Assembly (NCBI GenBank): GCA_903822495.1
Contig: CAIJPD010000066.1
Location: forward strand, 62,001 to 126,000
Source: an uncultured Chloroflexota bacterium
GTDB taxonomy: Bacteria > Chloroflexota > Limnocylindria > Limnocylindrales > CSP1-4
Direction of reading: 5' to 3'
Length of the DNA: 64,000 nt
Translations under genes and position numbers: made by a program
Part shown: piece by piece, positions 1-64,000 of the stretch
Position numbering within the stretch: position 1 is the stretch's first letter
Layout of the letters: each line of letters begins with the position of its first letter
Notes under the pieces: model-generated
Told to the model about the DNA's origin: nothing
Databases searched by the model: none
Seen by the model: the letters and a program-made list of their open reading frames with translations, nothing else

Positions 1-155
1 ACGCGCGCCGGGGCGTCGCCCAGCTCACCCAGGACGAAGTTGATGGTGCCAGCCTCGCGGGCGCCGGGGAGATTGTCGTCAGACGGGATGATCCGCTCGA
101 CGGCCGCGCTGATCGCGGCCAGAGCCGGGGGACCGAGCGGGGACGCGGGGCTCAC
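1..155 (-). CDS. Gluconate 2-dehydrogenase subunit 3-family protein, N-terminal fragment
   Basis: Only the first 51 codons are in the window; the gene runs off the left edge. The GTG start at 155 shares bases with the TGA of the nitroreductase gene (GTGA), so the two are translationally coupled. Residues around 23-36 read IPSDDNLPGAREAG and are followed by an INFVLGEL helix. This resembles the N-terminus of the gluconate 2-dehydrogenase subunit 3 family, a small subunit that escorts a GMC-type flavoprotein dehydrogenase. No twin-arginine signal is visible at this start, although many relatives have one. The assignment rests on one short motif, and the partner dehydrogenase would lie outside the window. 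Confidence 0.5.
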   Translation of the reverse strand, partial: MSPASPLGPPALAAISAAVERIIPSDDNLPGAREAGTINFVLGELGDAPAR

Positions 156-751
156 CCGTAGCGCTCCCGGCGCACCAGATCCTCGAGCGGCTTGCGCGCC
201 GTGCCCGGGGCCACCTTGGGCGCTCGTCCGGCCTCCGTGGGGTACCCGATCGAGACCATCGAGCGCAGGACCTGGTCCTCCGGGACGCCGAGGAGCGCAC
301 CGATCTCCGCCTGGTGCTCCCGCCGCACGCGGCCGATGGCGCTGGCCAGGCCGTGGGCGGTGGCCGCGATCATGATCCGCTCCGAGAGGCGACCCTCGTC
401 GTAGCTCTCGTTGTCCGGGTTGCCGTGCGGCACCGTGGCGATGCAGATCACGACCGGGGCGATGCCGATGTGCGGCGTGTAGGTGGCAATCTCGGCCATG
501 CGCGCCCGGGTGGCCGGCTCCGTGACGATGATGAAGGTCCACGGCTGGCGGTTGCCGCCGCTGCCCGTCCAGCGGGCGACGTCCAGGATATCGGTGAGGA
601 TGGATTCCGGGACGGCGGTCGGGAGGAAGTCCCGGACCTGGCGCGTCCGCTTCAGGACGTGCGTCACGGCGGCCGGGGCGGGTCCCGACGTTGGCGCGGC
701 GGGCGGGTAGGGGGATGGGGTGGGGGCGGTGCGGTCCCAAGCGTTCGACAT
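152..751 (-). CDS. Nitroreductase-family flavoprotein
   Basis: A 199-residue protein of the NADH/NADPH-dependent FMN nitroreductase fold. After a Pro/Ala-rich leader of about 28 residues comes the family start: TRQVRDF at 36-42, where the Arg would contact FMN phosphate, then GSGGNRQPWTF at 63-73, the flavin-binding Asn-Arg-Gln-Pro motif. The rest is the helical dimer domain, ending in the SIGYP motif typical of the family. Substrate unknown; relatives reduce nitroaromatics, quinones or flavins. The ATG at 751 sits 6 nt after a TAGACT box with no Shine-Dalgarno sequence, suggesting a leaderless message. It is coupled to the downstream dehydrogenase small subunit by GTGA. Confidence 0.87.
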   Translation of the reverse strand: MSNAWDRTAPTPSPYPPAAPTSGPAPAAVTHVLKRTRQVRDFLPTAVPESILTDILDVARWTGSGGNRQPWTFIIVTEPATRARMAEIATYTPHIGIAPVVICIATVPHGNPDNESYDEGRLSERIMIAATAHGLASAIGRVRREHQAEIGALLGVPEDQVLRSMVSIGYPTEAGRAPKVAPGTARKPLEDLVRRERYG

Positions 752-757
752 GACGCC

Positions 758-763
758 AGTCTA
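758..763 (-). promoter_or_regulatory. Leaderless-type -10 box for nitroreductase
   Basis: TAGACT on the minus strand lies 6 nt before the ATG at 751. The same box and spacing occur before the YedK gene (16977-16982) and the LLM oxidoreductase gene (56536-56541). No ribosome-binding site fits in the gap. Confidence 0.5.
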
Positions 764-802
764 GCGAAGCCATCGCCCCGGAAGCACCCGGTGCGAGCGT
801 GC

Positions 803-808
803 TACCCT
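803..808 (+). promoter_or_regulatory. Candidate -10 box for carAB
   Basis: TACCCT lies in the 240-bp gap between the divergent nitroreductase and carA genes. If used, it gives a leader of about 180 nt before the carA ATG, containing a 22-nt-period repeat, a short reading frame and a hairpin. It is weak as a promoter on sequence alone. Confidence 0.3.
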
Positions 809-828
809 TCGATCATCCTTTCGTTGCT

Positions 829-866
829 GGTCCCGTGAGGCCGGCGTACCGGTCCCGTGAGGCCGG
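829..866 (+). repeat. Two 16-nt direct repeats in the carA leader, period 22
   Basis: GGTCCCGTGAGGCCGG occurs exactly at 829-844 and 851-866, about two helical turns apart. It could be a tandem operator or a duplication scar. It precedes the AAGGAGG at 868-874. Confidence 0.5.
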
Positions 867-884
867 GAAGGAGGCTTGTCCACC

Positions 885-1013
885 GTGTCCGGGTCCATCC
901 GCGGCGCCGCTCGCCGCCCATCGCAGCCCGTGACCGGTCTTCCCGTCCCGATTCCGGGACGGCGCTCCCGTGGACCCGTCGCCGGCACCCCATGTCCGGG
1001 AGTCAGCGCTTGA
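885..1013 (+). CDS. Possible 42-codon arginine-rich leader peptide overlapping carA
   Basis: A GTG at 885 follows a strong AAGGAGG (868-874) by 10 nt and opens a 42-residue frame that ends at TGA 1011-1013, past the carA ATG at 992 and in a different frame. Six of 42 residues are Arg, including two RR pairs. carA has no ribosome-binding site of its own, and the strong Shine-Dalgarno has no in-frame carA start after it, so translational coupling is plausible. Arg codons are common in any frame of 70% G+C DNA, so the Arg content alone is weak evidence. No attenuator is proven. Confidence 0.3.
   Translation: MSGSIRGAARRPSQPVTGLPVPIPGRRSRGPVAGTPCPGVSA
943..962 (+). promoter_or_regulatory. 8-bp hairpin just before carA
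   Basis: CCGTCCCG (943-950) and CGGGACGG (955-962) pair perfectly around a 4-nt loop, 29 nt before the carA ATG. It lacks a U-tract. It could modulate translation or stall ribosomes on the leader frame. Confidence 0.4.
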
Positions 1014-2170
1014 TCCTGCCGCCGCCGCCGCGCTCCAGCGCCGTCGTGGACCCGCGCATCGGGGACCACGGCCCGGCGCTGCTCGCGCTGGAGGACGGGA
1101 CGGTCTTCCCGGGGATCTCGTTCGGGGCCCCGCTCGCCGCCGGCGGGGACCTGGTGGTGAACACCAGCCAGACCGGCTACCAGGAGGTCTGCACGGACCC
1201 CTCGTACGCCGGTCAGGTCGTGGTCATGACGTACCCCCTGATCGGCAATTACGGCCGCCTCCCGGCCGACGACCAGTCCCTCCGGCCATGGCTGCGCGGA
1301 CTGATCGTGGCCAACGCCACGGCGGCGGTCCTCGAGGATGCGCGCCAGCTGGCCACCCTCCTGCGCGGACAGGGGATCCCCGCGCTCGCCGGGGTCGACA
1401 CCCGGGCCCTGGCCCGCCACCTGCGCGAGACCGGCTGCCTGCGCGGGATCCTGATGGCGCCGGGCGGCACGGATCCGGTGGAGGCCATCGCCGCGGCCCG
1501 CGCCGTCCGGCGCTGGGAGGACCAGGACTTCGTCAGCCAGGTCTCGCACTCGGAAGTCGTCGAGTACGGCAGCCCATCCGAAGGGGGCCCGCTGGTCGCC
1601 ATCGTGGACATGGGCCTCAAGGCCAACATCGTGCGCAGCCTCCGGCGCCGGAACGTCCGCGTCCGGGTGCTGCCCCACACCACGAGCCCCGGAGACCTGC
1701 TCTCGTCCGACGTCGACGGCGTGGTCCTCTCGCCCGGTCCCGGGGACCCGGCGCGACTGGAGGGCCTGGTATCGCTCGCCCGCGCGGTCATCGCCGACCA
1801 GCGGCCCCTCCTGGGGATCTGCCTGGGCCACCAGGTGATCGGCCGGGCAGCGGGGGCGGAGACGCGCCGCCTGCGCTTTGGTCACCACGGCGCCAACCAC
1901 CCCGTCCAGGACGTGGAGACGGGCATCGTCCAGATCACGGCGCAGAACCACGAGGTCCAGGTGGTCGGGGAGTCGCTGCCGGCCGCCAGCGGCTTCATGG
2001 TCAGCCAGATCAACCTGAACGACCGGTCGGTGGAGGGCCTGCGCCACCGCGAGCTGCCCATCGAGACCGTGCAGTATCACCCCGAAGGTGCGCCGGGCCC
2101 GCTGGATGCGCTGGCCGTCTTCGACCGGTTCGTGGCCCATGCGGCCTCCCGCGCCGGGGGTCCACGGTGA
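992..2170 (+). CDS. carA: Carbamoyl-phosphate synthase small (glutaminase) subunit
   Basis: A 392-residue CarA that hydrolyses glutamine and channels ammonia to CarB, feeding pyrimidine and arginine synthesis in the cytoplasm. The N-terminal CarA domain (ALLALEDGTVFPG, then NTSQTGYQE) is followed by a class I glutamine amidotransferase with the nucleophile Cys277 in GICLGHQ and the His363/Glu365 pair in QYHPEG. ATG 992 is chosen because the upstream residues of the open frame are unlike CarA; it has no Shine-Dalgarno sequence. The stop overlaps the carB GTG (GTGA), giving a tight operon. Confidence 0.97.
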   Translation: MSGSQRLILPPPPRSSAVVDPRIGDHGPALLALEDGTVFPGISFGAPLAAGGDLVVNTSQTGYQEVCTDPSYAGQVVVMTYPLIGNYGRLPADDQSLRPWLRGLIVANATAAVLEDARQLATLLRGQGIPALAGVDTRALARHLRETGCLRGILMAPGGTDPVEAIAAARAVRRWEDQDFVSQVSHSEVVEYGSPSEGGPLVAIVDMGLKANIVRSLRRRNVRVRVLPHTTSPGDLLSSDVDGVVLSPGPGDPARLEGLVSLARAVIADQRPLLGICLGHQVIGRAAGAETRRLRFGHHGANHPVQDVETGIVQITAQNHEVQVVGESLPAASGFMVSQINLNDRSVEGLRHRELPIETVQYHPEGAPGPLDALAVFDRFVAHAASRAGGPR

Positions 2171-5100
2171 GCGCGGTGCCGGGTCAGCAGGGGCCGGAGG
2201 CGGGTTCGGCGGGCCACGCACGCCCCAGGTCCGTCCTGATCCTGGGCTCGGGCCCGGTCGTGATCGGACAGGCCGCCGAGTTCGACTACGCCGGCACGCA
2301 GGCCTGCCGCGCGCTGCGTGCCGAGGGCGTCCGGACCATCCTCGTGAACTCCAACCCGGCCACGATCATGACGGACCCCACGGTCGCGGACGTGATCTAC
2401 CTGGAGCCGCTGACCGTCCCGGCGGTCGAGGCGGTGATCGCTCGCGAGCGGCCGGACGGGCTGCTGGCGGGCCTGGGTGGCCAGACCGGCCTGAACCTGG
2501 CGATGGACCTCGCCAATGCGGGCGTCCTGGACCGCTACAACGTCAAGCTCCTGGGCACGCCCCTCGAGGCCATCCACATGGCCGAGGACCGCGAGGCATT
2601 CCGTGACCTCCTGGACCGGATCGGCCAGCCATATGCGCCGTCCTTCATCGTGGAGGGCGCCACGCCGGAGGCCCGCGAGGCCTCGCGCGACGAGGCGCTC
2701 CGCGAGATCGGCCTGCCGGCCATCGTCCGGCCCGCGTTCACGCTGGGCGGCACCGGCGGCGGCATCGTCGAGACGCTGGAGGCCTACCACGAGCGGATTC
2801 GCGCGGGGCTGCGCGCCAGCCCCATCGGCCAGGTCATGGTGGAGCGCTGCCTGGTGGGCTGGCAGGAGGTCGAATACGAGGTGATGCGCGACGCCGATGA
2901 CACGTGCATCGCCGTCTGCTCCATGGAGAACGTGGACCCGCTGGGCGTTCACACCGGCGATTCGATCGTGGTCGCCCCCGTCCAGACCTTGACGGACGCC
3001 GTCCACCAGCGGCTGCGCTCCGCCGCGCTGGCGATCATCCGCGCCCTGGGCGTGGAGGGCGGCTGCAACGTCCAGTTCGCGCTCTCGCCCGACTCCACGG
3101 ACTACGCGGTCATCGAGGTGAACCCACGGGTGAGCCGGTCGTCGGCGCTGGCATCCAAGGCCACCGGCTACCCCATCGCCCGGGTGGCGGCGCAGATCGC
3201 CATGGGCAGGCGCCTGGCGGAGATCCCCAACGTGGTCACCGGGACCACCGTGGCCGCGTTTGAGCCCGCCCTGGACTACGTGGTGGTCAAGCTGCCGCGC
3301 TTCCCGTTCGACAAGTTCCCGCGCGCGGACCGCTCGCTGGGCAGCCAGATGAAGGCCACCGGCGAGGTCATGGCGATCGATCGCACCTTCGGCTCGGCGC
3401 TCAACAAGGCGCTCCGCGGCCTGGAGCAGGCGGGCGCGGGCCCGCTGGCCGAGGACCCGGCCTGGGGCCCCACGCTGGACTATCTCGGCGCGGTCTTCCC
3501 GGCCGAAGGCGAGGATGCCCGCGGCGACCAGGTGATCCACTGGGTGGGCGAAGACGGCAGCGCCTGTGAGTCCACGCGGTTCGCCCAGCGCTCCGCCGCG
3601 CCCATCGTCCTGAAGCAGTTCCTCACCCCGTCGGACAACCGGCTCTGGCGGATCCTGGGCCTCCTCCGCCGCGGGGTGCCGGAGGACGTGATCGTGCGGG
3701 CCACGGCGATCTCGGCCTGGTTCGTGTCGGAGCTGCGCCGGAACGTGGACCTGGAGCTGGCGGTGACGGCCATCGGGACACGGCTGGCCGACGCCACCGA
3801 CGCCGAGGCGGCGGAGCTGCTGGCCACGGTCAAGCGGGCCGGCTTCGGGGACCGGGAGCTGGCGACGCTGGCTGGGGTGGCGGAGACGGACCTCCGGGCG
3901 ACACGGCTCGCGCTGGGCATCGTGCCGGGCTACGCCATGGTCGACACGTGTGCCGCGGAGTTCGCGGCGGAGACCCCGTACTTCTACTCCACCTATGCCG
4001 CGTCGGGCTCGGCGCCCGAGGCGCCGCCCGTCCAGCGGCCGGCCGCCCTCGTCATCGGCTCTGGCCCGGTCCGGATCGGGCAGGGGATCGAGTTCGACTA
4101 CTGCGCCGTCCAGGCGGCCGACACGCTCCGCCGCTCGGGCTGGAGCGCGGTGATGATCAACTCCAACCCGGAGACCGTCTCCACGGACTTCGATGCCTCG
4201 ACCCGGCTCTACTTCGAGGCGCTGGACGCGGAGAGTGTCCGGAGCGTCATCGATGCCGAATCGGGCGGGTCCGGGGCCGGCGGCGCCTCGTTCGCCGACC
4301 CGGCCGCGCCGATTGGCTACGGCCTCCTGCCCGCGGTGGTGGCCTTCGGAGGCCAGACGCCGCTCAACCTCGCGGCCCCGCTGCATGACGGCGGGGTTCC
4401 GCTCCTGGGCTCCGACCTGGAGGCCATCGACCAGGCGGAGGAACGCGTCCGTTTCGCCGCCCTGCTGGATCGGCTGGGGATCCCGCAGCCCGAGGGCGGG
4501 ATGGCCCGCTCCGTGGACGAGGCCATCGCCATCGCCGACCGGATCGGCTACCCGGTGATCGTCCGCCCGTCGTTCGTCATCGGCGGCCTCGCCATCGACT
4601 TCTGCTACTCGCCCGAGGACCTGGTCCGGCAGCTGGCGGTCGCCACGGTCGTGGATCCCGACCGGCCCGTCCGGATCGACCGCTACCTCGAGGGCACCGA
4701 GGTGGACATCGACGCCATCTCCGACGGCCACACCGTGCTGATTCCGGGGCTCCTGGAGCACGTGGAACAGGCCGGCGTCCACTCGGGCGACTCGATGGGG
4801 ATGTTCCCGCCGCAGTCCGTCTCGGAGGCGGACCAGGGCCTGATCGTCGCGTCGATGGAGCGGGTGGTCCGGGCGCTGGGTGCCCGCGGCCTCGTGAACG
4901 CGCAGTTCATCGTCCGCGAAGACGGGGTCTACCTGATCGAGGTCAACCCCCGCGCGTCGCGCACGGTGCCGTTCATGTCCAAGGTGACCGGCGTGCCGAT
5001 GGTGGAGCTGGCGGTCAAGATCGCGCTGGGCGCCACGCTGCCCGAGCTCGGCTGGGGCGGCGGCCTCCTCCCGCCGCCGCCGTTCGTCTCGGTCAAGGCG

Positions 5101-5706
5101 CCGGCGTTCTCCACGTTCAAGTTGCGTGGCGTGGATCCCTCCGTGGGCCCGGGGATGCAGTCCACCGGCGAGGTCATCGGGATCCACACAGACCCGCGCG
5201 TGGCGCTGGCCAAGGCGCTCCAGGGCGCGGCGCTCATCCCGCCACGGCCGGCGGTGGGCGGGCCCACGCTGCTCGCGCTGGTCTCGATCGCCGACCGCGA
5301 CAAGAAGCACCTGGCACGCCTGGGCCGGGCGCTGGTGACGGCCGGCTACCGGGTGGCCGCGACGCCGGGGACCCGGGCAGGCCTGGCCGCGGCGGGGATC
5401 GAGGCGTCGGGGGTGGCCAGGCTGGGCGAGCAGCCGGCGGGCGACGAGGTGCCAGTCCTCGACCTCATCGCCAGCGGCGAGGTTCGGCTGGTCATCAACA
5501 CGCCCACGCCGCGCTCCGGGGTGGAGCGGGACGCGGTGGCGATCCGGCTGGCGGCGACGGGGGAGGGGATCCTCTGCCTGACGGCGATCGAGACCGCGGT
5601 GGCGGCCGCCGAGGCCCTCGATCCGGCGATTGCGGCCAGGATCTCCGAGGTGCGTTCGCTCAACGAGTGGGTCCAGCCTCGCCCGGAGGTCCGCGGCCAC
5701 CGCTGA
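2167..5706 (+). CDS. carB: Carbamoyl-phosphate synthase large subunit
   Basis: A 1179-residue ATP-dependent synthase subunit, longer than the usual 1060-1080. Two homologous halves each start with the dinucleotide-like motif: LILGSGPVVIGQ near residue 25 and LVIGSGPVRIGQG near 628. Each is followed by ATP-grasp sequences (for example LGGTGGGIVET). An MGS-like allosteric domain occupies about 1035-1179. The extra length comes from Ala/Gly-rich insertions, one in the inter-half linker and one near residues 695-715. The GTG start overlaps the carA stop. In partner bacteria this domain responds to UMP or ornithine; no regulatory residue was checked here. Confidence 0.97.
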   Translation: MSAVPGQQGPEAGSAGHARPRSVLILGSGPVVIGQAAEFDYAGTQACRALRAEGVRTILVNSNPATIMTDPTVADVIYLEPLTVPAVEAVIARERPDGLLAGLGGQTGLNLAMDLANAGVLDRYNVKLLGTPLEAIHMAEDREAFRDLLDRIGQPYAPSFIVEGATPEAREASRDEALREIGLPAIVRPAFTLGGTGGGIVETLEAYHERIRAGLRASPIGQVMVERCLVGWQEVEYEVMRDADDTCIAVCSMENVDPLGVHTGDSIVVAPVQTLTDAVHQRLRSAALAIIRALGVEGGCNVQFALSPDSTDYAVIEVNPRVSRSSALASKATGYPIARVAAQIAMGRRLAEIPNVVTGTTVAAFEPALDYVVVKLPRFPFDKFPRADRSLGSQMKATGEVMAIDRTFGSALNKALRGLEQAGAGPLAEDPAWGPTLDYLGAVFPAEGEDARGDQVIHWVGEDGSACESTRFAQRSAAPIVLKQFLTPSDNRLWRILGLLRRGVPEDVIVRATAISAWFVSELRRNVDLELAVTAIGTRLADATDAEAAELLATVKRAGFGDRELATLAGVAETDLRATRLALGIVPGYAMVDTCAAEFAAETPYFYSTYAASGSAPEAPPVQRPAALVIGSGPVRIGQGIEFDYCAVQAADTLRRSGWSAVMINSNPETVSTDFDASTRLYFEALDAESVRSVIDAESGGSGAGGASFADPAAPIGYGLLPAVVAFGGQTPLNLAAPLHDGGVPLLGSDLEAIDQAEERVRFAALLDRLGIPQPEGGMARSVDEAIAIADRIGYPVIVRPSFVIGGLAIDFCYSPEDLVRQLAVATVVDPDRPVRIDRYLEGTEVDIDAISDGHTVLIPGLLEHVEQAGVHSGDSMGMFPPQSVSEADQGLIVASMERVVRALGARGLVNAQFIVREDGVYLIEVNPRASRTVPFMSKVTGVPMVELAVKIALGATLPELGWGGGLLPPPPFVSVKAPAFSTFKLRGVDPSVGPGMQSTGEVIGIHTDPRVALAKALQGAALIPPRPAVGGPTLLALVSIADRDKKHLARLGRALVTAGYRVAATPGTRAGLAAAGIEASGVARLGEQPAGDEVPVLDLIASGEVRLVINTPTPRSGVERDAVAIRLAATGEGILCLTAIETAVAAAEALDPAIAARISEVRSLNEWVQPRPEVRGHR

Positions 5707-5770
5707 TCGCGGCTCGGCCGGGCTGATTGCGCCGCGGCCGGGCTGATCGCGCTGCGGCCGGGATGACTGC
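5704..5770 (+). repeat. 20-nt tandem repeat starting at the carB stop codon
   Basis: Units beginning TGATCGC or TGATTGC start at 5704, 5724 and 5744, with a diverged fourth (TGACTGC) at 5764. The period is exactly 20, with units ending in CGGCCGGG. The first unit contains the carB TGA. The array fills the 85-bp gap between convergent genes, and no classical terminator hairpin is obvious in it. Confidence 0.75.
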
Positions 5771-5791
5771 CCGCCTTGGGCCGCCTGGGGG

Positions 5792-7180
5792 CTACGGCGC
5801 CTGGACCACCAGCGCCTGGCCCAGTGACCAGAGGGTCAGCGTGGTCAGGCCCACCATCACGATGGCCAGGGGAACCTCGCGGAGGCGTCGGTCCCCACCG
5901 GGGCCTCCGTCATTCGTCGTCCGTCCGGCATCCCGCGCCGCGACCACGTGCCCGCCCCAGGCGCCCAGCATGTGCCCACCCACGACCGCCGCCAGCTGGA
6001 TCGTCCAGACGAGGCCGGCCGGCAGCCAGGCGCCACTCGGCTCGTAGAAGGCGGTCGGCAGGAGCACCCAGCCCTGCTGGAGCGGGTCGGCGAGCGCCAC
6101 CACGATCCGCTGGCCGTCGACCAGCAGGTAGGTCAGGTAGTGGGCGACCAGGTAGCCGATCGCGATGGGCAGGAGGGCGGCGCCCGTGGCCGGGACACCC
6201 ACCGCCCGGACCGCGAGGAAGGCGGCGCCAACGATGACCGCGAGGAAGGCGACCAGGAGACCCGCCTGGCCCAGCGTTGCCGGGGCGCCGAAGAGGTTGA
6301 ACCAGGCCTGCGTCTGCGACAGGCCGTCGAACAGGATCGAGCCCGTGCCCAGCCCCACAAGGACGACATCGGCGGCCAGCCAGCCCTCCTCGAGGAGGCC
6401 GGTCCCGAACCCGCGGCGCCGGAGCGAACCCTCGTCATCGGTGAGGGTGAGCGGGGCCAGGCGCCCCAGCAGGCCGAACCAGACCGTGAACGTCTCGCCG
6501 CTGGCGCGCCACTCGTCGCGCCCGAACTGGGCCATCATCGCCAGCGTGAAGACGGTGTAGGCCAGGACGACGGCGAAGAGCGTGAAGGCGTCACCGCCGC
6601 CCAGGATCAACTCCAGCCCCACGAACACGGCGAAGCCGGCGACGGCCGGCCAGATCGCGACGCGCGTGGGGAGCTCCGCCGGGGTGATGCCCGTGACGCC
6701 CAGCCGGCGCAGCGCCCAGGCCCCCAGGTCGTGGAGCGTCGCGAAAGGATCCAGCCACTCCCAGGCGGGACCCACGAAGGCGCTGACCATCGCCAGGCCC
6801 ACCCAGCCGTAGATCCACAGGAAGAGGTGGCCCACCTCGGCGCTGGATGAGCCGCCCACGATCCCCTGGGCCACGATCCACGTCCACGCGACCAGGCCAA
6901 GGATGCGGAGCAGGCCGCGGAGCGCGCCCGGGACGATGACGCGCCGGGCGCCATCCGGGGCCGGGACGGCCGCCCGCAGGTCGCGGGCCAGCACGAAGAC
7001 GAACGACAGCGCCACGACCAGGCCCGCCCCGGCGACGTACACCGCCAGGGGCAGCCGGCTCGCGTAGACCGAGCTGACCTGGTGTGCGGCGGCCGTGGCC
7101 GGCAGGGCCAGCGTGACGAGGGCGCCGCCGACGGCTCCGGAGAGCCGGGCGAGGCGGGACGACCAGGTGCGGGTTGGCAT
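5792..7180 (-). CDS. Polytopic membrane protein downstream of CopC
   Basis: A 462-residue protein with a signal-like first helix ending in ATAAAHQVSS and about ten further hydrophobic segments. It starts at ATG 7180, 11 bp after the copC stop, so the two form an operon. The layout, with an exported His-led N-terminus then many helices, resembles membrane proteins often annotated as fenitrothion-hydrolase-like, and the pairing with CopC recalls CopC-CopD copper uptake. No CopD signature was identified, so a copper role is inference from the neighbour only. The open frame extends upstream into copC, but that part is Arg/Pro-rich shadow sequence. Confidence 0.7.
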   Translation of the reverse strand: MPTRTWSSRLARLSGAVGGALVTLALPATAAAHQVSSVYASRLPLAVYVAGAGLVVALSFVFVLARDLRAAVPAPDGARRVIVPGALRGLLRILGLVAWTWIVAQGIVGGSSSAEVGHLFLWIYGWVGLAMVSAFVGPAWEWLDPFATLHDLGAWALRRLGVTGITPAELPTRVAIWPAVAGFAVFVGLELILGGGDAFTLFAVVLAYTVFTLAMMAQFGRDEWRASGETFTVWFGLLGRLAPLTLTDDEGSLRRRGFGTGLLEEGWLAADVVLVGLGTGSILFDGLSQTQAWFNLFGAPATLGQAGLLVAFLAVIVGAAFLAVRAVGVPATGAALLPIAIGYLVAHYLTYLLVDGQRIVVALADPLQQGWVLLPTAFYEPSGAWLPAGLVWTIQLAAVVGGHMLGAWGGHVVAARDAGRTTNDGGPGGDRRLREVPLAIVMVGLTTLTLWSLGQALVVQAP

Positions 7181-7191
7181 CGGCCCGAGGA

Positions 7192-7833
7192 TCAGGCTGC
7201 GGGCTTGCGGCGCAGGAGGACGGTCGCCACGGCGCCGATGAGCACGACGACGGCGATGATCGGGATGAGCACGTCCATGCCACCCGACGATGCCGCGTTG
7301 GAGCCGGCACCTGGGGCGGGCGTCGCGGGAGCCGCCGCCGACGGGGCGAGGGACGCGGCCGTCGAGGGCGCCGTCGTGGCGGTGGGTGCGGCCGTGGCGG
7401 CCACGGTCGGCGCGGCGGTGGGCGCCGGCGTCGGGGTCGCGGGTGCCGGCGTGGGCTGGGCAACCGCGAGCGACAGGGTCCCGCGCGCGACGTCCTTGTC
7501 GGCGGCGACGCTGGTCCACTGGATCGAATAGGCGCCCGGCGCCAGCGGCGCCGCCAGGGTGAACGTCAGGAGGGCCGGGTTGCCGGCGTTGATGGCCGCG
7601 TCGGCCACCTTGGTCCCGCCCGCGTTCAGCAGCTCCGCGTGGCTTCCCGACTGGAGCGCTTCCGAGAAGGTCAGGGTGATGGGCCCCGGGTACGGACCGG
7701 GGACCGTGGCCTTGTCGCCGGGGTCGCTGGCGTTGAGGGCCGCATGCCCCAGGGCCCCCATGGGTGCCACCAGGAGGACGAGGATCACCACGGCGGCGGC
7801 GAGGGCCAGGGAACGGGCGGATGGGGTGTGCAT
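7192..7833 (-). CDS. copC: CopC-domain copper-binding protein with C-terminal membrane anchor
   Basis: A 213-residue exported protein. A signal peptide (1-29, LALAAAVVILVLLVAPMGALG) leaves His30 as the mature N-terminus, the position that binds copper in CopC proteins. The CopC/YobA immunoglobulin-like domain (about 30-125) includes ASDPGDKATV, ITLTFSEAL and YSIQWTSVAADKD. An Ala/Pro/Thr linker (about 130-185) and one transmembrane helix ending in RRKPAA follow, so it is probably anchored outside the membrane. The ATG at 7833 lies 7 nt after a TACAAT box with no Shine-Dalgarno sequence, suggesting a leaderless mRNA. It is divergent from the enoyl-CoA hydratase gene. Confidence 0.85.
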   Translation of the reverse strand: MHTPSARSLALAAAVVILVLLVAPMGALGHAALNASDPGDKATVPGPYPGPITLTFSEALQSGSHAELLNAGGTKVADAAINAGNPALLTFTLAAPLAPGAYSIQWTSVAADKDVARGTLSLAVAQPTPAPATPTPAPTAAPTVAATAAPTATTAPSTAASLAPSAAAPATPAPGAGSNAASSGGMDVLIPIIAVVVLIGAVATVLLRRKPAA

Positions 7834-7840
7834 GGCGGGG

Positions 7841-7846
7841 ATTGTA
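7841..7846 (-). promoter_or_regulatory. Leaderless-type -10 box for copC
   Basis: TACAAT on the minus strand, 7 nt before the copC ATG at 7833. It is the best -10 match near this start. Confidence 0.55.
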
Positions 7847-7879
7847 CGTTCGGCCAGCTGTCGCCGTACGTGTCGGCGG

Positions 7880-7885
7880 TACGAT
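7880..7885 (+). promoter_or_regulatory. Candidate -10 box for the enoyl-CoA hydratase gene
   Basis: TACGAT lies 20 nt before the GTG at 7906, followed by AGGAGG at 7896-7901. It is divergent from the copC box, with several GTACG half-sites between the two. Confidence 0.45.
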
Positions 7886-7905
7886 CCGTGGGACAGGAGG
7901 GGCCC

Positions 7906-8724
7906 GTGAAGCTCGACTATCCATCGATCGCCGTGGACGTGGCCGGGCAGGTGGCCACGATCCGGATCCGTCACCCAAAGCGGCCGGGCGGCGACATCCA
8001 CTGGGACCTTGGCGAGGTGTTCAGCGCCCTGCGCGGCGAGGATTCCGTTCGCGTCATCGTGATCACGGGCGAGCAGGACGGGGTCTTCTCGCTGGGGCCC
8101 ACCACGGCCCAGTATCGAGCCTCGATGGCCACGCCGGGGACGCTCACGGACCCGCATCGCCTCTGGCGCACGTTCACCGGCCTGGTGCGCTGCCACGAGG
8201 CGATGGCGCAGATCGAGAAGCCCATCGTTGCGCGCGTCAACGGGACGGTCATGGGGTTTGCGCCGGCGTTCATGTTCGGCTGTGACCTGATCATCGCCCG
8301 CGAGGACGCGCTCGTGGGGGACACGCACCTGGCGCTCGCGGAGTTGGAGCTGAAGGGCCAGCCGTTCGGCGCCCCGTTTGGCATCGTGCCCGGGGACGGT
8401 GGGATGGCGCTGGCGCCCCTCTTCTTCTCGCCGCCGGTGGTCAAGGAGTTCCTGATGCTCCGGCGCACGTTCAGCGGTCGGGAGCTGGCCGACATGCACC
8501 TCATCAACCGCGCGGTCCCGGCCGGGGAGCTGGACGCCACGGTCGACGACTTCGTCCGACGGCTGCTCCAGCGCCCCGCCTACGCCCTGGCCTGGACGAA
8601 GCGCGTGGTCACCCGCCACGTGGTTGAGCAGCTCAACCGCACCCTGGACGCGGGGGCCGCGTTCGAGATGGTCACCTTCCTGCAGGCCGAGCGGGCCGGC
8701 TTCGAGGACCCGCTGGACTTCTAG
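7906..8724 (+). CDS. Enoyl-CoA hydratase/isomerase (crotonase) family protein
   Basis: A 272-residue crotonase-fold protein expected to act on a CoA thioester. It has the family pattern: an oxyanion-hole stretch around SLGPTTAQY, the helix RVNGTVMGFAPAFMFGCDLII, and the IVPGDGGM segment in place of the usual GLIPGDGG catalytic region. The C-terminal trimerisation helix contains AYALAWTKRVV. The exact reaction (hydration, isomerisation or hydrolysis) is unclear because the usual catalytic Glu positions are not clearly conserved. GTG 7906 is chosen for its AGGAGG 4 nt upstream; the longer open frame upstream is copC shadow. Confidence 0.88.
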   Translation: MKLDYPSIAVDVAGQVATIRIRHPKRPGGDIHWDLGEVFSALRGEDSVRVIVITGEQDGVFSLGPTTAQYRASMATPGTLTDPHRLWRTFTGLVRCHEAMAQIEKPIVARVNGTVMGFAPAFMFGCDLIIAREDALVGDTHLALAELELKGQPFGAPFGIVPGDGGMALAPLFFSPPVVKEFLMLRRTFSGRELADMHLINRAVPAGELDATVDDFVRRLLQRPAYALAWTKRVVTRHVVEQLNRTLDAGAAFEMVTFLQAERAGFEDPLDF

Positions 8725-8807
8725 CCCCGCGTCGCCGCGACGCATCCGCGTGCCCTCCCTCGACACTCGCGGCCTCGCCAACCCCGAAGCCCTTCGGCCG
8801 GGGCCAA

Positions 8808-8813
8808 CTACAA
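8808..8813 (+). promoter_or_regulatory. Candidate -10 box for the M16 peptidase operon
   Basis: TACAAT, 44 nt before the ATG at 8858, in the 133-bp gap after the enoyl-CoA hydratase gene. It would drive the two M16 genes and the overlapping MFS gene. Confidence 0.45.
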
Positions 8814-8857
8814 TCGCTCCAACAGTGTCCCACCGGCCGCTTGGAGCCCCATCGCCC

Positions 8858-10201
8858 ATGTCCGACGTCCACGTCCCGTTCACCGACGAGCGCCTGCCCA
8901 ACGGCCTTCGCCTGATCATCGCCGAGGACCACCTGGCCCCGGTCGCCGCCGTCAACGTCTGGTACAACGTCGGCTCCAAGCACGAGCAGCCCGGCAAGAC
9001 GGGCTTCGCGCACCTGTTCGAGCACGTGATGTTCCAGGGCTCCGCCAACGTGGGCAAGGCCGAGCACATCGCCCTGATCCAGGCCGCCGGCGGATCCATG
9101 AACGGGACCACGTGGCTGGACCGGACCAACTACTTCGAGACCATGCCGTCCCACCAGCTGGAGCTGGCGCTCTGGCTGGAGGCCGACCGGATGGGGACCC
9201 TGCTGTCGGCGCTCAGCCAGGAGAACCTCGACAACCAGCGGGCCGTCGTCAAGAACGAGAAGCGCTGGTCGTACGACAACCGGCCGTACGGGTCGTGGAG
9301 CGAGAAGATCCAGGAGTACCTCTACCCGGAGGGGCACCCCTACCACCACACGACCATCGGCAGCATGGAGGACCTGGACGCCGCCTCCCTGGAGGACGTC
9401 GGCCAGTTCTTCCGCACCTGGTACGCGCCCAACAATGCGGTCCTCTCCGTGGTGGGCGACGTGGACCCCGCCGAGGTCCGTCGCTGGGTGGACCACTACT
9501 TCGGTGCCATCCCGGCCAACGCCAGCTTCCCGCAGCTGGGGGACCTCAGCCTGCCGCCCACCATCGGCGGCGAGATCCGTGAGACCGTCACGGACAACGT
9601 GCCGCTGCCGCGCATCTACTGGGGATTCCGCTCGCCGGCGTTCGGCGACCCGCGGCTCGACGCGCTCGACCTGGCCGGCCAGATCCTGTCGGGCGGGAAG
9701 GGGAGCCGGCTCCATCGCCGGCTGGTCCGCAAGGAGCGGCTGGCGCAGGACGTGTCGTTCTTCTCGATGGGCTTCGTGGGCGGCGCCTCCATCACGGCCG
9801 GCTGGGCCACGGTCCGGCCCGGCGTGGATCTTGCCGTGGTCGAGGCCGCCTACTGGGAGGAGCTGGAACGCCTGACTCGGGAGCCTGTGACCGCGGACGA
9901 GCTCCAGCGCGCCAAGGCGCTGATCGAATCGGACGAGCTGGGCGCGCTCCAGAGCACCGATGAGCGGGCCGACCGACTGTCCATGTACGCGACGCTCTTC
10001 GACGATCCCGGCATGATCAACCGGATGCTGGACCGCTACCTGTCGGTGACGGCTGAGCAGATCCGGGCCGTCGCGGCCGACGTGCTGCGGGTCGACAACC
10101 GCGTGGTGCTCACCTACCTGCCGAAGGGAGCGCCACCCGACGGCGACGCGCAGGACGTGCCCGGTGAGGCCGGTTCCGATGACAAGCAGGTGGTGGCATG
10201 A
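8858..10201 (+). CDS. M16 zinc peptidase, catalytic subunit
   Basis: A 447-residue pitrilysin/insulinase-family peptidase. The inverted zinc motif HLFEH is at 52-56, and the distal Glu lies in the ENLDNQRAVVKNE segment about 70 residues later, so the enzyme should be active. Related bacterial pairs form heterodimers degrading peptides, with the second subunit supplying substrate-binding residues. No signal peptide is seen, so it is probably cytoplasmic. Its TGA overlaps the ATG of the next gene (ATGA), which encodes that partner. Confidence 0.95.
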   Translation: MSDVHVPFTDERLPNGLRLIIAEDHLAPVAAVNVWYNVGSKHEQPGKTGFAHLFEHVMFQGSANVGKAEHIALIQAAGGSMNGTTWLDRTNYFETMPSHQLELALWLEADRMGTLLSALSQENLDNQRAVVKNEKRWSYDNRPYGSWSEKIQEYLYPEGHPYHHTTIGSMEDLDAASLEDVGQFFRTWYAPNNAVLSVVGDVDPAEVRRWVDHYFGAIPANASFPQLGDLSLPPTIGGEIRETVTDNVPLPRIYWGFRSPAFGDPRLDALDLAGQILSGGKGSRLHRRLVRKERLAQDVSFFSMGFVGGASITAGWATVRPGVDLAVVEAAYWEELERLTREPVTADELQRAKALIESDELGALQSTDERADRLSMYATLFDDPGMINRMLDRYLSVTAEQIRAVAADVLRVDNRVVLTYLPKGAPPDGDAQDVPGEAGSDDKQVVA

Positions 10202-11604
10202 CCGACATCGTCGTCAAGGAGCGGCCCACCCCGGGCACGCCCCGGCCCTACCAGTTCCCGCCGTTCGAGCGCCGGCAGCTGGCCAACGGGCTCAACGTGC
10301 TGGTCGTGGACCTGCCGGGACGCCCGCTCCTCTCCGCCCAGCTGGTCTTCCGCTCCGGCGCGGCGGACGAGCCCGCGGACCAGGCCGGTGCCACGGTGCT
10401 GGCGGCAAGGGCCCTGTCCGAGGGCACCAAGTTCCGCGACGCGATCGAGCTCACCGAGAATGCCGAACGGTGGGGCGCCTCGCTCCACGCCGAGGCGGGC
10501 TGGGATGCCGTGACCGCCGGCGTGGCCGTTCCGGCCGCGCGGCTCCTGCCGGCGCTGGAGCTGCTCGCCGAGATGGTCCTGGAACCCGCCTTCCCGGAGG
10601 CCGAGGTGGACCGCCTTCGCGACGAGCGGCTCAACGACCTGCTCCAGGCCAAGGCGGATCCGCGCCGCCGCGCCGAGGAGGAGTTCGCGCTCTCCATCTA
10701 CCGCGGCTCGCCGTACGGCCGGCCCATGGGCGGGACCCGCGAAACGGTTGCCGGGCTCAACCGCGACCGGGTGGAGGGGGCCTGGGCCCGCTGGTTTGAT
10801 CCCGCGCGAACCACGCTGGTCATCGGTGGCTCGCTCGCCGGCCTGGATGTCCACCACATCGCCAGCACGCTGTTCGGCGCGTGGGACCGCCATCCCAGGG
10901 CCGTCGTGCCCGGTGACATCCCGGCGGACTCGGCGGTGGAATCCAGGTTTGTCCGCGTGGTCCATCGCCCGGGCGCGGTCCAGACGGAGATTCGGATCGG
11001 CCACCCGGGAGCGGCGCGCCGGATCCCCGACTTCCACGCGGTCTCGGTGATGAGCGCCATCCTGGGCGGCCTGTTCAACTCGCGGATGAACATGAAGCTG
11101 CGCGAGGAGAAGGGCTACACCTATGGCGCCAGCGCCGGGTTCGACCTTCGTCGGTCCGCCGGCCCGTTCGGAACGCGCGCGGCCGTCAACACCGAGGTCA
11201 CCGTCCCGGCCGTGCAGGACATGCTGGCCGAGCTGGACCGGATCCGCGACGGCCTGGTCGCCCCGGACGAGCTGAACGCCGCCCGCGACTTCCTGGTCGG
11301 CATCTTCCCGCTCCGGTTCGAGACGCCGGGCGCGGTGGTCGGTGCGCTGGGCGGCCTCGTCTCGATGGGCCTGCCCGACGACGAGCTGAACCGCTACCGG
11401 CCGGCCATCGAGGCCGTGTCGGCGGAGCAGGTGCTGGCCGCCGCGCGGGCGCACATCCAGCCGGATCGCTCGGCGATCGTCCTCGTGGGCGACGCGGACG
11501 CGTTCGGGGCGGACCTCGAGGCCGCCGGCCTTGGACCCATCACGATCCACCGGGACGACGCCGGGCCGTCACAGGAGTCAGGGGCTGCCGACGCCGTCGA
11601 CTGA
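10198..11604 (+). CDS. M16 peptidase-like non-catalytic partner subunit
   Basis: A 468-residue M16 homologue. The zinc motif is replaced by a sequence around AGATVLAARALSEGTK, so no metal site exists, while the substrate-binding region of the C-terminal half (REEKGYTYGASAGF) is retained. This is the usual division of labour in M16B heterodimers, like mitochondrial processing peptidase alpha. Start codon and coupling (ATGA) with the catalytic subunit support a 1:1 complex. The final 74 bp overlap the next reading frame. Confidence 0.92.
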   Translation: MTDIVVKERPTPGTPRPYQFPPFERRQLANGLNVLVVDLPGRPLLSAQLVFRSGAADEPADQAGATVLAARALSEGTKFRDAIELTENAERWGASLHAEAGWDAVTAGVAVPAARLLPALELLAEMVLEPAFPEAEVDRLRDERLNDLLQAKADPRRRAEEEFALSIYRGSPYGRPMGGTRETVAGLNRDRVEGAWARWFDPARTTLVIGGSLAGLDVHHIASTLFGAWDRHPRAVVPGDIPADSAVESRFVRVVHRPGAVQTEIRIGHPGAARRIPDFHAVSVMSAILGGLFNSRMNMKLREEKGYTYGASAGFDLRRSAGPFGTRAAVNTEVTVPAVQDMLAELDRIRDGLVAPDELNAARDFLVGIFPLRFETPGAVVGALGGLVSMGLPDDELNRYRPAIEAVSAEQVLAAARAHIQPDRSAIVLVGDADAFGADLEAAGLGPITIHRDDAGPSQESGAADAVD

Positions 11605-13006
11605 CGGGGCCAACACGTCGGCCGGCGGCACCTCGCCGACCGGCGCTGGCGCCACCCCGCCCGACGCGGCCACATCGGTCCCGGATCAGCCCGGCGCCAC
11701 GCCGGGGATCATCTCGTCGCGTCCCACGCCCAACTCCGGCGGCTTGGGCGGCCGCGTCATCCGGCACCTGCCAGCCCTCGCCTCGCCGGCCTATCGGAAC
11801 CTCCTGTTCGGCTACACGGTGGCGACGATCGGCGGCCTGATGTACTCCACGTCCCAGGGTTGGCTGGTCCTGACGCTGACCAATTCGCCGGGGCTCCTGG
11901 CACTCACGACCGCGGCCCAGAACGCCCCAATGCTCCTGATCTCGCTCCTGGCGGGGGCGCTCGCCGACCAGGTTGACCGGCGCCGGCTGCTGGTCCTGAC
12001 CTACCTGGCTGGCGCACTCCTGGCGGTGGTGCTGGCAGTGCTCACGATGACCAACGCCGTCGTCTACTGGGAGATTGTCGTCCTCGCGTTCCTCGGCGGC
12101 GCCACGCAGGCCGTCTCGTATCCGTCGCAGCAGTCGATCCTGCCGACGATGGTCCACCGGAGCGCCATCGGCAATGCCATCGCGCTCAACTCGGTCTCGT
12201 ACAACATCGCACGGATCCTTGGGCCCGCGCTGGCCGGGCTGGCGATCGCCGCCGGCGGGCTCGTGGTGGGCTTCTGGGCCAACGCCGCGGGCTACCTGGT
12301 GGTCGCCGCGATCATGTGGCGGCTGCCGATTCCTCCACGCCCTGGCGCCCGGACCCAGGCCAGCCTCTGGTCGAACCTCCTCGCCGGCATCGGCTACGTT
12401 CGATCGCAGCCGATGATCGCCCTGCTGGTGCTCCTGGCAGGGGTGCCCGGCCTGTTCGTCCTGAACATCTTCACGTTCTTCCCCGTGTATGCGCGCGACA
12501 TCCTGGAGATCGGGGCGCCCGGCCTGGGGCTGCTCCTGGGCGCGGTTGGGGCGGGTGCCATCCTGGGTGCGGGCAGCTACGCGGTCGTGCTGCCCGGCGG
12601 CGGCAGCGCGCGGCTGATGATGGGCGGCCTGGGCCTGGTGGCCATCACGCTCGCGATCTTCGCGGTCTCCAGATCGCTGCCTGTCTCGATCGTCGTGCTC
12701 GTCATCTACGGTGCGGCACAGGTGGGCTTCTACTCGACGATCCAGTCGCTGCTCCAGGTGCTCTCGGTGCCCAGGATGCGTGGTCGCGTGATGTCGCTGT
12801 ACATGGTGATGGCGCTGGGTGTCGCACCGCTGGGGAACGTCCTGTCCGGCCTGATCGCGGAACAGCTGGGCGTCCAGGTGGCCCTGGCGGGTGGCGGGGT
12901 CATCACCCTGGCGGCCGTCGCGTGGGCCTGGTTCGGGTCGCCCGAGCTCCGGGTGCTTCACCCCTCGCGCATCCGCGCCCACGACGCCGCGACCAGCACG
13001 CCCTGA
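11531..13006 (+). CDS. MFS transporter, DHA3/EntS-like
   Basis: A major-facilitator protein of up to 491 residues with 12 predicted helices. It has the A-motif-like loop GALADQVDRRRLL between helices 2 and 3 and the VSYPSQQSILPTMV loop characteristic of DHA3-type exporters (macrolide/siderophore efflux). The first about 70 residues are Ser/Thr/Gly/Pro-rich and probably cytoplasmic. The start is uncertain: TTG 11531 lies inside the peptidase gene, while a CTG near 11586 sits 7 nt after an AGGAG. Overlap with the M16 pair suggests co-expression, possibly peptide export, but the substrate is unknown. Confidence 0.88.
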   Translation: MDPSRSTGTTPGRHRSQGLPTPSTDGANTSAGGTSPTGAGATPPDAATSVPDQPGATPGIISSRPTPNSGGLGGRVIRHLPALASPAYRNLLFGYTVATIGGLMYSTSQGWLVLTLTNSPGLLALTTAAQNAPMLLISLLAGALADQVDRRRLLVLTYLAGALLAVVLAVLTMTNAVVYWEIVVLAFLGGATQAVSYPSQQSILPTMVHRSAIGNAIALNSVSYNIARILGPALAGLAIAAGGLVVGFWANAAGYLVVAAIMWRLPIPPRPGARTQASLWSNLLAGIGYVRSQPMIALLVLLAGVPGLFVLNIFTFFPVYARDILEIGAPGLGLLLGAVGAGAILGAGSYAVVLPGGGSARLMMGGLGLVAITLAIFAVSRSLPVSIVVLVIYGAAQVGFYSTIQSLLQVLSVPRMRGRVMSLYMVMALGVAPLGNVLSGLIAEQLGVQVALAGGGVITLAAVAWAWFGSPELRVLHPSRIRAHDAATSTP

Positions 13007-13014
13007 CGGCCGAC

Positions 13015-13044
13015 AACCGCTCGAGCAAAGCGGTTTTGCAAACC
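13015..13044 (+). terminator. Candidate hairpin terminator after the MFS gene
   Basis: AACCGCT (13015-13021) pairs with AGCGGTT (13029-13035) around a 7-nt loop and is followed by TTGC. An overlapping alternative hairpin GGTTT/AAACC spans 13032-13044. It begins 9 nt after the stop codon in a notably A/T-rich patch. The U-tract is short, so it is either a weak terminator or an operator for the next gene. Confidence 0.4.
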
Positions 13045-13168
13045 GGTTAGAGATTCCTGGCCGAACCTGAAACTTCCTCGCGGGAAGCTGACTCAGGTTG
13101 GCAGAGGCAGCACGACGGGCACCCGAGTCCAGGGCCCGCGAGACCACTGCCACAGGGAGCACACAGCC

Positions 13169-13669
13169 ATGATCGGTCCCGTTCGGATCATCCGCGGCCT
13201 GGGGATCGCCGCAGCCTGCCTCGTCCTGATTGTCGGTGGCGCGCTCGGCGCGGACGCGATTGTCCGCGGGAACAGCTCGGCCTCGGCCGGCCTGGTGCAC
13301 TCGCTGCTGCTCGCGGCTCCGGACGGCTCGGCCGCCCCCGGCGGCGCCGGCGCCATTGAGGCGAACCGCAGCCCCGAGCCGTCGGAGCGCGCCGAGGCAT
13401 CCCACTCGCCGGAACCGTCCGGGGCCGTCGAGGCCGGCGACGACAAGGGCGTGGACACGGACGACGCCAACGACGATCACGGTGCGGGCGTCGAGGCCGG
13501 CGACGACAAGGGCGGCCTTCGCCCCAACGGGTCACCCGAGCCCAGCAAGACCCCGAAGCCCAGCGAATCCCCCCGCGCGTCCGCTTCGACCGGCTCCAAC
13601 TCCGGTTCCGGATCCAACTCCGGCTCCAACTCGGGCGGCGGCTCCAACGACGGCTCCGGCCATCGCTGA
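13169..13669 (+). CDS. Low-complexity exported or membrane-tethered protein
   Basis: A 166-residue protein with one N-terminal hydrophobic segment (about 8-27, IIRGLGIAAACLVLIVGGAL) and an extracytoplasmic tail rich in Ser, Pro, Glu, Asp and Gly. A 25-nt exact DNA repeat (starting at 13427 and 13490, period 63) encodes VEAGDDKG twice, 21 residues apart, and the C-terminus is a run of SGSNSG units. An AGGGAG lies upstream of the ATG. No enzyme domain is recognised. It precedes an ECF sigma/anti-sigma pair whose anti-sigma has a similar tail, so envelope-related co-regulation is possible. Confidence 0.65.
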   Translation: MIGPVRIIRGLGIAAACLVLIVGGALGADAIVRGNSSASAGLVHSLLLAAPDGSAAPGGAGAIEANRSPEPSERAEASHSPEPSGAVEAGDDKGVDTDDANDDHGAGVEAGDDKGGLRPNGSPEPSKTPKPSESPRASASTGSNSGSGSNSGSNSGGGSNDGSGHR

Positions 13670-13763
13670 GCCAAGCCTCCTGCCGACGCCCTCCTGACCC
13701 TGCCTCACCAACCCACCCGCATCCGGATCCGTGGTCGCACGATGGCCAGCGTCGAATTCGCCG

Positions 13764-14489
13764 ATGATGGGAGCCGACACGAACGTGCCGGCCGCCAGGC
13801 GGATAGCGACGTCGACCTGGAGTGCGACCATCGAACGGAACCGGCCGCCCGAGGTGGCGGCGCAATCCGCCACCACCGGGCCAGTGGCCTCCGGCTCGCC
13901 GGGACCCCATGCCGATGATCTCGCGATCGTCAGGGCCGTCCTGGGGGGTGACCGCGATGCGTTCCGCACGCTGGTCGAGCGCGAATCGGCCTCGCTCATC
14001 CGTGCCTGCCAGCGCATCCTCGGGGACCTGCACGAGGCCGAGGACGTCGCCCAGGAGGCCTTCGTGATCGCCTACCGGTCCCTCGGGACGTGGCGCGGTG
14101 ATGGGCCATTCGGGGCCTGGCTCTCGCGGATCGCCGTTCGCGACGCGATCCGCCGCGCAAGGCGCCGGCGTGAGGTCACCTGGACCTCGCCCCAGCCGAT
14201 GGGGGAGACCCAGTCGGGCGCCGAGGCGGTCGTGGGCTTCGGGGGCAGCCGGTCTGCCGCCGATCCGGCGATCAACCTCATCCAGACCGAGCGAACCGCA
14301 GCCATCCGCCTGGCGGTCAGTCGCCTGGACGAGCCGTATCGCGAGACCGTCGCGCTCCGCTTCTTCGCGGAGCGCTCCCTCAACGAGATCGCGGCCGAGA
14401 CCGGCCGCCCGCTCGCAACCGTCAAGACTCACCTTCGTCGCGGCCTGCTGCGACTTCGTGAGCGCCTGGATGAAGGAGATCACCTGTGA
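13764..14489 (+). CDS. ECF-type RNA polymerase sigma factor
   Basis: A sigma-70-family factor without region 1. Region 2 (DDLAIVRAVLGGDRDAF to EDVAQEAFVIAYRSL, with the DAF and EDVAQE core-binding motifs) is followed by a Gly/Ser linker. Region 4 then ends with the helix-turn-helix SLNEIAAETGRPLATVKTHLRRGL. The ATG at 13764 is preferred, giving about 241 residues; a GTG at 13731 and an ATG at 13767 are also in frame, and none has a good Shine-Dalgarno sequence. The stop overlaps the GTG of the anti-sigma gene (GTGA), the classic ECF arrangement. Confidence 0.9.
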   Translation: MMGADTNVPAARRIATSTWSATIERNRPPEVAAQSATTGPVASGSPGPHADDLAIVRAVLGGDRDAFRTLVERESASLIRACQRILGDLHEAEDVAQEAFVIAYRSLGTWRGDGPFGAWLSRIAVRDAIRRARRRREVTWTSPQPMGETQSGAEAVVGFGGSRSAADPAINLIQTERTAAIRLAVSRLDEPYRETVALRFFAERSLNEIAAETGRPLATVKTHLRRGLLRLRERLDEGDHL

Positions 14490-15520
14490 GCGGCCCCGGG
14501 GGCCTTCGGCCTGGCTTCGATCCTGACGAGCTCCGCGGCGGAGACGGACCCGATGCGTCCGACGCCGAGCTGGGTCACGCCTGGGCGATGGCGCGGGAGC
14601 TGGGCTCCGCCGTTGCCAGGGATGGGGGCCCGGTCGAGGAGTTCGGACTGGCCGATGGAGGCACGGGCGCGGCGGATCCCGACTTCGTGGCGCGCGTCAT
14701 GGCCGCAATCGAGCGCGAGCCGGCGCCGCGATCGTCGGCGGTGGTTGCCGGCAATTCGGCCCGGCTGGGTATCTTCTCGGCCGGCCTCGCCGCCTTCCGC
14801 GACGCGTGGCGTGTGGCATTTGGCCCGGGCCGCTCGCTGGTCGGGCGTGCTGGAGCCCTCGCCTACGTCGTTGTCGCGCTTGCCGTGCTGGGTTCCGCGG
14901 CCAGCGTCGCCGTGGTCGGCACCGCGTCACTCCTCTCGCCGGACGGGACATCAACGCCGACGCCCCTGGCCTCGCAGCCGGCTGCGGTCCCGGGGAGCAC
15001 CCTGGTCCCCGGTCGGTCGCTGGCCCCGGGCGAGACCCACACACCCGGCGCGTCCGCCGAGCCTGCGTCATCCGCGGGACCGGGCGAGCCCACGGCCCCC
15101 GATGCCAGCGGACTCCCGGCCGCGACGGATGACCGCCGCGGGCGTGGGTCGGACGATCCCACGCTGGGTCCCGGTCAGACCGCGTCGCCCTCGCCCTCGG
15201 GGTCGCCCGACGGCAGCCACGCGCCCAAGCCAACACCGACGGCGACGCCGACCGGCACGCCCAGGGCCACCAGCCCGAACAGCGGCGGCGGGGGTGGGGG
15301 GTGGCGGCGGATCTACCGCGACCCCGACGACGAGCCCTGGGGCAACGCCCTAGCGGACTGCAGGCCGCGGGTGGTGCCGGCCCCGCCCGCACCCACGCCC
15401 GGCCCCGCTCATCGCCGCGCGGCCCAGTTTGATCGGGCGCCGCGCCGCCCGGCCGGATCGGGCCGCATCCCACCGGCGGCGGGGCGCCGGGCCCTGGAAA
15501 CCGCTACGCTCCGACCATGA
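14486..15520 (+). CDS. Putative membrane anti-sigma factor, 3' end probably frameshifted
   Basis: An acidic cytoplasmic N-terminus (about 1-120) that presumably binds the coupled sigma factor, one transmembrane helix (about 122-150, ALAYVVVALAVLGSAASVAVVG) and a long Ser/Thr/Pro extracytoplasmic tail. No zinc-binding HxxxCxxC is seen. At the G-tract near 15288-15307 the tail changes abruptly to WRRIYRDPDDEPW and runs on to the next gene. Removing one G gives a tail ending STATPTTSPGATP with a stop at 15353, which fits the composition. As written the frame ends in an ATGA overlap with the next gene. Confidence 0.75.
   Translation: MSGPGGLRPGFDPDELRGGDGPDASDAELGHAWAMARELGSAVARDGGPVEEFGLADGGTGAADPDFVARVMAAIEREPAPRSSAVVAGNSARLGIFSAGLAAFRDAWRVAFGPGRSLVGRAGALAYVVVALAVLGSAASVAVVGTASLLSPDGTSTPTPLASQPAAVPGSTLVPGRSLAPGETHTPGASAEPASSAGPGEPTAPDASGLPAATDDRRGRGSDDPTLGPGQTASPSPSGSPDGSHAPKPTPTATPTGTPRATSPNSGGGGGGWRRIYRDPDDEPWGNALADCRPRVVPAPPAPTPGPAHRRAAQFDRAPRRPAGSGRIPPAAGRRALETATLRP
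15505..15510 (+). promoter_or_regulatory. Leaderless-type -10 box for the PfkB-like gene
   Basis: TACGCT, 6 nt before the ATG at 15517, with no room for a Shine-Dalgarno sequence. Confidence 0.4.
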
Positions 15521-16248
15521 TTGTTGTGATCGGGCGGCTCCTCGCGGTGGCAGACCAGGGATCGATGGCGACCGGGACGGAGGGCACGCGGGTCGGCGTC
15601 GGTGGCCTGGCCGGTCGGATCGCGGTCGCCGCGGCCGCCGATGGGTCCCGCGTGGAGCTGATCGCCAAGCTGGGCGATGATTCCACCGGCGATGCGACCC
15701 TCTTCGCGCTGACGCGTGCCTCGGTTGGCCACGCCGCGATCCTCCGTGATCCATCGCGGCCCACGCCCGTGATCGCCCCGGCGCCCGTCGCCGCCAGGTC
15801 CGCCGACACGGACGACGCGGATGACGAGTGGCTCGACGCCATCGTGGCGGAGGCGGAGGCCGAGGATGGCGACGACGCCGCCCGCGCCGACCTGGAGCTG
15901 GATGCGGCCGGCCTGGCGCTGGAGCCCGGCGACCTGGAGCTGGCGCTCCGCTACCTGACCGACCTCTCGGTCGTCGTGCTCGCCGATCCGGCCGTGCCGG
16001 GCCTCGTCGCCGCCGCGGCAGACGGTGCCGCATTTGCCGGGGCCGCGCTGGTGATCATCGGCGACCCGGAGGCGCTCCTCGCCGAGGGCGCGCCCCAGGA
16101 TGCCACCATCCTGTCGGCCCCCGCCAGCGATGCGGACGGCATCTTCACCACGCTGATCGCCGAGTACGCGGTCGCACTGGACGCCGGCAAGACGCCGGCC
16201 GAGGCCTGGGCGACCGCCACCCGTCGCATCGGTGCCCAGCGGGCCTGA
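15517..16248 (+). CDS. Degenerate PfkB/ribokinase-like protein
   Basis: A 243-residue protein with the outline of a sugar kinase. The N-terminal GVGGLAGRIAVAAAADGSRVELIAKLGDDSTGDA region (in two parts, 27-43 and 44-60) mirrors the family GGxxxNxAxxxxxLG and GxxGxDxxG motifs. The C-terminal helix LDAGKTPAEAWATAT mirrors the one after the catalytic GAGDxF motif. That motif itself reads DADGIF (205-210), so the catalytic Asp position is changed. An acidic insert at 97-128 replaces much of the substrate lid, and the protein is about 60 residues short. It is probably a non-catalytic descendant; the ligand is unknown. Confidence 0.6.
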   Translation: MIVVIGRLLAVADQGSMATGTEGTRVGVGGLAGRIAVAAAADGSRVELIAKLGDDSTGDATLFALTRASVGHAAILRDPSRPTPVIAPAPVAARSADTDDADDEWLDAIVAEAEAEDGDDAARADLELDAAGLALEPGDLELALRYLTDLSVVVLADPAVPGLVAAAADGAAFAGAALVIIGDPEALLAEGAPQDATILSAPASDADGIFTTLIAEYAVALDAGKTPAEAWATATRRIGAQRA

Positions 16249-16249
16249 G

Positions 16250-16969
16250 TCAGCCCAGGGGCAGGCGGCCATCCGTGGACGGCGGCGGGCCGGCCGCCAG
16301 CACCACCGGCTCGATCAGCTCCGGCCCGTCGAAGCGGACGTTGTTGACCTTCGACCCGACCGGGTAGATGTCGAGGTCCAGGCCCTCGAACGGCGTCAGC
16401 ATGGCCTGCAGCTCCCCTGGGTCGCCAAGCGCCGGGTCAAGCCAGAGCGGCCAGGCATCCTCGTGGAGCACGATCGGCATCCGGTCGTGGATCTCGCGGA
16501 CCCCGTCGATCGGCTCGCCGGTGATGATCGTGAACGTTCGCACGACCGCCTCGGTCGAGGGATCCTTCCAGGCTGACCACAGCCCCGCGACGGCGAGTGG
16601 CCGCCCGTCGGCCCGGACGATGCGAAACGGCTGGCGGACCTTCTCGTCGCGCCGCCACTCGTAGAACGAATCGACCGGCACGATGCACCGGCGGCGGCGG
16701 AACGCATCGCGGAAGGCGGGGCTGATGGCCACCGTCTCGGCCCGCGCGTTGAACATCCGGTTGCCGATCTTCGCGTCCTTGGCCCAGTGGGGGATCAGCC
16801 CCCAGCGGTAGGCGGCGATGGCGCGCCGCTCATCGCGCTGCACGACCACGGCCGCCTCGTTGGTGGGCGCGATGTTGAAGTGGCCACCGGGCGCGCCGAT
16901 GCGATCCTCGGCGTCGAAGATCTCGGCGAGGTCCGAGGTGGGGCGTTGCTGGGTGAACCGTCCGCACAT
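16250..16969 (-). CDS. yedK: SOS-response-associated protein, abasic-site DNA-protein crosslinker (YedK/HMCES family)
   Basis: A 239-residue SRAP-domain protein. Initiator Met removal exposes Cys2 (MCGRF), which in the family forms a thiazolidine crosslink with abasic sites in single-stranded DNA to shield them. All catalytic positions are present: Asn74 in FNARAE, Glu104 in SFYEW and His161 in REIHDRMP, close to E. coli YedK numbering. The ATG at 16969 is fixed by the need for Cys2 and lies 7 nt after a TAGACT box. It is divergent from the TPR-rhomboid gene across only 28 bp. Confidence 0.95.
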   Translation of the reverse strand: MCGRFTQQRPTSDLAEIFDAEDRIGAPGGHFNIAPTNEAAVVVQRDERRAIAAYRWGLIPHWAKDAKIGNRMFNARAETVAISPAFRDAFRRRRCIVPVDSFYEWRRDEKVRQPFRIVRADGRPLAVAGLWSAWKDPSTEAVVRTFTIITGEPIDGVREIHDRMPIVLHEDAWPLWLDPALGDPGELQAMLTPFEGLDLDIYPVGSKVNNVRFDGPELIEPVVLAAGPPPSTDGRLPLG

Positions 16970-16976
16970 GCCCCGA

Positions 16977-16986
16977 AGTCTAGTAT
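16977..16986. promoter_or_regulatory. Overlapping divergent -10 boxes in a 28-bp spacer
   Basis: TAGACT on the minus strand (16982-16977) is 7 nt before the YedK ATG. TAGTAT on the plus strand (16981-16986) is 11 nt before the rhomboid ATG. The two boxes share the bases at 16981-16982, so simultaneous polymerase binding is unlikely. Neither gene has space for a ribosome-binding site. Confidence 0.55.
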
Positions 16987-16997
16987 CGTCGCCCGGA

Positions 16998-18323
16998 ATG
17001 GACGCCAACGACCCCGTCGCCGCGCAGGCGGCATCGACTCCGCCTTCGATCCCGTCGTCGATCCCGACCCCGCCCTCGGGTCCGGCATCCCAGGCCATTC
17101 CCACCGGCCCGCTGGATCGCCCCACGGCGCTCGCCCTGCTGGCGCGCGCCGACGCCCTGCTGGCGGACGGAGATTTCGGCCCCGCGGCGGCCCACTACCA
17201 GCGTGTCGTCGGCTTCGACGATCACGTCATCACCGCACAGGCTCTGCTGGGCCTCGGGGACTCGCTGTACCGCCTCGACCAGGATGCCGGCGCCATCCAG
17301 ACGTGGGAGTCCATTCCCCGCCTTGCGGAATCGCCGTCCACCTACCAGGCCTGGCGGCGGCTGGCATCCGCCCGGGTGCGGGACAAGGACCTGACCGGCG
17401 CCATCGAGGCCTACCGTCAGGCGGACCGCCGGGCCCCAGCCGAGGATCGCGCGGAGATCGCGTCACGCCTGGGCTGGCTGGCCAAGGAGACCGGCGACCG
17501 CCGCGCCGCCGGCCGCTATTTCGCTCGTTCCCGGGGCGACGGGCCGGCCGTCTCCGCCGCCCGCGCGGTCATCGCGATCACGGTCGCCGTCTCGCTGATC
17601 GCCATGTACGCCCCGGGCAACGCCATTGACCAGGGCCTCCAGCTGGACAAGGTCGCGGTGGCGGCCGGGCAGTGGTGGCGGCTCCTGAGCGTCACGCTGC
17701 TCCATGCCGGCTTGCTCCACCTGGGCTTCAACATGTACGCCCTCTACCTGGTAGGCCCGGTGGTGGAGCGCCAGTACGGCTGGAAGTGGTTCCTGGTCCT
17801 CTACCTGCTGTGCGCCCTGGGCGGTTCGATCGCCAGCTACATGCTGGGGTCCGGTCGGCTCGCGGTGGGCGCGTCCGGGGCCATCTTCGGGTTGTTCGGC
17901 GTCCTGATCGCGGCCAACCGCACGCATCGGCCGGTCCTGGACCGGCAGGCGCGCATGGTGGTGGCGCAACTGGGCAGCATCGTGCTGATCAACCTGGTCC
18001 TGGGCTTCATGATTCCGGGGATCGACAACCTGGCACACCTGGGCGGACTGGTTTCGGGGGCGTGGCTGGGCTTCGCGGTTCGGCCCGGCAAGGTCCCAAC
18101 CCTGGCCTCCATGTGGGTGGGCGCCGGCGAGCCGGAGAGCCCGCTCCAGCGCCGGCTCGTGCCGCTGATCGGCATCGCGCTGCTGGTGGTCCTGATGGCG
18201 GCCGGGATGGTGGGCGGCCAGGCCCGCTGGGCCAGCCCGGTCCGCACGCCGAATCCCGGCCAGAACGGCGGGACGGTCAGCGCCCCGGTGGCGCTGGTGG
18301 AGCGGGTGCGGTTCGGAGGGTAG
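16998..18323 (+). CDS. Rhomboid-family intramembrane serine protease with N-terminal TPR domain
   Basis: A 441-residue membrane protein. After a Pro/Ser leader (1-38), residues 42-180 form TPR-like helices (LADGDFGPAAAHYQRVV and similar), presumably cytoplasmic. The rhomboid domain follows: the HLGFNMYALYLVG helix, the catalytic Ser293 in GASGAIFG, and His347 in NLAHLGG. Both halves of the Ser-His dyad are present, so it should cleave transmembrane substrates. The C-terminus holds a further helix and a Gly/Pro tail. The TPR fusion suggests a docking role for substrates or partners. The start gives a near-leaderless mRNA. Confidence 0.93.
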   Translation: MDANDPVAAQAASTPPSIPSSIPTPPSGPASQAIPTGPLDRPTALALLARADALLADGDFGPAAAHYQRVVGFDDHVITAQALLGLGDSLYRLDQDAGAIQTWESIPRLAESPSTYQAWRRLASARVRDKDLTGAIEAYRQADRRAPAEDRAEIASRLGWLAKETGDRRAAGRYFARSRGDGPAVSAARAVIAITVAVSLIAMYAPGNAIDQGLQLDKVAVAAGQWWRLLSVTLLHAGLLHLGFNMYALYLVGPVVERQYGWKWFLVLYLLCALGGSIASYMLGSGRLAVGASGAIFGLFGVLIAANRTHRPVLDRQARMVVAQLGSIVLINLVLGFMIPGIDNLAHLGGLVSGAWLGFAVRPGKVPTLASMWVGAGEPESPLQRRLVPLIGIALLVVLMAAGMVGGQARWASPVRTPNPGQNGGTVSAPVALVERVRFGG

Positions 18324-18452
18324 TCCTCCCGCGGGGGGGTGGACGTGTCGGCCGCCCGCCACGGCGCCCGTCCGGCTCGCTACCATCGCTCTACAGAACG
18401 CGGCCACCGCCCACAGGTCGAGCGCCTCGTGAGTCGCGTCCAGGAGGTGTCG

Positions 18453-19709
18453 ATGAGCTCGCTCTGGCATCCGTTCGCCGACATGCACAGCGTGGCGAAC
18501 GCCGAGCTGATCATCCGCTCCGGCAAGGGCGTCGTCATCACCGACGTGCACGGCCGCGACTACCTGGACGCCACCGCGTCCCTCTGGTACTGCAACGTCG
18601 GGTACGGGCGCCAGGAGATCGCCGACCGGGTCGCTGCCCAGATGACGCAGCTCCACGCCTATTCCAACTTCGGGGCGTTCGCCACCGAGGCCACCATCCA
18701 GCTCGCCGACCGCCTGGCGGCGCTCTCGCCGATGGAGGACACGGTCGTCTTCTTCGGCGCCGGCGGTTCCGACGCGGTGGACACGGCCGCCAAGCTGGCG
18801 CGCCGCTACTGGGACCTCCTCGGCAAGCCCGGGAAGCGGGTCATCGTCTCCCGTGAGCACGGTTACCACGGGATGCACGGCTGGGGCACGTCGCTGGCGG
18901 GCATCCCCGGCAACAAGGCGGGCTACGGCGGCGCCTTCATCGACGAGGTGATCCACGTCGGCGTCGGTGACACGGAGGGCCTGGGCGCGCTCTTCGAGCA
19001 GCGTGGCCACGAGATCGCCGCGTTCATCGGCGAGCCGGTCATCGGGGCCGGCGGGGTCATCGCCCCGGAGCCGCATTACTGGGCGGAGGTGAACCGCCTC
19101 TGCCGCGAGCACGACATCCTGCTCATCGCCGACGAGGTCATCTGCGGGTTTGGCCGGATGGGGGAGTGGTTCGGCAGCATCGCGTACGGGATCCAGCCGG
19201 ACATGATGACCTTCGCCAAGGGTGTCTCATCCGGGTACCTCCCGATCGGCGGGGTGCTGGTGGGCAAACGCGTCCGGGCGCCGTTCTGGGATGACCCGGT
19301 GCCGGGCGGGGTCTTCAAGCACGGCTACACGTACAGCGGACACGCGGCGTCTGCCGTCGCGGCGTTGGCGAACCTCGACATCGTCGAGCGCGAGGACCTG
19401 ATCGGGCGGGTCCGAACCATGACGCCGATCCTGGACCGGGCGCTCCGGCGCCTGGAGGGTGCACCGCTCGTGAGCGAGATTCGAACCGTTGGCCTGACGG
19501 GCGCGGTCGCCTTCCGGCCCGACCTCCTGGCGGCCGACCCGGCGCTCGCGGACAAGGTGGCGGCGGCGTGCATCCGCCACGGGGTGGCGACGCGCAGCAT
19601 CCGCGGCCACGCGATCCAGCTGTCGCCGGCGTTCGTGATCACGGAGGCGGAGCTGGACGCGATCGTGGACGGCTTCGGAAGGGCGCTCGTGGAGGTCGCG
19701 GGGGCCTGA
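18453..19709 (+). CDS. Class III pyridoxal-phosphate aminotransferase
   Basis: A 418-residue fold-type I enzyme of the omega-amino acid:pyruvate / adenosylmethionine-BIOA branch. Evidence: the N-terminal SLWHPFADM typical of the group, the phosphate-binding [18 protein letters not shown], the metal-like [11 protein letters not shown] loop, [13 protein letters not shown] with the cofactor-binding Asp, and the Schiff-base Lys256 in [10 protein letters not shown]. It transfers an amino group from a primary amine or beta/omega-amino acid; substrate unknown. ATG 18453 is selected for AGGAGG at 18442-18447. It stands alone, upstream of the molybdenum hydroxylase operon on the same strand. Confidence 0.92.
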
Positions 19710-19770
19710 CCTCGGGTTCCCCGCCGCCGCTCCACTGCCGGCCGCGGGCCGCTGCGCCGGATCGACATTA

Positions 19771-19805
19771 CCCACTTGCCAGCGCCCCCTCGCGGTGCCA
19801 GCATC
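19771..19805 (+). promoter_or_regulatory. 35-nt promoter-like element, copy 1 (molybdenum hydroxylase operon)
   Basis: This element matches 23743-23777 at 31 of 35 positions without gaps. It contains TTGCCA (19776-19781), 17 nt, then CAGCAT (19799-19804), the layout of a sigma-70 promoter with a good -35 and a poor -10. A poor -10 with a conserved spacer suggests activator dependence. It lies 110 nt before the operon's GTG start. Confidence 0.6.
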
Positions 19806-19915
19806 TGCGGCACTTCTGGCCCGCTCGGCGCCGGCAAGCCGGCAACCTCCTGGCGAGCCCTCGTGGTGGTCCGCAGGTCGCCTCGCCGGCGGCCGCACAG
19901 AAGGGGGGTCCGCCC

Positions 19916-20416
<501 letters not shown>

Positions 20417-20428
20417 GGGGAGGCTTCG

Positions 20429-22831
20429 ATGGCGATCGACGCACTCGGCGCTTCCATCAAGCGCCGCGAGGATCCCCGGTTCATCACCGGCGCGGGCAAC
20501 TACATCGATGACATCAAGCTGCCGTCGATGGTCCATATGGCCATCCTGCGCAGCCCGTATGCCCACGCCAACATCCGCTCGGTCGACGTCACGGCCGCCA
20601 GGGCCATGCCCGGCGTCATCGACGTGATCGTCGGCGCGGACGTTCCCTACAACCCCCTGCCGATGGTCTGGCCGGCGGGCGGCTCGGCCGGCCTCCGGAA
20701 CAACGTGAACTCGCCACGGATCCTGGCGACCGACAGCGTCAAATGGACCGGCGAGGGCGTGGCCGCGGTTGTCGCGGAGACACCGGCCCAGGCGTTCGAT
20801 GCCCTGGCCGCAATCGTCGTGGACTACGAGCCGCTGCCGGCCGTCGTCGACGCCGAGAAGGCCGTCGCGCCGGGCGCGCCGCAGCTCCACGAGAACGCAC
20901 CCAACAATGTCGTCTTCGAGTGGAGCGTGGGCGACAGCGCCGGCACGGAGGCGGCCATCGAGGCGGCCGAGGTCGTGGTCCGCCAGCGACTGGTGAACCA
21001 GCGCCTGATCCCCAACCCCATGGAGACGCGCGGCGACATCGGCTGGTACAACCCGGGCACCGAGGAGTACACCCTCTGGATGTCCAGCCAGACGCCGCAC
21101 ATCCAGCGGCTGCTGGTCGGCATCTTCACCATGGGCATCCCGGAGCACAAGCTCCGCTGCATCGCGCCGGATGTCGGCGGCGCCTTTGGAACCAAGATCT
21201 TCTGCTACGCCGACTATGCCCTGGTCCTGCTGGCCTCCAAGCGGATCGGTGGGCGCCCGGTCAAGTGGATCGAGGGTCGGCGCGAGAACTACCAGTCCAC
21301 GATCCACGGGCGCGACCACATCACCTACCTCGAGATCGCCGGCAAGCGTGACGGCGAGATCACCGGGCTGCGGGTCAAGACGCTGGCCAATCTCGGTGGG
21401 CGGCTGTCCACCATCGGCCCGGGCATCCCCACGACGCTGTACGCCAGGGTCCTGAGCGGCTGCTACAAGATCCCCAACGTGTACGCCGAGGTGACCGGCG
21501 TCTACACCAACACGACCTTCGTGGACGCCTACCGGGGCGCCGGCCGACCCGAGGCGACCTACGTGATCGAACGGGCGATGGACCTGTTCGCCCGCGAGAT
21601 CGGCATGGACCGCGCGGAGATCCGGCGCCGCAACTTCATCGCCCCCGACGCCTTCCCCTACGACAACCCGTCGGGCCTCGGGACCGCGTCCGGCGGCGCG
21701 AAGATCTACATCGACTCCGGCAACTACGAGCCGGCGCTCGACAAGGCCCTCGCGATGGTCGGCTACGACGACCTGGACGCCCGGAAGGTCGAGGCCCGCC
21801 TGCGCGGCAAGTACCTGGGCCTCGGCCTGAGCACCTATCTCGAGGTCTGCGGGGTCGCGCCCAGCAAGTGGATCGGCGCGGTCGGCGAAGGCTGGGGTGC
21901 CGCGATGTGGGAGTCGTCCAACATCCGCGTCCACCTGACCGGGAAGGTCGTCCTCACCATGGGGACCTCCCCGCAGGGACAGGGTCACGAGACGACCTAC
22001 TCGCAGGTCATCAGCCACGAGCTGGGCGTGCCGGTGGACGACGTCATCGTCCAGCACTCGGACACCCAGGGGACGCCGTTCGGCTACGGGTCGTACGGCA
22101 GCCGGACTTCGTCGGTCGGGAGCACGGCGGCGATCAAGGCCGCGGGCAAGATCCGGGAGAAGGCGAGGCGCTACGCCGCGCACATGCTCGAGGCGGCGCC
22201 CGAGGATATCGAGATCGACGGCGCCAACTACAGCGTGAGGGGCAGCCCGGACAAGGTGAAGACCCTCCAGGAGATTGCCTTCGCGCTTGACCTTGCATTC
22301 GATGCCCCCGTGGGCATGGAGCCGTACCTCGACGAGACGGCGTACTACGACCCGACGAACTGCACGTGGCCGTTCGGGACGCACATCGCCATCGTCGAGA
22401 TCGACGAGGAGACCGGGCATGTCGACCTGGTCCGCTACGTCGCCGTGGACGATGTCGGCAACAAGATCAACCCGATGATCGTGGACGGCCAGCTCCACGG
22501 CGGGATCGCCCAGGGCGTCGGCCAGGCGCTCTGGGAGGGCGCCGTCTACGACGACCAGGGCCAGCTGTTGTCCGGCTCGCTGCTGGACTACGCGCTGCCC
22601 CGGGCCGCCTGGCTGCCGTCGTTCGAGCTCGACGAGACCGTCACGCCGTCGCCGGTCAACCCCATCGGGGTCAAGGGCGTCGGTGAGGCCGGCGCCATCG
22701 CCAGCACCGCAGCCGTGTCCAATGCCGTGGTGGACGCGCTGGGCCCGCTGGGGGTCCGCCACCTCGACATGCCGTATACGCCACAGACCGTCTGGCGCGC
22801 GATCCAGACCGCGAAGGGAGGCCAGGCATGA
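20429..22831 (+). CDS. Molybdenum hydroxylase large (molybdopterin cytosine dinucleotide) subunit
   Basis: An 800-residue catalytic subunit. It has the cofactor motifs DVGGAFGTK, QGQGHETT and the active-site Glu753 in GVGEAGA. The active-site loop reads AYRGAGR (near 367), not the AYxCSFR of true form I CO dehydrogenase, so it is a form II enzyme that probably hydroxylates an organic substrate with water-derived oxygen. The ATG follows a GGGGGAGG, 12 bp after the small-subunit stop; its stop overlaps the FAD-subunit ATG (ATGA). Substrate unknown. The neighbouring DMSO-reductase-family gene has a matching promoter element. Confidence 0.95.
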   Translation: MAIDALGASIKRREDPRFITGAGNYIDDIKLPSMVHMAILRSPYAHANIRSVDVTAARAMPGVIDVIVGADVPYNPLPMVWPAGGSAGLRNNVNSPRILATDSVKWTGEGVAAVVAETPAQAFDALAAIVVDYEPLPAVVDAEKAVAPGAPQLHENAPNNVVFEWSVGDSAGTEAAIEAAEVVVRQRLVNQRLIPNPMETRGDIGWYNPGTEEYTLWMSSQTPHIQRLLVGIFTMGIPEHKLRCIAPDVGGAFGTKIFCYADYALVLLASKRIGGRPVKWIEGRRENYQSTIHGRDHITYLEIAGKRDGEITGLRVKTLANLGGRLSTIGPGIPTTLYARVLSGCYKIPNVYAEVTGVYTNTTFVDAYRGAGRPEATYVIERAMDLFAREIGMDRAEIRRRNFIAPDAFPYDNPSGLGTASGGAKIYIDSGNYEPALDKALAMVGYDDLDARKVEARLRGKYLGLGLSTYLEVCGVAPSKWIGAVGEGWGAAMWESSNIRVHLTGKVVLTMGTSPQGQGHETTYSQVISHELGVPVDDVIVQHSDTQGTPFGYGSYGSRTSSVGSTAAIKAAGKIREKARRYAAHMLEAAPEDIEIDGANYSVRGSPDKVKTLQEIAFALDLAFDAPVGMEPYLDETAYYDPTNCTWPFGTHIAIVEIDEETGHVDLVRYVAVDDVGNKINPMIVDGQLHGGIAQGVGQALWEGAVYDDQGQLLSGSLLDYALPRAAWLPSFELDETVTPSPVNPIGVKGVGEAGAIASTAAVSNAVVDALGPLGVRHLDMPYTPQTVWRAIQTAKGGQA

Positions 22832-23685
22832 CGTCGCTCGCGTTCGACTACCGCCGGCCGGACAGCGTGGACCAGGCCCTGGCCCTCCTCGCCGAGGCGG
22901 ACCCGGGCACCAAGGTGCTGGCCGGGGGCCACAGCCTGCTGCCGATCATGAAGACCAGGCTGGCCCAGCCGGGGCGGCTCATCGACATCGGGCACCTGGG
23001 CGAGCTGCGCGGCGTGCACCGCCTGGGCGACGGTGGGCTCTCGATCGGCGCCCTGACAACCTATTCCCGGCTCCTGGCGAACCCGGCCATCACCGTCTAC
23101 GGCCTGCTGGCGGACGTCCTGCCCACCATCGGCGATGTCCAGGTGCGCAACCGGGGGACGATCGGAGGAGCGGTCGCCCACGTGGACCCCGCCGCCGACC
23201 TGCCGGCCTGCCTCCTGGCGCTCGACGCCGAGGTGGTGGTCCGGTCGGCTCGAGGCGGTCGAACCATCGCCCTCACCAGCTTCTTTGAAGGTGCATTCAA
23301 CTCGGTGCTCCTCCCCGACGAGCTCATTACGGAGATCCGCCTGCCGGCCGCGTCGGGTGATTACGGGTCCGCCTACCGCGCCCAGGAGCAACCGGCTTCG
23401 GGGTACGCGCTCGCGGGGGCCGCCGTGGTCATCGGCCGCTCGACCGGTGGAGGCGGCCGGTTCGACCGGGCGGCCATCGGGATCACCGGGGTCGGCGAGT
23501 GCCCCTACCGGGCCTCGGCGGTGGAGCAGGAGTTCCTCAGCTCCGGCGATCCGGCCGCCGCCGCCCACGCCACGGACGGCGTCCTGGTCGCCTCCGACAT
23601 CCACGCCGACCGCGAGTACCGGACGGCGCTCATCAGGGTCCAGGTCCGCCGGGCGCTCGAGGCCGCGATCGAGCGCGTAGGCTGA
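22828..23685 (+). CDS. Molybdenum hydroxylase FAD-binding subunit (CoxM-like)
   Basis: A 285-residue FAD subunit. It has the family's two flavin motifs, AGGHSLLPIMK (about 31-41) and the TIGGAVAHVDPAADLP segment following QVRNRGT. The C-terminal CO_deh_flav_C domain contains the GITGVGECPYRA stretch. It accepts electrons from the 2Fe-2S subunit. It is coupled to the large subunit by ATGA. A 12-bp hairpin 23 nt after its stop probably ends the operon. Confidence 0.95.
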   Translation: MTSLAFDYRRPDSVDQALALLAEADPGTKVLAGGHSLLPIMKTRLAQPGRLIDIGHLGELRGVHRLGDGGLSIGALTTYSRLLANPAITVYGLLADVLPTIGDVQVRNRGTIGGAVAHVDPAADLPACLLALDAEVVVRSARGGRTIALTSFFEGAFNSVLLPDELITEIRLPAASGDYGSAYRAQEQPASGYALAGAAVVIGRSTGGGGRFDRAAIGITGVGECPYRASAVEQEFLSSGDPAAAAHATDGVLVASDIHADREYRTALIRVQVRRALEAAIERVG

Positions 23686-23708
23686 GCGCAATCGCAGCAG
23701 CATCACCC

Positions 23709-23736
23709 GCCTCCGGCGCCGAGAGGCGCCGGAGGC
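23709..23736 (+). terminator. 12-bp GNRA-loop hairpin after the first molybdenum hydroxylase operon
   Basis: GCCTCCGGCGCC (23709-23720) pairs perfectly with GGCGCCGGAGGC (23725-23736) around a GAGA tetraloop. No U-tract follows, so it is either a high-GC terminator or an RNA-stabilising hairpin. It sits directly before promoter element copy 2. Confidence 0.65.
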
Positions 23737-23742
23737 TCGATT

Positions 23743-23777
23743 CCCACTTGCCACCGACGCCTCGGGGTGCCAGCATC
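23743..23777 (+). promoter_or_regulatory. 35-nt promoter-like element, copy 2 (DMSO-reductase-family gene)
   Basis: It matches 19771-19805 at 31 of 35 positions. TTGCCA (23748-23753) and CAGCAT (23771-23776) are again 17 nt apart. It lies 59 nt before the GTG at 23837. The shared element implies joint control with the molybdenum hydroxylase operon. Confidence 0.6.
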
Positions 23778-23836
23778 CCCCCAATCACCCGCCCGCGCGG
23801 GCCGATCAGCATCGACGCAAGCAGTGGAGGCGCCCC

Positions 23837-26455
23837 GTGGCAGTCCAGCTTCCGGTGATCAATGCGGGCGGGGTCCCGGGGGTGGGTCCGGGCGCCGGCA
23901 CCGGGGCTGGCGGGGGCGTCAAGGAAGACGTCTGGCTCACCACCGGCTGCGACATGTGCTTCAACGCCTGCACCGTCCGCGTCCACCGCGTCGACGGCGT
24001 CGCCGTGAAGATCGAGGGCGTGCCGGACGCGCCGCCCAACTACGGCCGGACGTGCGCCAAGGGCCTGTCGGCCCTCATGAACGTCTACAGCCCGAACCGG
24101 GTCAAGGCCCCCATGGTCCGCACGAATCCCAACAAGGGGATCGGCGTCGATCCGGGCTGGAAGGAGGTCTCCTGGGAGCAGGCCATGGTCCTGCTCGCGA
24201 CGAAGCTGCGGGCCGCCGTGGAGAAGGACCCGCGCGGGATCCTGGGCCTCACCTTCGACATCTACAGCTACCCGCTCCTGCGCGCCTTCGCCTACGCGCT
24301 GGGGACGCCCAACGTCACCTCGGGCTCCGCCGGCATGTTCTGCGGCAACGCCTCGCACCCCGTGGCGTACACGCTGACCGCCAGCAACGACATGCACCCC
24401 GACATCAAGCACTGCAACTACCTGCTGATGGCCGGGGCGTCGCTGGGCTTCGTGGGCGGCCACAACTCCATGGGGCTCAGCCGCGAGATGGCCGACGCCC
24501 GCGCCCGCGGCATGAAGCTGGTGGTGGTGGACCCGGTCCTCACCGCGGCCGCGTCCCACGCCGACGAGTGGCTCCCCATCCGTCCCGGCACCGATGCCGC
24601 GCTGGCGCTCGGGATCATGCACCAGTGGGTGCTGGTCCTGGACCAGTACGACAAGGCGTTCCTGCGCCGCTACTCCAATGCCACGTACCTGGTTGGACAG
24701 GACGGTCGGTACGTCCGCGACCCGGAGTCCGGCAAGCCCCTGGTGGGCATCGCGGCGACCGGGGCTACCGGCCGCTTCGACCAGGTGGACCCGGAGGCGG
24801 CCGCCCTGGAGGGCGAGTTCGTGGTCGGCGGCGTCGCCGTCAGCCCCGCATTCGTCCCGTTCAAGCAACACCTGGCGCCGTACACCGCGGCCCGCGTCCA
24901 GGAGATCACCACCATCCCGGCGGGGTCCATCACACGGATCTCCAGGGAGCTGGTGGAGGCCGCCGGGATCGGCGGGACCATCGAGATCGACGGGGACACC
25001 TACCCGCTTCGATCCGCCGCCGTCACCTTCTACCGCGGCATCTCGGCCCACCGCCACGGGATGATGAGCGGGCAGGCCATGGGCCAGCTCAACATCCTCC
25101 TGGGTGCCGTGGATGTCCCCGGCGGCACGCTCAACTCGTCGTCCACGGGACCGACCTGGGGGCCAAAGCTGGACCCCGACGGGATGATCACCCCCGGCAA
25201 CCCCCGGGGCGGCCACATGAAGTCCGCGCTGCCGCGGCGCGAGATCAAGCCGCCGGAGACGCTCGAGCTGCTGGAACTCTTCCCCACGGCCGTCTACAGC
25301 CGCGCGATGGTGGGCCACTCGCTCCTCCACGGCGAGGAGTACGGCCTCACCTACAAGTGCGAGGTCCTGCTCCAGTGTCGCGGCAACATCATGGCCAGCG
25401 GCCCGGACCCGGAGATCATGTCGGAGGCGCTCCGGACCATCCCGTTCATCTGCTCGATGAACACCTACCCGGACGAGACCGCCCAGTTTGCGGACCTGCT
25501 CCTGCCGGACACCCATTCGCTGGAACGCCTCGTCCCCATCGTGTCCAACCCGGACGGCCTGATGGATCCGCCGCTCCCCGGGCGGCCGTATAGCTGGAAC
25601 ATCCAGCACCCCATCGTCAAGGCCGTCCCGCTGGCCCGCCACTGGGGCGAGGTGCTCCTGGACGCCGCGGACCGCGTGGGTGTGCTCCCCGACATGTACA
25701 CGGCACTCAACGCGATGGCCGTCCTGGAGGGGCCCAACGCGCTGGCGCGCGACAAGAAGTACACGTGGGAGGAGATCTCGGACCGCTGGCTTCGATCGCA
25801 GCTGGGCGAGGAGCACGGGCTGGCCTACATGGTCGAGCACGGCTACTACTCGGGTGAGAACCGGCCGGCCAAGTACAGCTACCCAAAGATCCACAACGCC
25901 GGCCGGGTGCCGCTCTACCTGGAGCACTACATCGATGCCGGCCTTGACGTGAAGGCCTACACGGACATGCAGGGCGTCCCGTGGGACACCGGCGACTACA
26001 CGCCCATGGTGGACTGGAAGCCGTGCCTGACGCCGGAGGAGGCCCCGGCCGAATTCGACCTCTGGGTGGTGAACAACAAGCTCACCTTCCTCGCGGGCAC
26101 GTACAGCGCGGAGAACCCGGTCCTGATGGACATGGCGGACCGCAACAGCCGCGTGTTCACCATCGGGATCAACCGTGCCACGGCGCAGAAGAAGGGGATC
26201 CGCGACGGCGACACGATCGTCCTGGAGACGCCCCATGGCCGGACGGCCGAAGGCGTCGCCCGCCTGACCGAGGGGGTCCACCCCGAGTGCCTGGCGGTGC
26301 CCTCGATCCTGGGCCGCAAGAAGCTGGGCCGCAAGGAATCGCAGGGCAAGGGCGTCCACGTGAACTCGCTGCTCAAGTACACGCCGGACCGGATGGACGC
26401 GCTCTCCGCCGCGATCGACTCGTGCGTCAAGGTGAAGGTGCGCAAGGCCAACTAG
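23837..26455 (+). CDS. Molybdopterin oxidoreductase, DMSO-reductase family
   Basis: An 872-residue bis-MGD enzyme. A [4Fe-4S] site uses Cys38, Cys41, Cys45 and Cys73 (CDMCFNAC and RTCAKG). Cys169 in GSAGMFCGN is in the region of the molybdenum ligand, though alignment is needed to confirm it. The C-terminal cofactor-binding domain (PAEFDLWVVNNK, then LETPHGR) is complete. The first 30 residues are Gly/Val-rich without a twin-arginine signal, so it appears cytoplasmic. No iron-sulfur or membrane subunit is adjacent. This differs from polysulfide/thiosulfate reductases and recalls soluble members such as transhydroxylase or hydratase types, but no specific reaction can be assigned. GTG 23837 follows GGAGG. 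Confidence 0.9.
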   Translation: MAVQLPVINAGGVPGVGPGAGTGAGGGVKEDVWLTTGCDMCFNACTVRVHRVDGVAVKIEGVPDAPPNYGRTCAKGLSALMNVYSPNRVKAPMVRTNPNKGIGVDPGWKEVSWEQAMVLLATKLRAAVEKDPRGILGLTFDIYSYPLLRAFAYALGTPNVTSGSAGMFCGNASHPVAYTLTASNDMHPDIKHCNYLLMAGASLGFVGGHNSMGLSREMADARARGMKLVVVDPVLTAAASHADEWLPIRPGTDAALALGIMHQWVLVLDQYDKAFLRRYSNATYLVGQDGRYVRDPESGKPLVGIAATGATGRFDQVDPEAAALEGEFVVGGVAVSPAFVPFKQHLAPYTAARVQEITTIPAGSITRISRELVEAAGIGGTIEIDGDTYPLRSAAVTFYRGISAHRHGMMSGQAMGQLNILLGAVDVPGGTLNSSSTGPTWGPKLDPDGMITPGNPRGGHMKSALPRREIKPPETLELLELFPTAVYSRAMVGHSLLHGEEYGLTYKCEVLLQCRGNIMASGPDPEIMSEALRTIPFICSMNTYPDETAQFADLLLPDTHSLERLVPIVSNPDGLMDPPLPGRPYSWNIQHPIVKAVPLARHWGEVLLDAADRVGVLPDMYTALNAMAVLEGPNALARDKKYTWEEISDRWLRSQLGEEHGLAYMVEHGYYSGENRPAKYSYPKIHNAGRVPLYLEHYIDAGLDVKAYTDMQGVPWDTGDYTPMVDWKPCLTPEEAPAEFDLWVVNNKLTFLAGTYSAENPVLMDMADRNSRVFTIGINRATAQKKGIRDGDTIVLETPHGRTAEGVARLTEGVHPECLAVPSILGRKKLGRKESQGKGVHVNSLLKYTPDRMDALSAAIDSCVKVKVRKAN

Positions 26456-26467
26456 GATCGGGTCCCT

Positions 26468-27281
26468 GTGCCTCCCTGGAAGCGACCAAACCTCGATACG
26501 CCCGATACCCGCTTCATCCGCGGTCGGCTGGCGGATGCCGTCTTCGAGGGTTCCGGCCGGGTCGTTTTCGATCAGGCCACGGTCGAGCGCGTCCGATTTG
26601 CGGGGCTCCGGTTCGAGTCGTTCGAGGCGAACGGCGGAGTCTTCCTGGATTGCGACTTCAGTGGCGTCGTGTTCGCCGATGGGACGTTCGCATCGGCGAT
26701 CCAGACGCAGTACGTCGGGTGCGTCTTCGACAAGGCCAACCTGCGCGACATCGCAGCGGGGCAGGCTCGCTTGGTCCGGTGTCGGTTCGGCGACCTGCGC
26801 CTGGCCCATTGGACGTCGTATGCGGCCGAGTTCATCGACTGCACGTTTTCGGGACGGTTGCGGACGTGCGTGTTTTCCGGCACGCCCGACGGCATCTGGG
26901 CGAATCCCGCTCGGCTCCGGCCAAGGCGGTCAGTCAACGCCTTTCGCGGCAACGACTTCTCGGGCTGTGAGCTCCGCGACGTGCTCTTCCGAAACCGGAT
27001 CGACCTTGATCAGCAGCGTCTGCCGACCGGAGGACTACCTTCTCCTCGACAGACCTGGCGCCCGAATCGAGTCTGCGCGTCGCGCCGTCATGGCGGACCC
27101 GCCCGGCGAGCTGCGCGCCGACGCCCTTCGGCTTCTCGATGCGTATGCCGCAGCGTTTTGGAGAGAGCGCAAGGTGTTCATCCACCGCAGGGAGATGGCC
27201 GGGATCGTGCCGGACGCCGCGATCGAACGGGTCTTCGAACTGTTGCAGGAGGGTGCACCTGGGCCGGTAGCGCCGTCGTGA
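26468..27281 (+). pseudogene. Pentapeptide-like beta-helix protein, frameshifted
   Basis: The first frame, GTG 26468 to about 27030, encodes about 187 residues of pentapeptide-repeat-like sequence (FLDCDFSGVVFADGTF, VGCVFDKANLRDI, NDFSGCELRDV). It then breaks at RIDLDQQRLPTG. The natural continuation, EDYLLLDRPGARIESARRAV to a helical tail ending EGAPGPVAPS, lies in another frame and stops at 27281. Inserting one G at about 27029-27031 (CCGGAGG) joins them seamlessly. Without the correction the first frame runs Arg-rich into the MazE gene. It is either a true single-base deletion or an assembly error. Function unknown; it starts 12 bp after the molybdo-enzyme. Confidence 0.65.
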
Positions 27282-27316
27282 GTCTTGGCTGGTCCCTATC
27301 CACAACGCATCGGCGT

Positions 27317-27322
27317 TATACT
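27317..27322 (+). promoter_or_regulatory. Leaderless-type -10 box for mazEF
   Basis: TATACT, 6 nt before the antitoxin ATG at 27329, close to the TATAAT consensus. No Shine-Dalgarno sequence can fit. Confidence 0.6.
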
Positions 27323-27328
27323 CCCGGT

Positions 27329-27568
27329 ATGAAGACCGCCGTGTCCGTGCCCGACGACCTGTTCGCCCAGGCGGATCGCCTGGCCAGCCGTGAGCGCCGC
27401 TCGCGGAGCGAGGTGTACAGCGCCGCCCTCCGTGAGTACCTCGCCCGGCACGCGCCCGACGAGGTGACCGCGGGCATGGACGCCGCCCTGGCAGCGATCG
27501 ATGAGCCCGCCGCCGATGGCTTCGTATCCGCCGCGGCCCGCCGGACGCTCGAGGGCGCCGACTGGTGA
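27329..27568 (+). CDS. MazE-like ribbon-helix-helix antitoxin
   Basis: A 79-residue antitoxin. The N-terminal ribbon-helix-helix (KTAVSVPDDLFAQADRLA, then RSRSEVYSAALREYL) would bind its own promoter as a dimer. The acidic C-terminus (about 48-79) would wrap the toxin and end in the RRTLEGADW segment. It is preceded 6 nt by a TATACT box and overlaps the toxin start (GTGA), the normal antitoxin-first order. The long frame that appears to fuse it with the upstream pentapeptide gene is an artefact of that gene's frameshift. Confidence 0.9.
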   Translation: MKTAVSVPDDLFAQADRLASRERRSRSEVYSAALREYLARHAPDEVTAGMDAALAAIDEPAADGFVSAAARRTLEGADW

Positions 27569-27909
27569 TCGCCCAAGGGGAGGTCTGGTGGGCCGACCTC
27601 GGCGACCCAGCCGGTTCGGCCCCCGGGTTCCGGCGGCCCGTCGTCGTCGTCCAGGCCGACGCCTTCAACGCCAGCACCCTTCGGACGGTGGTCTGCGTCG
27701 CCCTGACGAGCAACGTCCGATGGGCCGATGCGCCGGGCAATGTGCTCCTGTCGGCGCGGGCGACCGGGCTCCCAAAGCCGTCGGTGGCGAACGTCTCGCA
27801 ATTGGTCACTCTGGATCGCTCGGCGCTGACGGAGCGAGCCGGACGCCTCTCGACGTCGAACCTCCAACTGGTCCTGGCCGGCATCGACGTGGTCCTGGGC
27901 CGCGGCTGA
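27565..27909 (+). CDS. mazF: MazF/PemK-family mRNA interferase toxin
   Basis: A 114-residue toxin with the MazF fold: the N-terminal GEVWWADLGDPAGSAPGFRRPVVVVQ (read as two parts, 5-16 and 17-30) contains the conserved G-x-RPVVVVQ strand and loop. The following TVVCVALTSN and SVANVSQLVTLDRS strands supply the usual Thr/Ser and Gln active-site face. It would cleave specific RNA sequences when free of the antitoxin. The GTG start shares bases with the antitoxin TGA. Confidence 0.92.
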   Translation: MIAQGEVWWADLGDPAGSAPGFRRPVVVVQADAFNASTLRTVVCVALTSNVRWADAPGNVLLSARATGLPKPSVANVSQLVTLDRSALTERAGRLSTSNLQLVLAGIDVVLGRG

Positions 27910-27958
27910 CCGCCTCCGGCTGCGGGCGACGGCGGCATCGTGCAGACTGTCGGGCGAG

Positions 27959-29017
27959 ATGCGGATCGTCCGATTCCAGCCCGGCCAGCCCTTCGAGCGT
28001 CCCGTGGGCGCCGTGCTGGCGCGCGACGTGCGGGTGGACGGCGAGCGCTGGAACAAGGGCCGCCGCCTGGCCGCCGCGGACCTGGACCGGCTCGCCACCC
28101 TGGGACCCGAGGGGCTCCCGGGCGGCCTGCTGACCCTCGTGGTGATTGAGCCGGGCGACCTCCACGAGGATGACGCCGCGCTGCGCCTGGCGGCCGCCGT
28201 GGCCGGCGAGGGGCTGACGACGCATGGCCCCGGCGAGAGCCGGGTGGACCTGCGTGCCGCCTGGCCGGGTGTGGTCCACGTCCGGACGACCCAGCTGGAG
28301 CGGCTCAACCGGATCGACCAGCTGGAGGTCTTCACGGTCTTCGACGGCTCGATCGTCAAGGCGGGCGACCTGGTGGCCAGCGCCAAGGTGGCACCCCACG
28401 TGGTGCCCGAAGTCGTGGTCGCCGGCGGCGAGCGGATCGCGGCCGGCCCGGGCGCGGCGCGGCGCCCGCTGGTCTGGGTGGCGCCCTTCAAGCCGCTGCG
28501 CGTGGGGGCCGTCGTCCTGGAGTCGCTGCATGCCCTGGCGCGCGAGCGTTTCGAGGCCAGCGTGCGGGCCAAGGTGGAAACCCTCGGCTCAACCCTCGTG
28601 GGGATCGACTACGCGGACGACGAGGTTTCGGTGATCGCGGCGCTCGGCCGGCTGACCCGCGGACCCGGGCGAGTGGACGTGGTCCTGACGGCCGGCGGCG
28701 GTAGCACGGACCCGGCCGACCCGTTCTACCTGGCGGTCGCGGCGCTGGGCGGGCGGGTGGTGCGCCAGGGCGTGCCGGCGCACCCGGGGTCCATGCTCTG
28801 GCTGGGCCGCGTCGGCCGCACCGCCATCCTGGGCCTGCCCACCTGCGGGGCGTTCTCGAAGGCGACGGCGGCCGACCTGGTGCTCCCGCGCCTGCTGACC
28901 GGCGAGGCCCCCACGCCGCGCCTGGTGTCCGGCATCGGCCACGGGGGGATCCTCACCCGCGACCACCGGTTCCGCTTCCCGGCCTACGCCCGCGAGTTGG
29001 ACGCCCCAACCGGCTAG
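27959..29017 (+). CDS. MoeA/MogA-like molybdopterin-binding protein
   Basis: A 352-residue protein. The N-terminal about 170 residues contain GAVLARDVRVDG and ERWNKGRRL, recalling the MoeA entry domain (a permuted or simplified form). The C-terminal half is a molybdopterin-binding fold: VLTAGGGSTDPADPFYLA matches the GGxSxGxxD-type loop, and GRTAILGLPTCGAFSK matches the MoeA GLPGNP region. Family members bind or metallate molybdopterin. In this context, between molybdenum hydroxylase operons, it is probably an accessory maturation factor. A CAGACT box lies 10 nt before the ATG. It is not a standard MoeA (which is about 400 residues with four domains). Confidence 0.78.
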   Translation: MRIVRFQPGQPFERPVGAVLARDVRVDGERWNKGRRLAAADLDRLATLGPEGLPGGLLTLVVIEPGDLHEDDAALRLAAAVAGEGLTTHGPGESRVDLRAAWPGVVHVRTTQLERLNRIDQLEVFTVFDGSIVKAGDLVASAKVAPHVVPEVVVAGGERIAAGPGAARRPLVWVAPFKPLRVGAVVLESLHALARERFEASVRAKVETLGSTLVGIDYADDEVSVIAALGRLTRGPGRVDVVLTAGGGSTDPADPFYLAVAALGGRVVRQGVPAHPGSMLWLGRVGRTAILGLPTCGAFSKATAADLVLPRLLTGEAPTPRLVSGIGHGGILTRDHRFRFPAYARELDAPTG

Positions 29018-29031
29018 GCGGACGCGCCTAC

Positions 29032-29083
29032 CCGCCGAGCCCGGCGCCGTGGTCTCGCGGTGCCGTGGCGCCGGGCTCGGCGG
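29032..29083. terminator. Perfect 17-bp bidirectional hairpin terminator
   Basis: Arms CCGCCGAGCCCGGCGCC (29032-29048) and GGCGCCGGGCTCGGCGG (29067-29083) pair perfectly around an 18-nt loop. It fills the 78-bp gap between convergent genes and probably stops transcription from both sides. Confidence 0.8.
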
Positions 29084-29095
29084 TCCGGGCGTTCC

Positions 29096-30511
29096 CTACG
29101 AGCGCGGACCCTCGGGGCGCGGCCGCGAGTAGCGCGGGATGTATTTGCCGTAGCCCTCGCGGCCCACGATCTTCCCGTGCTCCATCACCACCTCGCCGCG
29201 CACGATGGTGTGGGTGGGCCAGCCGGTGACCTCCCAGCCGTCGTACAGGCCCCAGTCGGCGAACGACTGCATGTACTCCGGGCTGACCGTCATCTTGCGG
29301 TCGATGTCCACGATGGCGAAGTCCGCGTCCGAGCCCACCTGGATGGTGCCCTTCTCGGGGTAGAGGCCCCAGACCCGGGCATTGTTGGTGGACAGCACCC
29401 AGGCGAGCTTCTCCAGCGAGATGCGACCCTTGTGGTAGCCCTCGCTGAGCATGATGGGCAGGAGCATCCCGGAGCCCGGGAAGCCCGGGACGGCCGTCCA
29501 GATGTCCTCCTGGACCTTGTCGGCGAGCGGCGTGATGGTGGAATGGTCCGAACCCACGCACGAGATGGCGCCGTTGCGGATCCCCTCCCAGAGCGCCTCC
29601 TGGCTCTCCAGGTCGCGGAGCGGGGGATTGACCTTGCCCAGCCGGCCTACCCTGTCGTTGTCGTACTTGGTCAGGACCAGGTAGTGCGGGCAGGTCTCGG
29701 CGATGACGTCCACGCCCTGGGCCTGCGCCTCGCGGACCCACTGCACGCCGCGCCCGATCGTCATGTGGACGATGTACAGGCGGCTGCCGGTCTCCTTGGC
29801 GTACCAGATGGCCCGCCGGGTGGCCTCCTCCTCCGCGATGTCGGGGCGGGCGTCCGTCCACGCCTTGAGGTCGTCCCGGCCGGCGGCGATGTACTCGCCC
29901 TTGAGCTTGTGGATGATGGTCATGTTCTCGGCGTGGACCATCATCATGGCGGGGTAGCCCACCTCCTTGATGACCCGCAGGCCCTCCAGGACCTGGCCGT
30001 CGTCCATGGCGCTGATCCCGAAGACGCTCGCCTCGTCCTGGGTGTAGGCCATGTAGAACTTGTACGAGCTGATCCCCAGCCTGGCCATCTCGGGGATCTC
30101 GCGGATCTGCGCCGTGCTGCCCAGCACGGCCGAGAACGCCACATCGATGGTGGCGTACTTGTCGACCGCCTCCTTGCACCACGGGAAGTGCTCGAGGAAG
30201 GAGAGCTGGTTGTCCTCGCGGTTGAGGAGGGTGGGGATGATCGTGGTCACCCCGCCGATCGCCGCGGACTTCGACTCGGTCCTGAGGTTGATGTCGAACT
30301 TGTTGGAGAACGTCTGCAGGTGGATGTGCGGATCGATGATCCCGGGGAAGACGTGGTGTCCGCCCGCGTCGAGCGTCCGGGCCGCGGACGGCATCGACTC
30401 CTGCTCACCCAGGGCGACGATCTTCCCGTCCTTGACGGCGATCGACTGCTCGCGGATGCCATGCTCGCTGACGACCTTGCCGCCCTTGATGACGAGATCG
30501 GCCTGGCTCAT
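29096..30511 (-). CDS. Hydantoinase/dihydropyrimidinase-family cyclic amidohydrolase
   Basis: A 471-residue amidohydrolase-superfamily enzyme opening a cyclic amide such as hydantoin, dihydropyrimidine or allantoin. All binuclear metal ligands are visible: His62 and His64 (DPHIH), the carboxylated Lys151 (SSYKFYM), His193 (VHAEN), His249 (IVHM) and Asp322 (GSDHS). The beta-sandwich flank (DLVIKGGKVV) is intact. Its ATG overlaps the TGA of the UbiD gene (ATGA), so ring opening would follow decarboxylation in the same operon. Substrate-loop residues were not compared, so the subclass is open. Confidence 0.93.
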   Translation of the reverse strand: MSQADLVIKGGKVVSEHGIREQSIAVKDGKIVALGEQESMPSAARTLDAGGHHVFPGIIDPHIHLQTFSNKFDINLRTESKSAAIGGVTTIIPTLLNREDNQLSFLEHFPWCKEAVDKYATIDVAFSAVLGSTAQIREIPEMARLGISSYKFYMAYTQDEASVFGISAMDDGQVLEGLRVIKEVGYPAMMMVHAENMTIIHKLKGEYIAAGRDDLKAWTDARPDIAEEEATRRAIWYAKETGSRLYIVHMTIGRGVQWVREAQAQGVDVIAETCPHYLVLTKYDNDRVGRLGKVNPPLRDLESQEALWEGIRNGAISCVGSDHSTITPLADKVQEDIWTAVPGFPGSGMLLPIMLSEGYHKGRISLEKLAWVLSTNNARVWGLYPEKGTIQVGSDADFAIVDIDRKMTVSPEYMQSFADWGLYDGWEVTGWPTHTIVRGEVVMEHGKIVGREGYGKYIPRYSRPRPEGPRS

Positions 30512-31932
30512 CGGGTGCGCTCCTCCAGGTACTGGGCGAGGTCGATCCGGTCGGCGCCCACGGTGGACGCCTCCGTGAAGCCGTTGCGCTGCTCCTCGGT
30601 CAGGTCGCTCCGGATCGTGGCGTCCATGAGCAGCTTGGAGTTGGGATACTCGCGGTGGAAGCTGGACGGGTCGTACGACGCGCCCTTGGCCGCCGGGATC
30701 ACCAGGATCCGCTGATCGCGGGTGATGGGGTCCACCACCTGGAAGCGGCGGGCCAGGGCGCCCAGGACCGCCTCGTCGGAGTAGATGTCGACGTCGTCGT
30801 CGACCGCGATGATCAGCTTGATCTGGGGCACCGCGCCCAGCGCGGCCAGCATCACGTTCATCTGCTCGCCGCGCTCGCGTCCCTCCACCGTGGGTCGCTT
30901 CTTCATGGCGATGTAGCAGTGGAAGCCGTAGCCGCTGGCGGGGACGTGCACGCCGGTGATCCCGCGCGACGCCTGGCGGGTGGCCCGCAGGATGGCGACC
31001 TCGTGGCAGACCGCGGCCATGTTGGTCGCGTCGGGGTGGCCGGAGAAGGCCAGCTGCAGGATGGGGTTGCGCCGGTGCGTGATCGCCGAGACCTCCGTCA
31101 TGGGCCCCTGCTTGACCCGGCTGTACGAGCGCGACATGTCGGCGAAGGGCGCCTCCGGGTAGCGCCCGCCGGGCATGATCCGGGCCTCGATGACCACCTC
31201 GGCCTCGGCCGGGACCTCCAGGTCGAGCGTCCTGGCCCGGACCAGCTCCACGGGGCGGCCCAGGAGGCCGCCGGCCAGGGCCAGCTCGTCGGTGCCGGTG
31301 GGGGCGGAGTACGAGGCGGCCAGGGCGAGCAACGGATGGACGCCGGGGAGGATGGCGACCTCCAGGGGCACGCCTCGCTCCTCGGCCTTCTTGAACAGGT
31401 CGCTGATGTTGGCGATGGACGTCAGCGATGGGACGAACGTCCGCGGCCCGTGCTGCATGTAGCGGTAGACGCCCATGTTCCGGCGGCCGGTCTCGGGATC
31501 CCTGGCGATGGTCACGCCCAGCGAGACATACGGCGCGGCGTCCCGTTCGTGGTGGGTGACCAGCGGGATCCGGCCCAGGGTGGCGTCGTCGCCCAGCAGG
31601 ACCACCTCCTGGGACGGCGCGGCGGGACCGCCGGAAACGAGGATGGGGTCGATCGGGGACTCCAGGCGCGCGGCCAGAGTCTCCGTCACCCGGTCCGGCG
31701 CGCAGCCCAGGAACGCGGCGATCTTGGACCGGGTGGCAAACAGGTTGCCGGCGATGGCCCAGCCGGGGAAGCCTTGCACGGCATCGAACCGGACGGCGGG
31801 GAAGCGCCCGTCGCGCTCGAGGCGGTCGAGGACGGCGGTCACCTCCCAGGCGCGATCCACCGGGCGCGCGACCGTCTCCAGGTCGCCGGCGGCGTCGAGG
31901 AGATCGAGGGCGGCGCGCAGGTCGTCGGCCAT
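30508..31932 (-). CDS. UbiD-family prenyl-FMN decarboxylase with altered active-site Glu
   Basis: A 474-residue (de)carboxylase expected to use prenylated FMN made by UbiX. Asn152 and Arg157 (NMGVYR) match the cofactor-binding residues of the family. The usual EGPFGEFTGYY motif reads PEAPFADMSRSYS: the first Glu (Glu260) is kept but the second, the proton-shuttling Glu, is Asp265, and the following aromatic pair is lost. This is a divergent subfamily. It lies between the 2Fe-2S subunit of a molybdenum hydroxylase and the hydantoinase, implying decarboxylation of a ring-hydroxylated intermediate. UbiX is encoded nearby at 38602. Confidence 0.92.
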   Translation of the reverse strand: MADDLRAALDLLDAAGDLETVARPVDRAWEVTAVLDRLERDGRFPAVRFDAVQGFPGWAIAGNLFATRSKIAAFLGCAPDRVTETLAARLESPIDPILVSGGPAAPSQEVVLLGDDATLGRIPLVTHHERDAAPYVSLGVTIARDPETGRRNMGVYRYMQHGPRTFVPSLTSIANISDLFKKAEERGVPLEVAILPGVHPLLALAASYSAPTGTDELALAGGLLGRPVELVRARTLDLEVPAEAEVVIEARIMPGGRYPEAPFADMSRSYSRVKQGPMTEVSAITHRRNPILQLAFSGHPDATNMAAVCHEVAILRATRQASRGITGVHVPASGYGFHCYIAMKKRPTVEGRERGEQMNVMLAALGAVPQIKLIIAVDDDVDIYSDEAVLGALARRFQVVDPITRDQRILVIPAAKGASYDPSSFHREYPNSKLLMDATIRSDLTEEQRNGFTEASTVGADRIDLAQYLEERTR

Positions 31933-31997
31933 GGGGGAGTGGGCTCCGCTGCGGTGTGGAGGGTGGCGCTGGCGGGTTCGGTTCGGTGCGCGGGTGG

Positions 31998-32528
31998 TCA
32001 GCCGGCCACGTCGTCGGCCCGCAGGCCCGTGATGGACGCCGACGGGGCCGATGGCTCGCCGCGCAGGACGCGGGCGGCGTCCTGGATGCTCTCCAGGATG
32101 AAGTGGTAGCCGGTGCAGCGGCACAGGTTGCCCGAGATACCGTGCCGGATGTCGTCCTCCGTGGGATCCGGGTTGGCGTCCAGCAGCTGCTTCGCCGAGA
32201 GGATCATCCCGGGGGTGCAGTAGCCGCACTGCAGGCCCTGGTTGGCGATGAATGCCTGCTGGATGGGGTGGAGGTCGTCCGGGGAGGTGTACAGGCCCTC
32301 CACGGTGAGGACGTCGGCGCCGTCCGCGTCGGCCGCCAGCACGCAGCACGACTTCACCGTCCGGCCGTCGAGCATGACGGTGCAGGCGCCGCAGTTGCCG
32401 GTCCCGCATCCGATGTGCGTGCCGGTCAGGCGGAGCTGGTCGCGGAGCATGTCCGCGAGGATCATCCGCGAGTCCACCTCGACGGTCCGCGCCCGGCCGT
32501 TGACGGTGAGCTTGATGGTGGTCTGCAT
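31998..32528 (-). CDS. Molybdenum hydroxylase [2Fe-2S] subunit, second set
   Basis: A 176-residue small subunit with both clusters: Cys41/46/49/61 (CGTGNCGACT, KSCC) and Cys101/104/136/138 (CGYCTPGM, CRCTGY). It is third of the large/FAD/small set on the minus strand, 58 bp after the FAD subunit, with AGGAG before its ATG. A C-terminal extension of about 30 residues (SAPSASITG) is longer than in the copy at 19916. Confidence 0.95.
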   Translation of the reverse strand: MQTTIKLTVNGRARTVEVDSRMILADMLRDQLRLTGTHIGCGTGNCGACTVMLDGRTVKSCCVLAADADGADVLTVEGLYTSPDDLHPIQQAFIANQGLQCGYCTPGMILSAKQLLDANPDPTEDDIRHGISGNLCRCTGYHFILESIQDAARVLRGEPSAPSASITGLRADDVAG

Positions 32529-32586
32529 CAGGGGGGTCTCCTGCGCTCGTGGGGTCGCGCGGGTCAGGGGATCAGGGTGTCAGGGG

Positions 32587-33447
32587 TTACGCGGCAGCCG
32601 CGCCCGCGGCTGCCAACAGTGCGCGGCGGGCGTGGATGACCGCCATCTCGCGGCGGTACTCCGCGTCGCCGTTGAGGTCCTCGAACGGCTGGGGGCAGGC
32701 GGTGCGAACCGCGTCCTCGAAGGCCGCCAGGGCGGCTTCGGTGAGCCCGGCGGCGACCGCCGCGCTGGCGTCCACCACCACCGGTGCCCCGGCCACGCCG
32801 CCGATGGCGACGACCGACGCTCCGGAGCCGGCCGGCCGGACCACGGCCGCGGCGTTGACGATGGCGAACGAGCCTTCCACGCGGGCCAGCCGCCGGTACG
32901 CGCCGCGGGCGGCTCCCTGCGACGGGACCCGGATCTCGGCGATCAGCTCGTCGGGCGCCAGGGCCGTGGCCATGACATCGATGAAGAACTCGGCGGCGGG
33001 GATGACCCGCTCGCCGCGGGTGCTGCGGACCACGACGGATGCCGCCAGCGCGACGAGCGTGGGCAGGTAGTCCGCCGCGGGATCCGCGTGGGCCACGCTG
33101 CCGCCGATGGTGCCGCGGTTGCGCACCTGCACGTCGCCGATGTGGCGCGCCGCGTCCGCCAGGAGCGGGGCGTGGCGGGCCACCAGCGGCGACGCGATCA
33201 CGTCGTTGTGGCGGGCCGTTCCGCCGATCCGGAGCGTGGCCGTGGCCGCGTCCTCGGTGATCGCGCGCAGCTCGGGAACGTGGTTGAGCGAGATCACGAT
33301 CTCGGGGCGGGCCAGGCCCAGGGTCATGGTGGGGACCAGGCTCATGCCGCCGCCCAGGATCTTGGCGTCGTCGCCGTGGCGGGCCAGCAGGTCCAGTGCC
33401 TCCGCGACGGACCCGGGCCGGTGGAGCTCCAGCTCGGCGGTGATCAT
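32587..33447 (-). CDS. Molybdenum hydroxylase FAD-binding subunit, second set
   Basis: A 286-residue CoxM-like protein. The flavin motifs LGGGMSLVPTM (about 31-41) and TIGGSVAHADPAADYLP are present after QVRNRGT, and the CO_deh_flav_C domain (VAIGGVAGAPVV) follows. It overlaps the large subunit stop by ATGA. A poly-Ala C-terminus is unremarkable. Confidence 0.95.
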   Translation of the reverse strand: MITAELELHRPGSVAEALDLLARHGDDAKILGGGMSLVPTMTLGLARPEIVISLNHVPELRAITEDAATATLRIGGTARHNDVIASPLVARHAPLLADAARHIGDVQVRNRGTIGGSVAHADPAADYLPTLVALAASVVVRSTRGERVIPAAEFFIDVMATALAPDELIAEIRVPSQGAARGAYRRLARVEGSFAIVNAAAVVRPAGSGASVVAIGGVAGAPVVVDASAAVAAGLTEAALAAFEDAVRTACPQPFEDLNGDAEYRREMAVIHARRALLAAAGAAAA

Positions 33448-35900
33448 CGGGCGGCCTCCACGGCGTCAGCCGGACGGGCAGCGCCCGTGGCGGCCGGTGA
33501 CGGCGACGGGCCGAAGCCGGACCCGTCCTTTCGGGGTGCGGTCCGGAGCGACTGCCAGACCCGGTTGGGGGTGAGCGGCAGGTCCGTGATCCGCAGGTCA
33601 AGCTCGGGGAAGGCGTCCTCGATCGCGCCGCACAGCGCGCCAAGCGTGGAGCCCAGGCCCGATTCACCGGCGCCCTTCATGCCCAGCGGCGTGAACGGCG
33701 AGGGCGTCTCCTGGTGCTCGATGGAGAACATCGGCATCTCGATCGCCGTGGGAATGGTGTAGTCCATCAGCGTGGCCGTCTGGAGCTGGCCGTTCTCGTC
33801 GTACGAGATGTTCTCGTACATCGCGGAGCCGATGCCCTGGGTGATGGCCCCGTGCAGGTTGGCGTCCACCAGGAGCGGGTTGATCACGGTCCCGGCGTCC
33901 TCGACCAGCGTGTACTCCAGCACCTTGACCATCCCGGTCTGAGGGTCCACCTCCACCACCACGGCGCTGCTCCCAAAGGGCCAGGCCGGGTAGTTGGAGA
34001 AGCGGCCCTGCGTCTCGGGCTGGTGATAGATATTGCCCATCCGGAAGTAGCGGGTGGACTCCAGGCCCGGTTCGACGCCTTCGGCGTGCTTGCCGAAGGT
34101 GTGTCGGTAGACCTGGTTGACGACCGCGTTGAAGGCGACCGATCGATCCGGGCTGCCCTTCACGAAGAACGTGCCGTCCGCGGCCTCGAGGTCCGCCGGG
34201 GCGGCCTCCAGCATGGATGCGGCCACCTCCGCCAGCTTGTTGCGGAGGTCCTGCGCCGCGAGCTGGGTGGCGGAGCCGCCGTACATGGTGCCGCGCGACG
34301 AGTAGTTGCCCAGGCCGTACGGGCACAGCTCCGTGTCGCCCTGGATCACCCGGATGGTCTCCAGCTTGCAGCCGAGGACGTCCGCCGCGATCTGGGCAAA
34401 GGCGGTCTCGTTCCCGCAGCCCGGCGAGGTGACGCCGGTCAGGATGGTGACCTCGCCGGAGGGCGCGACCCGGACCGTGGCGCCGTCGTAGGCGGAGATC
34501 ATCAGCGCGCCGGGCATGGCGCAGCCCTCGGGCGTCAACTCCTGGCCCAGGCCCAGCCCGATTCGACGCCCCTCTGCCGCGGCCTGCGCCTGCAGCGCGC
34601 GGAACCCGGCGTAGTCGATCCTCTTGAGCAGCTTGTCGAGCGCGCCCTGGTAGTTGCCGGAGTCCAGGATGGCGCCGGAGGGCTGGGAGTGGGGGAAGTC
34701 GTCCGGGCGGATGAAGTTGGCGTAGCGGATCGCCGTCCGGTCCAGGCCGGTCTCGCGCGCCACGTGGTCCATGATCCGGTCCATGACGAAGGACTGAGCG
34801 TCTTTCCCGAACCCGCGGTAGGCGTTCCACGGGCACTTGTTGGTGACGACGACGTAGAGCTGGACGTTGGTGTCGGGGATGTCGTAGCCGCCCGGCAGGC
34901 TGTAGCCGGTGACAAACGACTGGCCCCAGCCCAGGAGCGCGGTGGGCGCCCCAACGTCGGCGATGACCTTGATCCGCAGCCCGTGAACGCGGCCGTCGGC
35001 GTTGAAGCCCACGGTGTATTCGAACCGGGTGTCACGCGAATGGCCGGTGGCCATGAAGTTCTCGGCGCGCTCCTCGATCCACTTCACCGGCCGACCGGTG
35101 ACCATGGCGGCATGGGCCACCACCGGCTCCTCCTGGAAGGGCGGCTGCTTGAGGCCGAATCCGCCGCCGACGTGCGGCTGGATCACGTGGATCGAGTTCT
35201 CCGACATGTTGAGCGTCTCGGCCAGGAAGCTGCGCAGCGGGTGCGGGTTCTGGGTGGATTCCCAGAAGGTCAGCTTCCGCGCGAACGCGTCCCACTGGGC
35301 GACGCAGCCGCGGCCCTCGATAGACACACCGGTGATCCGGTTGGAGCGGACCGTCCCGGTCACGACGCGGTCCGCGCCGGCCAGGGCGGCGTCCACGTCG
35401 CCGGCGATCCAGTCGCGGGTGATCAGCAGGTTGTCGCCCCAGGCCGGCTCCACGAGGTCCGCCCCCGGCTCCATCGCCTTGATGGGGTCCGTGACGACTG
35501 GCAGCTCTTCGTAGTCCACCTCGATGTCGTCCAGGGCGGCGGCGGCGGTCCAGCGGTCCTCGGCGACCACGGCCGCGACCACCTCGCCCACGTACCGGAC
35601 ACGGTCCTTGACGATGGGGTACCAGAGGACGCCCTTGGCGCCGATTTCACGGGTGTTCCAGGCCTCCGGGATGGGGCGCAGGTCGCGGTAGGCGTCCTCG
35701 CCCGTCAGGACCTTGATGACGCCGGGGCGCGCCATGGCCGCGGAGATGTCCACGGACCGGATCCGGGCATGGGCGTATGGGCTGCGCAGGAAGGCGAGGA
35801 AGGCCATGTCCGGGAGGACGACGTCGTTGACGTACGTCCCCTTGCCGGCGGCCAGCTGGGTGTTGGTCAGCCCGGTGACGCGGCGTCCGACCTGCTTCAA
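33444..35900 (-). CDS. Molybdenum hydroxylase large subunit, second set
   Basis: An 818-residue catalytic subunit with the FGLKQPP cofactor region, the loop NAYRGFGK (form II-like, no CO-dehydrogenase Cys) and the catalytic Glu746 in KGAGESG. Unusually, the motif normally written GQGxET reads GCGNET, putting Cys495 where a pterin-contacting Gln is usual. A TTG start at 35900 is used because GGGAGG lies 7 nt upstream and no ATG/GTG fits. It precedes the FAD and 2Fe-2S subunits. Substrate unknown; the operon suggests a cyclic or aromatic carboxylate. Confidence 0.94.
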   Translation of the reverse strand: MKQVGRRVTGLTNTQLAAGKGTYVNDVVLPDMAFLAFLRSPYAHARIRSVDISAAMARPGVIKVLTGEDAYRDLRPIPEAWNTREIGAKGVLWYPIVKDRVRYVGEVVAAVVAEDRWTAAAALDDIEVDYEELPVVTDPIKAMEPGADLVEPAWGDNLLITRDWIAGDVDAALAGADRVVTGTVRSNRITGVSIEGRGCVAQWDAFARKLTFWESTQNPHPLRSFLAETLNMSENSIHVIQPHVGGGFGLKQPPFQEEPVVAHAAMVTGRPVKWIEERAENFMATGHSRDTRFEYTVGFNADGRVHGLRIKVIADVGAPTALLGWGQSFVTGYSLPGGYDIPDTNVQLYVVVTNKCPWNAYRGFGKDAQSFVMDRIMDHVARETGLDRTAIRYANFIRPDDFPHSQPSGAILDSGNYQGALDKLLKRIDYAGFRALQAQAAAEGRRIGLGLGQELTPEGCAMPGALMISAYDGATVRVAPSGEVTILTGVTSPGCGNETAFAQIAADVLGCKLETIRVIQGDTELCPYGLGNYSSRGTMYGGSATQLAAQDLRNKLAEVAASMLEAAPADLEAADGTFFVKGSPDRSVAFNAVVNQVYRHTFGKHAEGVEPGLESTRYFRMGNIYHQPETQGRFSNYPAWPFGSSAVVVEVDPQTGMVKVLEYTLVEDAGTVINPLLVDANLHGAITQGIGSAMYENISYDENGQLQTATLMDYTIPTAIEMPMFSIEHQETPSPFTPLGMKGAGESGLGSTLGALCGAIEDAFPELDLRITDLPLTPNRVWQSLRTAPRKDGSGFGPSPSPAATGAARPADAVEAAR

Positions 35901-36024
35901 CGTGAACCTCCCGACCGCCTCACCGGATGATCACCGACGACCCGCGGATCGGTCGCCGGCCAGGCGGTGGGGGCCGGCCGTGCCGCCGGTCCGCCCGCCG
36001 AACCTCGAGGTTGGCTCCGTTGCG

Positions 36025-36867
36025 CTAGACGTCCCAGCCGCCGTCCACCGTCAGGCACTGGCCCGTCACCTGCCGCGATTCGTCGCTGGCGAGGTAGAGG
36101 CAAGCGTAGGCGATGTCCACGGCCGACGTGAAGCGCTTGATGGCCTGCTCGGACAGGTAATCGTTGAAGACCTGCTCGTAGCTGATGCCCTTGGTGGCCG
36201 CCTTGCCCCGGATGATCTTGTCCATCCGGTCGCCGTAGATGGGCCCCGGCGCCACGCAGTTGCAGTTGATGTTGTGGACGCCAACCTCCAGGGCGACCGT
36301 CCGGGTGATGCCGCGGACGGCCCACTTGGAGGCCGAGTAGGAGACGCGGTTCTTGTAGCCGCGCAGGCCGGAGGTTCCGGCGATGTTCACGATCTTGCCG
36401 GACTTGGCCGCGATCATCGACGGGAGGGCGGACTTGATGGACAGGAACGTACCCTTGGCGTTGACGCCCAGGACGTGCTCCCACTCCTCCTCGCTGACGT
36501 TCTGGGCGGCCGTCTCGATGGGGCCGATGACCCCGGCGGTGTTGACCAGGACGTCGATCCGGCCGTAACGGTCCAGGACGGCCTGGACCATGGCCTGGCA
36601 CGAATCGCCGCTGGTGACGTCGACCCCGACCGAGATGGACGCCAGGCCGGGCAGTTCGGCGCGGATCCGGGCCGCCTCGGCGTCGAGGTCCTCGATGCTC
36701 CGAGCGGCCAGGGCGAGCGAGGCACCCTCGTGCGCGAACAGCTCGGCGATGGTGCCGCCCATCCCCTTGGCGCCGCCCGTGATCAGGACGACCTTGCCTT
36801 CCAGCCGGCGGCTGCCGCGGTCGAGGTTGAGGCGCTCCGTGTCGGAGGCGCGGATGGCGAGTGACAT
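36025..36867 (-). CDS. SDR-family NAD(P)-dependent dehydrogenase
   Basis: A 280-residue short-chain dehydrogenase. The TGGAKGMGGTIAE nucleotide loop follows an N-terminal tail of about 25 residues. DVTSGDSC, then VNTAGVIG (NNAG variant), and the catalytic YSASK with preceding Ser/Thr (AGTSG) are present. The VDGGWDV end is typical. It would oxidise or reduce a hydroxyl/keto group in the pathway. AGGAGGG precedes the ATG by 9 nt. It lies between the DUF6282-type gene and the molybdenum hydroxylase operon. Confidence 0.94.
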   Translation of the reverse strand: MSLAIRASDTERLNLDRGSRRLEGKVVLITGGAKGMGGTIAELFAHEGASLALAARSIEDLDAEAARIRAELPGLASISVGVDVTSGDSCQAMVQAVLDRYGRIDVLVNTAGVIGPIETAAQNVSEEEWEHVLGVNAKGTFLSIKSALPSMIAAKSGKIVNIAGTSGLRGYKNRVSYSASKWAVRGITRTVALEVGVHNINCNCVAPGPIYGDRMDKIIRGKAATKGISYEQVFNDYLSEQAIKRFTSAVDIAYACLYLASDESRQVTGQCLTVDGGWDV

Positions 36868-36895
36868 GGGTCGTTCCCTCCTGTGGCCGGGGGCG

Positions 36896-37837
36896 CTAGA
36901 CGGACAGGTTGAGCAGCTCGGCGGGATGGACCTGGGTCATCAGCGTGAGCATGTCGCGGGAGACCCCGTAGTCCAGCAGCGTGGCGATGATCATCCGCAG
37001 GCCCTCGGGGTGGGGGGCGGCGGAATACTGGCCCAGGTCGGAGGTGAGGATCAGCTTCCGACCGTTGTTGGCGTTGATCCAACCGGCCAGCTCCACCGGG
37101 TCCTGCTCGTAGAACGTCGGCGAGACGCACGAGATTGCCACGTATTCCAGGTACGCGCCGTTGTCCAGCAGTTCCTGCTGGATGGTCAGGTCGTACTTGG
37201 TCAGGGCCCAGTTCACGTGGGTGACCAGGAACTTCTTGATCCCGCGCTTGTTGGCCTCGGCCTGGAGAATCCGTGTCTCATCCAGGTGCAGGTGGGCGCT
37301 GGCGATGGTGACGTCCGCCTCGGCCACGAGGTCCAGGATCGTCAGGGCCGCCTGGGTGATCTTCCCGTCCTCACCGAGGATGGTCACGCCGGCCCCGGGC
37401 AGCTGCTTCTTGGGCCGCCCAAGCTGCGGGTAGTCCGACATCTTGAAGTACTCGGAATGCCACTTGCTGTGGTTGGTGGGCATCCAGATGACCTTGGCGC
37501 CATGGTGGATCGCCGCCTGGACCACGTGCGGGTTGATCCCGCCAACGGACCGGTTGAGGACGATGGCCCCGTTGATGCTCATGTCCGGGAAGGCCTTGCC
37601 CACGTGGTAGGCCCGCCCCGTGGACGACGAGTCGTGATCCTTGATCACGAATCCTCGCATGCCGTACTCCTGGGCCAGCTGGGCCAGGTCCGCGTCATCC
37701 AGCGGGCGCTTGAAGAGCGCCGGGTGGGTGTGGGCGTGCATGTCGATGGCGCCCTTGAGGATCTCCAGGTCCGGTCGCGGTCGGAGCACGGTCGGGCTCG
37801 TCCTTTCGTTGGCTGGTTCGGCGGTCGGTGTGGCCAT
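36896..37837 (-). CDS. DUF6282-type amidohydrolase-like protein
   Basis: A 313-residue protein with an HAHTHP motif near residue 34 and several later His/Asp residues (VIWMPTNHSKWHS, SAHLHLDE, VTHVNW, LTSDLGQ) in the order expected of a metal-dependent TIM-barrel hydrolase. I recognise it only as like proteins labelled DUF6282. It is the first gene of the minus-strand operon, 58-110 nt below an operator-promoter. The ATG at 37837 is preferred; an in-frame ATG at 37873 would add 12 residues. A lactonase or amidase role is a guess from the fold and the hydantoinase downstream. Confidence 0.72.
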   Translation of the reverse strand: MATPTAEPANERTSPTVLRPRPDLEILKGAIDMHAHTHPALFKRPLDDADLAQLAQEYGMRGFVIKDHDSSSTGRAYHVGKAFPDMSINGAIVLNRSVGGINPHVVQAAIHHGAKVIWMPTNHSKWHSEYFKMSDYPQLGRPKKQLPGAGVTILGEDGKITQAALTILDLVAEADVTIASAHLHLDETRILQAEANKRGIKKFLVTHVNWALTKYDLTIQQELLDNGAYLEYVAISCVSPTFYEQDPVELAGWINANNGRKLILTSDLGQYSAAPHPEGLRMIIATLLDYGVSRDMLTLMTQVHPAELLNLSV

Positions 37838-37930
37838 GGAGGGCGGGTGGGCCGGGCTGGCGCGCGAGATCATTGATGCGATCAGCCGCGGGCTCGAGCG
37901 AGCGCCAGCGGCCCCCTTCCGCCACAAAAA

Positions 37931-37951
37931 TGGAAACTGGGTTCCATAATA
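37931..37951 (-). promoter_or_regulatory. IclR-type operator overlapping the catabolic operon promoter
   Basis: TGGAACCCAGTTTCCA (minus strand, 37946-37931) has TGGAAnC/GnTTCCA-type half-sites of the IclR class. It abuts a minus-strand -10 TATTAT (37951-37946), sharing one base, with TGGACG 18 nt further up as -35. A protein bound here would cover the start point. It lies in the gap between the divergent DUF6282-type and CoxG genes, so it may control both. Confidence 0.65.
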
Positions 37952-38054
37952 CGGGAACGAGTCGGCCGTCGTCCAGAGAACTCCCTGGCCGGCGGGCCGG
38001 TCCGACTCCCGTCGGTCAGGCACACTGGACCCCCCAAGCGCAGGAGCACACGAC

Positions 38055-38510
38055 ATGCGAGTCGAAGGCACGTTTCGCTTCCCGGCGCCGCGCGAGACGG
38101 TCTTCGCGCTGCTGCTGGACCCGCAGGTCCTGGCGGGCTGCATACCGGGCTGCGAACGGCTGGAGGCGATCGGGCCTGACCAGTACGAGGCCACCGTCAA
38201 GGTGGGCGTGGGCGCCGTGAAGGGCGTCTACAAGGGCCAGGTCCAGCTGGTGGATCGGCGGGAGCCGGAGGCGTTCCGGATGCTGGTCCAGGGCAAGGGC
38301 GGCCCCGGCTTCATCAAGGGCGAGGCCACGGTCACGATCACGCCGGTGGCCGACGCGCCCGACGAATGCGACGTTGTCGTGGTGGGCGACGGGCAGGTTG
38401 GTGGCCTGATCGCCGGGGTCGCCCAGCGGCTCCTCGGCGGGGTTGCGACAATGATGCTGAACCAGTTCTTCGAATGCCTCCGCGGCAAGGCCGCCCTGCC
38501 CCGGGTTTGA
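38055..38510 (+). CDS. CoxG-like SRPBCC-family protein
   Basis: A 151-residue protein of the CO-dehydrogenase subunit G group (START/SRPBCC fold): GTFRFPAPRETVFALLLDPQVLAGCIPGCE is typical (positions 5-34, in two motifs), and VVVGDGQVGGLIAGVAQRLL is the C-terminal helix. In known systems CoxG recruits the molybdenum hydroxylase to the membrane; here it probably serves the divergent hydroxylase at 32-36 kb. AGGAG lies 9 nt before the ATG. It is followed by ubiX on the same strand. Confidence 0.9.
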   Translation: MRVEGTFRFPAPRETVFALLLDPQVLAGCIPGCERLEAIGPDQYEATVKVGVGAVKGVYKGQVQLVDRREPEAFRMLVQGKGGPGFIKGEATVTITPVADAPDECDVVVVGDGQVGGLIAGVAQRLLGGVATMMLNQFFECLRGKAALPRV

Positions 38511-38601
38511 CCCAGGGACGGGTCTCCGGGTCGGTCCGCCGCCGAGGAGCCAGTGGTCAGGGCGAGCCCCGTCCCGGCCCGGCAGGCTAGTGGGAGACAC
38601 C

Positions 38602-39252
38602 ATGCGCCGCATCGTCGTCGGGATCTCGGGCGCCACGGGCGCCATCTACGGGATCCGGCTCCTCCAGGTCCTGCACGACCTCCCCGAGGTCGAGACGCAC
38701 CTGGTCATCACGCCCGCCGGGCGGGCCACCATCCAGCTGGAGACGGACTGGACGTCCGCCCAGGTGGAGGCCCTGGCCACCGAGACGCATCGCTACGGCG
38801 ACATCGCCGCGAAGCCGTCCTCGGGCTCGTTCAGGGTCGATGCCATGGTCGTCCTGCCGTGCTCGATGCGCACGCTGACGGGCATCGCCTACTCGATCAG
38901 CGACAACCTGCTCACCCGGGCCGCGGACGTGACGCTCAAGGAGCACCGCACGCTGATCCTGGCGCCGCGCGAGACGCCCCTCCACATCGGCCACCTCAGG
39001 GCGATGCTCCAGGTGGCGGAGATGGGCGCGATCATCGTCCCGCCGATGCCGGCCTTCTACCACCGGCCCAAGTCGCTGGAAGACATCATCGACCAGACCG
39101 TGCAGCGGATCTGCGACCAGCTGCGCCTGGAGTTGCCCGCCGACCTGTTCAAGCGCTGGCAGGGCGGGGCGGCGTCGCTGGCAGACAAGGTCCTGGAGCA
39201 CGAGGCAACCGCGGAGGTCGCCGCGGAGGCCGCGCTGATCCCCGAGGACTGA
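38602..39252 (+). CDS. ubiX: Flavin prenyltransferase
   Basis: A 216-residue UbiX/Pad1-family enzyme that joins dimethylallyl phosphate to reduced FMN, making the prenyl-FMN cofactor of UbiD decarboxylases. It has the flavodoxin-like GISGATGAIYG loop, GSFRVDAMVVLPCSMRTL with the PCSM FMN/phosphate site, and RETPLHIGHLR and PPMPAFYHRP near the C-terminus. ATG 38602 is chosen over a GTG at 38590. Its presence beside the CoxG and IclR genes and near three UbiD homologues explains how they are matured. Confidence 0.95.
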   Translation: MRRIVVGISGATGAIYGIRLLQVLHDLPEVETHLVITPAGRATIQLETDWTSAQVEALATETHRYGDIAAKPSSGSFRVDAMVVLPCSMRTLTGIAYSISDNLLTRAADVTLKEHRTLILAPRETPLHIGHLRAMLQVAEMGAIIVPPMPAFYHRPKSLEDIIDQTVQRICDQLRLELPADLFKRWQGGAASLADKVLEHEATAEVAAEAALIPED

Positions 39253-39380
39253 GCCAGGGGTCCGGGCGGCGGGTCGCGGAGGTCGCCGCCGGTCTTCCGC
39301 CACGGGCGCCGACAGGTCCCGGTACGTCACGCCCTGGGCACGCAACCCCCCCCGGACCGCCGCGGACGTGCCGCGTGGCC

Positions 39381-39417
39381 CGCCCATGTGCCTGATGGGC
39401 GGCGTGTCGGCGTATGC
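39381..39417 (+). promoter_or_regulatory. Palindrome and candidate -10 box before iclR
   Basis: CGCCCAT (39381-39387) and ATGGGCG (39395-39401) form a perfect inverted repeat with a 7-nt spacer. It sits just above TATGCT (39412-39417), the best -10 in this gap. It differs from the IclR-type operator, so it may be a second regulator's site. Confidence 0.4.
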
Positions 39418-39441
39418 TGCGCCGGGCGCCGACTCCACCAC

Positions 39442-40317
39442 GTGGAGCCCAGTTTCCGAATCCGCCCGCCTCGCCGTCACGTCCACCCCGCCCCGCCATC
39501 ATCCCGACCGGCGCTCGTCGACCCGCTCGCCCGGGCCAAGAAGAGGACACGAATCCTGAAAGCCCTGGAGAAGACGCTCAAGGTCCTCGATCTGTTCACC
39601 ACCGGCCGCCCCGAGTGGGGGCTCCTGGAGCTGTCCGAAGTCGCCGGGCTGCCCGTCTCCACGCTCCACCGGATCGTGACCGTGCTGCGCCGCCATGGCC
39701 TGCTCGCCCAGGACCCCGGCTCCAAGAAGTATCGACTGGGCTACGGCGCCATCGATCTCGGTCGGCGCGCGGCCTCCAGCCTGCCCATCCGCCAGGTCGC
39801 CGACCCCATCATGCGGCGGCTCGCGGAGGAGACCGGCGAGACCGTGGTCCTCACGGTGGTCAACGACGCGCGTGACTGCGCGGTGTGCATCGAGCGGATC
39901 GAGAGCCGCCATGACCTCCGCCTCCACCTGGAAGTGGGGGAGCAGACGCCGCTCCACGCAGGGGCATCGTCCAAGGTGCTCCTGGCCTGGTTCCGCTCGG
40001 ACGAGGTCGAGGCGTTGGCCAGCCGCTCCGGGCTCCCGTCGCTGGCGCGCAACACCTTCACGGACTTGCCCCGCCTCCAGGCCGAGCTGGCCCGGATCCG
40101 CGAGGTGGGCTTTGCGTTCAGCTCCGAGGAGACCGACAGCGGCGCGTGGGGCGTTGCCGCGCCGATCCTGGACCCCGAATCGCGCGCGATTGCGGCCCTC
40201 GGGGTCGCGAGTCCGCTCTCGCGGCATTCCGCCGAAGCCCAGCGGCGCTTCGTGACACTGACCATGGCGGCCGGCGCCGAGGTGGCCCGCGCGCTCGGGC
40301 TGGTGGCGACCCACTGA
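39442..40317 (+). CDS. IclR-family transcriptional regulator
   Basis: A winged helix-turn-helix N-domain (KTLKVLDLFTTGRP, then LLELSEVAGLPVSTLHRIVTVL) with an effector-binding C-domain (HAGASSKVLLAW, RNTFTDLPRLQAELARIREVGFAFSSEE as separate motifs). The GTG at 39442 opens 291 residues, but the first about 38 are Arg/Pro-rich and unlike the family. A CTG at 39556, 8 nt after AGAGGA, would give 253 residues, the normal length. A near-copy of the 37931 operator lies at 39443-39458, implying autoregulation. It is coupled by TGATG to the ALDH-like gene. Confidence 0.92.
   Translation: MEPSFRIRPPRRHVHPAPPSSRPALVDPLARAKKRTRILKALEKTLKVLDLFTTGRPEWGLLELSEVAGLPVSTLHRIVTVLRRHGLLAQDPGSKKYRLGYGAIDLGRRAASSLPIRQVADPIMRRLAEETGETVVLTVVNDARDCAVCIERIESRHDLRLHLEVGEQTPLHAGASSKVLLAWFRSDEVEALASRSGLPSLARNTFTDLPRLQAELARIREVGFAFSSEETDSGAWGVAAPILDPESRAIAALGVASPLSRHSAEAQRRFVTLTMAAGAEVARALGLVATH
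39443..39458 (+). promoter_or_regulatory. Second IclR-type operator, before iclR
   Basis: TGGAGCCCAGTTTCCG matches the 37931-37946 palindrome at 14 of 16 positions with identical centre and spacing. It lies 26 nt below the candidate -10 and about 100 nt above the likely CTG start, in the leader. Confidence 0.55.
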
Positions 40318-41660
40318 TGGCCGAGACCGACGACCGCCCCGTGGCGGGCATCCCCGTCGCCGGGTCCTGGCGCCTGACCGACGACGTCCTGACCATCCGC
40401 AGCCCATATAGCGGGAAGGTGGTCGCCGAGGTTGCCGGGGCCGGCCCCCAGGACATCCGTGATGCGCTCGCCGCAGCCGCGTCGTCCTTCGACGCGACGC
40501 GGCGGACGTCCGGCGAGGACCGGGCACGGGTCCTGGAGACGGTGAGCCGCCGAATCGCCGAGGAGCGCGAGACGATGGCCCGGACCATCACGTTGCAGGC
40601 GGGCAAGACGATCCGTGCGGCGCGGGCCGAAGCCGACTGGTCGTCGGCCGCCTTCGCCGCAGCGGCGGCGGAGGCACTGGCGCCGATCGCCGATCGGACC
40701 CCGCTGGGCCCCGTCGTGGCCATCGCCGCACTGGGAGCCCCGCTGGCGTCGGCTGCCGTCAAGTTGGCCGCCGCCATCGCCGCCGGGAGTGCCATCGTCC
40801 TGCAGCCCCCCGGTGATGCGCCCACCCCCGCCCTCCAGTTGGCCGGGCTGATCCGCGACGCCGGCTGGCCGGCCGAGGCGGTCTCTATCGTCACCGCCAC
40901 CGACGAGGATGTCCTGGCTGCCCTGTCGGACGAGCGAGTCCGGGCGATCACCTTCACCGGTTCGGCGGCGGCCGGGCACCGAATTGGGCCGGCGGCTCCA
41001 AACGCCCGCGTCACGCTGGAGCCAGGCGGGACGGTCGATGTCATCGTCCACGACGACGCTGACCTGGACCACGCCGCCGACCGCGTCGTGGTGGGCGCCT
41101 TCGAGTTCGAAGGCCAGTCGGGCCTCGCCGTCCGGCGCGTCCACGTGGCGCGCGGGGCCTGGGATCGCTTCACCGATCTGCTCATGGACCGGCTGGAGGC
41201 CCTGGAGCTCGGCGATCCCGGTCAGGAGGAGACGCACCTGGGGCCGATGATCGACCGCGAGTCGGCCGATCGTGCGGAGGCGCTGGTCCGGGACGCGGTG
41301 GCCGCCGGAGCGACGACGCTCTTCCCGGCCGGCCGCGAGAAGAACGTCGTGGGCACCACGGTCCTGTGCGACGCGCGCATCGACATGGCGATCTGCCGCG
41401 TTGATGCGGTTGGGCCCATGGTCTGCCTGTGGCCCTACGACGACCTCTCGGTGGCCATCCGGGCCGTGGGCGAGGCGGCCAGCGGGCTGGCGGTCGGCGT
41501 GTTCAGCAGGGATGTTGGCCGGATTGCCGGCACGCTGGCGGCCCTCGACGGGGCCAGGCTGGTGGTCAACGAGGTCCCGGCGTGGTGGGCAGACCGCGGG
41601 CTGGACCACGTGACGGACGCACTGCACGCGGAACTGGCGGCGATCACGAGAACGCCGTGA
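40317..41660 (+). CDS. Aldehyde dehydrogenase homologue lacking catalytic residues
   Basis: A 447-residue ALDH-fold protein. The cofactor segment ITFTGSAAAGHRIG and TLEPGG (Glu235) are kept. The catalytic Cys position (normally GQxC) is Gly269 in GQSGLAV, the oxyanion Asn is Gly140 (IAALGAP instead of PFNFP), and the NAD-ribose Lys is Gln163 (VLQPP instead of LKP). With three essential residues gone it should not oxidise aldehydes. No frameshift is evident, so it appears maintained. The ATG overlaps the iclR stop (TGATG), hinting at a regulatory or ligand-binding role with IclR. That role is inference. Confidence 0.88.
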   Translation: MAETDDRPVAGIPVAGSWRLTDDVLTIRSPYSGKVVAEVAGAGPQDIRDALAAAASSFDATRRTSGEDRARVLETVSRRIAEERETMARTITLQAGKTIRAARAEADWSSAAFAAAAAEALAPIADRTPLGPVVAIAALGAPLASAAVKLAAAIAAGSAIVLQPPGDAPTPALQLAGLIRDAGWPAEAVSIVTATDEDVLAALSDERVRAITFTGSAAAGHRIGPAAPNARVTLEPGGTVDVIVHDDADLDHAADRVVVGAFEFEGQSGLAVRRVHVARGAWDRFTDLLMDRLEALELGDPGQEETHLGPMIDRESADRAEALVRDAVAAGATTLFPAGREKNVVGTTVLCDARIDMAICRVDAVGPMVCLWPYDDLSVAIRAVGEAASGLAVGVFSRDVGRIAGTLAALDGARLVVNEVPAWWADRGLDHVTDALHAELAAITRTP

Positions 41661-41700
41661 GCGTTCGAGGCTGGCGAGTCGGGACCAGCCTGGTGACGGT

Positions 41701-41732
41701 CGGCGGATTGGCCTGGAGCGGCGGATTGGCCT
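41701..41732 (+). repeat. 14-nt direct repeat between convergent genes, period 18
   Basis: CGGCGGATTGGCCT occurs exactly at 41701-41714 and 41719-41732. The second copy reaches the stop codon of the minus-strand gene at 41731. Confidence 0.6.
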
Positions 41733-42039
41733 AGCTCGCGACGGGATCCGGTGCCCTGAGAAACGCCTCCAGTTGAGCGGCGGCGGCCCGCAACGCCCCG
41801 TTTGCGGCGGCCCAGGTGCGCCACCTGGCCGCGGCGTCGTTCGACCAGCCGGCGAGCGTGCCGGGGTTCACGTCGAACGCGGCCAGGAACCCGCGCGACT
41901 CCGCATTTCGCGCCGCGACCACCTGGGCTGTGAGGCGCTTGAACTCGATGACATCCACCCGTGGGGCCTCCGGCGGCGGCGCGACCGCCCGCGGTGAGGT
42001 GCGTGCGAGGTCGGCGGCTGCCGATCCGCGAGGCTCCAT
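41731..42039 (-). CDS. Small hypothetical protein
   Basis: A 102-residue protein, not recognised. After an Ala/Pro-rich start it has helix-forming sequence (VDVIEFKRLTAQVVAARN, then WSNDAAARWRTWAAANGALRAAAAQLEAFL in two parts) with normal amphipathic composition. An upstream GAGGCGGAG before the ATG and a TAGGGT box about 13 nt higher support expression. It lies between the ALDH-like gene (convergent) and the MFS gene (same strand). Confidence 0.5.
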   Translation of the reverse strand: MEPRGSAAADLARTSPRAVAPPPEAPRVDVIEFKRLTAQVVAARNAESRGFLAAFDVNPGTLAGWSNDAAARWRTWAAANGALRAAAAQLEAFLRAPDPVAS

Positions 42040-42127
42040 CTCCGCCTCGGACTACCCTACACCCCCGGACGCCGGACCGGGCTGGGCTCGCCGTGCGAAC
42101 GGCCGCAGGCCCGCACGTCGGGCACGA

Positions 42128-43294
42128 TCAGGCGGCGGGCCGCTCGCCGCGCGCCAGCCGTTCCGGCGACGCCAGCAGGCTGGCGCACAGCATCAGCACC
42201 ATGCCGGCCACGATCACCCACAGGCTGGTCGTGAAGCCGCCGGTGATGTCGCGGATGGCGCCCAGAACCGCGGGCATGAACGCCATGACCAGGTAGCCCA
42301 CGAACATCATCAGGCCCACCACGGGCGCCACCTTCGCCGGCTGGTGGCTGGTGTCCAGCGGGAGCGTCAGGCCGATCGTGAAGAGCACCGCCAGGAAGGC
42401 GCCGCCGGTCACCGCCCAGAGCCAGGCGAAGGAGGGCGCCACGATCAATCCGGTCAGCGAGACGATCACGACCGATGACGCGCCTACCAGGTAGTGGCGG
42501 CGGGTCCCGAACCGGTCCGCCAGCACCGATGCGATGAGGCTGGCCGGCAGCCCCGCGATCCCGAACACCGCGAAGAGCGCGCCGGCATCAACGGCGCTCC
42601 AACCGCGCTCCACGTACGCCGACGGGAGCCACGCGCTGAGGCCGTAGTAGGGGAGCGCCGAGAAGGCGAACAGGGCAGCCAGCAGCCATGCGGCGGGGCT
42701 TCGCACGGCGATGGGCGCCAGGAGCCCTCGGCCCGTTCGACGCGGCGGGCGGGGCGTTCGCTCGGCAAACAGGAGCCAGGCGCCGATGGAGACCGCGGCC
42801 GCGGCGGCGTAGGCCTCCAGCGCCCCGCGCCATGAGCCCAGGGCCAGCGACAGCGGGACCGCGCTGGCCGCCGAGACGGTGGCACCCACCTGGATCGCCG
42901 TGGTGTAGACCCCGGTCGCCGTGGCGCCGCGGCCGGGAAACCACTCCTTGACCAGGACCGGGAAGGCAGCCCCGGCCGTGCCGATCCCGAGGCCCACCGG
43001 GATCGTGAGCAGGAGCAGCCACGGGCCGTTCGGCGCCAGCCCACGGAGCAACCCCGCCAGGCCGATCAGGAGCAGGCTGCCCGCCAGCGTCCGGCCGGAG
43101 CCCAGCGCCGCCACGACGCTCGGCGTGGTCAAGGCGAAGATGCCCATGCACAGCAGCGGGATGGTGGTGAGGAGGCCCGCTTCCGCGTAGCTCAGGCCCA
43201 GGTCGGCCCGGATCAGGGGCGCCAGCGGGCCCACCCCGACCAGCTGCGGCCGGAGCGCGAGGGCGGCGATGGCAAGGACGGTCATGCGCGCCAT
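42128..43294 (-). CDS. MFS transporter, CynX/NimT-like (A)
   Basis: A 388-residue carrier with 12 helices. The start RPQLVGVGPLAPLIRADLGLSYAEAGLL (as two motifs) and GLLTTIPLLCMGIFAL are typical of the cyanate/nitrate-like MFS group, followed by VKEWFPGRGATATGVY in loop 4-5. The ATG at 43294 is used; a GTG at 43312 directly after AGGAGG is also possible. It is divergent from the orphan molybdenum hydroxylase subunit and closely resembles the transporter at 45844, including the TLPLD motif of helix 10. It is probably a substrate importer for that enzyme. Confidence 0.9.
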   Translation of the reverse strand: MARMTVLAIAALALRPQLVGVGPLAPLIRADLGLSYAEAGLLTTIPLLCMGIFALTTPSVVAALGSGRTLAGSLLLIGLAGLLRGLAPNGPWLLLLTIPVGLGIGTAGAAFPVLVKEWFPGRGATATGVYTTAIQVGATVSAASAVPLSLALGSWRGALEAYAAAAAVSIGAWLLFAERTPRPPRRTGRGLLAPIAVRSPAAWLLAALFAFSALPYYGLSAWLPSAYVERGWSAVDAGALFAVFGIAGLPASLIASVLADRFGTRRHYLVGASSVVIVSLTGLIVAPSFAWLWAVTGGAFLAVLFTIGLTLPLDTSHQPAKVAPVVGLMMFVGYLVMAFMPAVLGAIRDITGGFTTSLWVIVAGMVLMLCASLLASPERLARGERPAA

Positions 43295-43480
43295 GAAGCC
43301 CCCTCGGTTCACCTGGCCTCCTGCGCTGCGCCGATGTGGCGGCGGGGTCTCGGTGGCGCCGCGCCGGGGAATCGCCGTCCCGTCGTACGGTATCCTGACC
43401 CGGCTTCGGGCGGACGCCCAGGCCGTCATCGACGCTGCATATGGGCCCGGCTCCTGGCCGGCGGAGGGACTGGCAGGCGC

Positions 43481-45847
43481 GTGTTCGGGCAGCGGATTCG
43501 CCGGGTCGAGGACCCTCGCCTCCTGCGCGGCCTCGGCGAGTACGTCGACGACATCGCGGCCCCGGGCGCACTCCACCTCGCGTTCATCCGCAGCCCCTAC
43601 GCGCACGCCCGGATCCTGGGCGTGGACACGACGGCGGCCGCGGCGGTCCCCGGCGTGGCGGGCGTCTTCACGGCTCAGTCACTGGGCGCGGCGAACGGGC
43701 CCCATCCCCACCCCACCTGGTTCCAGCCCAACGACGCCCTGCGCGCGGCCATCAACCCCACGCTCCATCCCGAGCACGTCCGGCTCCTGGCCGCGGGGGA
43801 CGTCCGGTTCGCCGGCGAGCCGGTCGCGGTGGTCGCGGCCACGAACCGCTACGTGGCGGAGGACGCGGCGCGGCTCGTGGAGCTGGACCTGGACCCGCTG
43901 CCGGTCAACACCGACCCGGAGCGCGCGCTGGACGCGGACACCCCGCTGGTCCAGCCGGACCATGGCACCAACCTGTCGCTCCACTTCACCGTCAACAAGG
44001 GCGACGCAAACGCTGCGTTCGAGGCGGCGCACACCATCGTCGAGGGCACCTTCACGATGGAGCGCCAGACGGGGGTGCCGCTGGAGGCGCGCGGCGCGCT
44101 GGGCGTGCCGGATCGGCGGGGCGGGCTCACGGTCTGGTCCAGCAACCAGGCGCCGCACTGGCTGCGCGACGCCATCGTCCGCTGCCTGGGCATCCCGGAG
44201 GCGCGGCTCCGCGTCATCGCCCCGGACGTGGGCGGCGGCTTCGGCGTCAAGTCGATGGTCTACCCCGAGGAGTTGGTAGTGGCCGAGCTGGCCCGCCGGC
44301 TCAACCGCCCGGTCCGCTGGATGGACACCCGCCGGGAGAGCTTCCTGTCCGCCATCCACTCGCGCGGGCAGCGCCACCGGATCTCGCTGGCCCTCGACGC
44401 GGACGGCCGGATCCTGGGGATGAAGGACGACTACCTGGTGGATGCGGGCGCCAGCAACGTCGAGAACCTGATCGTCCCGTACAACACCACGTCGCACCTC
44501 CAGTCCGTCTACCGGATCCCGGCGCTGGCGATCGAATGCACGGTGGTCCTGACCAACAAGGCGCCGCTCTCCGCCTACCGTGGCGCGGGCCGCCCGGAGG
44601 CCATCTTCGCGATGGACCGGATCGTGGACCGGGCGGCCCGGGCGCTGGGCATGGACCCCGCGGAGCTGCGCCGCCGGAACATGGTCACGGCTCAGGAGAT
44701 GCCCTACGACGCCGGCATCCTCTACCGGGACGGGAAACAGCTGGTGGTGGACGGCGGCGACTTCCATGGCGCGCTGGACGGGGTGCTCACCGCCCTGCGT
44801 TACGACGACCTGCGCGCCGAGCAGGCGGCGGCCCGGGCGCAGGGACGGCACATCGGGATCGGCTTCGGGACCTACATCGAGGGGACGGGTGTGGGCCCGT
44901 TCGAGACCGCCCGGGTTCGCCTCACCGGCGGCGGCGAGGCCATTGTGACCACGGCGCTCCCGTCCCAGGGCCAGGGCCACGAGACCGTGTTGGCCCAGCT
45001 GGTGGGCGACGCGCTGGGCATCCCCATGGACAGCGTCCGCGTCATCAGCGGCGACACCCTCACCCACCCGTGGGGCGGCGGCACCATCGCCAGCCGGACT
45101 GCCGTGGTGGTCGGCAACGCGGTCCACGCCGCCGCGCACGACGTTCGCGACCAGGTGGCCCGCCTCGCCTCGGAGCGCCTGGAGGTCGCCGCGGCCGACC
45201 TGGTCTTCGAGAACGGCCGGGTCTTCGTCGCCGGGTCGCCGGACCGCGGCTTCGGCATCGGCCACCTGGCGTCGGGTTCGGCGCCCGGGATCGGCCGCCA
45301 GGCCTCCGCCGACTCCACCGGGCTGCAGGCCGAATCAGCCTTCGCGCCCGACACGGTCACCTTCGCCAGCGGCGTCCACGCGGCGGTGGTGGAGCTGGAC
45401 CCACTCACGGGCGCGGTCACCATCCTGCGCTACGTGGTGGTCCACGACTGCGGCCGGGTGATCAACCCGCTCATCGTGGAGGGGCAGATCCAGGGCGGGA
45501 TCGCCCAGGGCATCGGCGGGGCGCTGTTCGAGCGCCTGGTCTACGACGACGACGGGCAATTGGTGAACGGGACGCTGATGGACTACGGCCTGCCGCGCGC
45601 CAACGACGTGCCCGACGTGGAGATGCACCATATGGAGACACCCAGCACGCGAAACCCGCTCGGGGTCAAGGGGGTAGGCGAGGCCGGGACCATCGCCGTG
45701 CCGGCCGCGATCATCGGGGCGGTGGAGGACGCGCTCTCGCCGTTTGGGGCCGAGATGAATCGCTGCCCGGTGCTCCCGGAGTCGATCGCGGCGGCGTTCA
45801 AGGGCGTCGACAGGGGTGCCGCGGCGCCCTCGGGCTCGAGGTCATGA
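43481..45847 (+). CDS. Molybdenum hydroxylase large subunit, orphan
   Basis: A 788-residue catalytic subunit with DVGGGFGVKS, the form II loop AYRGAGR, QGQGHET and catalytic Glu734 in GVGEAGT, so it should be active. No 2Fe-2S or FAD subunit is adjacent, unlike the sets at 20 and 33 kb; it may borrow them. The GTG at 43481 gives FGQRIRRVEDPRLL, the usual N-terminus; upstream residues of the open frame are Arg-rich shadow. Its stop overlaps the ATG of an MFS gene (ATGA), so uptake and oxidation are co-expressed. Confidence 0.93.
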   Translation: MFGQRIRRVEDPRLLRGLGEYVDDIAAPGALHLAFIRSPYAHARILGVDTTAAAAVPGVAGVFTAQSLGAANGPHPHPTWFQPNDALRAAINPTLHPEHVRLLAAGDVRFAGEPVAVVAATNRYVAEDAARLVELDLDPLPVNTDPERALDADTPLVQPDHGTNLSLHFTVNKGDANAAFEAAHTIVEGTFTMERQTGVPLEARGALGVPDRRGGLTVWSSNQAPHWLRDAIVRCLGIPEARLRVIAPDVGGGFGVKSMVYPEELVVAELARRLNRPVRWMDTRRESFLSAIHSRGQRHRISLALDADGRILGMKDDYLVDAGASNVENLIVPYNTTSHLQSVYRIPALAIECTVVLTNKAPLSAYRGAGRPEAIFAMDRIVDRAARALGMDPAELRRRNMVTAQEMPYDAGILYRDGKQLVVDGGDFHGALDGVLTALRYDDLRAEQAAARAQGRHIGIGFGTYIEGTGVGPFETARVRLTGGGEAIVTTALPSQGQGHETVLAQLVGDALGIPMDSVRVISGDTLTHPWGGGTIASRTAVVVGNAVHAAAHDVRDQVARLASERLEVAAADLVFENGRVFVAGSPDRGFGIGHLASGSAPGIGRQASADSTGLQAESAFAPDTVTFASGVHAAVVELDPLTGAVTILRYVVVHDCGRVINPLIVEGQIQGGIAQGIGGALFERLVYDDDGQLVNGTLMDYGLPRANDVPDVEMHHMETPSTRNPLGVKGVGEAGTIAVPAAIIGAVEDALSPFGAEMNRCPVLPESIAAAFKGVDRGAAAPSGSRS

Positions 45848-47082
45848 GCGGCGCGGGCGCTTCGGCCGCCCCCGGCGGCCCGATCGCGAAGGTGGACCTT
45901 GGGACCACCCTGGGCCTGTTCGCGCTGTTCATCGGCGGCCTCGCGACGCGGCCGCAGATGATGGCGGTAGGACCGCTCATCCCCATGATCCAGACGGACC
46001 TCGTCGTCTCCCACGCTGTGGCGGGCCTCCTCTCGACCATCCCGCTGGTCTGCATGGGCATCTTCGCGCTGGCGGGGCCCACCTCGGCGCAGCTCTTCGG
46101 CACGCGCTGGGGGATGACCCTGTCGCTGCTCGTGATCGCCGTCTTTGGCTTCGGGCGGGCGATCGCGCCGAACGCGTTCCTGGTGATGGCGGCCACCGTG
46201 CCGATCGGGATCGGGATCGGGATCGGCGGGGCGCTGCTGCCCATCGCGGTCAAGGAGCGGTTCAACAAGCGGCCCGCGTTCGCGACCGGGATGTACACGA
46301 ACGGGTACCAGGCCGGGGCGGCCCTCTCGTCGGCGATCGCGGCGCCGCTGGCCCTCCTGTTTGGCGGCTGGCGTGAGGCGCTGATCGCGGTCTCCGTGGT
46401 GTCGCTGGTGATGGCGCTGGTCTGGCACCTCTCAACGGGCAACAACCCGACGGAGGCGAAGCGGACGGCGGCGTCCAGGCCGCACTGGCCGCTGCGCGAC
46501 CGGGTGGCGTGGATGCTGGTGGCGTCGTTCGCCCTGCGCGCCGGCATCTTCCAGGCGCTGCTCTCGTGGCTGCCGGCGGTCTACCAGGAGCGCGGCTGGG
46601 ACGCGACGTCGGCGGGGCTGCTGCCCACGGCGATGACGCTGGGCGGGATCCCGGCGACCTGGATGGTGACCCGGGTGGCGGACGTGCGCGGCTCGCGCCG
46701 GCTGTACATGGGCCTGGCCACCTCGATGCTGATCGTGGCCTGCCTGCTGCTGGTGGTGGTGCCCGACATCGGCTACCTGGGGGCGTTCTTCTGCGGGGCC
46801 TGCCTCGGGACGCTCTTCCCCATCGCGCTGACGCTGCCGCTGGACCTGGCGGAGCGGCCGCAGGACGTCGGGGCGCTGGCGTCGATGATGCTGGCGGGCG
46901 GGTTCGGGGTGAGTGCGGCGGCGCCGTTCCTGCTTGGCGCGGCCCGCGACTTCACGGGCAACTTCCAGGGGTCGCTGCTGCTCCTGGCGTTCTTCTCGGT
47001 GCTGCTGCTGATCACCACGCTGGTCATGAGCCCGGAGCGGCTGGCGGCCCGCCGCGCCGCGGCGGCAAGGGTGACGGGGTAG
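45844..47082 (+). CDS. MFS transporter, CynX/NimT-like (B)
   Basis: A 412-residue 12-helix carrier with the same signatures as the 42128 protein: GLATRPQMMAVGPLIPMIQ, LSTIPLVCMGIFAL, VKERFNKRPAFATGMY and LTLPLD. A Gly/Ala leader of about 14 residues precedes helix 1. It is translationally coupled to the orphan hydroxylase large subunit (ATGA). The pair (A and B) on either side of one enzyme gene suggests duplication with specialisation, perhaps substrate uptake and product export. Confidence 0.92.
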   Translation: MSGAGASAAPGGPIAKVDLGTTLGLFALFIGGLATRPQMMAVGPLIPMIQTDLVVSHAVAGLLSTIPLVCMGIFALAGPTSAQLFGTRWGMTLSLLVIAVFGFGRAIAPNAFLVMAATVPIGIGIGIGGALLPIAVKERFNKRPAFATGMYTNGYQAGAALSSAIAAPLALLFGGWREALIAVSVVSLVMALVWHLSTGNNPTEAKRTAASRPHWPLRDRVAWMLVASFALRAGIFQALLSWLPAVYQERGWDATSAGLLPTAMTLGGIPATWMVTRVADVRGSRRLYMGLATSMLIVACLLLVVVPDIGYLGAFFCGACLGTLFPIALTLPLDLAERPQDVGALASMMLAGGFGVSAAAPFLLGAARDFTGNFQGSLLLLAFFSVLLLITTLVMSPERLAARRAAAARVTG

Positions 47083-47162
47083 GGGAGCGGCGGCGGGTAG
47101 GCAACGGGAGCGGACGGGACCGAGCGGCGTAACGGCGCACGCGGACGTGTTGGGCGGGCATG

Positions 47163-47193
47163 TGTCGGCTGCATCGACCCAATGTCGGCTGCA
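47163..47193 (+). repeat. 11-nt direct repeat between convergent genes, period 20
   Basis: TGTCGGCTGCA occurs at 47163-47173 and 47183-47193 in the 176-bp gap after MFS B. The gap is otherwise unremarkable. The sequence could be an insertion-element remnant, but no transposase or matching end was found. Confidence 0.5.
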
Positions 47194-47258
47194 CTGACAC
47201 CTGGCGGATAGCGGAGCTCGAAGACGGCTGGTCGCGTGATGGGCGGCGATGCGAGCCC

Positions 47259-49541
47259 TCAGCGCCGCCCGGCGATGTCCGCCGCGAGGCGCTCCTCCAC
47301 GTCGAAGAGCGTGCCACAGCCGGGGCAGATGGCCTCGTCCAGCACGAAGTTGGGGCTGTGGCCGCCGAAGCGCTGCGCGATCCAGGGGCCGGCGTGGGCG
47401 AGGGGCTCGGTCCGCCGGATGGCGCCGCCGCGGGGGTCCTGGCCTTCGGCCGACAGGACGGTGCCGCAGCGGCGGCAGCGGATGACGCCCGGCGAGGCGT
47501 GGGTGGCGGGAGACGTTTCGGGCGTCGCGGCGGGACCGACGACCTCCAGGTACTCCCCGATGACGTGCCGCTGGACGAGGGCCTCGCCGCCGCCGCCCCC
47601 GGCGCCGCCGCCCGCGCCGACTTCGCCGGCGACCACACTTTCGGCCGCCCGGCCCACCTCCCGGTCGCCCAGCCGCGCCTCGCGCAGGTGCGCGCGCAGC
47701 AGGTCCGTGGCCGCGTCGTCCACCGCCCCGTCCGCGATCACCACCCCGTAGAACCGCCGCGCGCCATCGGCCGTGACCGCCCCGTTGAGCACGTCGGTCA
47801 GCACCCGCCCCGGCGCTCGATCCAGCGGGTCCCCGTACCCACCCCCGCCCGGCGGGTAGAACGCGAACACGTCCGCGGCGCCCAGCTTCCCCTCGGACTT
47901 GGACGGGAGGTGCTCCACCGCGCCGCCCAGATCATCCAGCGACAGCCCCACGGACCCCTCGGCGTACTGCTCCCAGATCCGCGAGTCGCGCACCACCGAG
48001 CACTGCGACCCGGCCCCCGGGTAGCCGCCGTGGATCCCCGACGCGTTGGACTGGTCCGAGCCCGCCGTGTTGGTGGACTTCCAGATGGCGTCGGACCCCT
48101 TGTGGATCACCACCGCCGCCATCGCCGTCATGCCGCCGCGGTGCATCCCCGGACCGCCGCTGTCCGGCAGCGCGCGCCGGAAGGCGTACAGCAGCGGCAG
48201 CTTCCACTCCTGCGCCTCCACGTTGGAGAGGAAGCCCAGGTGTGACGTGGCCTTGCCGGAGAAGTCGAAGCCATCCGCGAACGAACGACCCCCGGCCCCG
48301 CCGCCGCGATGGTCGGAGAGCAGCGCCCCCACCAGCTTGCCCGTCCGGTCCCGGCCGAAGATGTTGTTGCCGTTGCACGAGACGTTCCAGGAGGGGACCA
48401 CCCGGTCGCGGAACTCCTCCGACTCCGACAGCATCATCGCGACCACCTTCATCGCGGCGGCCGTGGCCAGCCACGTGAAGCCCACGGAGCAGATGCTGAC
48501 CGCGGCCGGGAACTCCGCGTTCATGACGGAGCCCAGCGGCGCCACCACGTCGACCAGGTGCTTGGCCGCGGCGTTCCAGTCGATCTCGCCGCCGCACAGC
48601 AGCGTGTAGACGGGGACGATGGTGCCGGCGTAGCAGGCGGAGTACGGCGCGTTGACCGCGCCCTGCGACTGGCGGTCCGTCCCCTCGTAGTCGAACGTGA
48701 GCCGGTCGCCCGACTTGGTCAGCCGGAGGCGGACGCGGATGATCCGCTCGGAGCCCACCCGGTCGCCGTCCATGAAGACCTCGGTGACCCAAGAGCCGTC
48801 GGGCAGCCCGGCGATCCGCCGCCGCAGCCGCCGCTCGGACAGCTCCACGGTCCGGGTCATGACCTCCTCGACCGTGCCCAGCCCGACGTCCGCGACCAGC
48901 TCGGTGAGCCGCTCGCGGACCACCGAGAGGGCGCCCAGCTGGGCCCGCAGGTCGATGGCGACCATCTCGCCCAGCCTCGAGTTGGATGTGAAGGTCCGCT
49001 CCACCTCGTGGTTGAGCCGCCCGGCCGAGACGATCTTCAGGAAGTAGCGCGGCGCCTCCTGGAAGACGTTGGTGGCGTTGACGCAGAAGGAGCCCTCGTC
49101 GATGCCGCCCAGGTCCGCGTGATGGAGGACGTTGCCCGCCCACATCGCCAGCCGGCCGTCGAGGTAGATGGGCGACAGGAACGCCACGTCGTTCTGGTGG
49201 AGCGCGCCCATGTACGGGTCGTTGACCAGGAAGACGTCGCCGTCGGTGATGTCCGCCGGGTCCGTCTCGGCCAGGATGGTCTTGATGATGTAGTCCATGG
49301 TCGTGACGTGGGTCAGCACGTACGGCCCGGCCACGGCGATGTCCCCGCGGGCGGTGAACAGGCCCACGTTGAAGTCGTTGCCCTCCACCACGATGGGGGA
49401 GGACGACAGGGTCTTGATGGTGATGCCCTGCTCGTCGTTGATCTGGAGCAGGCGGTGCTTGATGACCTCGAAGGTGATGGCGTCGACGGTCGAAGGCCGG
49501 GCGCCCCCTTCGGGCGGGCCTGACATCTGGCCGCCGCTCAC
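47259..49541 (-). CDS. hyuB: Hydantoinase B/oxoprolinase-family subunit with fused zinc-ribbon
   Basis: A 760-residue protein. Residues about 18-620 are a HyuB domain (ITFEVIKHRLLQINDEQG, NDPYMGALHQNDV, NAPYSACYAGTI). A Gly-rich linker (GAGGGAGGGGG) leads to a C-terminal module with CRRCG (Cys689, Cys692) and CPGCG (Cys739, Cys742), a zinc-ribbon resembling the small gamma-type subunit of acetone/acetophenone carboxylases. With HyuA it forms an ATP-dependent hydantoinase, oxoprolinase or carboxylase. The GTG overlaps the hyuA stop (GTGA). Confidence 0.92.
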   Translation of the reverse strand: MSGGQMSGPPEGGARPSTVDAITFEVIKHRLLQINDEQGITIKTLSSSPIVVEGNDFNVGLFTARGDIAVAGPYVLTHVTTMDYIIKTILAETDPADITDGDVFLVNDPYMGALHQNDVAFLSPIYLDGRLAMWAGNVLHHADLGGIDEGSFCVNATNVFQEAPRYFLKIVSAGRLNHEVERTFTSNSRLGEMVAIDLRAQLGALSVVRERLTELVADVGLGTVEEVMTRTVELSERRLRRRIAGLPDGSWVTEVFMDGDRVGSERIIRVRLRLTKSGDRLTFDYEGTDRQSQGAVNAPYSACYAGTIVPVYTLLCGGEIDWNAAAKHLVDVVAPLGSVMNAEFPAAVSICSVGFTWLATAAAMKVVAMMLSESEEFRDRVVPSWNVSCNGNNIFGRDRTGKLVGALLSDHRGGGAGGRSFADGFDFSGKATSHLGFLSNVEAQEWKLPLLYAFRRALPDSGGPGMHRGGMTAMAAVVIHKGSDAIWKSTNTAGSDQSNASGIHGGYPGAGSQCSVVRDSRIWEQYAEGSVGLSLDDLGGAVEHLPSKSEGKLGAADVFAFYPPGGGGYGDPLDRAPGRVLTDVLNGAVTADGARRFYGVVIADGAVDDAATDLLRAHLREARLGDREVGRAAESVVAGEVGAGGGAGGGGGEALVQRHVIGEYLEVVGPAATPETSPATHASPGVIRCRRCGTVLSAEGQDPRGGAIRRTEPLAHAGPWIAQRFGGHSPNFVLDEAICPGCGTLFDVEERLAADIAGRR

Positions 49542-51706
49542 GACGCCGACCTCCGCACGTCGATGTGGACGTTCCCGAAGGCGTCCACCTCGGCCCGATG
49601 GCCCGTGGGGATGAAGATCGTGGTGTCGGCGCGGGAGATCAGCGCCGGGCCGGCCACGCGGTCCCCGGCCAGCAGCCCGGCGCCGTCGAAGATGCCTGCC
49701 TCCGCCTCGCCGTACTGGCGCGTGAAGATGCGGCGCGTGGTCTGTGGGGCGAGGGCGCCCGCCCCCGAACCGGCGCGCGTGGCGATCGTGGCGGCCGGCG
49801 GGCGGGCCGCCGGGACCAGGGCCTCCAGCCGGAAGGTGATCAGCTCGATGCGCCCCTTCCTGGGGATGGTCATCGAACCGAACCGGATGGCGTACTCGGC
49901 CTCGAAGGCGCGCCGGACCTGGCCGGCCAGGTCCTCGTCCGAGCCGCTGACCTCGATGGTCAGCTCGCTCATCTGGCCGGCGTACCGGACGTCGAGGCGG
50001 CGGCGGAGCGTGACGCCGGCACCGTCCGCCCCGGCGTGGCCGCTGGCCGCCATGTCGGCGACGGCCCGCCGCTCCAGGTCCGCGAAGATCGCGGCGGCGG
50101 TGGCCTCGGCGCCGGCGGCCTCCAGCCGGAGCGGCGACGAGCGCGCGTACGTGTACCGGATGTCCGACAGCGCGCAGCCCAGGGCCGAGAAGACCGACGA
50201 GGTGGGCGGCACGATCACGTCGCGCACGTGGAGCGGCTCCGAGTAGGCCGCGGCGTGGAGCGGCGCCGCGCCGCCGTACGCCAGCAGCGTGAACTCGCGC
50301 GGGTCCAGCCCCTCCGACACCGTGGTCTGGCGGACCAGGTCGCTCATCCGGGCGGTGACGATCTCGTAGATGCCCGCCGCGGCGGTTCGGACGTCCAGCC
50401 CCAGCGGCTCCGCGAGCCGCGCCCGGATGGCGTCCTCCGCCAGGTCCACCCGGAGCCGCGTCCGCCCGCCGAAGAAGGCCGCCGGGTCCAGCAGGCCCAG
50501 CACCACGAGGGCGTCGGTGACCGTGGGCTCGGTGCCGCCGTGGCCGTAGCAGGCTGGGCCGGGCCGGGACGAGGCCGAATTCGGCCCCACCAGCAGCCGC
50601 TCGCCGTCCGTCCAGGCGATGGACCCGCCGCCCGCGCCGATCGCGACCACCTTGGCCGCCTCCAGCTGGACGGGCGCGCCCTGCGAGACGAAGGTGGACG
50701 CCTCGGTCCGGACGACGCCGCGGTGGATCAGCCCCACGTCGAAGCTGGTGCCGCCCATGTCCGTGGTGATGACGTTCTCGAAGCCCAGCGTGACGCCCAG
50801 CTCCCGGGCCGCCACCAGCCCGCCCACCGGCCCGCCGTTGATCAGCGAGACCGCGCGTCGCGCCACGTCGCCGGGGAAGATGGTGCCGCCGGCGCAGGTC
50901 ATCAGCTGGACCGGGTAGCGCAGGCCGTCGGCCGCCAGCCCCTCGGCGAGCTGGGTGATGTAGCGGGTCATGACCGGCGCCAGGTAGGCGTTGACCACGG
51001 TGGTCATGGTCCGCTCGTACTCGCCGGAGACCGGTGAGACTTCGGACGAGAGGCTGATCTGCAGCCCGGGGACGGCCGCCTGGAGCAGCTCGCGGACGCG
51101 CTCCTCGTGGGCGGGGTTGCGGAACGACCAGAGCAGCGAGACGGCCACGGAGTCCGCGCCGGCCGCCCTCAGCGCCTCGGCGGCCGCGGCCACGTCCGCC
51201 TCGCGCAGCGGCGCCACCACCTCGCCGTCCAGGTCCATCCGCTCGCCCACGCCGAAGGTGAGCCGCCGCTCCACGTACGGGGCCGGCTTCTCGTTGCGGA
51301 CGAAGTCCAGGGCCCGCTCCAGCGGGATACCCGTGTTCCGGCCCATGGGCCCGCGGGAGATGATCATGGTGTCCTCGAACCCGCGGGTGGTCACGAGGCC
51401 CACCGTGGTCCCGGTTCGCTGGATCAGCGCGTTGGTGCCCACCGTGGTGCCGTGTGCGAAGCGGACGCAGCCGGCCAGGATCTCCGCGTCGCTGACCCCG
51501 ATTCGGGCCGCCACGTTGCGCAGGGCGTCGCGCGCGCCCACGGACGGGTCGTGCGGGGTGGAGAACGCCTTGTCGATATGGACGACACCCGCGGCGTCGA
51601 TGACGACGCAGTCGGTGAAGGTCCCGCCGGTATCGATGCCGACGACGTAGCCGCCGGCCGGGCGCGGCGCGCTCACCGGCCCCGAAGCCGAATCCGTGCT
51701 TGCCAA
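49538..51706 (-). CDS. hyuA: Hydantoinase A/oxoprolinase-family ATP-binding subunit
   Basis: A 722-residue protein of the ASKHA-like HyuA family. The phosphate-binding motifs GIDTGGTFTDCVV (about 24-36), RFAHGTTVGTNALI and ITTDMGGTSFDVGLI are intact, and GAGGGSIAW follows. It activates the substrate by ATP-dependent phosphorylation for hydrolysis or carboxylation by HyuB. The start is a TTG at 51706; an in-frame GTG at 51676 is an alternative. It lies 52 bp after the iron-ADH gene in a three-gene operon. Confidence 0.93.
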   Translation of the reverse strand: MASTDSASGPVSAPRPAGGYVVGIDTGGTFTDCVVIDAAGVVHIDKAFSTPHDPSVGARDALRNVAARIGVSDAEILAGCVRFAHGTTVGTNALIQRTGTTVGLVTTRGFEDTMIISRGPMGRNTGIPLERALDFVRNEKPAPYVERRLTFGVGERMDLDGEVVAPLREADVAAAAEALRAAGADSVAVSLLWSFRNPAHEERVRELLQAAVPGLQISLSSEVSPVSGEYERTMTTVVNAYLAPVMTRYITQLAEGLAADGLRYPVQLMTCAGGTIFPGDVARRAVSLINGGPVGGLVAARELGVTLGFENVITTDMGGTSFDVGLIHRGVVRTEASTFVSQGAPVQLEAAKVVAIGAGGGSIAWTDGERLLVGPNSASSRPGPACYGHGGTEPTVTDALVVLGLLDPAAFFGGRTRLRVDLAEDAIRARLAEPLGLDVRTAAAGIYEIVTARMSDLVRQTTVSEGLDPREFTLLAYGGAAPLHAAAYSEPLHVRDVIVPPTSSVFSALGCALSDIRYTYARSSPLRLEAAGAEATAAAIFADLERRAVADMAASGHAGADGAGVTLRRRLDVRYAGQMSELTIEVSGSDEDLAGQVRRAFEAEYAIRFGSMTIPRKGRIELITFRLEALVPAARPPAATIATRAGSGAGALAPQTTRRIFTRQYGEAEAGIFDGAGLLAGDRVAGPALISRADTTIFIPTGHRAEVDAFGNVHIDVRRSAS

Positions 51707-51758
51707 GGTCGGCGTCGCGCGCCCGGCGGGCGTGTCGTGGGGTCTTCGGTCGTCCGGC

Positions 51759-52943
51759 CTACCAGCCCTTGACGCAGTCCAGGACCATCTGGCGGAGGTC
51801 CTCCGCCGTGCTGGCGCGCGGGTTGTCCTTGGCCATGATCCGGCCGTTGACGTCGTTGACGATGGTGTCCACGTCCTCGGGCGGGCAGCTGTCCCAGGGC
51901 AGGCGTCGCGGGGCGCCCAGGCCGGCCAGCCAGTCCTTGATCAGGTCCACGCTCTGTGCGGCGGCCTCGGCATCCGGCACGCCGGCCGGGACGCCCATCA
52001 GGCGGGCCAGGACCGCGAACCGCTCCGGGGCGGCCTGGATGTTGAAGGCGTTGACGAACGGCATGATCACGCTGTGCAGGTCGCCATACGACAGGGTGGC
52101 GTAGCGGCCGGTGTGGAACAGGTACGTGATGCCCTTGTTGAGGCCGTGGATCAGGCCCAGGCCGGCGTTGCCGCAGGCAAGGTTCGCCATGGTGGAGGCG
52201 AGGAGCAGGCGGTCGTAGACCTCGACGGTTGGGTTGGCGATCGCCTTGGGCAGGTCGTGGTACATGATCTCGAAGGCGGGCAGGGCCAGCGCGTCGGTGA
52301 GGGGCGAGTGGCGGTTGGAGACGTACGCCTCCAGCGCGTGCACCAGCGCGTCAACGCCGGACGCCACGGCCTGGCGCTTGGGTGCCGAGACGCACAGCTC
52401 CGCGTCGAGGATGGCGAGGCGCGCCGCGACGGCCCAGCCCTGGATGCCGCTCTTGTGGCCGTGGTCGTCGGTGATGGTGGCCTGCCGGCTCACCTCGCCG
52501 CCGGAGCCCGCCGTGGTGGGGACGCAGATGGAGAGGAGCGGAGCGTTGGTGGACTTGTCCACGCCGGCGATCAGGCTGCTGGGACCCTCGTGGGTGGCCG
52601 CGACGGCGGACGACCGACCGGCGGCCAGGACGGAGCCTGAGCCCACGGAGACCACGGTGTCCGAGCCGTTCGCCCTGATGACAGCGACGAGGCGGTCGAC
52701 GTCGGCGAAGGTTGGGTCGAGCGGGACGTTGTAGTCGGTGGTGAAGGCGACGCCCGCCTCCGCCAGCGAGGCCTCGGCCCTGGCCACCAGGCCCACCTTG
52801 GCCAGGCCCGGATCGCTGACCAGCAGGACCTTGGTGCCGCCGAGGCGCTTCACCTCGGCGCCCAGTCGCTTGATGCTGCCCGGTCCGTAGACGAGCTCGG
52901 TAGGGGCGGCATAGCGGGAGAGGGCGCCCGGGGCGGCAGTCAT
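51759..52943 (-). CDS. Iron-containing alcohol dehydrogenase-family protein
   Basis: A 394-residue group III ADH. The ligands Asp198 and His202 (GVDALVHALEAY) and His266 (LIHGLNKG) are present. The fourth His of the family appears as Tyr286 (LSYGDLHS), with His290 nearby, and the NAD loop reads GSGSVLAAGR rather than GGGSxxDxxK. It is therefore a divergent member, possibly with changed metal or cofactor use. AAAGGTG precedes the ATG. It is first in the operon with hyuA and hyuB and divergent from the SDR at 53087. Confidence 0.88.
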   Translation of the reverse strand: MTAAPGALSRYAAPTELVYGPGSIKRLGAEVKRLGGTKVLLVSDPGLAKVGLVARAEASLAEAGVAFTTDYNVPLDPTFADVDRLVAVIRANGSDTVVSVGSGSVLAAGRSSAVAATHEGPSSLIAGVDKSTNAPLLSICVPTTAGSGGEVSRQATITDDHGHKSGIQGWAVAARLAILDAELCVSAPKRQAVASGVDALVHALEAYVSNRHSPLTDALALPAFEIMYHDLPKAIANPTVEVYDRLLLASTMANLACGNAGLGLIHGLNKGITYLFHTGRYATLSYGDLHSVIMPFVNAFNIQAAPERFAVLARLMGVPAGVPDAEAAAQSVDLIKDWLAGLGAPRRLPWDSCPPEDVDTIVNDVNGRIMAKDNPRASTAEDLRQMVLDCVKGW

Positions 52944-53086
52944 CGGCGGTCACCTTTCGATCGATGCAAGGGGCTGGAACGGGGCCGGAGGCGCTCGCCC
53001 TGGGGGTCGCGAGCGGCGCGCGGTCGGCGGGATCGCAGGTGTACCGTAGGCGCCGGATTGGGGCGGTGTCAAACCGGAGGCGGTGC

Positions 53087-53857
53087 GTGGGACAACTGGA
53101 CGGGAAGGTCGCGATCGTCACCGGGGCGGGCCAGAACATCGGCCGCGCCATCGCCCTCCGCTTCGCCGCCGAAGGTGCCGCGGTGGCGGTGGTGGACCGT
53201 GACCAGGGCCGGGCGGAGGCCGTCGCCGCGGAGATCCAGGCGGCGGGCGGGCGCGCCATCCCGGTCGTCGCCGACGTCAGCGACGAGGACGATGTCAGCC
53301 GGGGCGTGGACGACGTCGTCCGACGGCTGGGCGACGTCCACCTGCTGGTCAACAACGCGGCCGCCACCATCAACAAGACCCTCCTGGAGACCTCGCTTGA
53401 CGAGTGGGAGTACGTGATCGGGGTCACGCTTCGCTCGCAGTTCCTGCTCATCCGGAAGGTCGCGGCGGTGATGATTGCCGCGGGCCACGGCGGAGCCATC
53501 GTGAACATGGCGTCCACCAGCGGCCACCGCGGGAACATCGGCAAGGGCGCCTACCCGGTGGCCAAGGGCGGGGTGCTCAACCTCACCCGGGTCGCCGCCG
53601 TGGAGCTGGCCCAGCACGGGATCCGCGTGAACTCCGTGACGCCCACGCAGAGCGGCCAGCCGCTGGGCTACGGCTACCAGGCGGACGTCTTCGAGCGATC
53701 CGGCCCCGCGCGGAGCATCCCGCTGGGCCGCTGGGGCCGCCCCGAGGACCAGGCCAGCGCCGTGCTCTTCCTCGCCTCGGACCAGGCTGCATTCATCACC
53801 GGGGTGGACCTGCCGTGCGACGGCGGGCTGCTCGCGGTCTTCCCCAAGGCGCTCTAG
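53087..53857 (+). CDS. SDR-family oxidoreductase
   Basis: A 256-residue short-chain dehydrogenase. It shows the TGAGQNIGRAIALRF nucleotide loop, VNNAAA, the catalytic Ser in MASTSG and Tyr/Lys in YPVAK. It ends with the LPCDGGLLAVF tail. GTG 53087 is chosen because GGAGG lies 6 nt upstream and the residues fit the family. It is divergent from the iron-ADH operon and followed 50 bp later by a methyltransferase. Substrate unknown. Confidence 0.93.
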   Translation: MGQLDGKVAIVTGAGQNIGRAIALRFAAEGAAVAVVDRDQGRAEAVAAEIQAAGGRAIPVVADVSDEDDVSRGVDDVVRRLGDVHLLVNNAAATINKTLLETSLDEWEYVIGVTLRSQFLLIRKVAAVMIAAGHGGAIVNMASTSGHRGNIGKGAYPVAKGGVLNLTRVAAVELAQHGIRVNSVTPTQSGQPLGYGYQADVFERSGPARSIPLGRWGRPEDQASAVLFLASDQAAFITGVDLPCDGGLLAVFPKAL

Positions 53858-53907
53858 GGCGCCGAACACCATCGGCGCCGCGGGCGCCGTCAGCGGAGGA
53901 CTTCCCC

Positions 53908-54537
53908 ATGCCTGGCTTCGGCACCACCGGCGACTACGACGAGCGAGCCGCCACCTGGGATGACGAGCCCGATCGTCGCGCACGCTCCCAGACGGTCGCG
54001 CGCCGCATCAACGACCTGGTCGGACCCACGCCCGCCACCCGGGTGCTGGAGTACGGCGCCGGGACCGGCCTGCTGGGTTTCGCCCTCAAGCCATTCGTCG
54101 GCCACATGACGCTGGCCGACATCAGCGAGGGGATGCTCGCCCAGGTCCAGAAGAAGATCGCCGCCAGCGAGATGACCGACGTCGAGTGGCGGCGGCTGGA
54201 CCTGACTACCGATCCGCTGCCGGCGGAGCGCTACGACCTGATCTGCCTCCAGTTGATCCTCCACCACATCATGGATACGGATCAGATCCTCACGGCGCTG
54301 CGCGCCTGCCTGGCCCCGGGCGGCGTGCTGGTCGTGGCCGACATGGACCTGGAGGACGGGTCTTTCCATCGCGAGGCGTACGAGGGCTACTTCGGCTTCG
54401 AGCGAGAGCCGCTGGGCGAGAAGGTGCTGGCGGCGGGCTTCGCCTCGGTCGAGTTCGACGACGTCCTCACGGTCCACAAGGTCCGTGGGGGGGTGGAGCG
54501 CGAGTACCCGATGTTCCTGATGATCGCCCGGACGTAG
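53908..54537 (+). CDS. Class I SAM-dependent methyltransferase
   Basis: A 209-residue Rossmann-fold methyltransferase. Motif I is LEYGAGTGLLGF (about 47-58), motif II ADISEGML, and the region before motif IV reads CLQLILHHI, resembling UbiE/YcgJ-type small-molecule methyltransferases. APGGVLVVADMD is post-motif III. GGAGGA precedes the ATG by 7 nt. It lies between two SDR genes, so methylation of a pathway intermediate is possible; the acceptor cannot be predicted. Confidence 0.92.
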   Translation: MPGFGTTGDYDERAATWDDEPDRRARSQTVARRINDLVGPTPATRVLEYGAGTGLLGFALKPFVGHMTLADISEGMLAQVQKKIAASEMTDVEWRRLDLTTDPLPAERYDLICLQLILHHIMDTDQILTALRACLAPGGVLVVADMDLEDGSFHREAYEGYFGFEREPLGEKVLAAGFASVEFDDVLTVHKVRGGVEREYPMFLMIART

Positions 54538-54621
54538 GGCTGAGGGGCGGGTGGTGGCCTGGGTGGCGGCAGCCCGGCACGGCGGGGCACGTCGCGCCGA
54601 GCCCGCGCGGAGGTACCCGCA

Positions 54622-55458
54622 GTGAGCGACGAGCATCCGCGGATGGGCCCCGGACGGGGGCGGCTGACGGGGAAGGTGGTGATCGTCACCGGGGCGGATT
54701 CGGGGATCGGGCGCGCCACGGCTCGCCTGTTCGCGCGCGAGGGGGCCGCCGTGGCCTGCGCGGACATCCGGCCCGCCGAGCTGGCACGCCCCGGGGACGC
54801 ACCGCGGATCGACGAGCTGATCGCTCGGGACGGGGCGGCGGGGCAGGGGAGTGGCCGGGCGGTCTACGTCGAGGCTGACGCCGGCGTGGCGGCCGAATGG
54901 ACGCGCGTGATCGAAGTCACCGAAGGCGAATTCGGCCGGGTGGACGTCCTCGTCAACAACGCCGGATTCGGGATCCGCGCGCGCCTCCACGAACTCAGCG
55001 AGGACGACTGGCACGCCGTCCTCCGGACAAACCTGGATTCCGTGTTCCACGGCGTGCGCGCGGTGCTGCCGGTGTTCGATCGCCAGGGCGGCGGGGTCAT
55101 CGTCAACAACGCCTCGTCGTTCGGCCTCCTCGCGACGGACGCCTACCCGGCCTACTGCGCGTCGAAGGCCGCGGTGGTCAACCTGACCCGCCAGCTGGCC
55201 ATCGACTACGGCCCGGCGATCCGGGTCAACTGCGTCTGCCCGGGCGCCACGCTGACGCCGCGCCTGGAGGAGCGGATCGCCGCTTCGGCGGACCCGGCCG
55301 CCACCCGCGCGCGGATGGACGACCTGGCCCGCTCACTCCGGCGGATGGCCGCTCCCGAGGAGATCGCCTACGCGATCCTGTTCCTGGCGTCGGACGAGGC
55401 GTCCTTCGTCACCGGCCACGCCCTGACCGTGGACGGCGGCCAGACGATCGACGCATAG
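54622..55458 (+). CDS. SDR-family oxidoreductase
   Basis: A 278-residue short-chain dehydrogenase with TGADSGIGRATARLF, VNNAGFG, NNASSFG and the catalytic YCASK, ending LTVDGGQTID. A stretch of about 15 extra residues at ARPGDAPRIDELIARDG distinguishes it from the other two SDRs in the window. GTG 54622 follows GCGGAGG. It converges on the LLM oxidoreductase gene across 48 bp. Confidence 0.93.
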   Translation: MSDEHPRMGPGRGRLTGKVVIVTGADSGIGRATARLFAREGAAVACADIRPAELARPGDAPRIDELIARDGAAGQGSGRAVYVEADAGVAAEWTRVIEVTEGEFGRVDVLVNNAGFGIRARLHELSEDDWHAVLRTNLDSVFHGVRAVLPVFDRQGGGVIVNNASSFGLLATDAYPAYCASKAAVVNLTRQLAIDYGPAIRVNCVCPGATLTPRLEERIAASADPAATRARMDDLARSLRRMAAPEEIAYAILFLASDEASFVTGHALTVDGGQTIDA

Positions 55459-55506
55459 CGGCCTCGGGCGCGGCGCCCCGGCGCCCCCGCGCCGGATCGG
55501 ATCGGC

Positions 55507-56529
55507 CTACCGCCAGCCCAGCGCCGGGGCCACGTACTTGAGGATGCTCTCGATGGCGTGGGCGTTGTACTCCACGCCCAGCTGGTTGGGGACCGTGAGG
55601 AGCAGCGTGTCGGCCGCCTGGATGGCCGTGTCGCCGGCCAGCTCCTTCACCAGCACGTCCGGCTCGGCCGCGTACGATCGGCCGAAGATCGCCTTCGTCT
55701 GCGCGTCGATCATCCCCACCTGGTCCTTCGCCTGGTTCCCGCGCCCAAAGTAGGCCCGGTCGCGATCGTCGACCAGCGCGAAGATGCTGCGGCTCACCGA
55801 GACGCGCGGCTCGTGCTGGTGCCCCGCGGTCGCCCAGGCGTCGCGGAAGCGCTGGATCTGCTCCGCCTGGAGGACGTGGAACGGAACACCCGCGTCCTCG
55901 GTGAGCAGCGTCGACGACATCAGGTGCATGCCCTGCTGGGCTGTCCATTCGGCCGTCGCGCGCGAGCCGGCGCCCCACCAGATCCGGTCGCGGAGGCCGG
56001 GCGAGTGCGGCTCGGGGCGGAGGAGGCCCGGCGGGTTGGGGAACATCGGCGTGGGATTGGGCCGGGCGAACCGCTCGCCCGAGAGTGCCCGGAGGAAGAC
56101 ATCGGTGTGCTGGCGGGCCATGTCGGCGTCGGTCTCGCCCTCCGGTGGCACATAGCCGAAGTACCGGAACCCGTCGATCACCTGCTCGGGCGAGCCGCGG
56201 CTGATCCCCAGCTGGAGCCGGCCGCCGGCGATCAGGTCCGCGGCGCCCGCGTCCTCGACCATGTACAGCGGGTTCTCGTAGCGCATGTCGATGACGGCGG
56301 TGCCGATCTCGATGCGCTTGGTCCGCGCGCCCACGGCGGCGAGGAGCGGGAACGGCGATGCCAGCTGCTGGGCGAAGTGGTGGACCCGGTAGTAGGCGCC
56401 GTCGCCGCCGAGGTCCTCGATCGCCTCCGCCAGCTCGATGGACTGGATGAGTGCATCCGACGCCGAGCGCACCTGGGAGTGGGGCGAGTCCGACCAGTGC
56501 CCGAACGAGAGAAAGCCGATCTTCTTCAT
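55507..56529 (-). CDS. LLM-class flavin-dependent oxidoreductase (luciferase-like)
   Basis: A 340-residue TIM-barrel protein. The N-terminal IGFLSFGHWSDSP strand, GAYYRVHHFA with the conserved His pair, the IEIGTAVIDMRYENP segment and LGISRGSPEQ phosphate loop all match bacterial-luciferase-like monooxygenases that use reduced FMN or F420. Substrate unknown. The ATG at 56529 lies 6 nt after TAGACT, so it has its own leaderless-type promoter although it follows the hydrolase by only 25 bp. Confidence 0.93.
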   Translation of the reverse strand: MKKIGFLSFGHWSDSPHSQVRSASDALIQSIELAEAIEDLGGDGAYYRVHHFAQQLASPFPLLAAVGARTKRIEIGTAVIDMRYENPLYMVEDAGAADLIAGGRLQLGISRGSPEQVIDGFRYFGYVPPEGETDADMARQHTDVFLRALSGERFARPNPTPMFPNPPGLLRPEPHSPGLRDRIWWGAGSRATAEWTAQQGMHLMSSTLLTEDAGVPFHVLQAEQIQRFRDAWATAGHQHEPRVSVSRSIFALVDDRDRAYFGRGNQAKDQVGMIDAQTKAIFGRSYAAEPDVLVKELAGDTAIQAADTLLLTVPNQLGVEYNAHAIESILKYVAPALGWR

Positions 56530-56535
56530 CCGCGG

Positions 56536-56541
56536 AGTCTA
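56536..56541 (-). promoter_or_regulatory. Leaderless-type -10 box for the LLM oxidoreductase
   Basis: TAGACT on the minus strand, 6 nt before the ATG at 56529, inside the 25-bp gap after the alpha/beta hydrolase gene. Confidence 0.5.
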
Positions 56542-56554
56542 GGTCGGACCGCGG

Positions 56555-57346
56555 CTATCCCTCCAGGAAGGGCTTCACCTCGGCGATGAACCCCGACGGG
56601 TTCTCCACGTGGACCGCGTGTCCCGTGTCGGAGACGGCGACCCAGCGTCCGTTCGGCAGCGCCTCCGCCATTCGCTGCGCGACGTCATCGGGGACGGTGG
56701 GGGAGCCCGCGCCCTTCACGATCAGCGTGGGCTGGGCCAGCCGGGCCAGCGTGCCCCAGTGGTCCTCGGTCCGGAAGTCCCAGCGGCGCAGGAAGACGGG
56801 ATCGATCTTCTTGACGAAGCCGCCACCTTCGGCCGGGCGGTACGTCCGGTCCGCCAGGTTGGCGATGGCCGCGTCCGAGCCACGCGGGCTCCGCTTGCGC
56901 TCCGCCTCCAGCGCGGCCTCCCAGGTGTCGAACTGGACCTGCCGCGGCGCGACCTCATCGGGCTTCTGTGCAGACGAGGGCGGGATGTCCACCACGACGA
57001 GCCGCCTCACCTGGGCGCCCAGCCGGTCGGCCAGCGAGATGGCGATCAGCCCGCCCCAGCTGTGGCCGACCACGTCGACCTCGCCAAGGTCCAGCTTAGC
57101 GATCACCCCCGCGATGTCCGCCGCCGCGTCCGCCGAGCCGTACGTCCCGTCGGGGGACCACTGGCTGTCGCCGTGGCCGCGCAGGTCCGTGGCCACCACC
57201 CGCCGTCCCAAGGCACCGCGAAGGTCGCGCCAGACCATCCCGGCCGATGCGATTCCGTGGATGGCCACGATCGGGCGGCCCTCGCCGCGGAAGTCGATGT
57301 AGTGGATCCGCAGCCCGTTGACCGTGAGGAAGCCGTCCTTCGGCAT
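56555..57346 (-). CDS. Alpha/beta-hydrolase-fold hydrolase
   Basis: A 263-residue hydrolase. The oxyanion HGIAS follows strand 3, the nucleophile is Ser96 in GHSWGG, and the catalytic His is in SDTGHAVHVENP near 241. LRGHGDS is the usual post-strand-4 motif. It probably cleaves an ester, lactone or C-C bond. AGGGAGGG lies 5 nt before the ATG. It is 37 bp after the transporter gene, likely the same transcript. Confidence 0.93.
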   Translation of the reverse strand: MPKDGFLTVNGLRIHYIDFRGEGRPIVAIHGIASAGMVWRDLRGALGRRVVATDLRGHGDSQWSPDGTYGSADAAADIAGVIAKLDLGEVDVVGHSWGGLIAISLADRLGAQVRRLVVVDIPPSSAQKPDEVAPRQVQFDTWEAALEAERKRSPRGSDAAIANLADRTYRPAEGGGFVKKIDPVFLRRWDFRTEDHWGTLARLAQPTLIVKGAGSPTVPDDVAQRMAEALPNGRWVAVSDTGHAVHVENPSGFIAEVKPFLEG

Positions 57347-57383
57347 GGAACCCTCCCTGTGCGCTGAGTGGAGCCCGCTGTTG

Positions 57384-58259
57384 TCAGCCCCCGAAGATGC
57401 TGATGACCACGATCCCGGCGAAGACGGTCACGACCCCGATGACCACGCGCCGCGTCAGCGTCTCGAGGTGGCCCAGGAAGAGTCGCGAGCCAAGGATGAC
57501 GAAGATCGGCGACGAGGTGTAGAGGGGGACGACGACGGCCACGCTCCCCGAGTTGAGCGCCGTGATGATGGCGTAGTAGGCAAAGCCCTGGAAGGCCCCG
57601 GTCAGCAGGAACCAGCGGAACGCCCGCAGGTTGGGGACCCGGGAGCGCGTGACCAGGAAGGCCACGATGGCAAAGATCGTCATGGCGACGCCGGCGACCG
57701 CCCCGCCGATCATGGGGTGCGCAACCTCGTGCACCCCAAGCTTGCGTACGACGTTGTCAACGGCAAAGAAGAGCATGGCCGCGATCGGGAACGCCATCGC
57801 CGGCCGCCAGAACGCCGCCCGGCCCCTGGCGCCGGCCTTGCCGGAGAGCAGCAGCACGCCGCCCACGACCATCGCCGTCCCGATGACTTCGGCTGGACCG
57901 GGGAACTCGCCCAGGAACGGGATCGCGAGGAGGATCGCCGGGACTGGGGAGGCGTTCTTCACCGCCGAGGCGGTTGACGGCCCCACCTTGAGGCCGCTGA
58001 CCAGCATCAGGCCGGCCGCGCAGGCGTACAGGATCCCGTCGGCGGCGAAGAGACCGGTGGCCCTGGCCGTCAGCTGGAACGGCTGCGGTGCCACGATCAT
58101 CGCCTGGATGATGATCAGCAGGGCGCTGGTCGAGAAGACCACCAGCCACGACTGGGGCACCGTGCCGTACTGCAGCCCGATGCGGCCGCAGACCTGGTTC
58201 GCGGCGAGGAGGACGGCGGCGATCAGCGCGACCACGACCGTCGTCAGATGACTGTCCAC
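57384..58259 (-). CDS. DMT/EamA-family transporter
   Basis: A 291-residue membrane protein with about 10 helices in two EamA repeats: the first ends GLKVGPSTASAVKNASPVPAILLAIPFLGE (two motifs) and the second ITALNSGSVAVVVPLYTSSPIFVILGSRLFLGH (two motifs). Members export amino acids or other small metabolites. GTG 58259 is chosen, just below GGGGAGGG; the upstream frame is Arg/Pro-rich. It is the first gene of the transporter/hydrolase/LLM run. Confidence 0.9.
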   Translation of the reverse strand: MDSHLTTVVVALIAAVLLAANQVCGRIGLQYGTVPQSWLVVFSTSALLIIIQAMIVAPQPFQLTARATGLFAADGILYACAAGLMLVSGLKVGPSTASAVKNASPVPAILLAIPFLGEFPGPAEVIGTAMVVGGVLLLSGKAGARGRAAFWRPAMAFPIAAMLFFAVDNVVRKLGVHEVAHPMIGGAVAGVAMTIFAIVAFLVTRSRVPNLRAFRWFLLTGAFQGFAYYAIITALNSGSVAVVVPLYTSSPIFVILGSRLFLGHLETLTRRVVIGVVTVFAGIVVISIFGG

Positions 58260-58315
58260 CAACCCTCCCCGGGGACGTCTGCCTGGGCACGGCGGAGTGT
58301 GCCACAGCCCCGGAG

Positions 58316-58339
58316 CCATGATCGCGCGGACTATCATGG
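58316..58339 (+). promoter_or_regulatory. Inverted repeat over a -10 box in the divergent promoter region
   Basis: CCATGAT (58316-58322) and ATCATGG (58333-58339) are perfect inverted arms with a 10-nt spacer. TATCAT (58332-58337) overlaps the right arm and is a plausible -10 for the isochorismatase gene. A dimeric regulator bound here would affect transcription in both directions. Confidence 0.45.
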
Positions 58340-58387
58340 CCGCCAACCGCGGCGTGGCCGCCGGCCCCTGAGCGCGAGAGGTGTCCG

Positions 58388-59020
58388 ATGCCTGCCCTGA
58401 CACTGGCCGAGAAGATCGACCCGGCCAGCACCGTGCTGCTCGTGGTCGACATGCAGAACGACTACATCCACCCCAAGGGAAACCTGGCCAGCAAGGGCGT
58501 CGACACCAGCTCCGTCATCGAGATGGTCCCCACGCTCCAGGCCCTGCTCGCGACCGCGCGTGAGGCCGGCGTCCACGTGATCCACACCCGGAACTGGCAT
58601 CGTCCCGCGACGGACAGCTCCGCGTGGGTGGATCGCCTGGTCCGGATGGGCGGCTCGCAGGACCACCGGGCCGCCATCGCCGGCTCGTGGGGCTCGGAGT
58701 GGTACGAGGTGGAGCCCCTCCCCGGCGAAGAGGTGATTAACAAGTTCCGCTACGACGCGTTTCTGGGCACCAACCTGGAGTTCCTGCTCCGGGCCCGTGG
58801 GATCCGGACGGTCGTGATCTGCGGGACGGCGACCAACGTGTGCGTCGAGAGCACGGCGCGGGCCGCCCACATGCGCGACTTCCATCTGGTCATGGTCGGC
58901 GACGCGTGCGGCACGGCGAGCGCCGCGGCCCAGGACGCGACGCTGGCGAACATCGCGTCGAACTTCGGCGAGGTGGCCAGCACGGCGCGGGTGCGTGGCA
59001 TCTGGGGCGCCACGGCGTAG
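58388..59020 (+). CDS. Isochorismatase-family cysteine hydrolase
   Basis: A 210-residue amidase-type protein. The catalytic triad appears as Asp in LLVVDMQNDY, Lys in INKFRYDAF and Cys in GTATNVCVEST. It hydrolyses amides (nicotinamide, ureidoacrylate, carbamoyl compounds) in known relatives. It is divergent from the transporter/hydrolase/LLM operon. Amidase chemistry fits a window that also carries a hydantoinase and HyuAB. Confidence 0.93.
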   Translation: MPALTLAEKIDPASTVLLVVDMQNDYIHPKGNLASKGVDTSSVIEMVPTLQALLATAREAGVHVIHTRNWHRPATDSSAWVDRLVRMGGSQDHRAAIAGSWGSEWYEVEPLPGEEVINKFRYDAFLGTNLEFLLRARGIRTVVICGTATNVCVESTARAAHMRDFHLVMVGDACGTASAAAQDATLANIASNFGEVASTARVRGIWGATA

Positions 59021-59206
59021 GCGCCGCGGCGTAGGCCCCGCGGGGATCGGCGCGGCGATCGGCGGGGTCCGACCGGCCCGGCCCGCGGCCCGGCCCGGGT
59101 GGTATCGTGCCCGCAGATTCGGGAACCCGTTGCCAACATGCGGAAACGTGGGCCTGAAACGCGAGACGCGGATGATCAGCGAAGAACGTAGCGGAGCGTG
59201 CCTGGG

Positions 59207-60601
59207 ATGCCGAAGGATCTGCGCAGCTTTCTGAAGCGCCTCGAGGAGAACGCGCCGGACGAGTTTGTCCGTGTCGAGCGCGAGGTGGACCCGGTCTACG
59301 AGCTGCCGGCGGTCATCCGCCGCCTCCAGGCGGATCGTCGCGACCCCGCCGTCCTGTTCGAGCACGTCAAGGGCAGCCGCATTCGCGCCATCACCAACGT
59401 GCTGGGGAGCACCCGCCTCCTGGCCGAGGCGCTGGAGACCACCCCGGACAAGCTGACCCAGACCTACATCGACCGCGAGGACAAGCGCCACCCGGTGCAG
59501 ATCCTCGGCCAGGGGCCGGTGCAGGAGGTGACGATCACCGGCGACGACATCAACCTGTATGACCTGCCCATCGTCACCAACTGCGAGAAGGACTCCGGCG
59601 CCTTCATCTCGGGTGGCGTGAGCACCGTCAGGGACCCGGAGACGGGGATCCACAACTCCGGCATCTACCGGATGATGGTCCACGACAAGAAGACACTCGG
59701 CATGAGCTACGAGAAGCACACCCACATCGGGCGCGTGCATCGCCACGCGGAGGCGCGCGGCGAGGCCCTCGAGTGCGTCGTCTGGGTGGGCCACCACCCG
59801 GCCACGCTGCTGGGCTCGCAGTCCAAGATCCCCTTCGGCGAGGACGAGTACGAGGTCATGGGCGGCCTCCTGGAGGAGCCCCTGGCCGTGGTCAAGGGCA
59901 AGACCGTTGACATCCTGATCCCCGCCTACGCGGAGGTGGCCATCGAGGGCCGCATCCTCCCCGGCGCCCGCCTCCCCGAGGGCCCGTACGGCGAGTTCAC
60001 CTGGTACTACGGGCTGGAGCGCTCGTCGCCGATCATGGAGGTGACCGCGATCACCTTCCGCGCCGACGCCATCTACCACCACCTGTTTGCCGCCCACCCG
60101 GAGCACAACCTGACCGGCCGGCTGGGCCGCGAGTCCGTGCTCTACAAGCGGGTGAAGCAGTCCGTGCCGTCCGTCCAGGCGGTCCGGATGCCCATGTCGG
60201 GCATCTGCCGCTTCACGGCCTACGTCCAGATCAAGAAGGAGTTCGACGGGGAGGGCAAGCTGGCCGCGCTGGCGGCGCTGGCGGCGGACCCGTTCGTCAA
60301 GCTGGCGGTGATCGTCGACGACGACATCGACATCGACAACGACTCGGACGTCCTCTGGGCGATCGCCACCCGGATCCAGCCCGACAAGGCGACCTTCTTC
60401 GTCCAGGACTCCGCCGTGAGCCGCCTGGACCCCGCCAGCTACTCCATCTGGAGCCGCTGGGAGAAGGACACCATGAACACCAAGTGGGCGATCGACGCGA
60501 CCATGCCGATCGAGGCTCCGTTCGAGGAGCGGGCCGACGTGCCGCGCGAGATCTGGGAGAAGATCGACCTCTCCCAGTACATCGTCCCCACCAAGCGCTG
60601 A
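59207..60601 (+). CDS. UbiD-family prenyl-FMN decarboxylase (first of pair)
   Basis: A 464-residue enzyme with the family start KDLRSFLKRLEE, cofactor residues Asn150 and Arg155 (NSGIYR) and the intact catalytic LPEGPYGEF motif with Glu258 and Glu263. It probably decarboxylates or carboxylates an aromatic or unsaturated acid. ATG 59207 is preferred to GTG 59198. It is followed by a 135-residue protein and a second UbiD in the same direction; all need UbiX (38602). Confidence 0.94.
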   Translation: MPKDLRSFLKRLEENAPDEFVRVEREVDPVYELPAVIRRLQADRRDPAVLFEHVKGSRIRAITNVLGSTRLLAEALETTPDKLTQTYIDREDKRHPVQILGQGPVQEVTITGDDINLYDLPIVTNCEKDSGAFISGGVSTVRDPETGIHNSGIYRMMVHDKKTLGMSYEKHTHIGRVHRHAEARGEALECVVWVGHHPATLLGSQSKIPFGEDEYEVMGGLLEEPLAVVKGKTVDILIPAYAEVAIEGRILPGARLPEGPYGEFTWYYGLERSSPIMEVTAITFRADAIYHHLFAAHPEHNLTGRLGRESVLYKRVKQSVPSVQAVRMPMSGICRFTAYVQIKKEFDGEGKLAALAALAADPFVKLAVIVDDDIDIDNDSDVLWAIATRIQPDKATFFVQDSAVSRLDPASYSIWSRWEKDTMNTKWAIDATMPIEAPFEERADVPREIWEKIDLSQYIVPTKR

Positions 60602-60632
60602 GCGCCGAACCGAAGCAGCGAGGACCCAACCG

Positions 60633-61040
60633 GTGAACGACGCTGAGCAGATCAAGAAGAACACCCTGTGGACCGCGGTGGTCAACATCGACCTCCAGCT
60701 CTACAAGGCCAGCGTGTACAAGCTCCGCTGGGGCACGCCGGCGGCCGGCATCGACATGGCCCTGCCGTGCTACGACGAGGCGCTCCAGGTGCTGGGGGAG
60801 AACGACTGGCCCGGCAAGATGGCCGAGCAGGCCCGCACGCTGGCCGCGCGCATCGAGAAGTTCAAGGTGACCCTCAACGCGCGCGACGTGACGACCGCGT
60901 CGTCCGATCTCACGCGCCTGGTGTACGCGTTTGAAGACCTCCGGGCCTCCGTCCGCCACTTCCCGGCCGAGGCGCCTGCCAGCGCCACCGGGATGCGGAC
61001 TGCAATGGGGCTGCCCACGGAGCGCCTCTCCGGGATGTAG
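60633..61040 (+). CDS. Small helical protein between two UbiD genes
   Basis: A 135-residue protein, not recognised. It is predicted mainly alpha-helical (IKKNTLWTAVVNIDLQLYKASV, split as two helices; MAEQARTLAARIEKFKVTL; SSDLTRLVYAFEDLRASV) with no signal or metal motif. The GTG follows AGCGAGGA, 31 bp after the first UbiD stop and 58 bp before the next. It is not the small zinc-finger D subunit of hydroxybenzoate decarboxylases. It may be a third subunit or adaptor for the UbiD pair. Confidence 0.8.
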   Translation: MNDAEQIKKNTLWTAVVNIDLQLYKASVYKLRWGTPAAGIDMALPCYDEALQVLGENDWPGKMAEQARTLAARIEKFKVTLNARDVTTASSDLTRLVYAFEDLRASVRHFPAEAPASATGMRTAMGLPTERLSGM

Positions 61041-61098
61041 GTTTGGGGTCCACGCGACCGGGGGCGCCCCGGCCGCGCCGATCCCCAGGAGTCGCCGC

Positions 61099-62445
61099 GT
61101 GCCCTACCGCGACCTTCGCCAGTTCCTGAATCGCCTGAAGGCCGAAGGCCAGCTGGCCCGCGTCCGCCGGCCCGTCAAGACGGAGTTCGAGATCGCGGCC
61201 GGCATCCGGAAGATGTCGGACACCAGGGGCCCGGCGCTCTGGTTCGAATCCGTCGTTGGCTCGACGATGCCCGTCGTGGGCTCGCTCTTCGCCGACCGGG
61301 CCAAGGCGATGCTGGCGCTGGACGTCGCCACGCCGGCCGAAGGCAACGAGAAGTTCCTTCGGGGCCTCCATTCGCCCATCCCGCCGCGCGAGGTAGGGAC
61401 GGGGGAGTGCCAGGAGGTGGTCCTGACCGGCGAGGACGTCGACCTCTTCGCCCTGCCCCTGCCCGTCTACTCCGGCAAGGACGGCGGCGCCTACGTGACG
61501 GTCGCGCTGGAGATCAGCCGCGACCCCGAGGACGGGCTGGCCAACGCCTCGGTCTACCGCGTGATGCGGCTGGACCGGAACCACCTGGCCGTCATGTCCC
61601 ACGCCTTCCAGGGGCTGGGCACCCACATGGCCAAGGCCGAACGGCTGGGCGTCCCGCTGGACGTGGCGATCGTCAACGGCTGCGACCCGGTCCTGCTCTA
61701 CGCGGCGCAGGCCAAGGTGCCGGCCGGGTTCGACGAGCTGGGGATCGCGGGCGGGATCAACGGGCAGCCGGTGGACGTGGTGCGCGGCAAGACCGTGGAC
61801 CTGCTGGTGCCGGCCACGGCCGAGATCGTCATCGAGGGTCGGATCCTGCCGGGCGTCCGCGCCATGGAGGGCCCGTTCGGCGAGTTCACCGGCTACTACG
61901 GCCCGGCGGAGGAGAACCAGGTGATGGAGGTGACCGCCATCACCCATCGCCGGGACCCCATCTTCCTGGCCGGCCTGACCGGCGTCCCCAACACGGACAA
62001 CCACGTCCTCAAGTCGTTCGCGTACGAGAGCACCCTCTACGAGGACCTGCGCAAGACGTTCCCCGAGGTGACCGCGGTCTCGTTTCCGGACTGGGGCGGG
62101 ACGCAGTACGTGGCGGTGGTGGCGCTCCGCCAGCGCTACAAGGGCCAGGCGCGCCACCTGATCCTCAACGCGCTGGGGCACGCCGCGCGGCCCAAGTGGG
62201 TGATCGTGGTGGACGAGGACATCGACGTCCACGACACCGAGCGGGTCATGTGGGCGATGGTCACGCGCGGCCAGCCGGCCGACGACATCATCACGGTGGC
62301 CGGGGTCGCGGGCGGACCGCTGGACCCCTCGGCGCCGGAGAAGGAAGTGATCAGCGTCATGGGCTTCGACGCGACACGCCCCTTTGGCGTGCGCTTCCCC
62401 GAGGTGGTGGAGGTCCCGGGCGCCGACGACTTCACGATCGACTGA
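61099..62445 (+). CDS. UbiD-family prenyl-FMN decarboxylase (second of pair)
   Basis: A 448-residue UbiD. YRDLRQFLNRLKAEGQL is the usual N-terminus; Asn149 and Arg154 (NASVYR) and Glu257/Glu262 in MEGPFGEFTGYYG complete the site. GTG 61099 is chosen because AGGAG lies 8 nt upstream. It differs clearly from the first copy, so the two could form a hetero-oligomer or act on successive substrates. Confidence 0.94.
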   Translation: MPYRDLRQFLNRLKAEGQLARVRRPVKTEFEIAAGIRKMSDTRGPALWFESVVGSTMPVVGSLFADRAKAMLALDVATPAEGNEKFLRGLHSPIPPREVGTGECQEVVLTGEDVDLFALPLPVYSGKDGGAYVTVALEISRDPEDGLANASVYRVMRLDRNHLAVMSHAFQGLGTHMAKAERLGVPLDVAIVNGCDPVLLYAAQAKVPAGFDELGIAGGINGQPVDVVRGKTVDLLVPATAEIVIEGRILPGVRAMEGPFGEFTGYYGPAEENQVMEVTAITHRRDPIFLAGLTGVPNTDNHVLKSFAYESTLYEDLRKTFPEVTAVSFPDWGGTQYVAVVALRQRYKGQARHLILNALGHAARPKWVIVVDEDIDVHDTERVMWAMVTRGQPADDIITVAGVAGGPLDPSAPEKEVISVMGFDATRPFGVRFPEVVEVPGADDFTID

Positions 62446-62520
62446 GAGCGGGTGAGGTCACGCCGTGCGATCACGGCGCCATCGCACCGGGTCGGCATTG
62501 ACGCTGGCCCCACGACCGCA

Positions 62521-62550
62521 TAGTCTGTGCGTACGGTGTTAGTACGCACA
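62521..62550 (+). promoter_or_regulatory. Toxin-antitoxin operator: 9-bp-arm palindrome on a -10 box
   Basis: TGTGCGTAC (62526-62534) and GTACGCACA (62542-62550) are perfect arms with a 7-nt spacer. TAGTCT (62521-62526) shares one base with the left arm and fits a -10. The antitoxin ATG is 12 nt below. Antitoxin binding here would repress the operon. Confidence 0.7.
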
Positions 62551-62562
62551 CAGGTCGTCCGA

Positions 62563-62847
62563 ATGTTGCCGAACAAGCCACAGCCGGCCAAGAGCGAGCG
62601 GATCTCGGTTCGGGTGTCGCCGACGCAGCGGGAGCTGCTCGGCGCGGCCAGCCGTGTTTCGGCCGTCACGCTGACTGACTTCATCCTGGAGGCGGCGACG
62701 GCGCACGCCGAGGACGTCCTCGCCGATCGACGCTCCTTCCCTGTCTCGGACGAGGCGTATCGGGCCTTCGTCGAGCTGCTGGACCGGCCGGTGCAGTCCA
62801 AGCCGCGGCTGCGGGAGCTGCTCTCGAAACCGTCCGCGTTCGACTAG
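62563..62847 (+). CDS. DUF1778-family antitoxin (TacA-like)
   Basis: A 94-residue ribbon-helix-helix antitoxin. SERISVRVSPTQRELLGAAS, then VTLTDFILEAATAHAEDVL are the DUF1778 strand and helices (about 8-50). The C-terminal RPVQSKPRLRELLSKP segment is the part that neutralises the GNAT toxin. ATG 62563 is preferred to a GTG at 62527, which lies inside the operator. The toxin gene starts 6 nt after its stop. Confidence 0.92.
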   Translation: MLPNKPQPAKSERISVRVSPTQRELLGAASRVSAVTLTDFILEAATAHAEDVLADRRSFPVSDEAYRAFVELLDRPVQSKPRLRELLSKPSAFD

Positions 62848-62853
62848 CTCGCC

Positions 62854-63372
62854 GTGGGCTCGTTCACGCCGCCGGAGCTGCTGACCGCCCGACACGACCG
62901 CAGCCAGTTCGACTGCGGCTCCACGGCCCAGACCCAGTGGCTCCGCCAGCACGCGCTCTTCGCGATGGGCCAGGACACCGCCCGTGTCTACGTGACGTGC
63001 CCGCTGGGTGAACCCCACGTCGTGGGCTACTACTCGCTCACGGTGGGCTCGGTGGGCTCGGTGGGCCCGGCGATCGCGCCCGCACGGATGACCAAGGGCG
63101 CCGGCCGGTATCCGCTCCCGGTGATCATCCTCACGCGCCTTGGGGTGGACGTCTCGGTGCAGGGTCGCGGCATCGGCCGCTCGCTCGTCGTGGACGCGCT
63201 TCGGAGGGTGAGCCAGGCGGCGGATGCGGTGGGGGTCCGGGCCCTGCTGATCCACGCCGAGAACCCAAGGGCGAGGGCGTTCTACGAAGGGCTGGCCGAG
63301 TTCGAACCCGCGCCATCGGACCCGTTGCACCTGTTCCTGTCGTTGAAGGACATTCGGACGGCCCTCGGCTGA
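62854..63372 (+). CDS. GNAT-family acetyltransferase toxin (TacT-like)
   Basis: A 172-residue GNAT protein paired with a DUF1778 antitoxin. The acetyl-CoA loop is VQGRGIGRSLVVDAL (Q-x-x-G-x-G/A), and the C-terminal ENPRARAFYEGLAEF motif is typical. Relatives acetylate the amino group of charged tRNAs and stop translation. A small GSVGSVG duplication follows YYSLTV. The start is GTG 62854, just after the antitoxin stop. Confidence 0.93.
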   Translation: MGSFTPPELLTARHDRSQFDCGSTAQTQWLRQHALFAMGQDTARVYVTCPLGEPHVVGYYSLTVGSVGSVGPAIAPARMTKGAGRYPLPVIILTRLGVDVSVQGRGIGRSLVVDALRRVSQAADAVGVRALLIHAENPRARAFYEGLAEFEPAPSDPLHLFLSLKDIRTALG

Positions 63373-63397
63373 CGAGCTCAAGTTGGAGACGATTGGC

Positions 63398-64000
63398 TCA
63401 GGACTGGGCGCGCTCCTGCGCGGCGCGCGCGGTAGCGAGCGCGGTTCGGGCGCCCTGGTCCACGAAGAACCCGTCGGCGCCCGTGCCCAGGAAGCGGAAG
63501 CCCATCCGGAGGTAGGGTTCGAACGTCGCCGGGTCGTAGAGGAGGACCCCCGGCGCCTTCCCGTGGGCGCGGCAGGCATCCACCACGCCGCGGATCGCGT
63601 TGCGGAAGGCGAGTGCCTCCAGGTCGCCGGGGACGCCAAGCGAGTGCGACAGGTCGGTGGGCCCCACGAAGAGGACGTCGACGCCGTCGATGGCGGCGAC
63701 CGCGTCAATCTCGCGGACCAGCGACGCTGACTCGACCTGGACGATCCCGAGGACGTCGCGGTTCAGGTCCCGCACGCCGGCGTGCGACATGCGACCCAGC
63801 CCGGCTCCGCGCGTCCGGAGGGCCACGCCGCGCACCCCGTCCGGCGGGTAGCGGAGGAACGAGACCACCTCCCGGGCCTGCTCTGCGGTCTCGAGGCGGG
63901 GGACCATGATCCCTTCGGCGCCGAGGTCCAGCGCGCGCCCGATGCGGAGGCGCTCCCCGGACTGCACCCGCACCAGCGCCGCGGCCCCGCTGACCTCCAC
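63398..64000 (-). CDS. HpcH/HpaI aldolase/citrate lyase-family protein, C-terminal part
   Basis: The right window edge truncates the gene; 201 codons are visible. GAEGIMVPRLETAEQA is the metal/phosphate region and DVLFVGPTDLSHSLGVPG is the signature of HpaI-type class II aldolases, which cleave 4-hydroxy-2-oxo acids to pyruvate and an aldehyde. The metal-binding VQVES Glu is present. The true start lies beyond 64000. It fits the end of an aromatic meta-cleavage-like route, but its neighbours are outside the window. Confidence 0.9.
   Translation of the reverse strand: MEVSGAAALVRVQSGERLRIGRALDLGAEGIMVPRLETAEQAREVVSFLRYPPDGVRGVALRTRGAGLGRMSHAGVRDLNRDVLGIVQVESASLVREIDAVAAIDGVDVLFVGPTDLSHSLGVPGDLEALAFRNAIRGVVDACRAHGKAPGVLLYDPATFEPYLRMGFRFLGTGADGFFVDQGARTALATARAAQERAQS

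Follow-up and report, generated by a model that had tools for sequence, protein, structure and literature searches.

The UbiD gene analysed in this work lies on the minus strand of the window (the whole stretch of 64,000 nucleotides that was analysed, from an uncultured Chloroflexota bacterium). The minus-strand genes follow one another in the order DUF6282, SDR, xdhL, xdhM, xdhS, UbiD and cyclic amidohydrolase, and a plus-strand group (CoxG, UbiX, IclR) diverges from them:

29096-30511, minus strand: cyclic amidohydrolase, dihydropyrimidinase/hydantoinase-like (TIGR02033, 339 bits, below the equivalog cut-off of 393.25)
30508-31932, minus strand: UbiD-family prFMN-dependent (de)carboxylase, 474 aa (TIGR00148, Pfam domains and motif residues)
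31138-31155, minus strand: codons of E-A-P-F-A-D (residues 260-265), the catalytic motif with Asp265 (DNA pattern match G000:C66:93138-93155)
31998-32528, minus strand: small [2Fe-2S] subunit of a molybdenum hydroxylase, xdhS (family profile matches)
32587-33447, minus strand: FAD subunit of the molybdenum hydroxylase, xdhM (family profile matches)
33444-35900, minus strand: large molybdopterin subunit of the molybdenum hydroxylase, xdhL (none of the 13 NCBIfam models listed reached its cut-off)
36025-36867, minus strand: short-chain dehydrogenase/reductase, SDR (family profile matches)
36896-37800, minus strand: DUF6282 protein, start uncertain, open frame to 38200 (PF19799, 204.9 bits)
38055-38510, plus strand: CoxG-family protein, divergent (PF06240)
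38590-39252, plus strand: UbiX-family flavin prenyltransferase (NF004685, 269.3 bits, cut-off 188; TIGR00421, 242.8 bits, cut-off 108.9)
39388-40317, plus strand: IclR-family transcriptional regulator (family profile matches)

The start codon of the amidohydrolase gene overlaps the stop codon of the UbiD gene, and the start of xdhM overlaps the stop of xdhL. The entire arrangement is conserved in a congener (L014/L043, Chloroflexi bacterium isolate RH-23may17-645; arrangement seen in L043), whose DUF6282 orthologue is 92% identical over 300 aa. A UbiX gene scoring above the cut-offs of both models is thus at hand, and its product likely supplies the prFMN of the window UbiD. The xdhL product contains AYRGFG and GMKGAGESG, motifs that suggest a hydroxylase and not a CO dehydrogenase. 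The amidohydrolase, in addition to falling short of the D-hydantoinase/dihydropyrimidinase model TIGR02033, reached 340.5 of 647 bits with PRK13404 and stayed under the cut-off of every model among the matches listed (25 of 62); judged by its sequence, it appears to be a relative of the D-hydantoinases/dihydropyrimidinases rather than a proven member.

Several other parts of the window were recorded. A second molybdenum hydroxylase set (19568-26455, plus strand) adjoins a large molybdopterin oxidoreductase (23837-26455), and a stretch 62% identical to this oxidoreductase adjoins another UbiD of the same genome (L080). The frame at 26468-27568 (plus strand) gave weak pentapeptide-repeat matches and has, by eye, an antitoxin-like end; after it comes a PemK-like frame (27565-27909, plus strand), also called by eye. 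A Hydantoinase_A/Hydantoinase_B (oxoprolinase-type) pair identified by Pfam (47259-51706, minus strand) lies by an iron-containing alcohol dehydrogenase (51759-52943); pairs of this type also include aromatic-ketone carboxylases.

The UbiD protein and its catalytic motif

The longest open frame of the UbiD gene reaches an ATG at 32409 (633 aa). The start at 31932 was favoured because the frame then does not run into xdhS and fits both the orthologue and the Pfam N-terminal domain. The product exceeded the cut-offs of the three Pfam domains (PF20695, UbiD_N, 61.8 bits; PF01977, central, 191.7 bits; PF20696, UbiD_C, 74.5 bits) and that of TIGR00148 (248.4 bits, cut-off 244.85). It remained below those of the VdcC model (hydroxyarylic acid decarboxylase subunit C, NF041204; 229.1 bits, cut-off 650), the menaquinone-biosynthesis decarboxylase model (TIGR03701; 172.4 bits, cut-off 495.9) and the E. 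coli-type UbiD model (NF008175; 140 bits, cut-off 788).

Translation of 30508-31932 places EAPFADMSRSY at residues 260-270, so that residue 265 is Asp; the conserved Arg is residue 157. An earlier note on this DNA had reported this motif and an Asp265 where both remaining UbiDs of the window have Glu, and translation and ungapped alignment bore this out (EGPYGEFTWYY in 59198-60598 and EGPFGEFTGYY in 61120-62442). The motif aligns gap-free with that of PtHmfF (EGPFGEYPRYY), indicating that Asp265 occupies the acid/base site, that is, the proton-shuttle position held by Glu282 in Aspergillus niger Fdc1. Glu260 and Asp265 are the only acidic residues between 254 and 275; consequently, the sequence alignment offers no alternative Glu for the shuttle site. 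Arg157, Glu260 and Asp265 together make up the R-Xn-E-X4-(E/D) motif.

The orthologue in the congener (96% protein identity, syntenic) has an identical motif, and dN/dS between the two genes is 0.16 (NG86), indicating purifying selection; a sequencing error is therefore unlikely. An AlphaFold model built from a four-row alignment had a mean pLDDT of 44.9, and of less than 50 over residues 92-303, so that its pocket is not interpretable. The window UbiD is a member of the prFMN decarboxylase family of a known type, and its Asp is a published and widespread variant.

Recurrence of the gene association

The window genes were compared by tblastn with 35 other stretches (4-25 kb, some ended by contig ends), 34 of which hold a UbiD. 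An XDH-type large subunit was present in nine of these 34, adjoining the UbiD or up to several kb away. A gene like the window amidohydrolase was found in only two (L050 and L076), indicating that the association of UbiD with amidohydrolase is not general.

L050 (G161:C82, 6748-14793) belongs to a different Chloroflexota class. Its genes lie on one strand in the order xdhM-xdhL-xdhS-UbiD-amidohydrolase, so that this distant contig shares with the window the order xdhS-UbiD-amidohydrolase as well as Asp at the acid/base site (EGPFGDFLQFY). It differs in that xdhM precedes xdhL and in that a second, Glu-type UbiD adjoins. Protein identity between the two clusters is 33-45% (36% for UbiD, 33% for the amidohydrolase), and the L050 amidohydrolase gave its best scores as an allantoinase/dihydroorotase-like protein. 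L076, on contig C13 of the same genome as the window, has an amidohydrolase and a UbiD side by side, and this UbiD is of the Glu type (EGPYGEWMGYY). Consequently, Asp and an amidohydrolase neighbour do not always occur together.

The genome of the window carries 12 UbiDs, 25 molybdopterin-domain match rows (about 23 large-subunit genes after joining split matches) and seven full-length dihydropyrimidinase-family genes, two of which are directly beside a UbiD (window and C13). Relatives of the window amidohydrolase at E <= 1e-95 occurred in six of 400 genomes, including this genome and the congener. Five other contigs were selected for their amidohydrolase, two of them short or starting at the gene. 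In none of these does a UbiD adjoin the amidohydrolase gene; on one, a UbiD lies on the opposite strand at a distance of about 1.8 kb.

UbiD matches were also obtained in seven plasmid records, and three stretches from these were examined (two Paracoccus, one Azoarcus). In both Paracoccus plasmids (L055 and L056) a Glu-type UbiD is accompanied by UbiX, a GTP-binding protein and two amidohydrolase-family genes, and a nucleobase:cation symporter is encoded near. Family searches of L056 gave two Amidohydro_2 proteins, a CobW GTPase and a cytosine-deaminase-like protein, followed by XDH genes. These two clusters possibly serve the degradation of a nucleobase-like acid. The Azoarcus stretch is a phenylphosphate carboxylase cluster and has, of the window-type neighbours, UbiX only. 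Taken together, the recurrence data lean towards N-heterocyclic substrates. The literature covered, to which most subscription journals do not belong, contained no paper on UbiD clusters with hydantoinase, dihydropyrimidinase, XDH or nicotinate, nor one that treats UbiD in Limnocylindria or in a sequence similarity network of the family; given this coverage, the result is weak evidence of absence.

A proposed route of ring degradation

We favour, with moderate confidence, the reading that the window UbiD is a working prFMN decarboxylase that uses Asp265 as acid/base and performs one step of a heteroaromatic catabolic operon. Its substrate would probably be a heteroaromatic acid, probably N-heteroaromatic. 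The product of the UbiX gene would make the prFMN. The molybdenum hydroxylase (xdhL/M/S) would add oxygen to the (hetero)aromatic ring, and UbiD would then remove the ring carboxylate: the acid substrate would bond to prFMN near Arg157, CO2 would leave, and Asp265 would protonate the adduct and so allow product release, a role usually taken by Glu and by Asp in E. coli UbiD. The dihydropyrimidinase-like amidohydrolase would next open the resulting cyclic amide, and the SDR and the DUF6282 protein may act on the pieces from ring opening. The enamidase step of nicotinate fermentation follows a similar logic. This probable ring degradation, given by the operon context, is probably the more interesting part of the locus, rather than the Asp change.

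Against this reading stands the lack of a close characterised homologue. The best solved match to the window UbiD is HmfF of Pelotomaculum (PDB 6h6v, 237 bits), a furandicarboxylate decarboxylase that has the same motif frame, but it is only 34% identical and has Glu at the acid/base site. The operon might accordingly break down a carbocyclic aromatic acid or a furan, with an amidohydrolase whose target is not a ring amide. We regard this as doubtful, though it is the alternative that fares best. The scores of the amidohydrolase, below the equivalog cut-off, leave its substrate unfixed, and enzymes of the XDH family can also use aldehydes or CoA-bound compounds. However, no acyl-CoA ligase was present among the genes searched between 27.9 and 41.7 kb of the window, and the residue linked to furan specificity is missing. 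According to PMC7976604, Asn318 of PA0254 and the corresponding His of HmfF are key to substrate recognition. The comparison was made via HmfF rather than PA0254, and His 296 of the 6h6v chain was taken as the H297 of that paper (the next chain residue is Leu). The window UbiD has Ala302 at this position, and membership in HmfF was rejected on these grounds. Of 44 rows, 16 have His in this column, 10 have Asn, seven have Asp and two, the orthologues, have Ala. His310 of the window UbiD replaces an Arg that is present in HmfF and in 22 of the 44 rows.

Under the favoured reading of a heteroaromatic catabolic operon, a further and more tentative possibility is that the locus encodes an undescribed route for N-heteroaromatic acids, with molybdenum hydroxylase, prFMN decarboxylase and amidohydrolase acting in sequence. 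The set xdhS-UbiD-amidohydrolase may then have been assembled more than once in Chloroflexota, both known cases being of the Asp type.

Aspartate at the acid/base site and an isolated lineage

The earlier note had suggested that the change from Glu to Asp may mark a subfamily with a distinct substrate or reaction direction. Bailey et al. (2017, PMC5818171) give the family motif as RXnEX4(E/D) and state that part of the family, canonical UbiD among them, has Asp. The genome record of E. coli K-12 agrees: its UbiD (NP_418285.1) reads EGPYGDHTGYY, with Asp at the acid/base site as in the window UbiD. The two proteins are otherwise 28% identical and differ in the residues after Asp (HTGYY in E. 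coli, MSRSY in the window) and in role, the E. coli enzyme serving quinone biosynthesis. A. niger Fdc1 shares the network Arg173/Glu277/Glu282; the wild type has Glu at the shuttle site, and its E282D variant carries the residue set of the window UbiD. According to the same paper, E282D is active (apparent kcat 0.63 vs. 9.4 per s and apparent Km 50 vs. 10 µM in the wild type), has a pH optimum of 7 like the wild type, places the carboxylate similarly and retains fast H/D exchange, while E282Q is inactive. Fdc1 acts on acrylic acids and belongs to a different branch of the family (PMC5818171 and PMC7976604). An active E282D and an Asp in canonical UbiD, a decarboxylase, argue against Asp as a marker of direction, and a carboxylase-only reading of the window UbiD was rejected.

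Of 251 genomes of the phylum, 131 had matches to a DNA pattern for E[GA]P[FY][GA]D. Eight of 30 fetched loci were UbiDs with the motif EGPFGDHTGYY, most alike and 41.6-44.5% identical to E. coli UbiD. The other 22 had no UbiD similarity at E 1e-5, and an estimate of Asp and Glu frequencies from this pattern was discarded as too noisy. In 43 sampled rows, which were not drawn at random but comprise best hits, UbiDs of the same genome and several references, the shuttle site was Asp in four (both orthologues, the L050 protein and E. coli UbiD) and Glu in 39. Near-duplicate rows, including the third window UbiD (61120-62442), were left out of the trees and column counts. On a tree that included three of the Asp-pattern UbiDs and was computed without the Asp/Glu column, Asp required three changes of state, at least two of them forced by well-supported branches. 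Constraining the window pair and L050 to one clade cost 12.9 log units, which the AU test rejects at the borderline (p 0.049). Asp thus does not appear to mark a single subfamily, and the suggestion of the earlier note is not supported on this point: by itself, Asp265 does not appear to signal a subfamily, a reaction direction or a substrate.

The loss of an aromatic pair, also claimed in the earlier note, holds as far as Met266 and Ser269 are present, but both positions vary in the family and Tyr270 is kept. Position 266 is F, Y or W in 37 of 43 sampled rows and V, S, H or N once each; Met occurs there in no row but the two orthologues. Of the 43 rows, 28 have Tyr at position 269, the others Thr, Ser, Leu, His or Phe, and 33 have Tyr at position 270. 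Met266 is nonetheless unusual.

The window UbiD and its orthologue form their own long branch (1.05 changes per column), and the exact window motif was found in two genomes only. The congener is the sole close relative found: no further orthologue turned up among 400 genomes drawn from the phylum (of which 14 had any match at E <= 1e-60, with up to four candidates per genome being scored) or 177 of the class, and a single-protein contig scan, sensitive to close relatives only, found the congener alone. Beyond the congener, identity to the nearest relatives in the sample is 33-42% by the search figures and at most 38.5% on our own alignment. The distinct substrate proposed in the earlier note is thus plausible, given the long branch, the restricted motif and Ala302 at the specificity site, but not because of Asp265; Ala302 is the better hint.

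The isolation of this branch in two genomes, together with Ala302 and His310 in place of the His and Arg of HmfF, would also suit a functionally distinct subfamily marked by Asp265 with Met266/Ser269, for example a carboxylase or an enzyme with another proton path. We consider this improbable, as the canonical decarboxylase and UbiDs on other parts of the tree also have Asp, Fdc1 E282D keeps a similar pH profile and fast exchange, and the Glu-type UbiD of C13 is also beside an amidohydrolase. That the combination of Ala, Met and Ser in place of usual motif residues reflects a degenerate, inactive protein is very improbable, considering the retained Arg157, Glu260 and acidic residue 265, the low dN/dS, the intact frame, the overlapping operon genes and the synteny in a second genome.

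These results remove a tempting misreading: Asp at the acid/base site of a UbiD is ordinary and predicts neither direction nor substrate. If the reading as a heteroaromatic catabolic operon is true, the locus would provide a testable route, in which a ring is hydroxylated, then decarboxylated and finally opened at its amide, in a Chloroflexota lineage whose genome has 12 UbiDs and about 23 molybdenum hydroxylase large-subunit genes, and the unusual Ala302 would be a starting point in the search for a new heteroaromatic substrate.

Follow-up and report, generated by a model that had tools for sequence, protein, structure and literature searches.

Between two UbiD genes of an uncultured Chloroflexota bacterium lies a gene for a 135-residue orphan protein, P135, which may be a lineage-specific accessory protein of one or both of these enzymes, UbiD-A and UbiD-B, acting on the loading or maturation of their cofactor or on their conformation. 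We favour this reading tentatively, as a possibility somewhat short of even. It draws on the layout of the locus and its preservation in a sister genome, the selective constraint on P135, a confidently predicted fold, the presence of UbiX and the precedent of small partners in other UbiD systems. It is weakened because the adjacency is confined to one genus and inherited, because other UbiDs in the same genome and relatives elsewhere have no P135, and because the predicted fold suggests no flavin site and no homologue has a known function. Positions are those of the window, the whole stretch of 64,000 nucleotides that was analyzed.

The locus and its neighbors

UbiD-A (59207..60601, forward strand; 464 residues, similar in size to HmfF), P135 (60633..61040, forward strand; GTG start codon) and UbiD-B (61099..62445, forward strand; 448 residues, GTG start codon) are co-directional, with gaps of 31 nt between UbiD-A and P135 and 58 nt between P135 and UbiD-B. 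Shine-Dalgarno-like stretches precede P135 (GAGGA) and UbiD-B (AGGAG). A promoter and terminator scan gave no hits, with no terminator-like site between the three genes, and Rfam gave no match within positions 54000-64000 of the window. We infer that the genes are co-transcribed, that P135 makes physical contact with a UbiD and that it has an accessory role.

In the only other genome of the genus (G004), the order and spacing of UbiD-A, P135 and UbiD-B are unchanged, and the two genomes are collinear for about 7.8 kb around the locus. The DNA just downstream is rearranged. Directly 3′ of UbiD-B in the window are genes for a TacA-type antitoxin and a GNAT acetyltransferase (62563-63372), a TacAT-like toxin-antitoxin pair; the sister genome has two more genes, one SnoaL-like and one for an FAD oxidoreductase (L057 4032-6426), interposed between UbiD-B and this pair, which points to an indel of about 2.4 kb. 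That the three genes have kept their arrangement despite such a change next door argues for an accessory role of P135.

The genes 5′ of UbiD-A encode an isochorismatase-family hydrolase, an alpha/beta hydrolase and a luciferase-like monooxygenase, a set reminiscent of pyrimidine or pyridine breakdown; all fall far short of the curated thresholds of RutB, RutD and comparable models. Among them, the isochorismatase-family hydrolase (58388..59020, forward strand; PF00857) lies 186 nt 5′ of UbiD-A and keeps its order in the sister genome. The RutB and biuret amidohydrolase models match it, but well below cut-off. This hydrolase likely belongs to the same pathway as the UbiDs, and its membership in the operon is uncertain. 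Elsewhere in the window, a third UbiD (30508..31932, reverse strand), recognized by PF01977 and associated domains, a TIGR00148 score just above cut-off and its position in the tree, has no small partner. It is flanked by a dihydropyrimidinase-like amidohydrolase on one side and a molybdenum hydroxylase cluster of three genes on the other, and this region (29096-35900) is likely a heteroaromatic catabolic operon. A hydantoinase A/B-type gene pair, N-methylhydantoinase or oxoprolinase-like, was recognized by eye from translations at 47259-51676.

Given such surroundings, P135 could serve the same pathway without acting on the UbiDs, for example by binding a substrate or intermediate, or by partnering another enzyme of the cluster. 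The isochorismatase-family hydrolase, luciferase-like monooxygenase, alpha/beta hydrolase, molybdenum hydroxylases and hydantoinase-type genes of the region are compatible with this, and genes in one operon often have a pathway in common without physical contact between their products. However, P135 is flanked by two UbiDs rather than adjoining another enzyme, and no motif or fold match points to a ligand or enzyme function. We regard a pathway role of this kind as unlikely, although it deserves serious consideration.

Two diverged UbiD enzymes

In both UbiD-A and UbiD-B, the N-terminal (PF20695), rift-related (PF01977) and C-terminal (PF20696) domains each score far above cut-off, as TIGR00148 scores above its own. 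The proteins are 36% identical across 447 columns. Metal-site and Glu-Arg-Glu residues are retained as N150, R155, E214, E258 and E263 in UbiD-A and as N149, R154, E213, E257 and E262 in UbiD-B; we presume these roles, including those of Asn and Glu at the metal site, from what is generally established for UbiD enzymes and from alignment to E. coli UbiD. Conserved domains and catalytic residues predict that both proteins are prFMN-dependent (de)carboxylases. A preliminary description of the locus had called them diverged, intact enzymes at ordinary operon spacing, which the domains, residues, gaps, gene positions and separate clades bear out.

The best solved relative of both enzymes is 6h6v (E 2e-83 for UbiD-A, both about 1e-83 to 1e-85), which we take to be HmfF, the 2,5-furandicarboxylate decarboxylase. 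The relationship is only distant, so the HmfF substrate cannot be transferred to UbiD-A or UbiD-B. As the substrate, a heteroaromatic carboxylate is no more than a sensible guess.

A tree of 43 UbiD proteins places UbiD-A and UbiD-B in separate, well-supported clades, and they are therefore not tandem duplicates. UbiD-A clusters with C55, another UbiD of the same genome (46% identity; support 100/97), which adjoins an AMP-binding ligase gene. UbiD-B groups with singleton UbiDs of a distant Chloroflexota genome (50% identity; support 97/96). In other genomes the nearest relatives of either enzyme have neither P135 nor a comparable UbiD pair alongside, on contigs some of which are short; the contig of the locus closest to UbiD-B stops about 480 bp beyond the gene. 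The lack of P135 beside these relatives argues against an obligatory two-UbiD complex.

The preliminary description had suggested that the two UbiDs and P135 could assemble into a single hetero-oligomeric (de)carboxylase of novel make-up, in which P135 would be a structural subunit. The strict three-gene arrangement in both genomes of the genus fits such an assembly, and enzymes with several UbiDs have precedent. Phenylphosphate and phenylphosphoamidate carboxylase have two UbiD-like subunits (PMC7500099), and phenylphosphate carboxylase (PpcABCD), like the P135 locus, combines these with small proteins. The naphthalene carboxylase cluster of culture N47, for anaerobic carboxylation of polycyclic aromatic hydrocarbons, has four UbiDs in nine genes, with a proposed complex of about 750 kDa (PMC12016498); here we compare by description only, the likeness being several UbiD genes clustered with others. 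But UbiD-A and UbiD-B fall in different clades, and neither scores as a phenylphosphate carboxylase alpha or beta subunit: TIGR02723 and TIGR02724 give 104 and 133 bits for UbiD-A and 148 and 193 bits for UbiD-B, far below the cut-offs of 565 and 469. No Ppc-like small subunit was recognized at the P135 locus. In addition, the closest relatives of the two enzymes in other genomes were not found as such a pair, and each enzyme has a complete active-site set, as expected of independent homo-oligomers. A single hetero-oligomer thus seems improbable. One further locus (L096 5072-8097, G268:C10) holds two adjacent, slightly overlapping UbiD genes of different clades with no small gene between them, so neighboring UbiDs alone need not mean a complex.

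The genome of the window carries 12 UbiD genes, and 101 of the 107 family genomes have none; this accumulation is striking and lineage-specific. The sister genome also has 12 by match count, three of the matches being pieces of one gene, and a third genome (G080) has about seven. UbiD matches split over several frames at G004:C4:98672-99269 and G080:C57:14223-14824 probably reflect frameshifts, pseudogenes or mistakes in the assembly. Around the UbiDs of the window's genome lie molybdenum hydroxylases, amidohydrolases, an AMP-binding ligase, ThDP-enzyme-like genes and ABC transporters. A separate conserved operon of two small genes followed by a UbiD occurs in three genomes of two genera (L048 5164-7798 in G000:C56, L059 and L060). 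Its second small gene matches a ThDP-binding C-terminal domain, and the pair resembles a split enzyme of the sulfopyruvate decarboxylase type. None of the ten UbiDs outside the P135 locus has a P135-type partner. Together with the P135-free relatives elsewhere, they indicate that UbiDs of these clades evidently manage without P135.

P135 as gene and protein

P135 is, by its sequence features, a real gene under purifying selection and not a chance open reading frame. A gene caller that relies on codon use and was trained on this region gave it a good score, and its third-position GC (0.95) is like that of its neighbors (0.96-0.97). Between the two genomes of the genus the gene differs at 13 synonymous and 2 non-synonymous positions with no indels, giving a dN/dS of 0.046, a rough ratio because the substitutions are few. 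In the same comparison UbiD-A has a dN/dS of 0.021 and UbiD-B of 0.114, and a constraint on P135 like that on the enzymes favors an accessory role.

No match to P135 was found in Pfam (best 0.18), NCBIfam, PHROGs (best 0.19), PADLOC or the sequences of the PDB (best 0.4). The protein is of 15 kDa, with one Cys, a GRAVY of -0.21 and a pI of 6.6, and looks soluble. AlphaFold2, working from two sequences only, predicts four helices (residues 3-32, 36-56, 61-82 and 86-108; pLDDT 84, pTM 0.74) that would form a bundle, followed by a low-confidence tail (about 110-135) predicted to be disordered. Foldseek searches of the PDB and BFVD found nothing at E <= 0.001, the best matches being generic four-helix bundles (E 0.27 and 0.18, respectively). 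The modeled fold suggests no flavin site. An RxxxxH string of the HEPN type (R104-H109) is taken as chance because there is neither a HEPN match nor a nucleotidyltransferase partner.

The window's genome (3.6 Mb, 90% complete) has a single P135 gene, and a phmmer search of its called genes with filters off found no paralogue beside any other UbiD. The sole other significant match is in the sister genome, 98-99% identical and between the same two UbiD genes. There are no homologues outside the genus among 107 family genomes, 177 genomes of the class and 400 phylum-wide genomes, and no relatives among plasmids and viral contigs. A pattern scan of genome contigs, which reaches close relatives only, recovered this locus again, in a metagenome-assembled genome of Chloroflexi, isolate RH-23may17-645. 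Weak tblastn and HMM matches elsewhere (E 0.005-0.05) look like chance: those aligned were short or out of frame, some running across stops, and one (L005) lies in the wrong frame of a different gene. As far as seen, P135 is restricted to its genus.

The preliminary description had called the middle protein unrecognized and helical; the searches and the model agree with it on both counts. As a check it had named whether homologues of the protein always lie beside UbiD genes. The only other copy does, between the same UbiDs; since the two genomes are collinear here, the adjacency reflects common descent and is no independent co-occurrence. Homologues mostly away from UbiD genes, which the description had named as counting against its proposal, were looked for in the family, class and phylum-wide genomes and not seen.

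So narrow a distribution would also fit a gene that is young, confined to this lineage and unrelated in function, such as one captured from a mobile element, and that is in the operon by chance. All the surveys beyond the genus (the 177 class genomes, the 400 phylum-wide genomes, the contig scan, plasmids and viral contigs) are consistent with this, and UbiD-B is directly followed by the genes for the TacA-like antitoxin and the GNAT protein. On the other hand, P135 shares the codon use and third-position GC of its neighbors, is under strong purifying selection and has unchanged spacing in both genomes. A chance passenger is, in our judgment, rather unlikely.

Known UbiD partners and a possible role for P135

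UbiD operons often carry small proteins, which several aromatic acid (de)carboxylases require; VdcD, PpcGamma and LpdD are such proteins and have no sequence similarity to one another (PMC8379154). A further partner with no relatives would be in keeping with this pattern. The VdcCD vanillate decarboxylase resembles the P135 locus in pairing a UbiD (VdcC) with a small operon partner unrelated to other UbiD partners. However, Vdc has one UbiD where the P135 operon has two, and VdcD, an integral subunit with an allosteric role, is a zinc-ribbon protein of less than 10 kDa with four Cys, in contrast to the larger, all-helical P135 with its one. The VdcD family model (NF041205) matches nothing in the window's genome, P135 included, and family model, Cys count and fold all rule out P135 as a VdcD.

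LpdD, a chaperone that binds prFMNH2 and has been proposed to help load the cofactor in its UbiD/UbiX system, is a dimer of mixed alpha/beta fold whose six-stranded beta-sheets resemble those of Pba3/4 (PMC10865409). P135 shares with it the setting, a small protein among UbiD and UbiX, and is ruled out as an LpdD by its predicted all-helical bundle. PhdC is a prFMN maturase with an HpaC-like flavin reductase fold (PMC13040415) and, like P135, is encoded by the third gene of a UbiD operon. P135 lacks that fold and, being all-helical and 135 residues long, is no PhdC. HmfF, a homo-hexamer (PMC7976604) of 448 residues and thus of similar length to UbiD-A and UbiD-B, has no P135-like small partner.

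LpdD and PhdC both act on the cofactor, and this precedent, with the absence of VdcD and the presence of UbiX, lends weight to an accessory role for P135. A UbiX flavin prenyltransferase gene (38602..39252, forward strand) lies 20 kb from the three genes; TIGR00421 and NF004685 score above cut-off and PF02441 matches. Its product is likely the source of prFMN for the UbiDs.

By analogy with these systems, P135 is a plausible new helper. We propose that the three-gene operon of this catabolic Chloroflexota genus would yield two separate prFMN-dependent (de)carboxylases and a soluble P135, with the cofactor supplied by the distant UbiX. P135 might bind the apo-enzyme, or the prFMNH2 made by UbiX, and aid cofactor loading or oxidative maturation. 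Alternatively, it could be a permanently bound allosteric small subunit. We thus tentatively read P135 as an accessory protein with a new fold, a counterpart of VdcD or LpdD yet related to neither. A bolder version, in which P135 founds an all-helical class of UbiD partner that either binds both UbiDs into one hetero-oligomer or hands prFMN to both, strikes us as distinctly improbable.

Many UbiDs are inactive when made outside their host, and the known helpers (VdcD, LpdD, PhdC and the Ppc small subunit) are few and mutually unrelated. If P135 is a helper, an all-helical protein would lengthen this list and give biotechnology a tool for UbiD activation. With most genomes of its family devoid of UbiD, a freshwater Chloroflexota genus that carries 12 of them is a good source for new aromatic and heteroaromatic decarboxylases.
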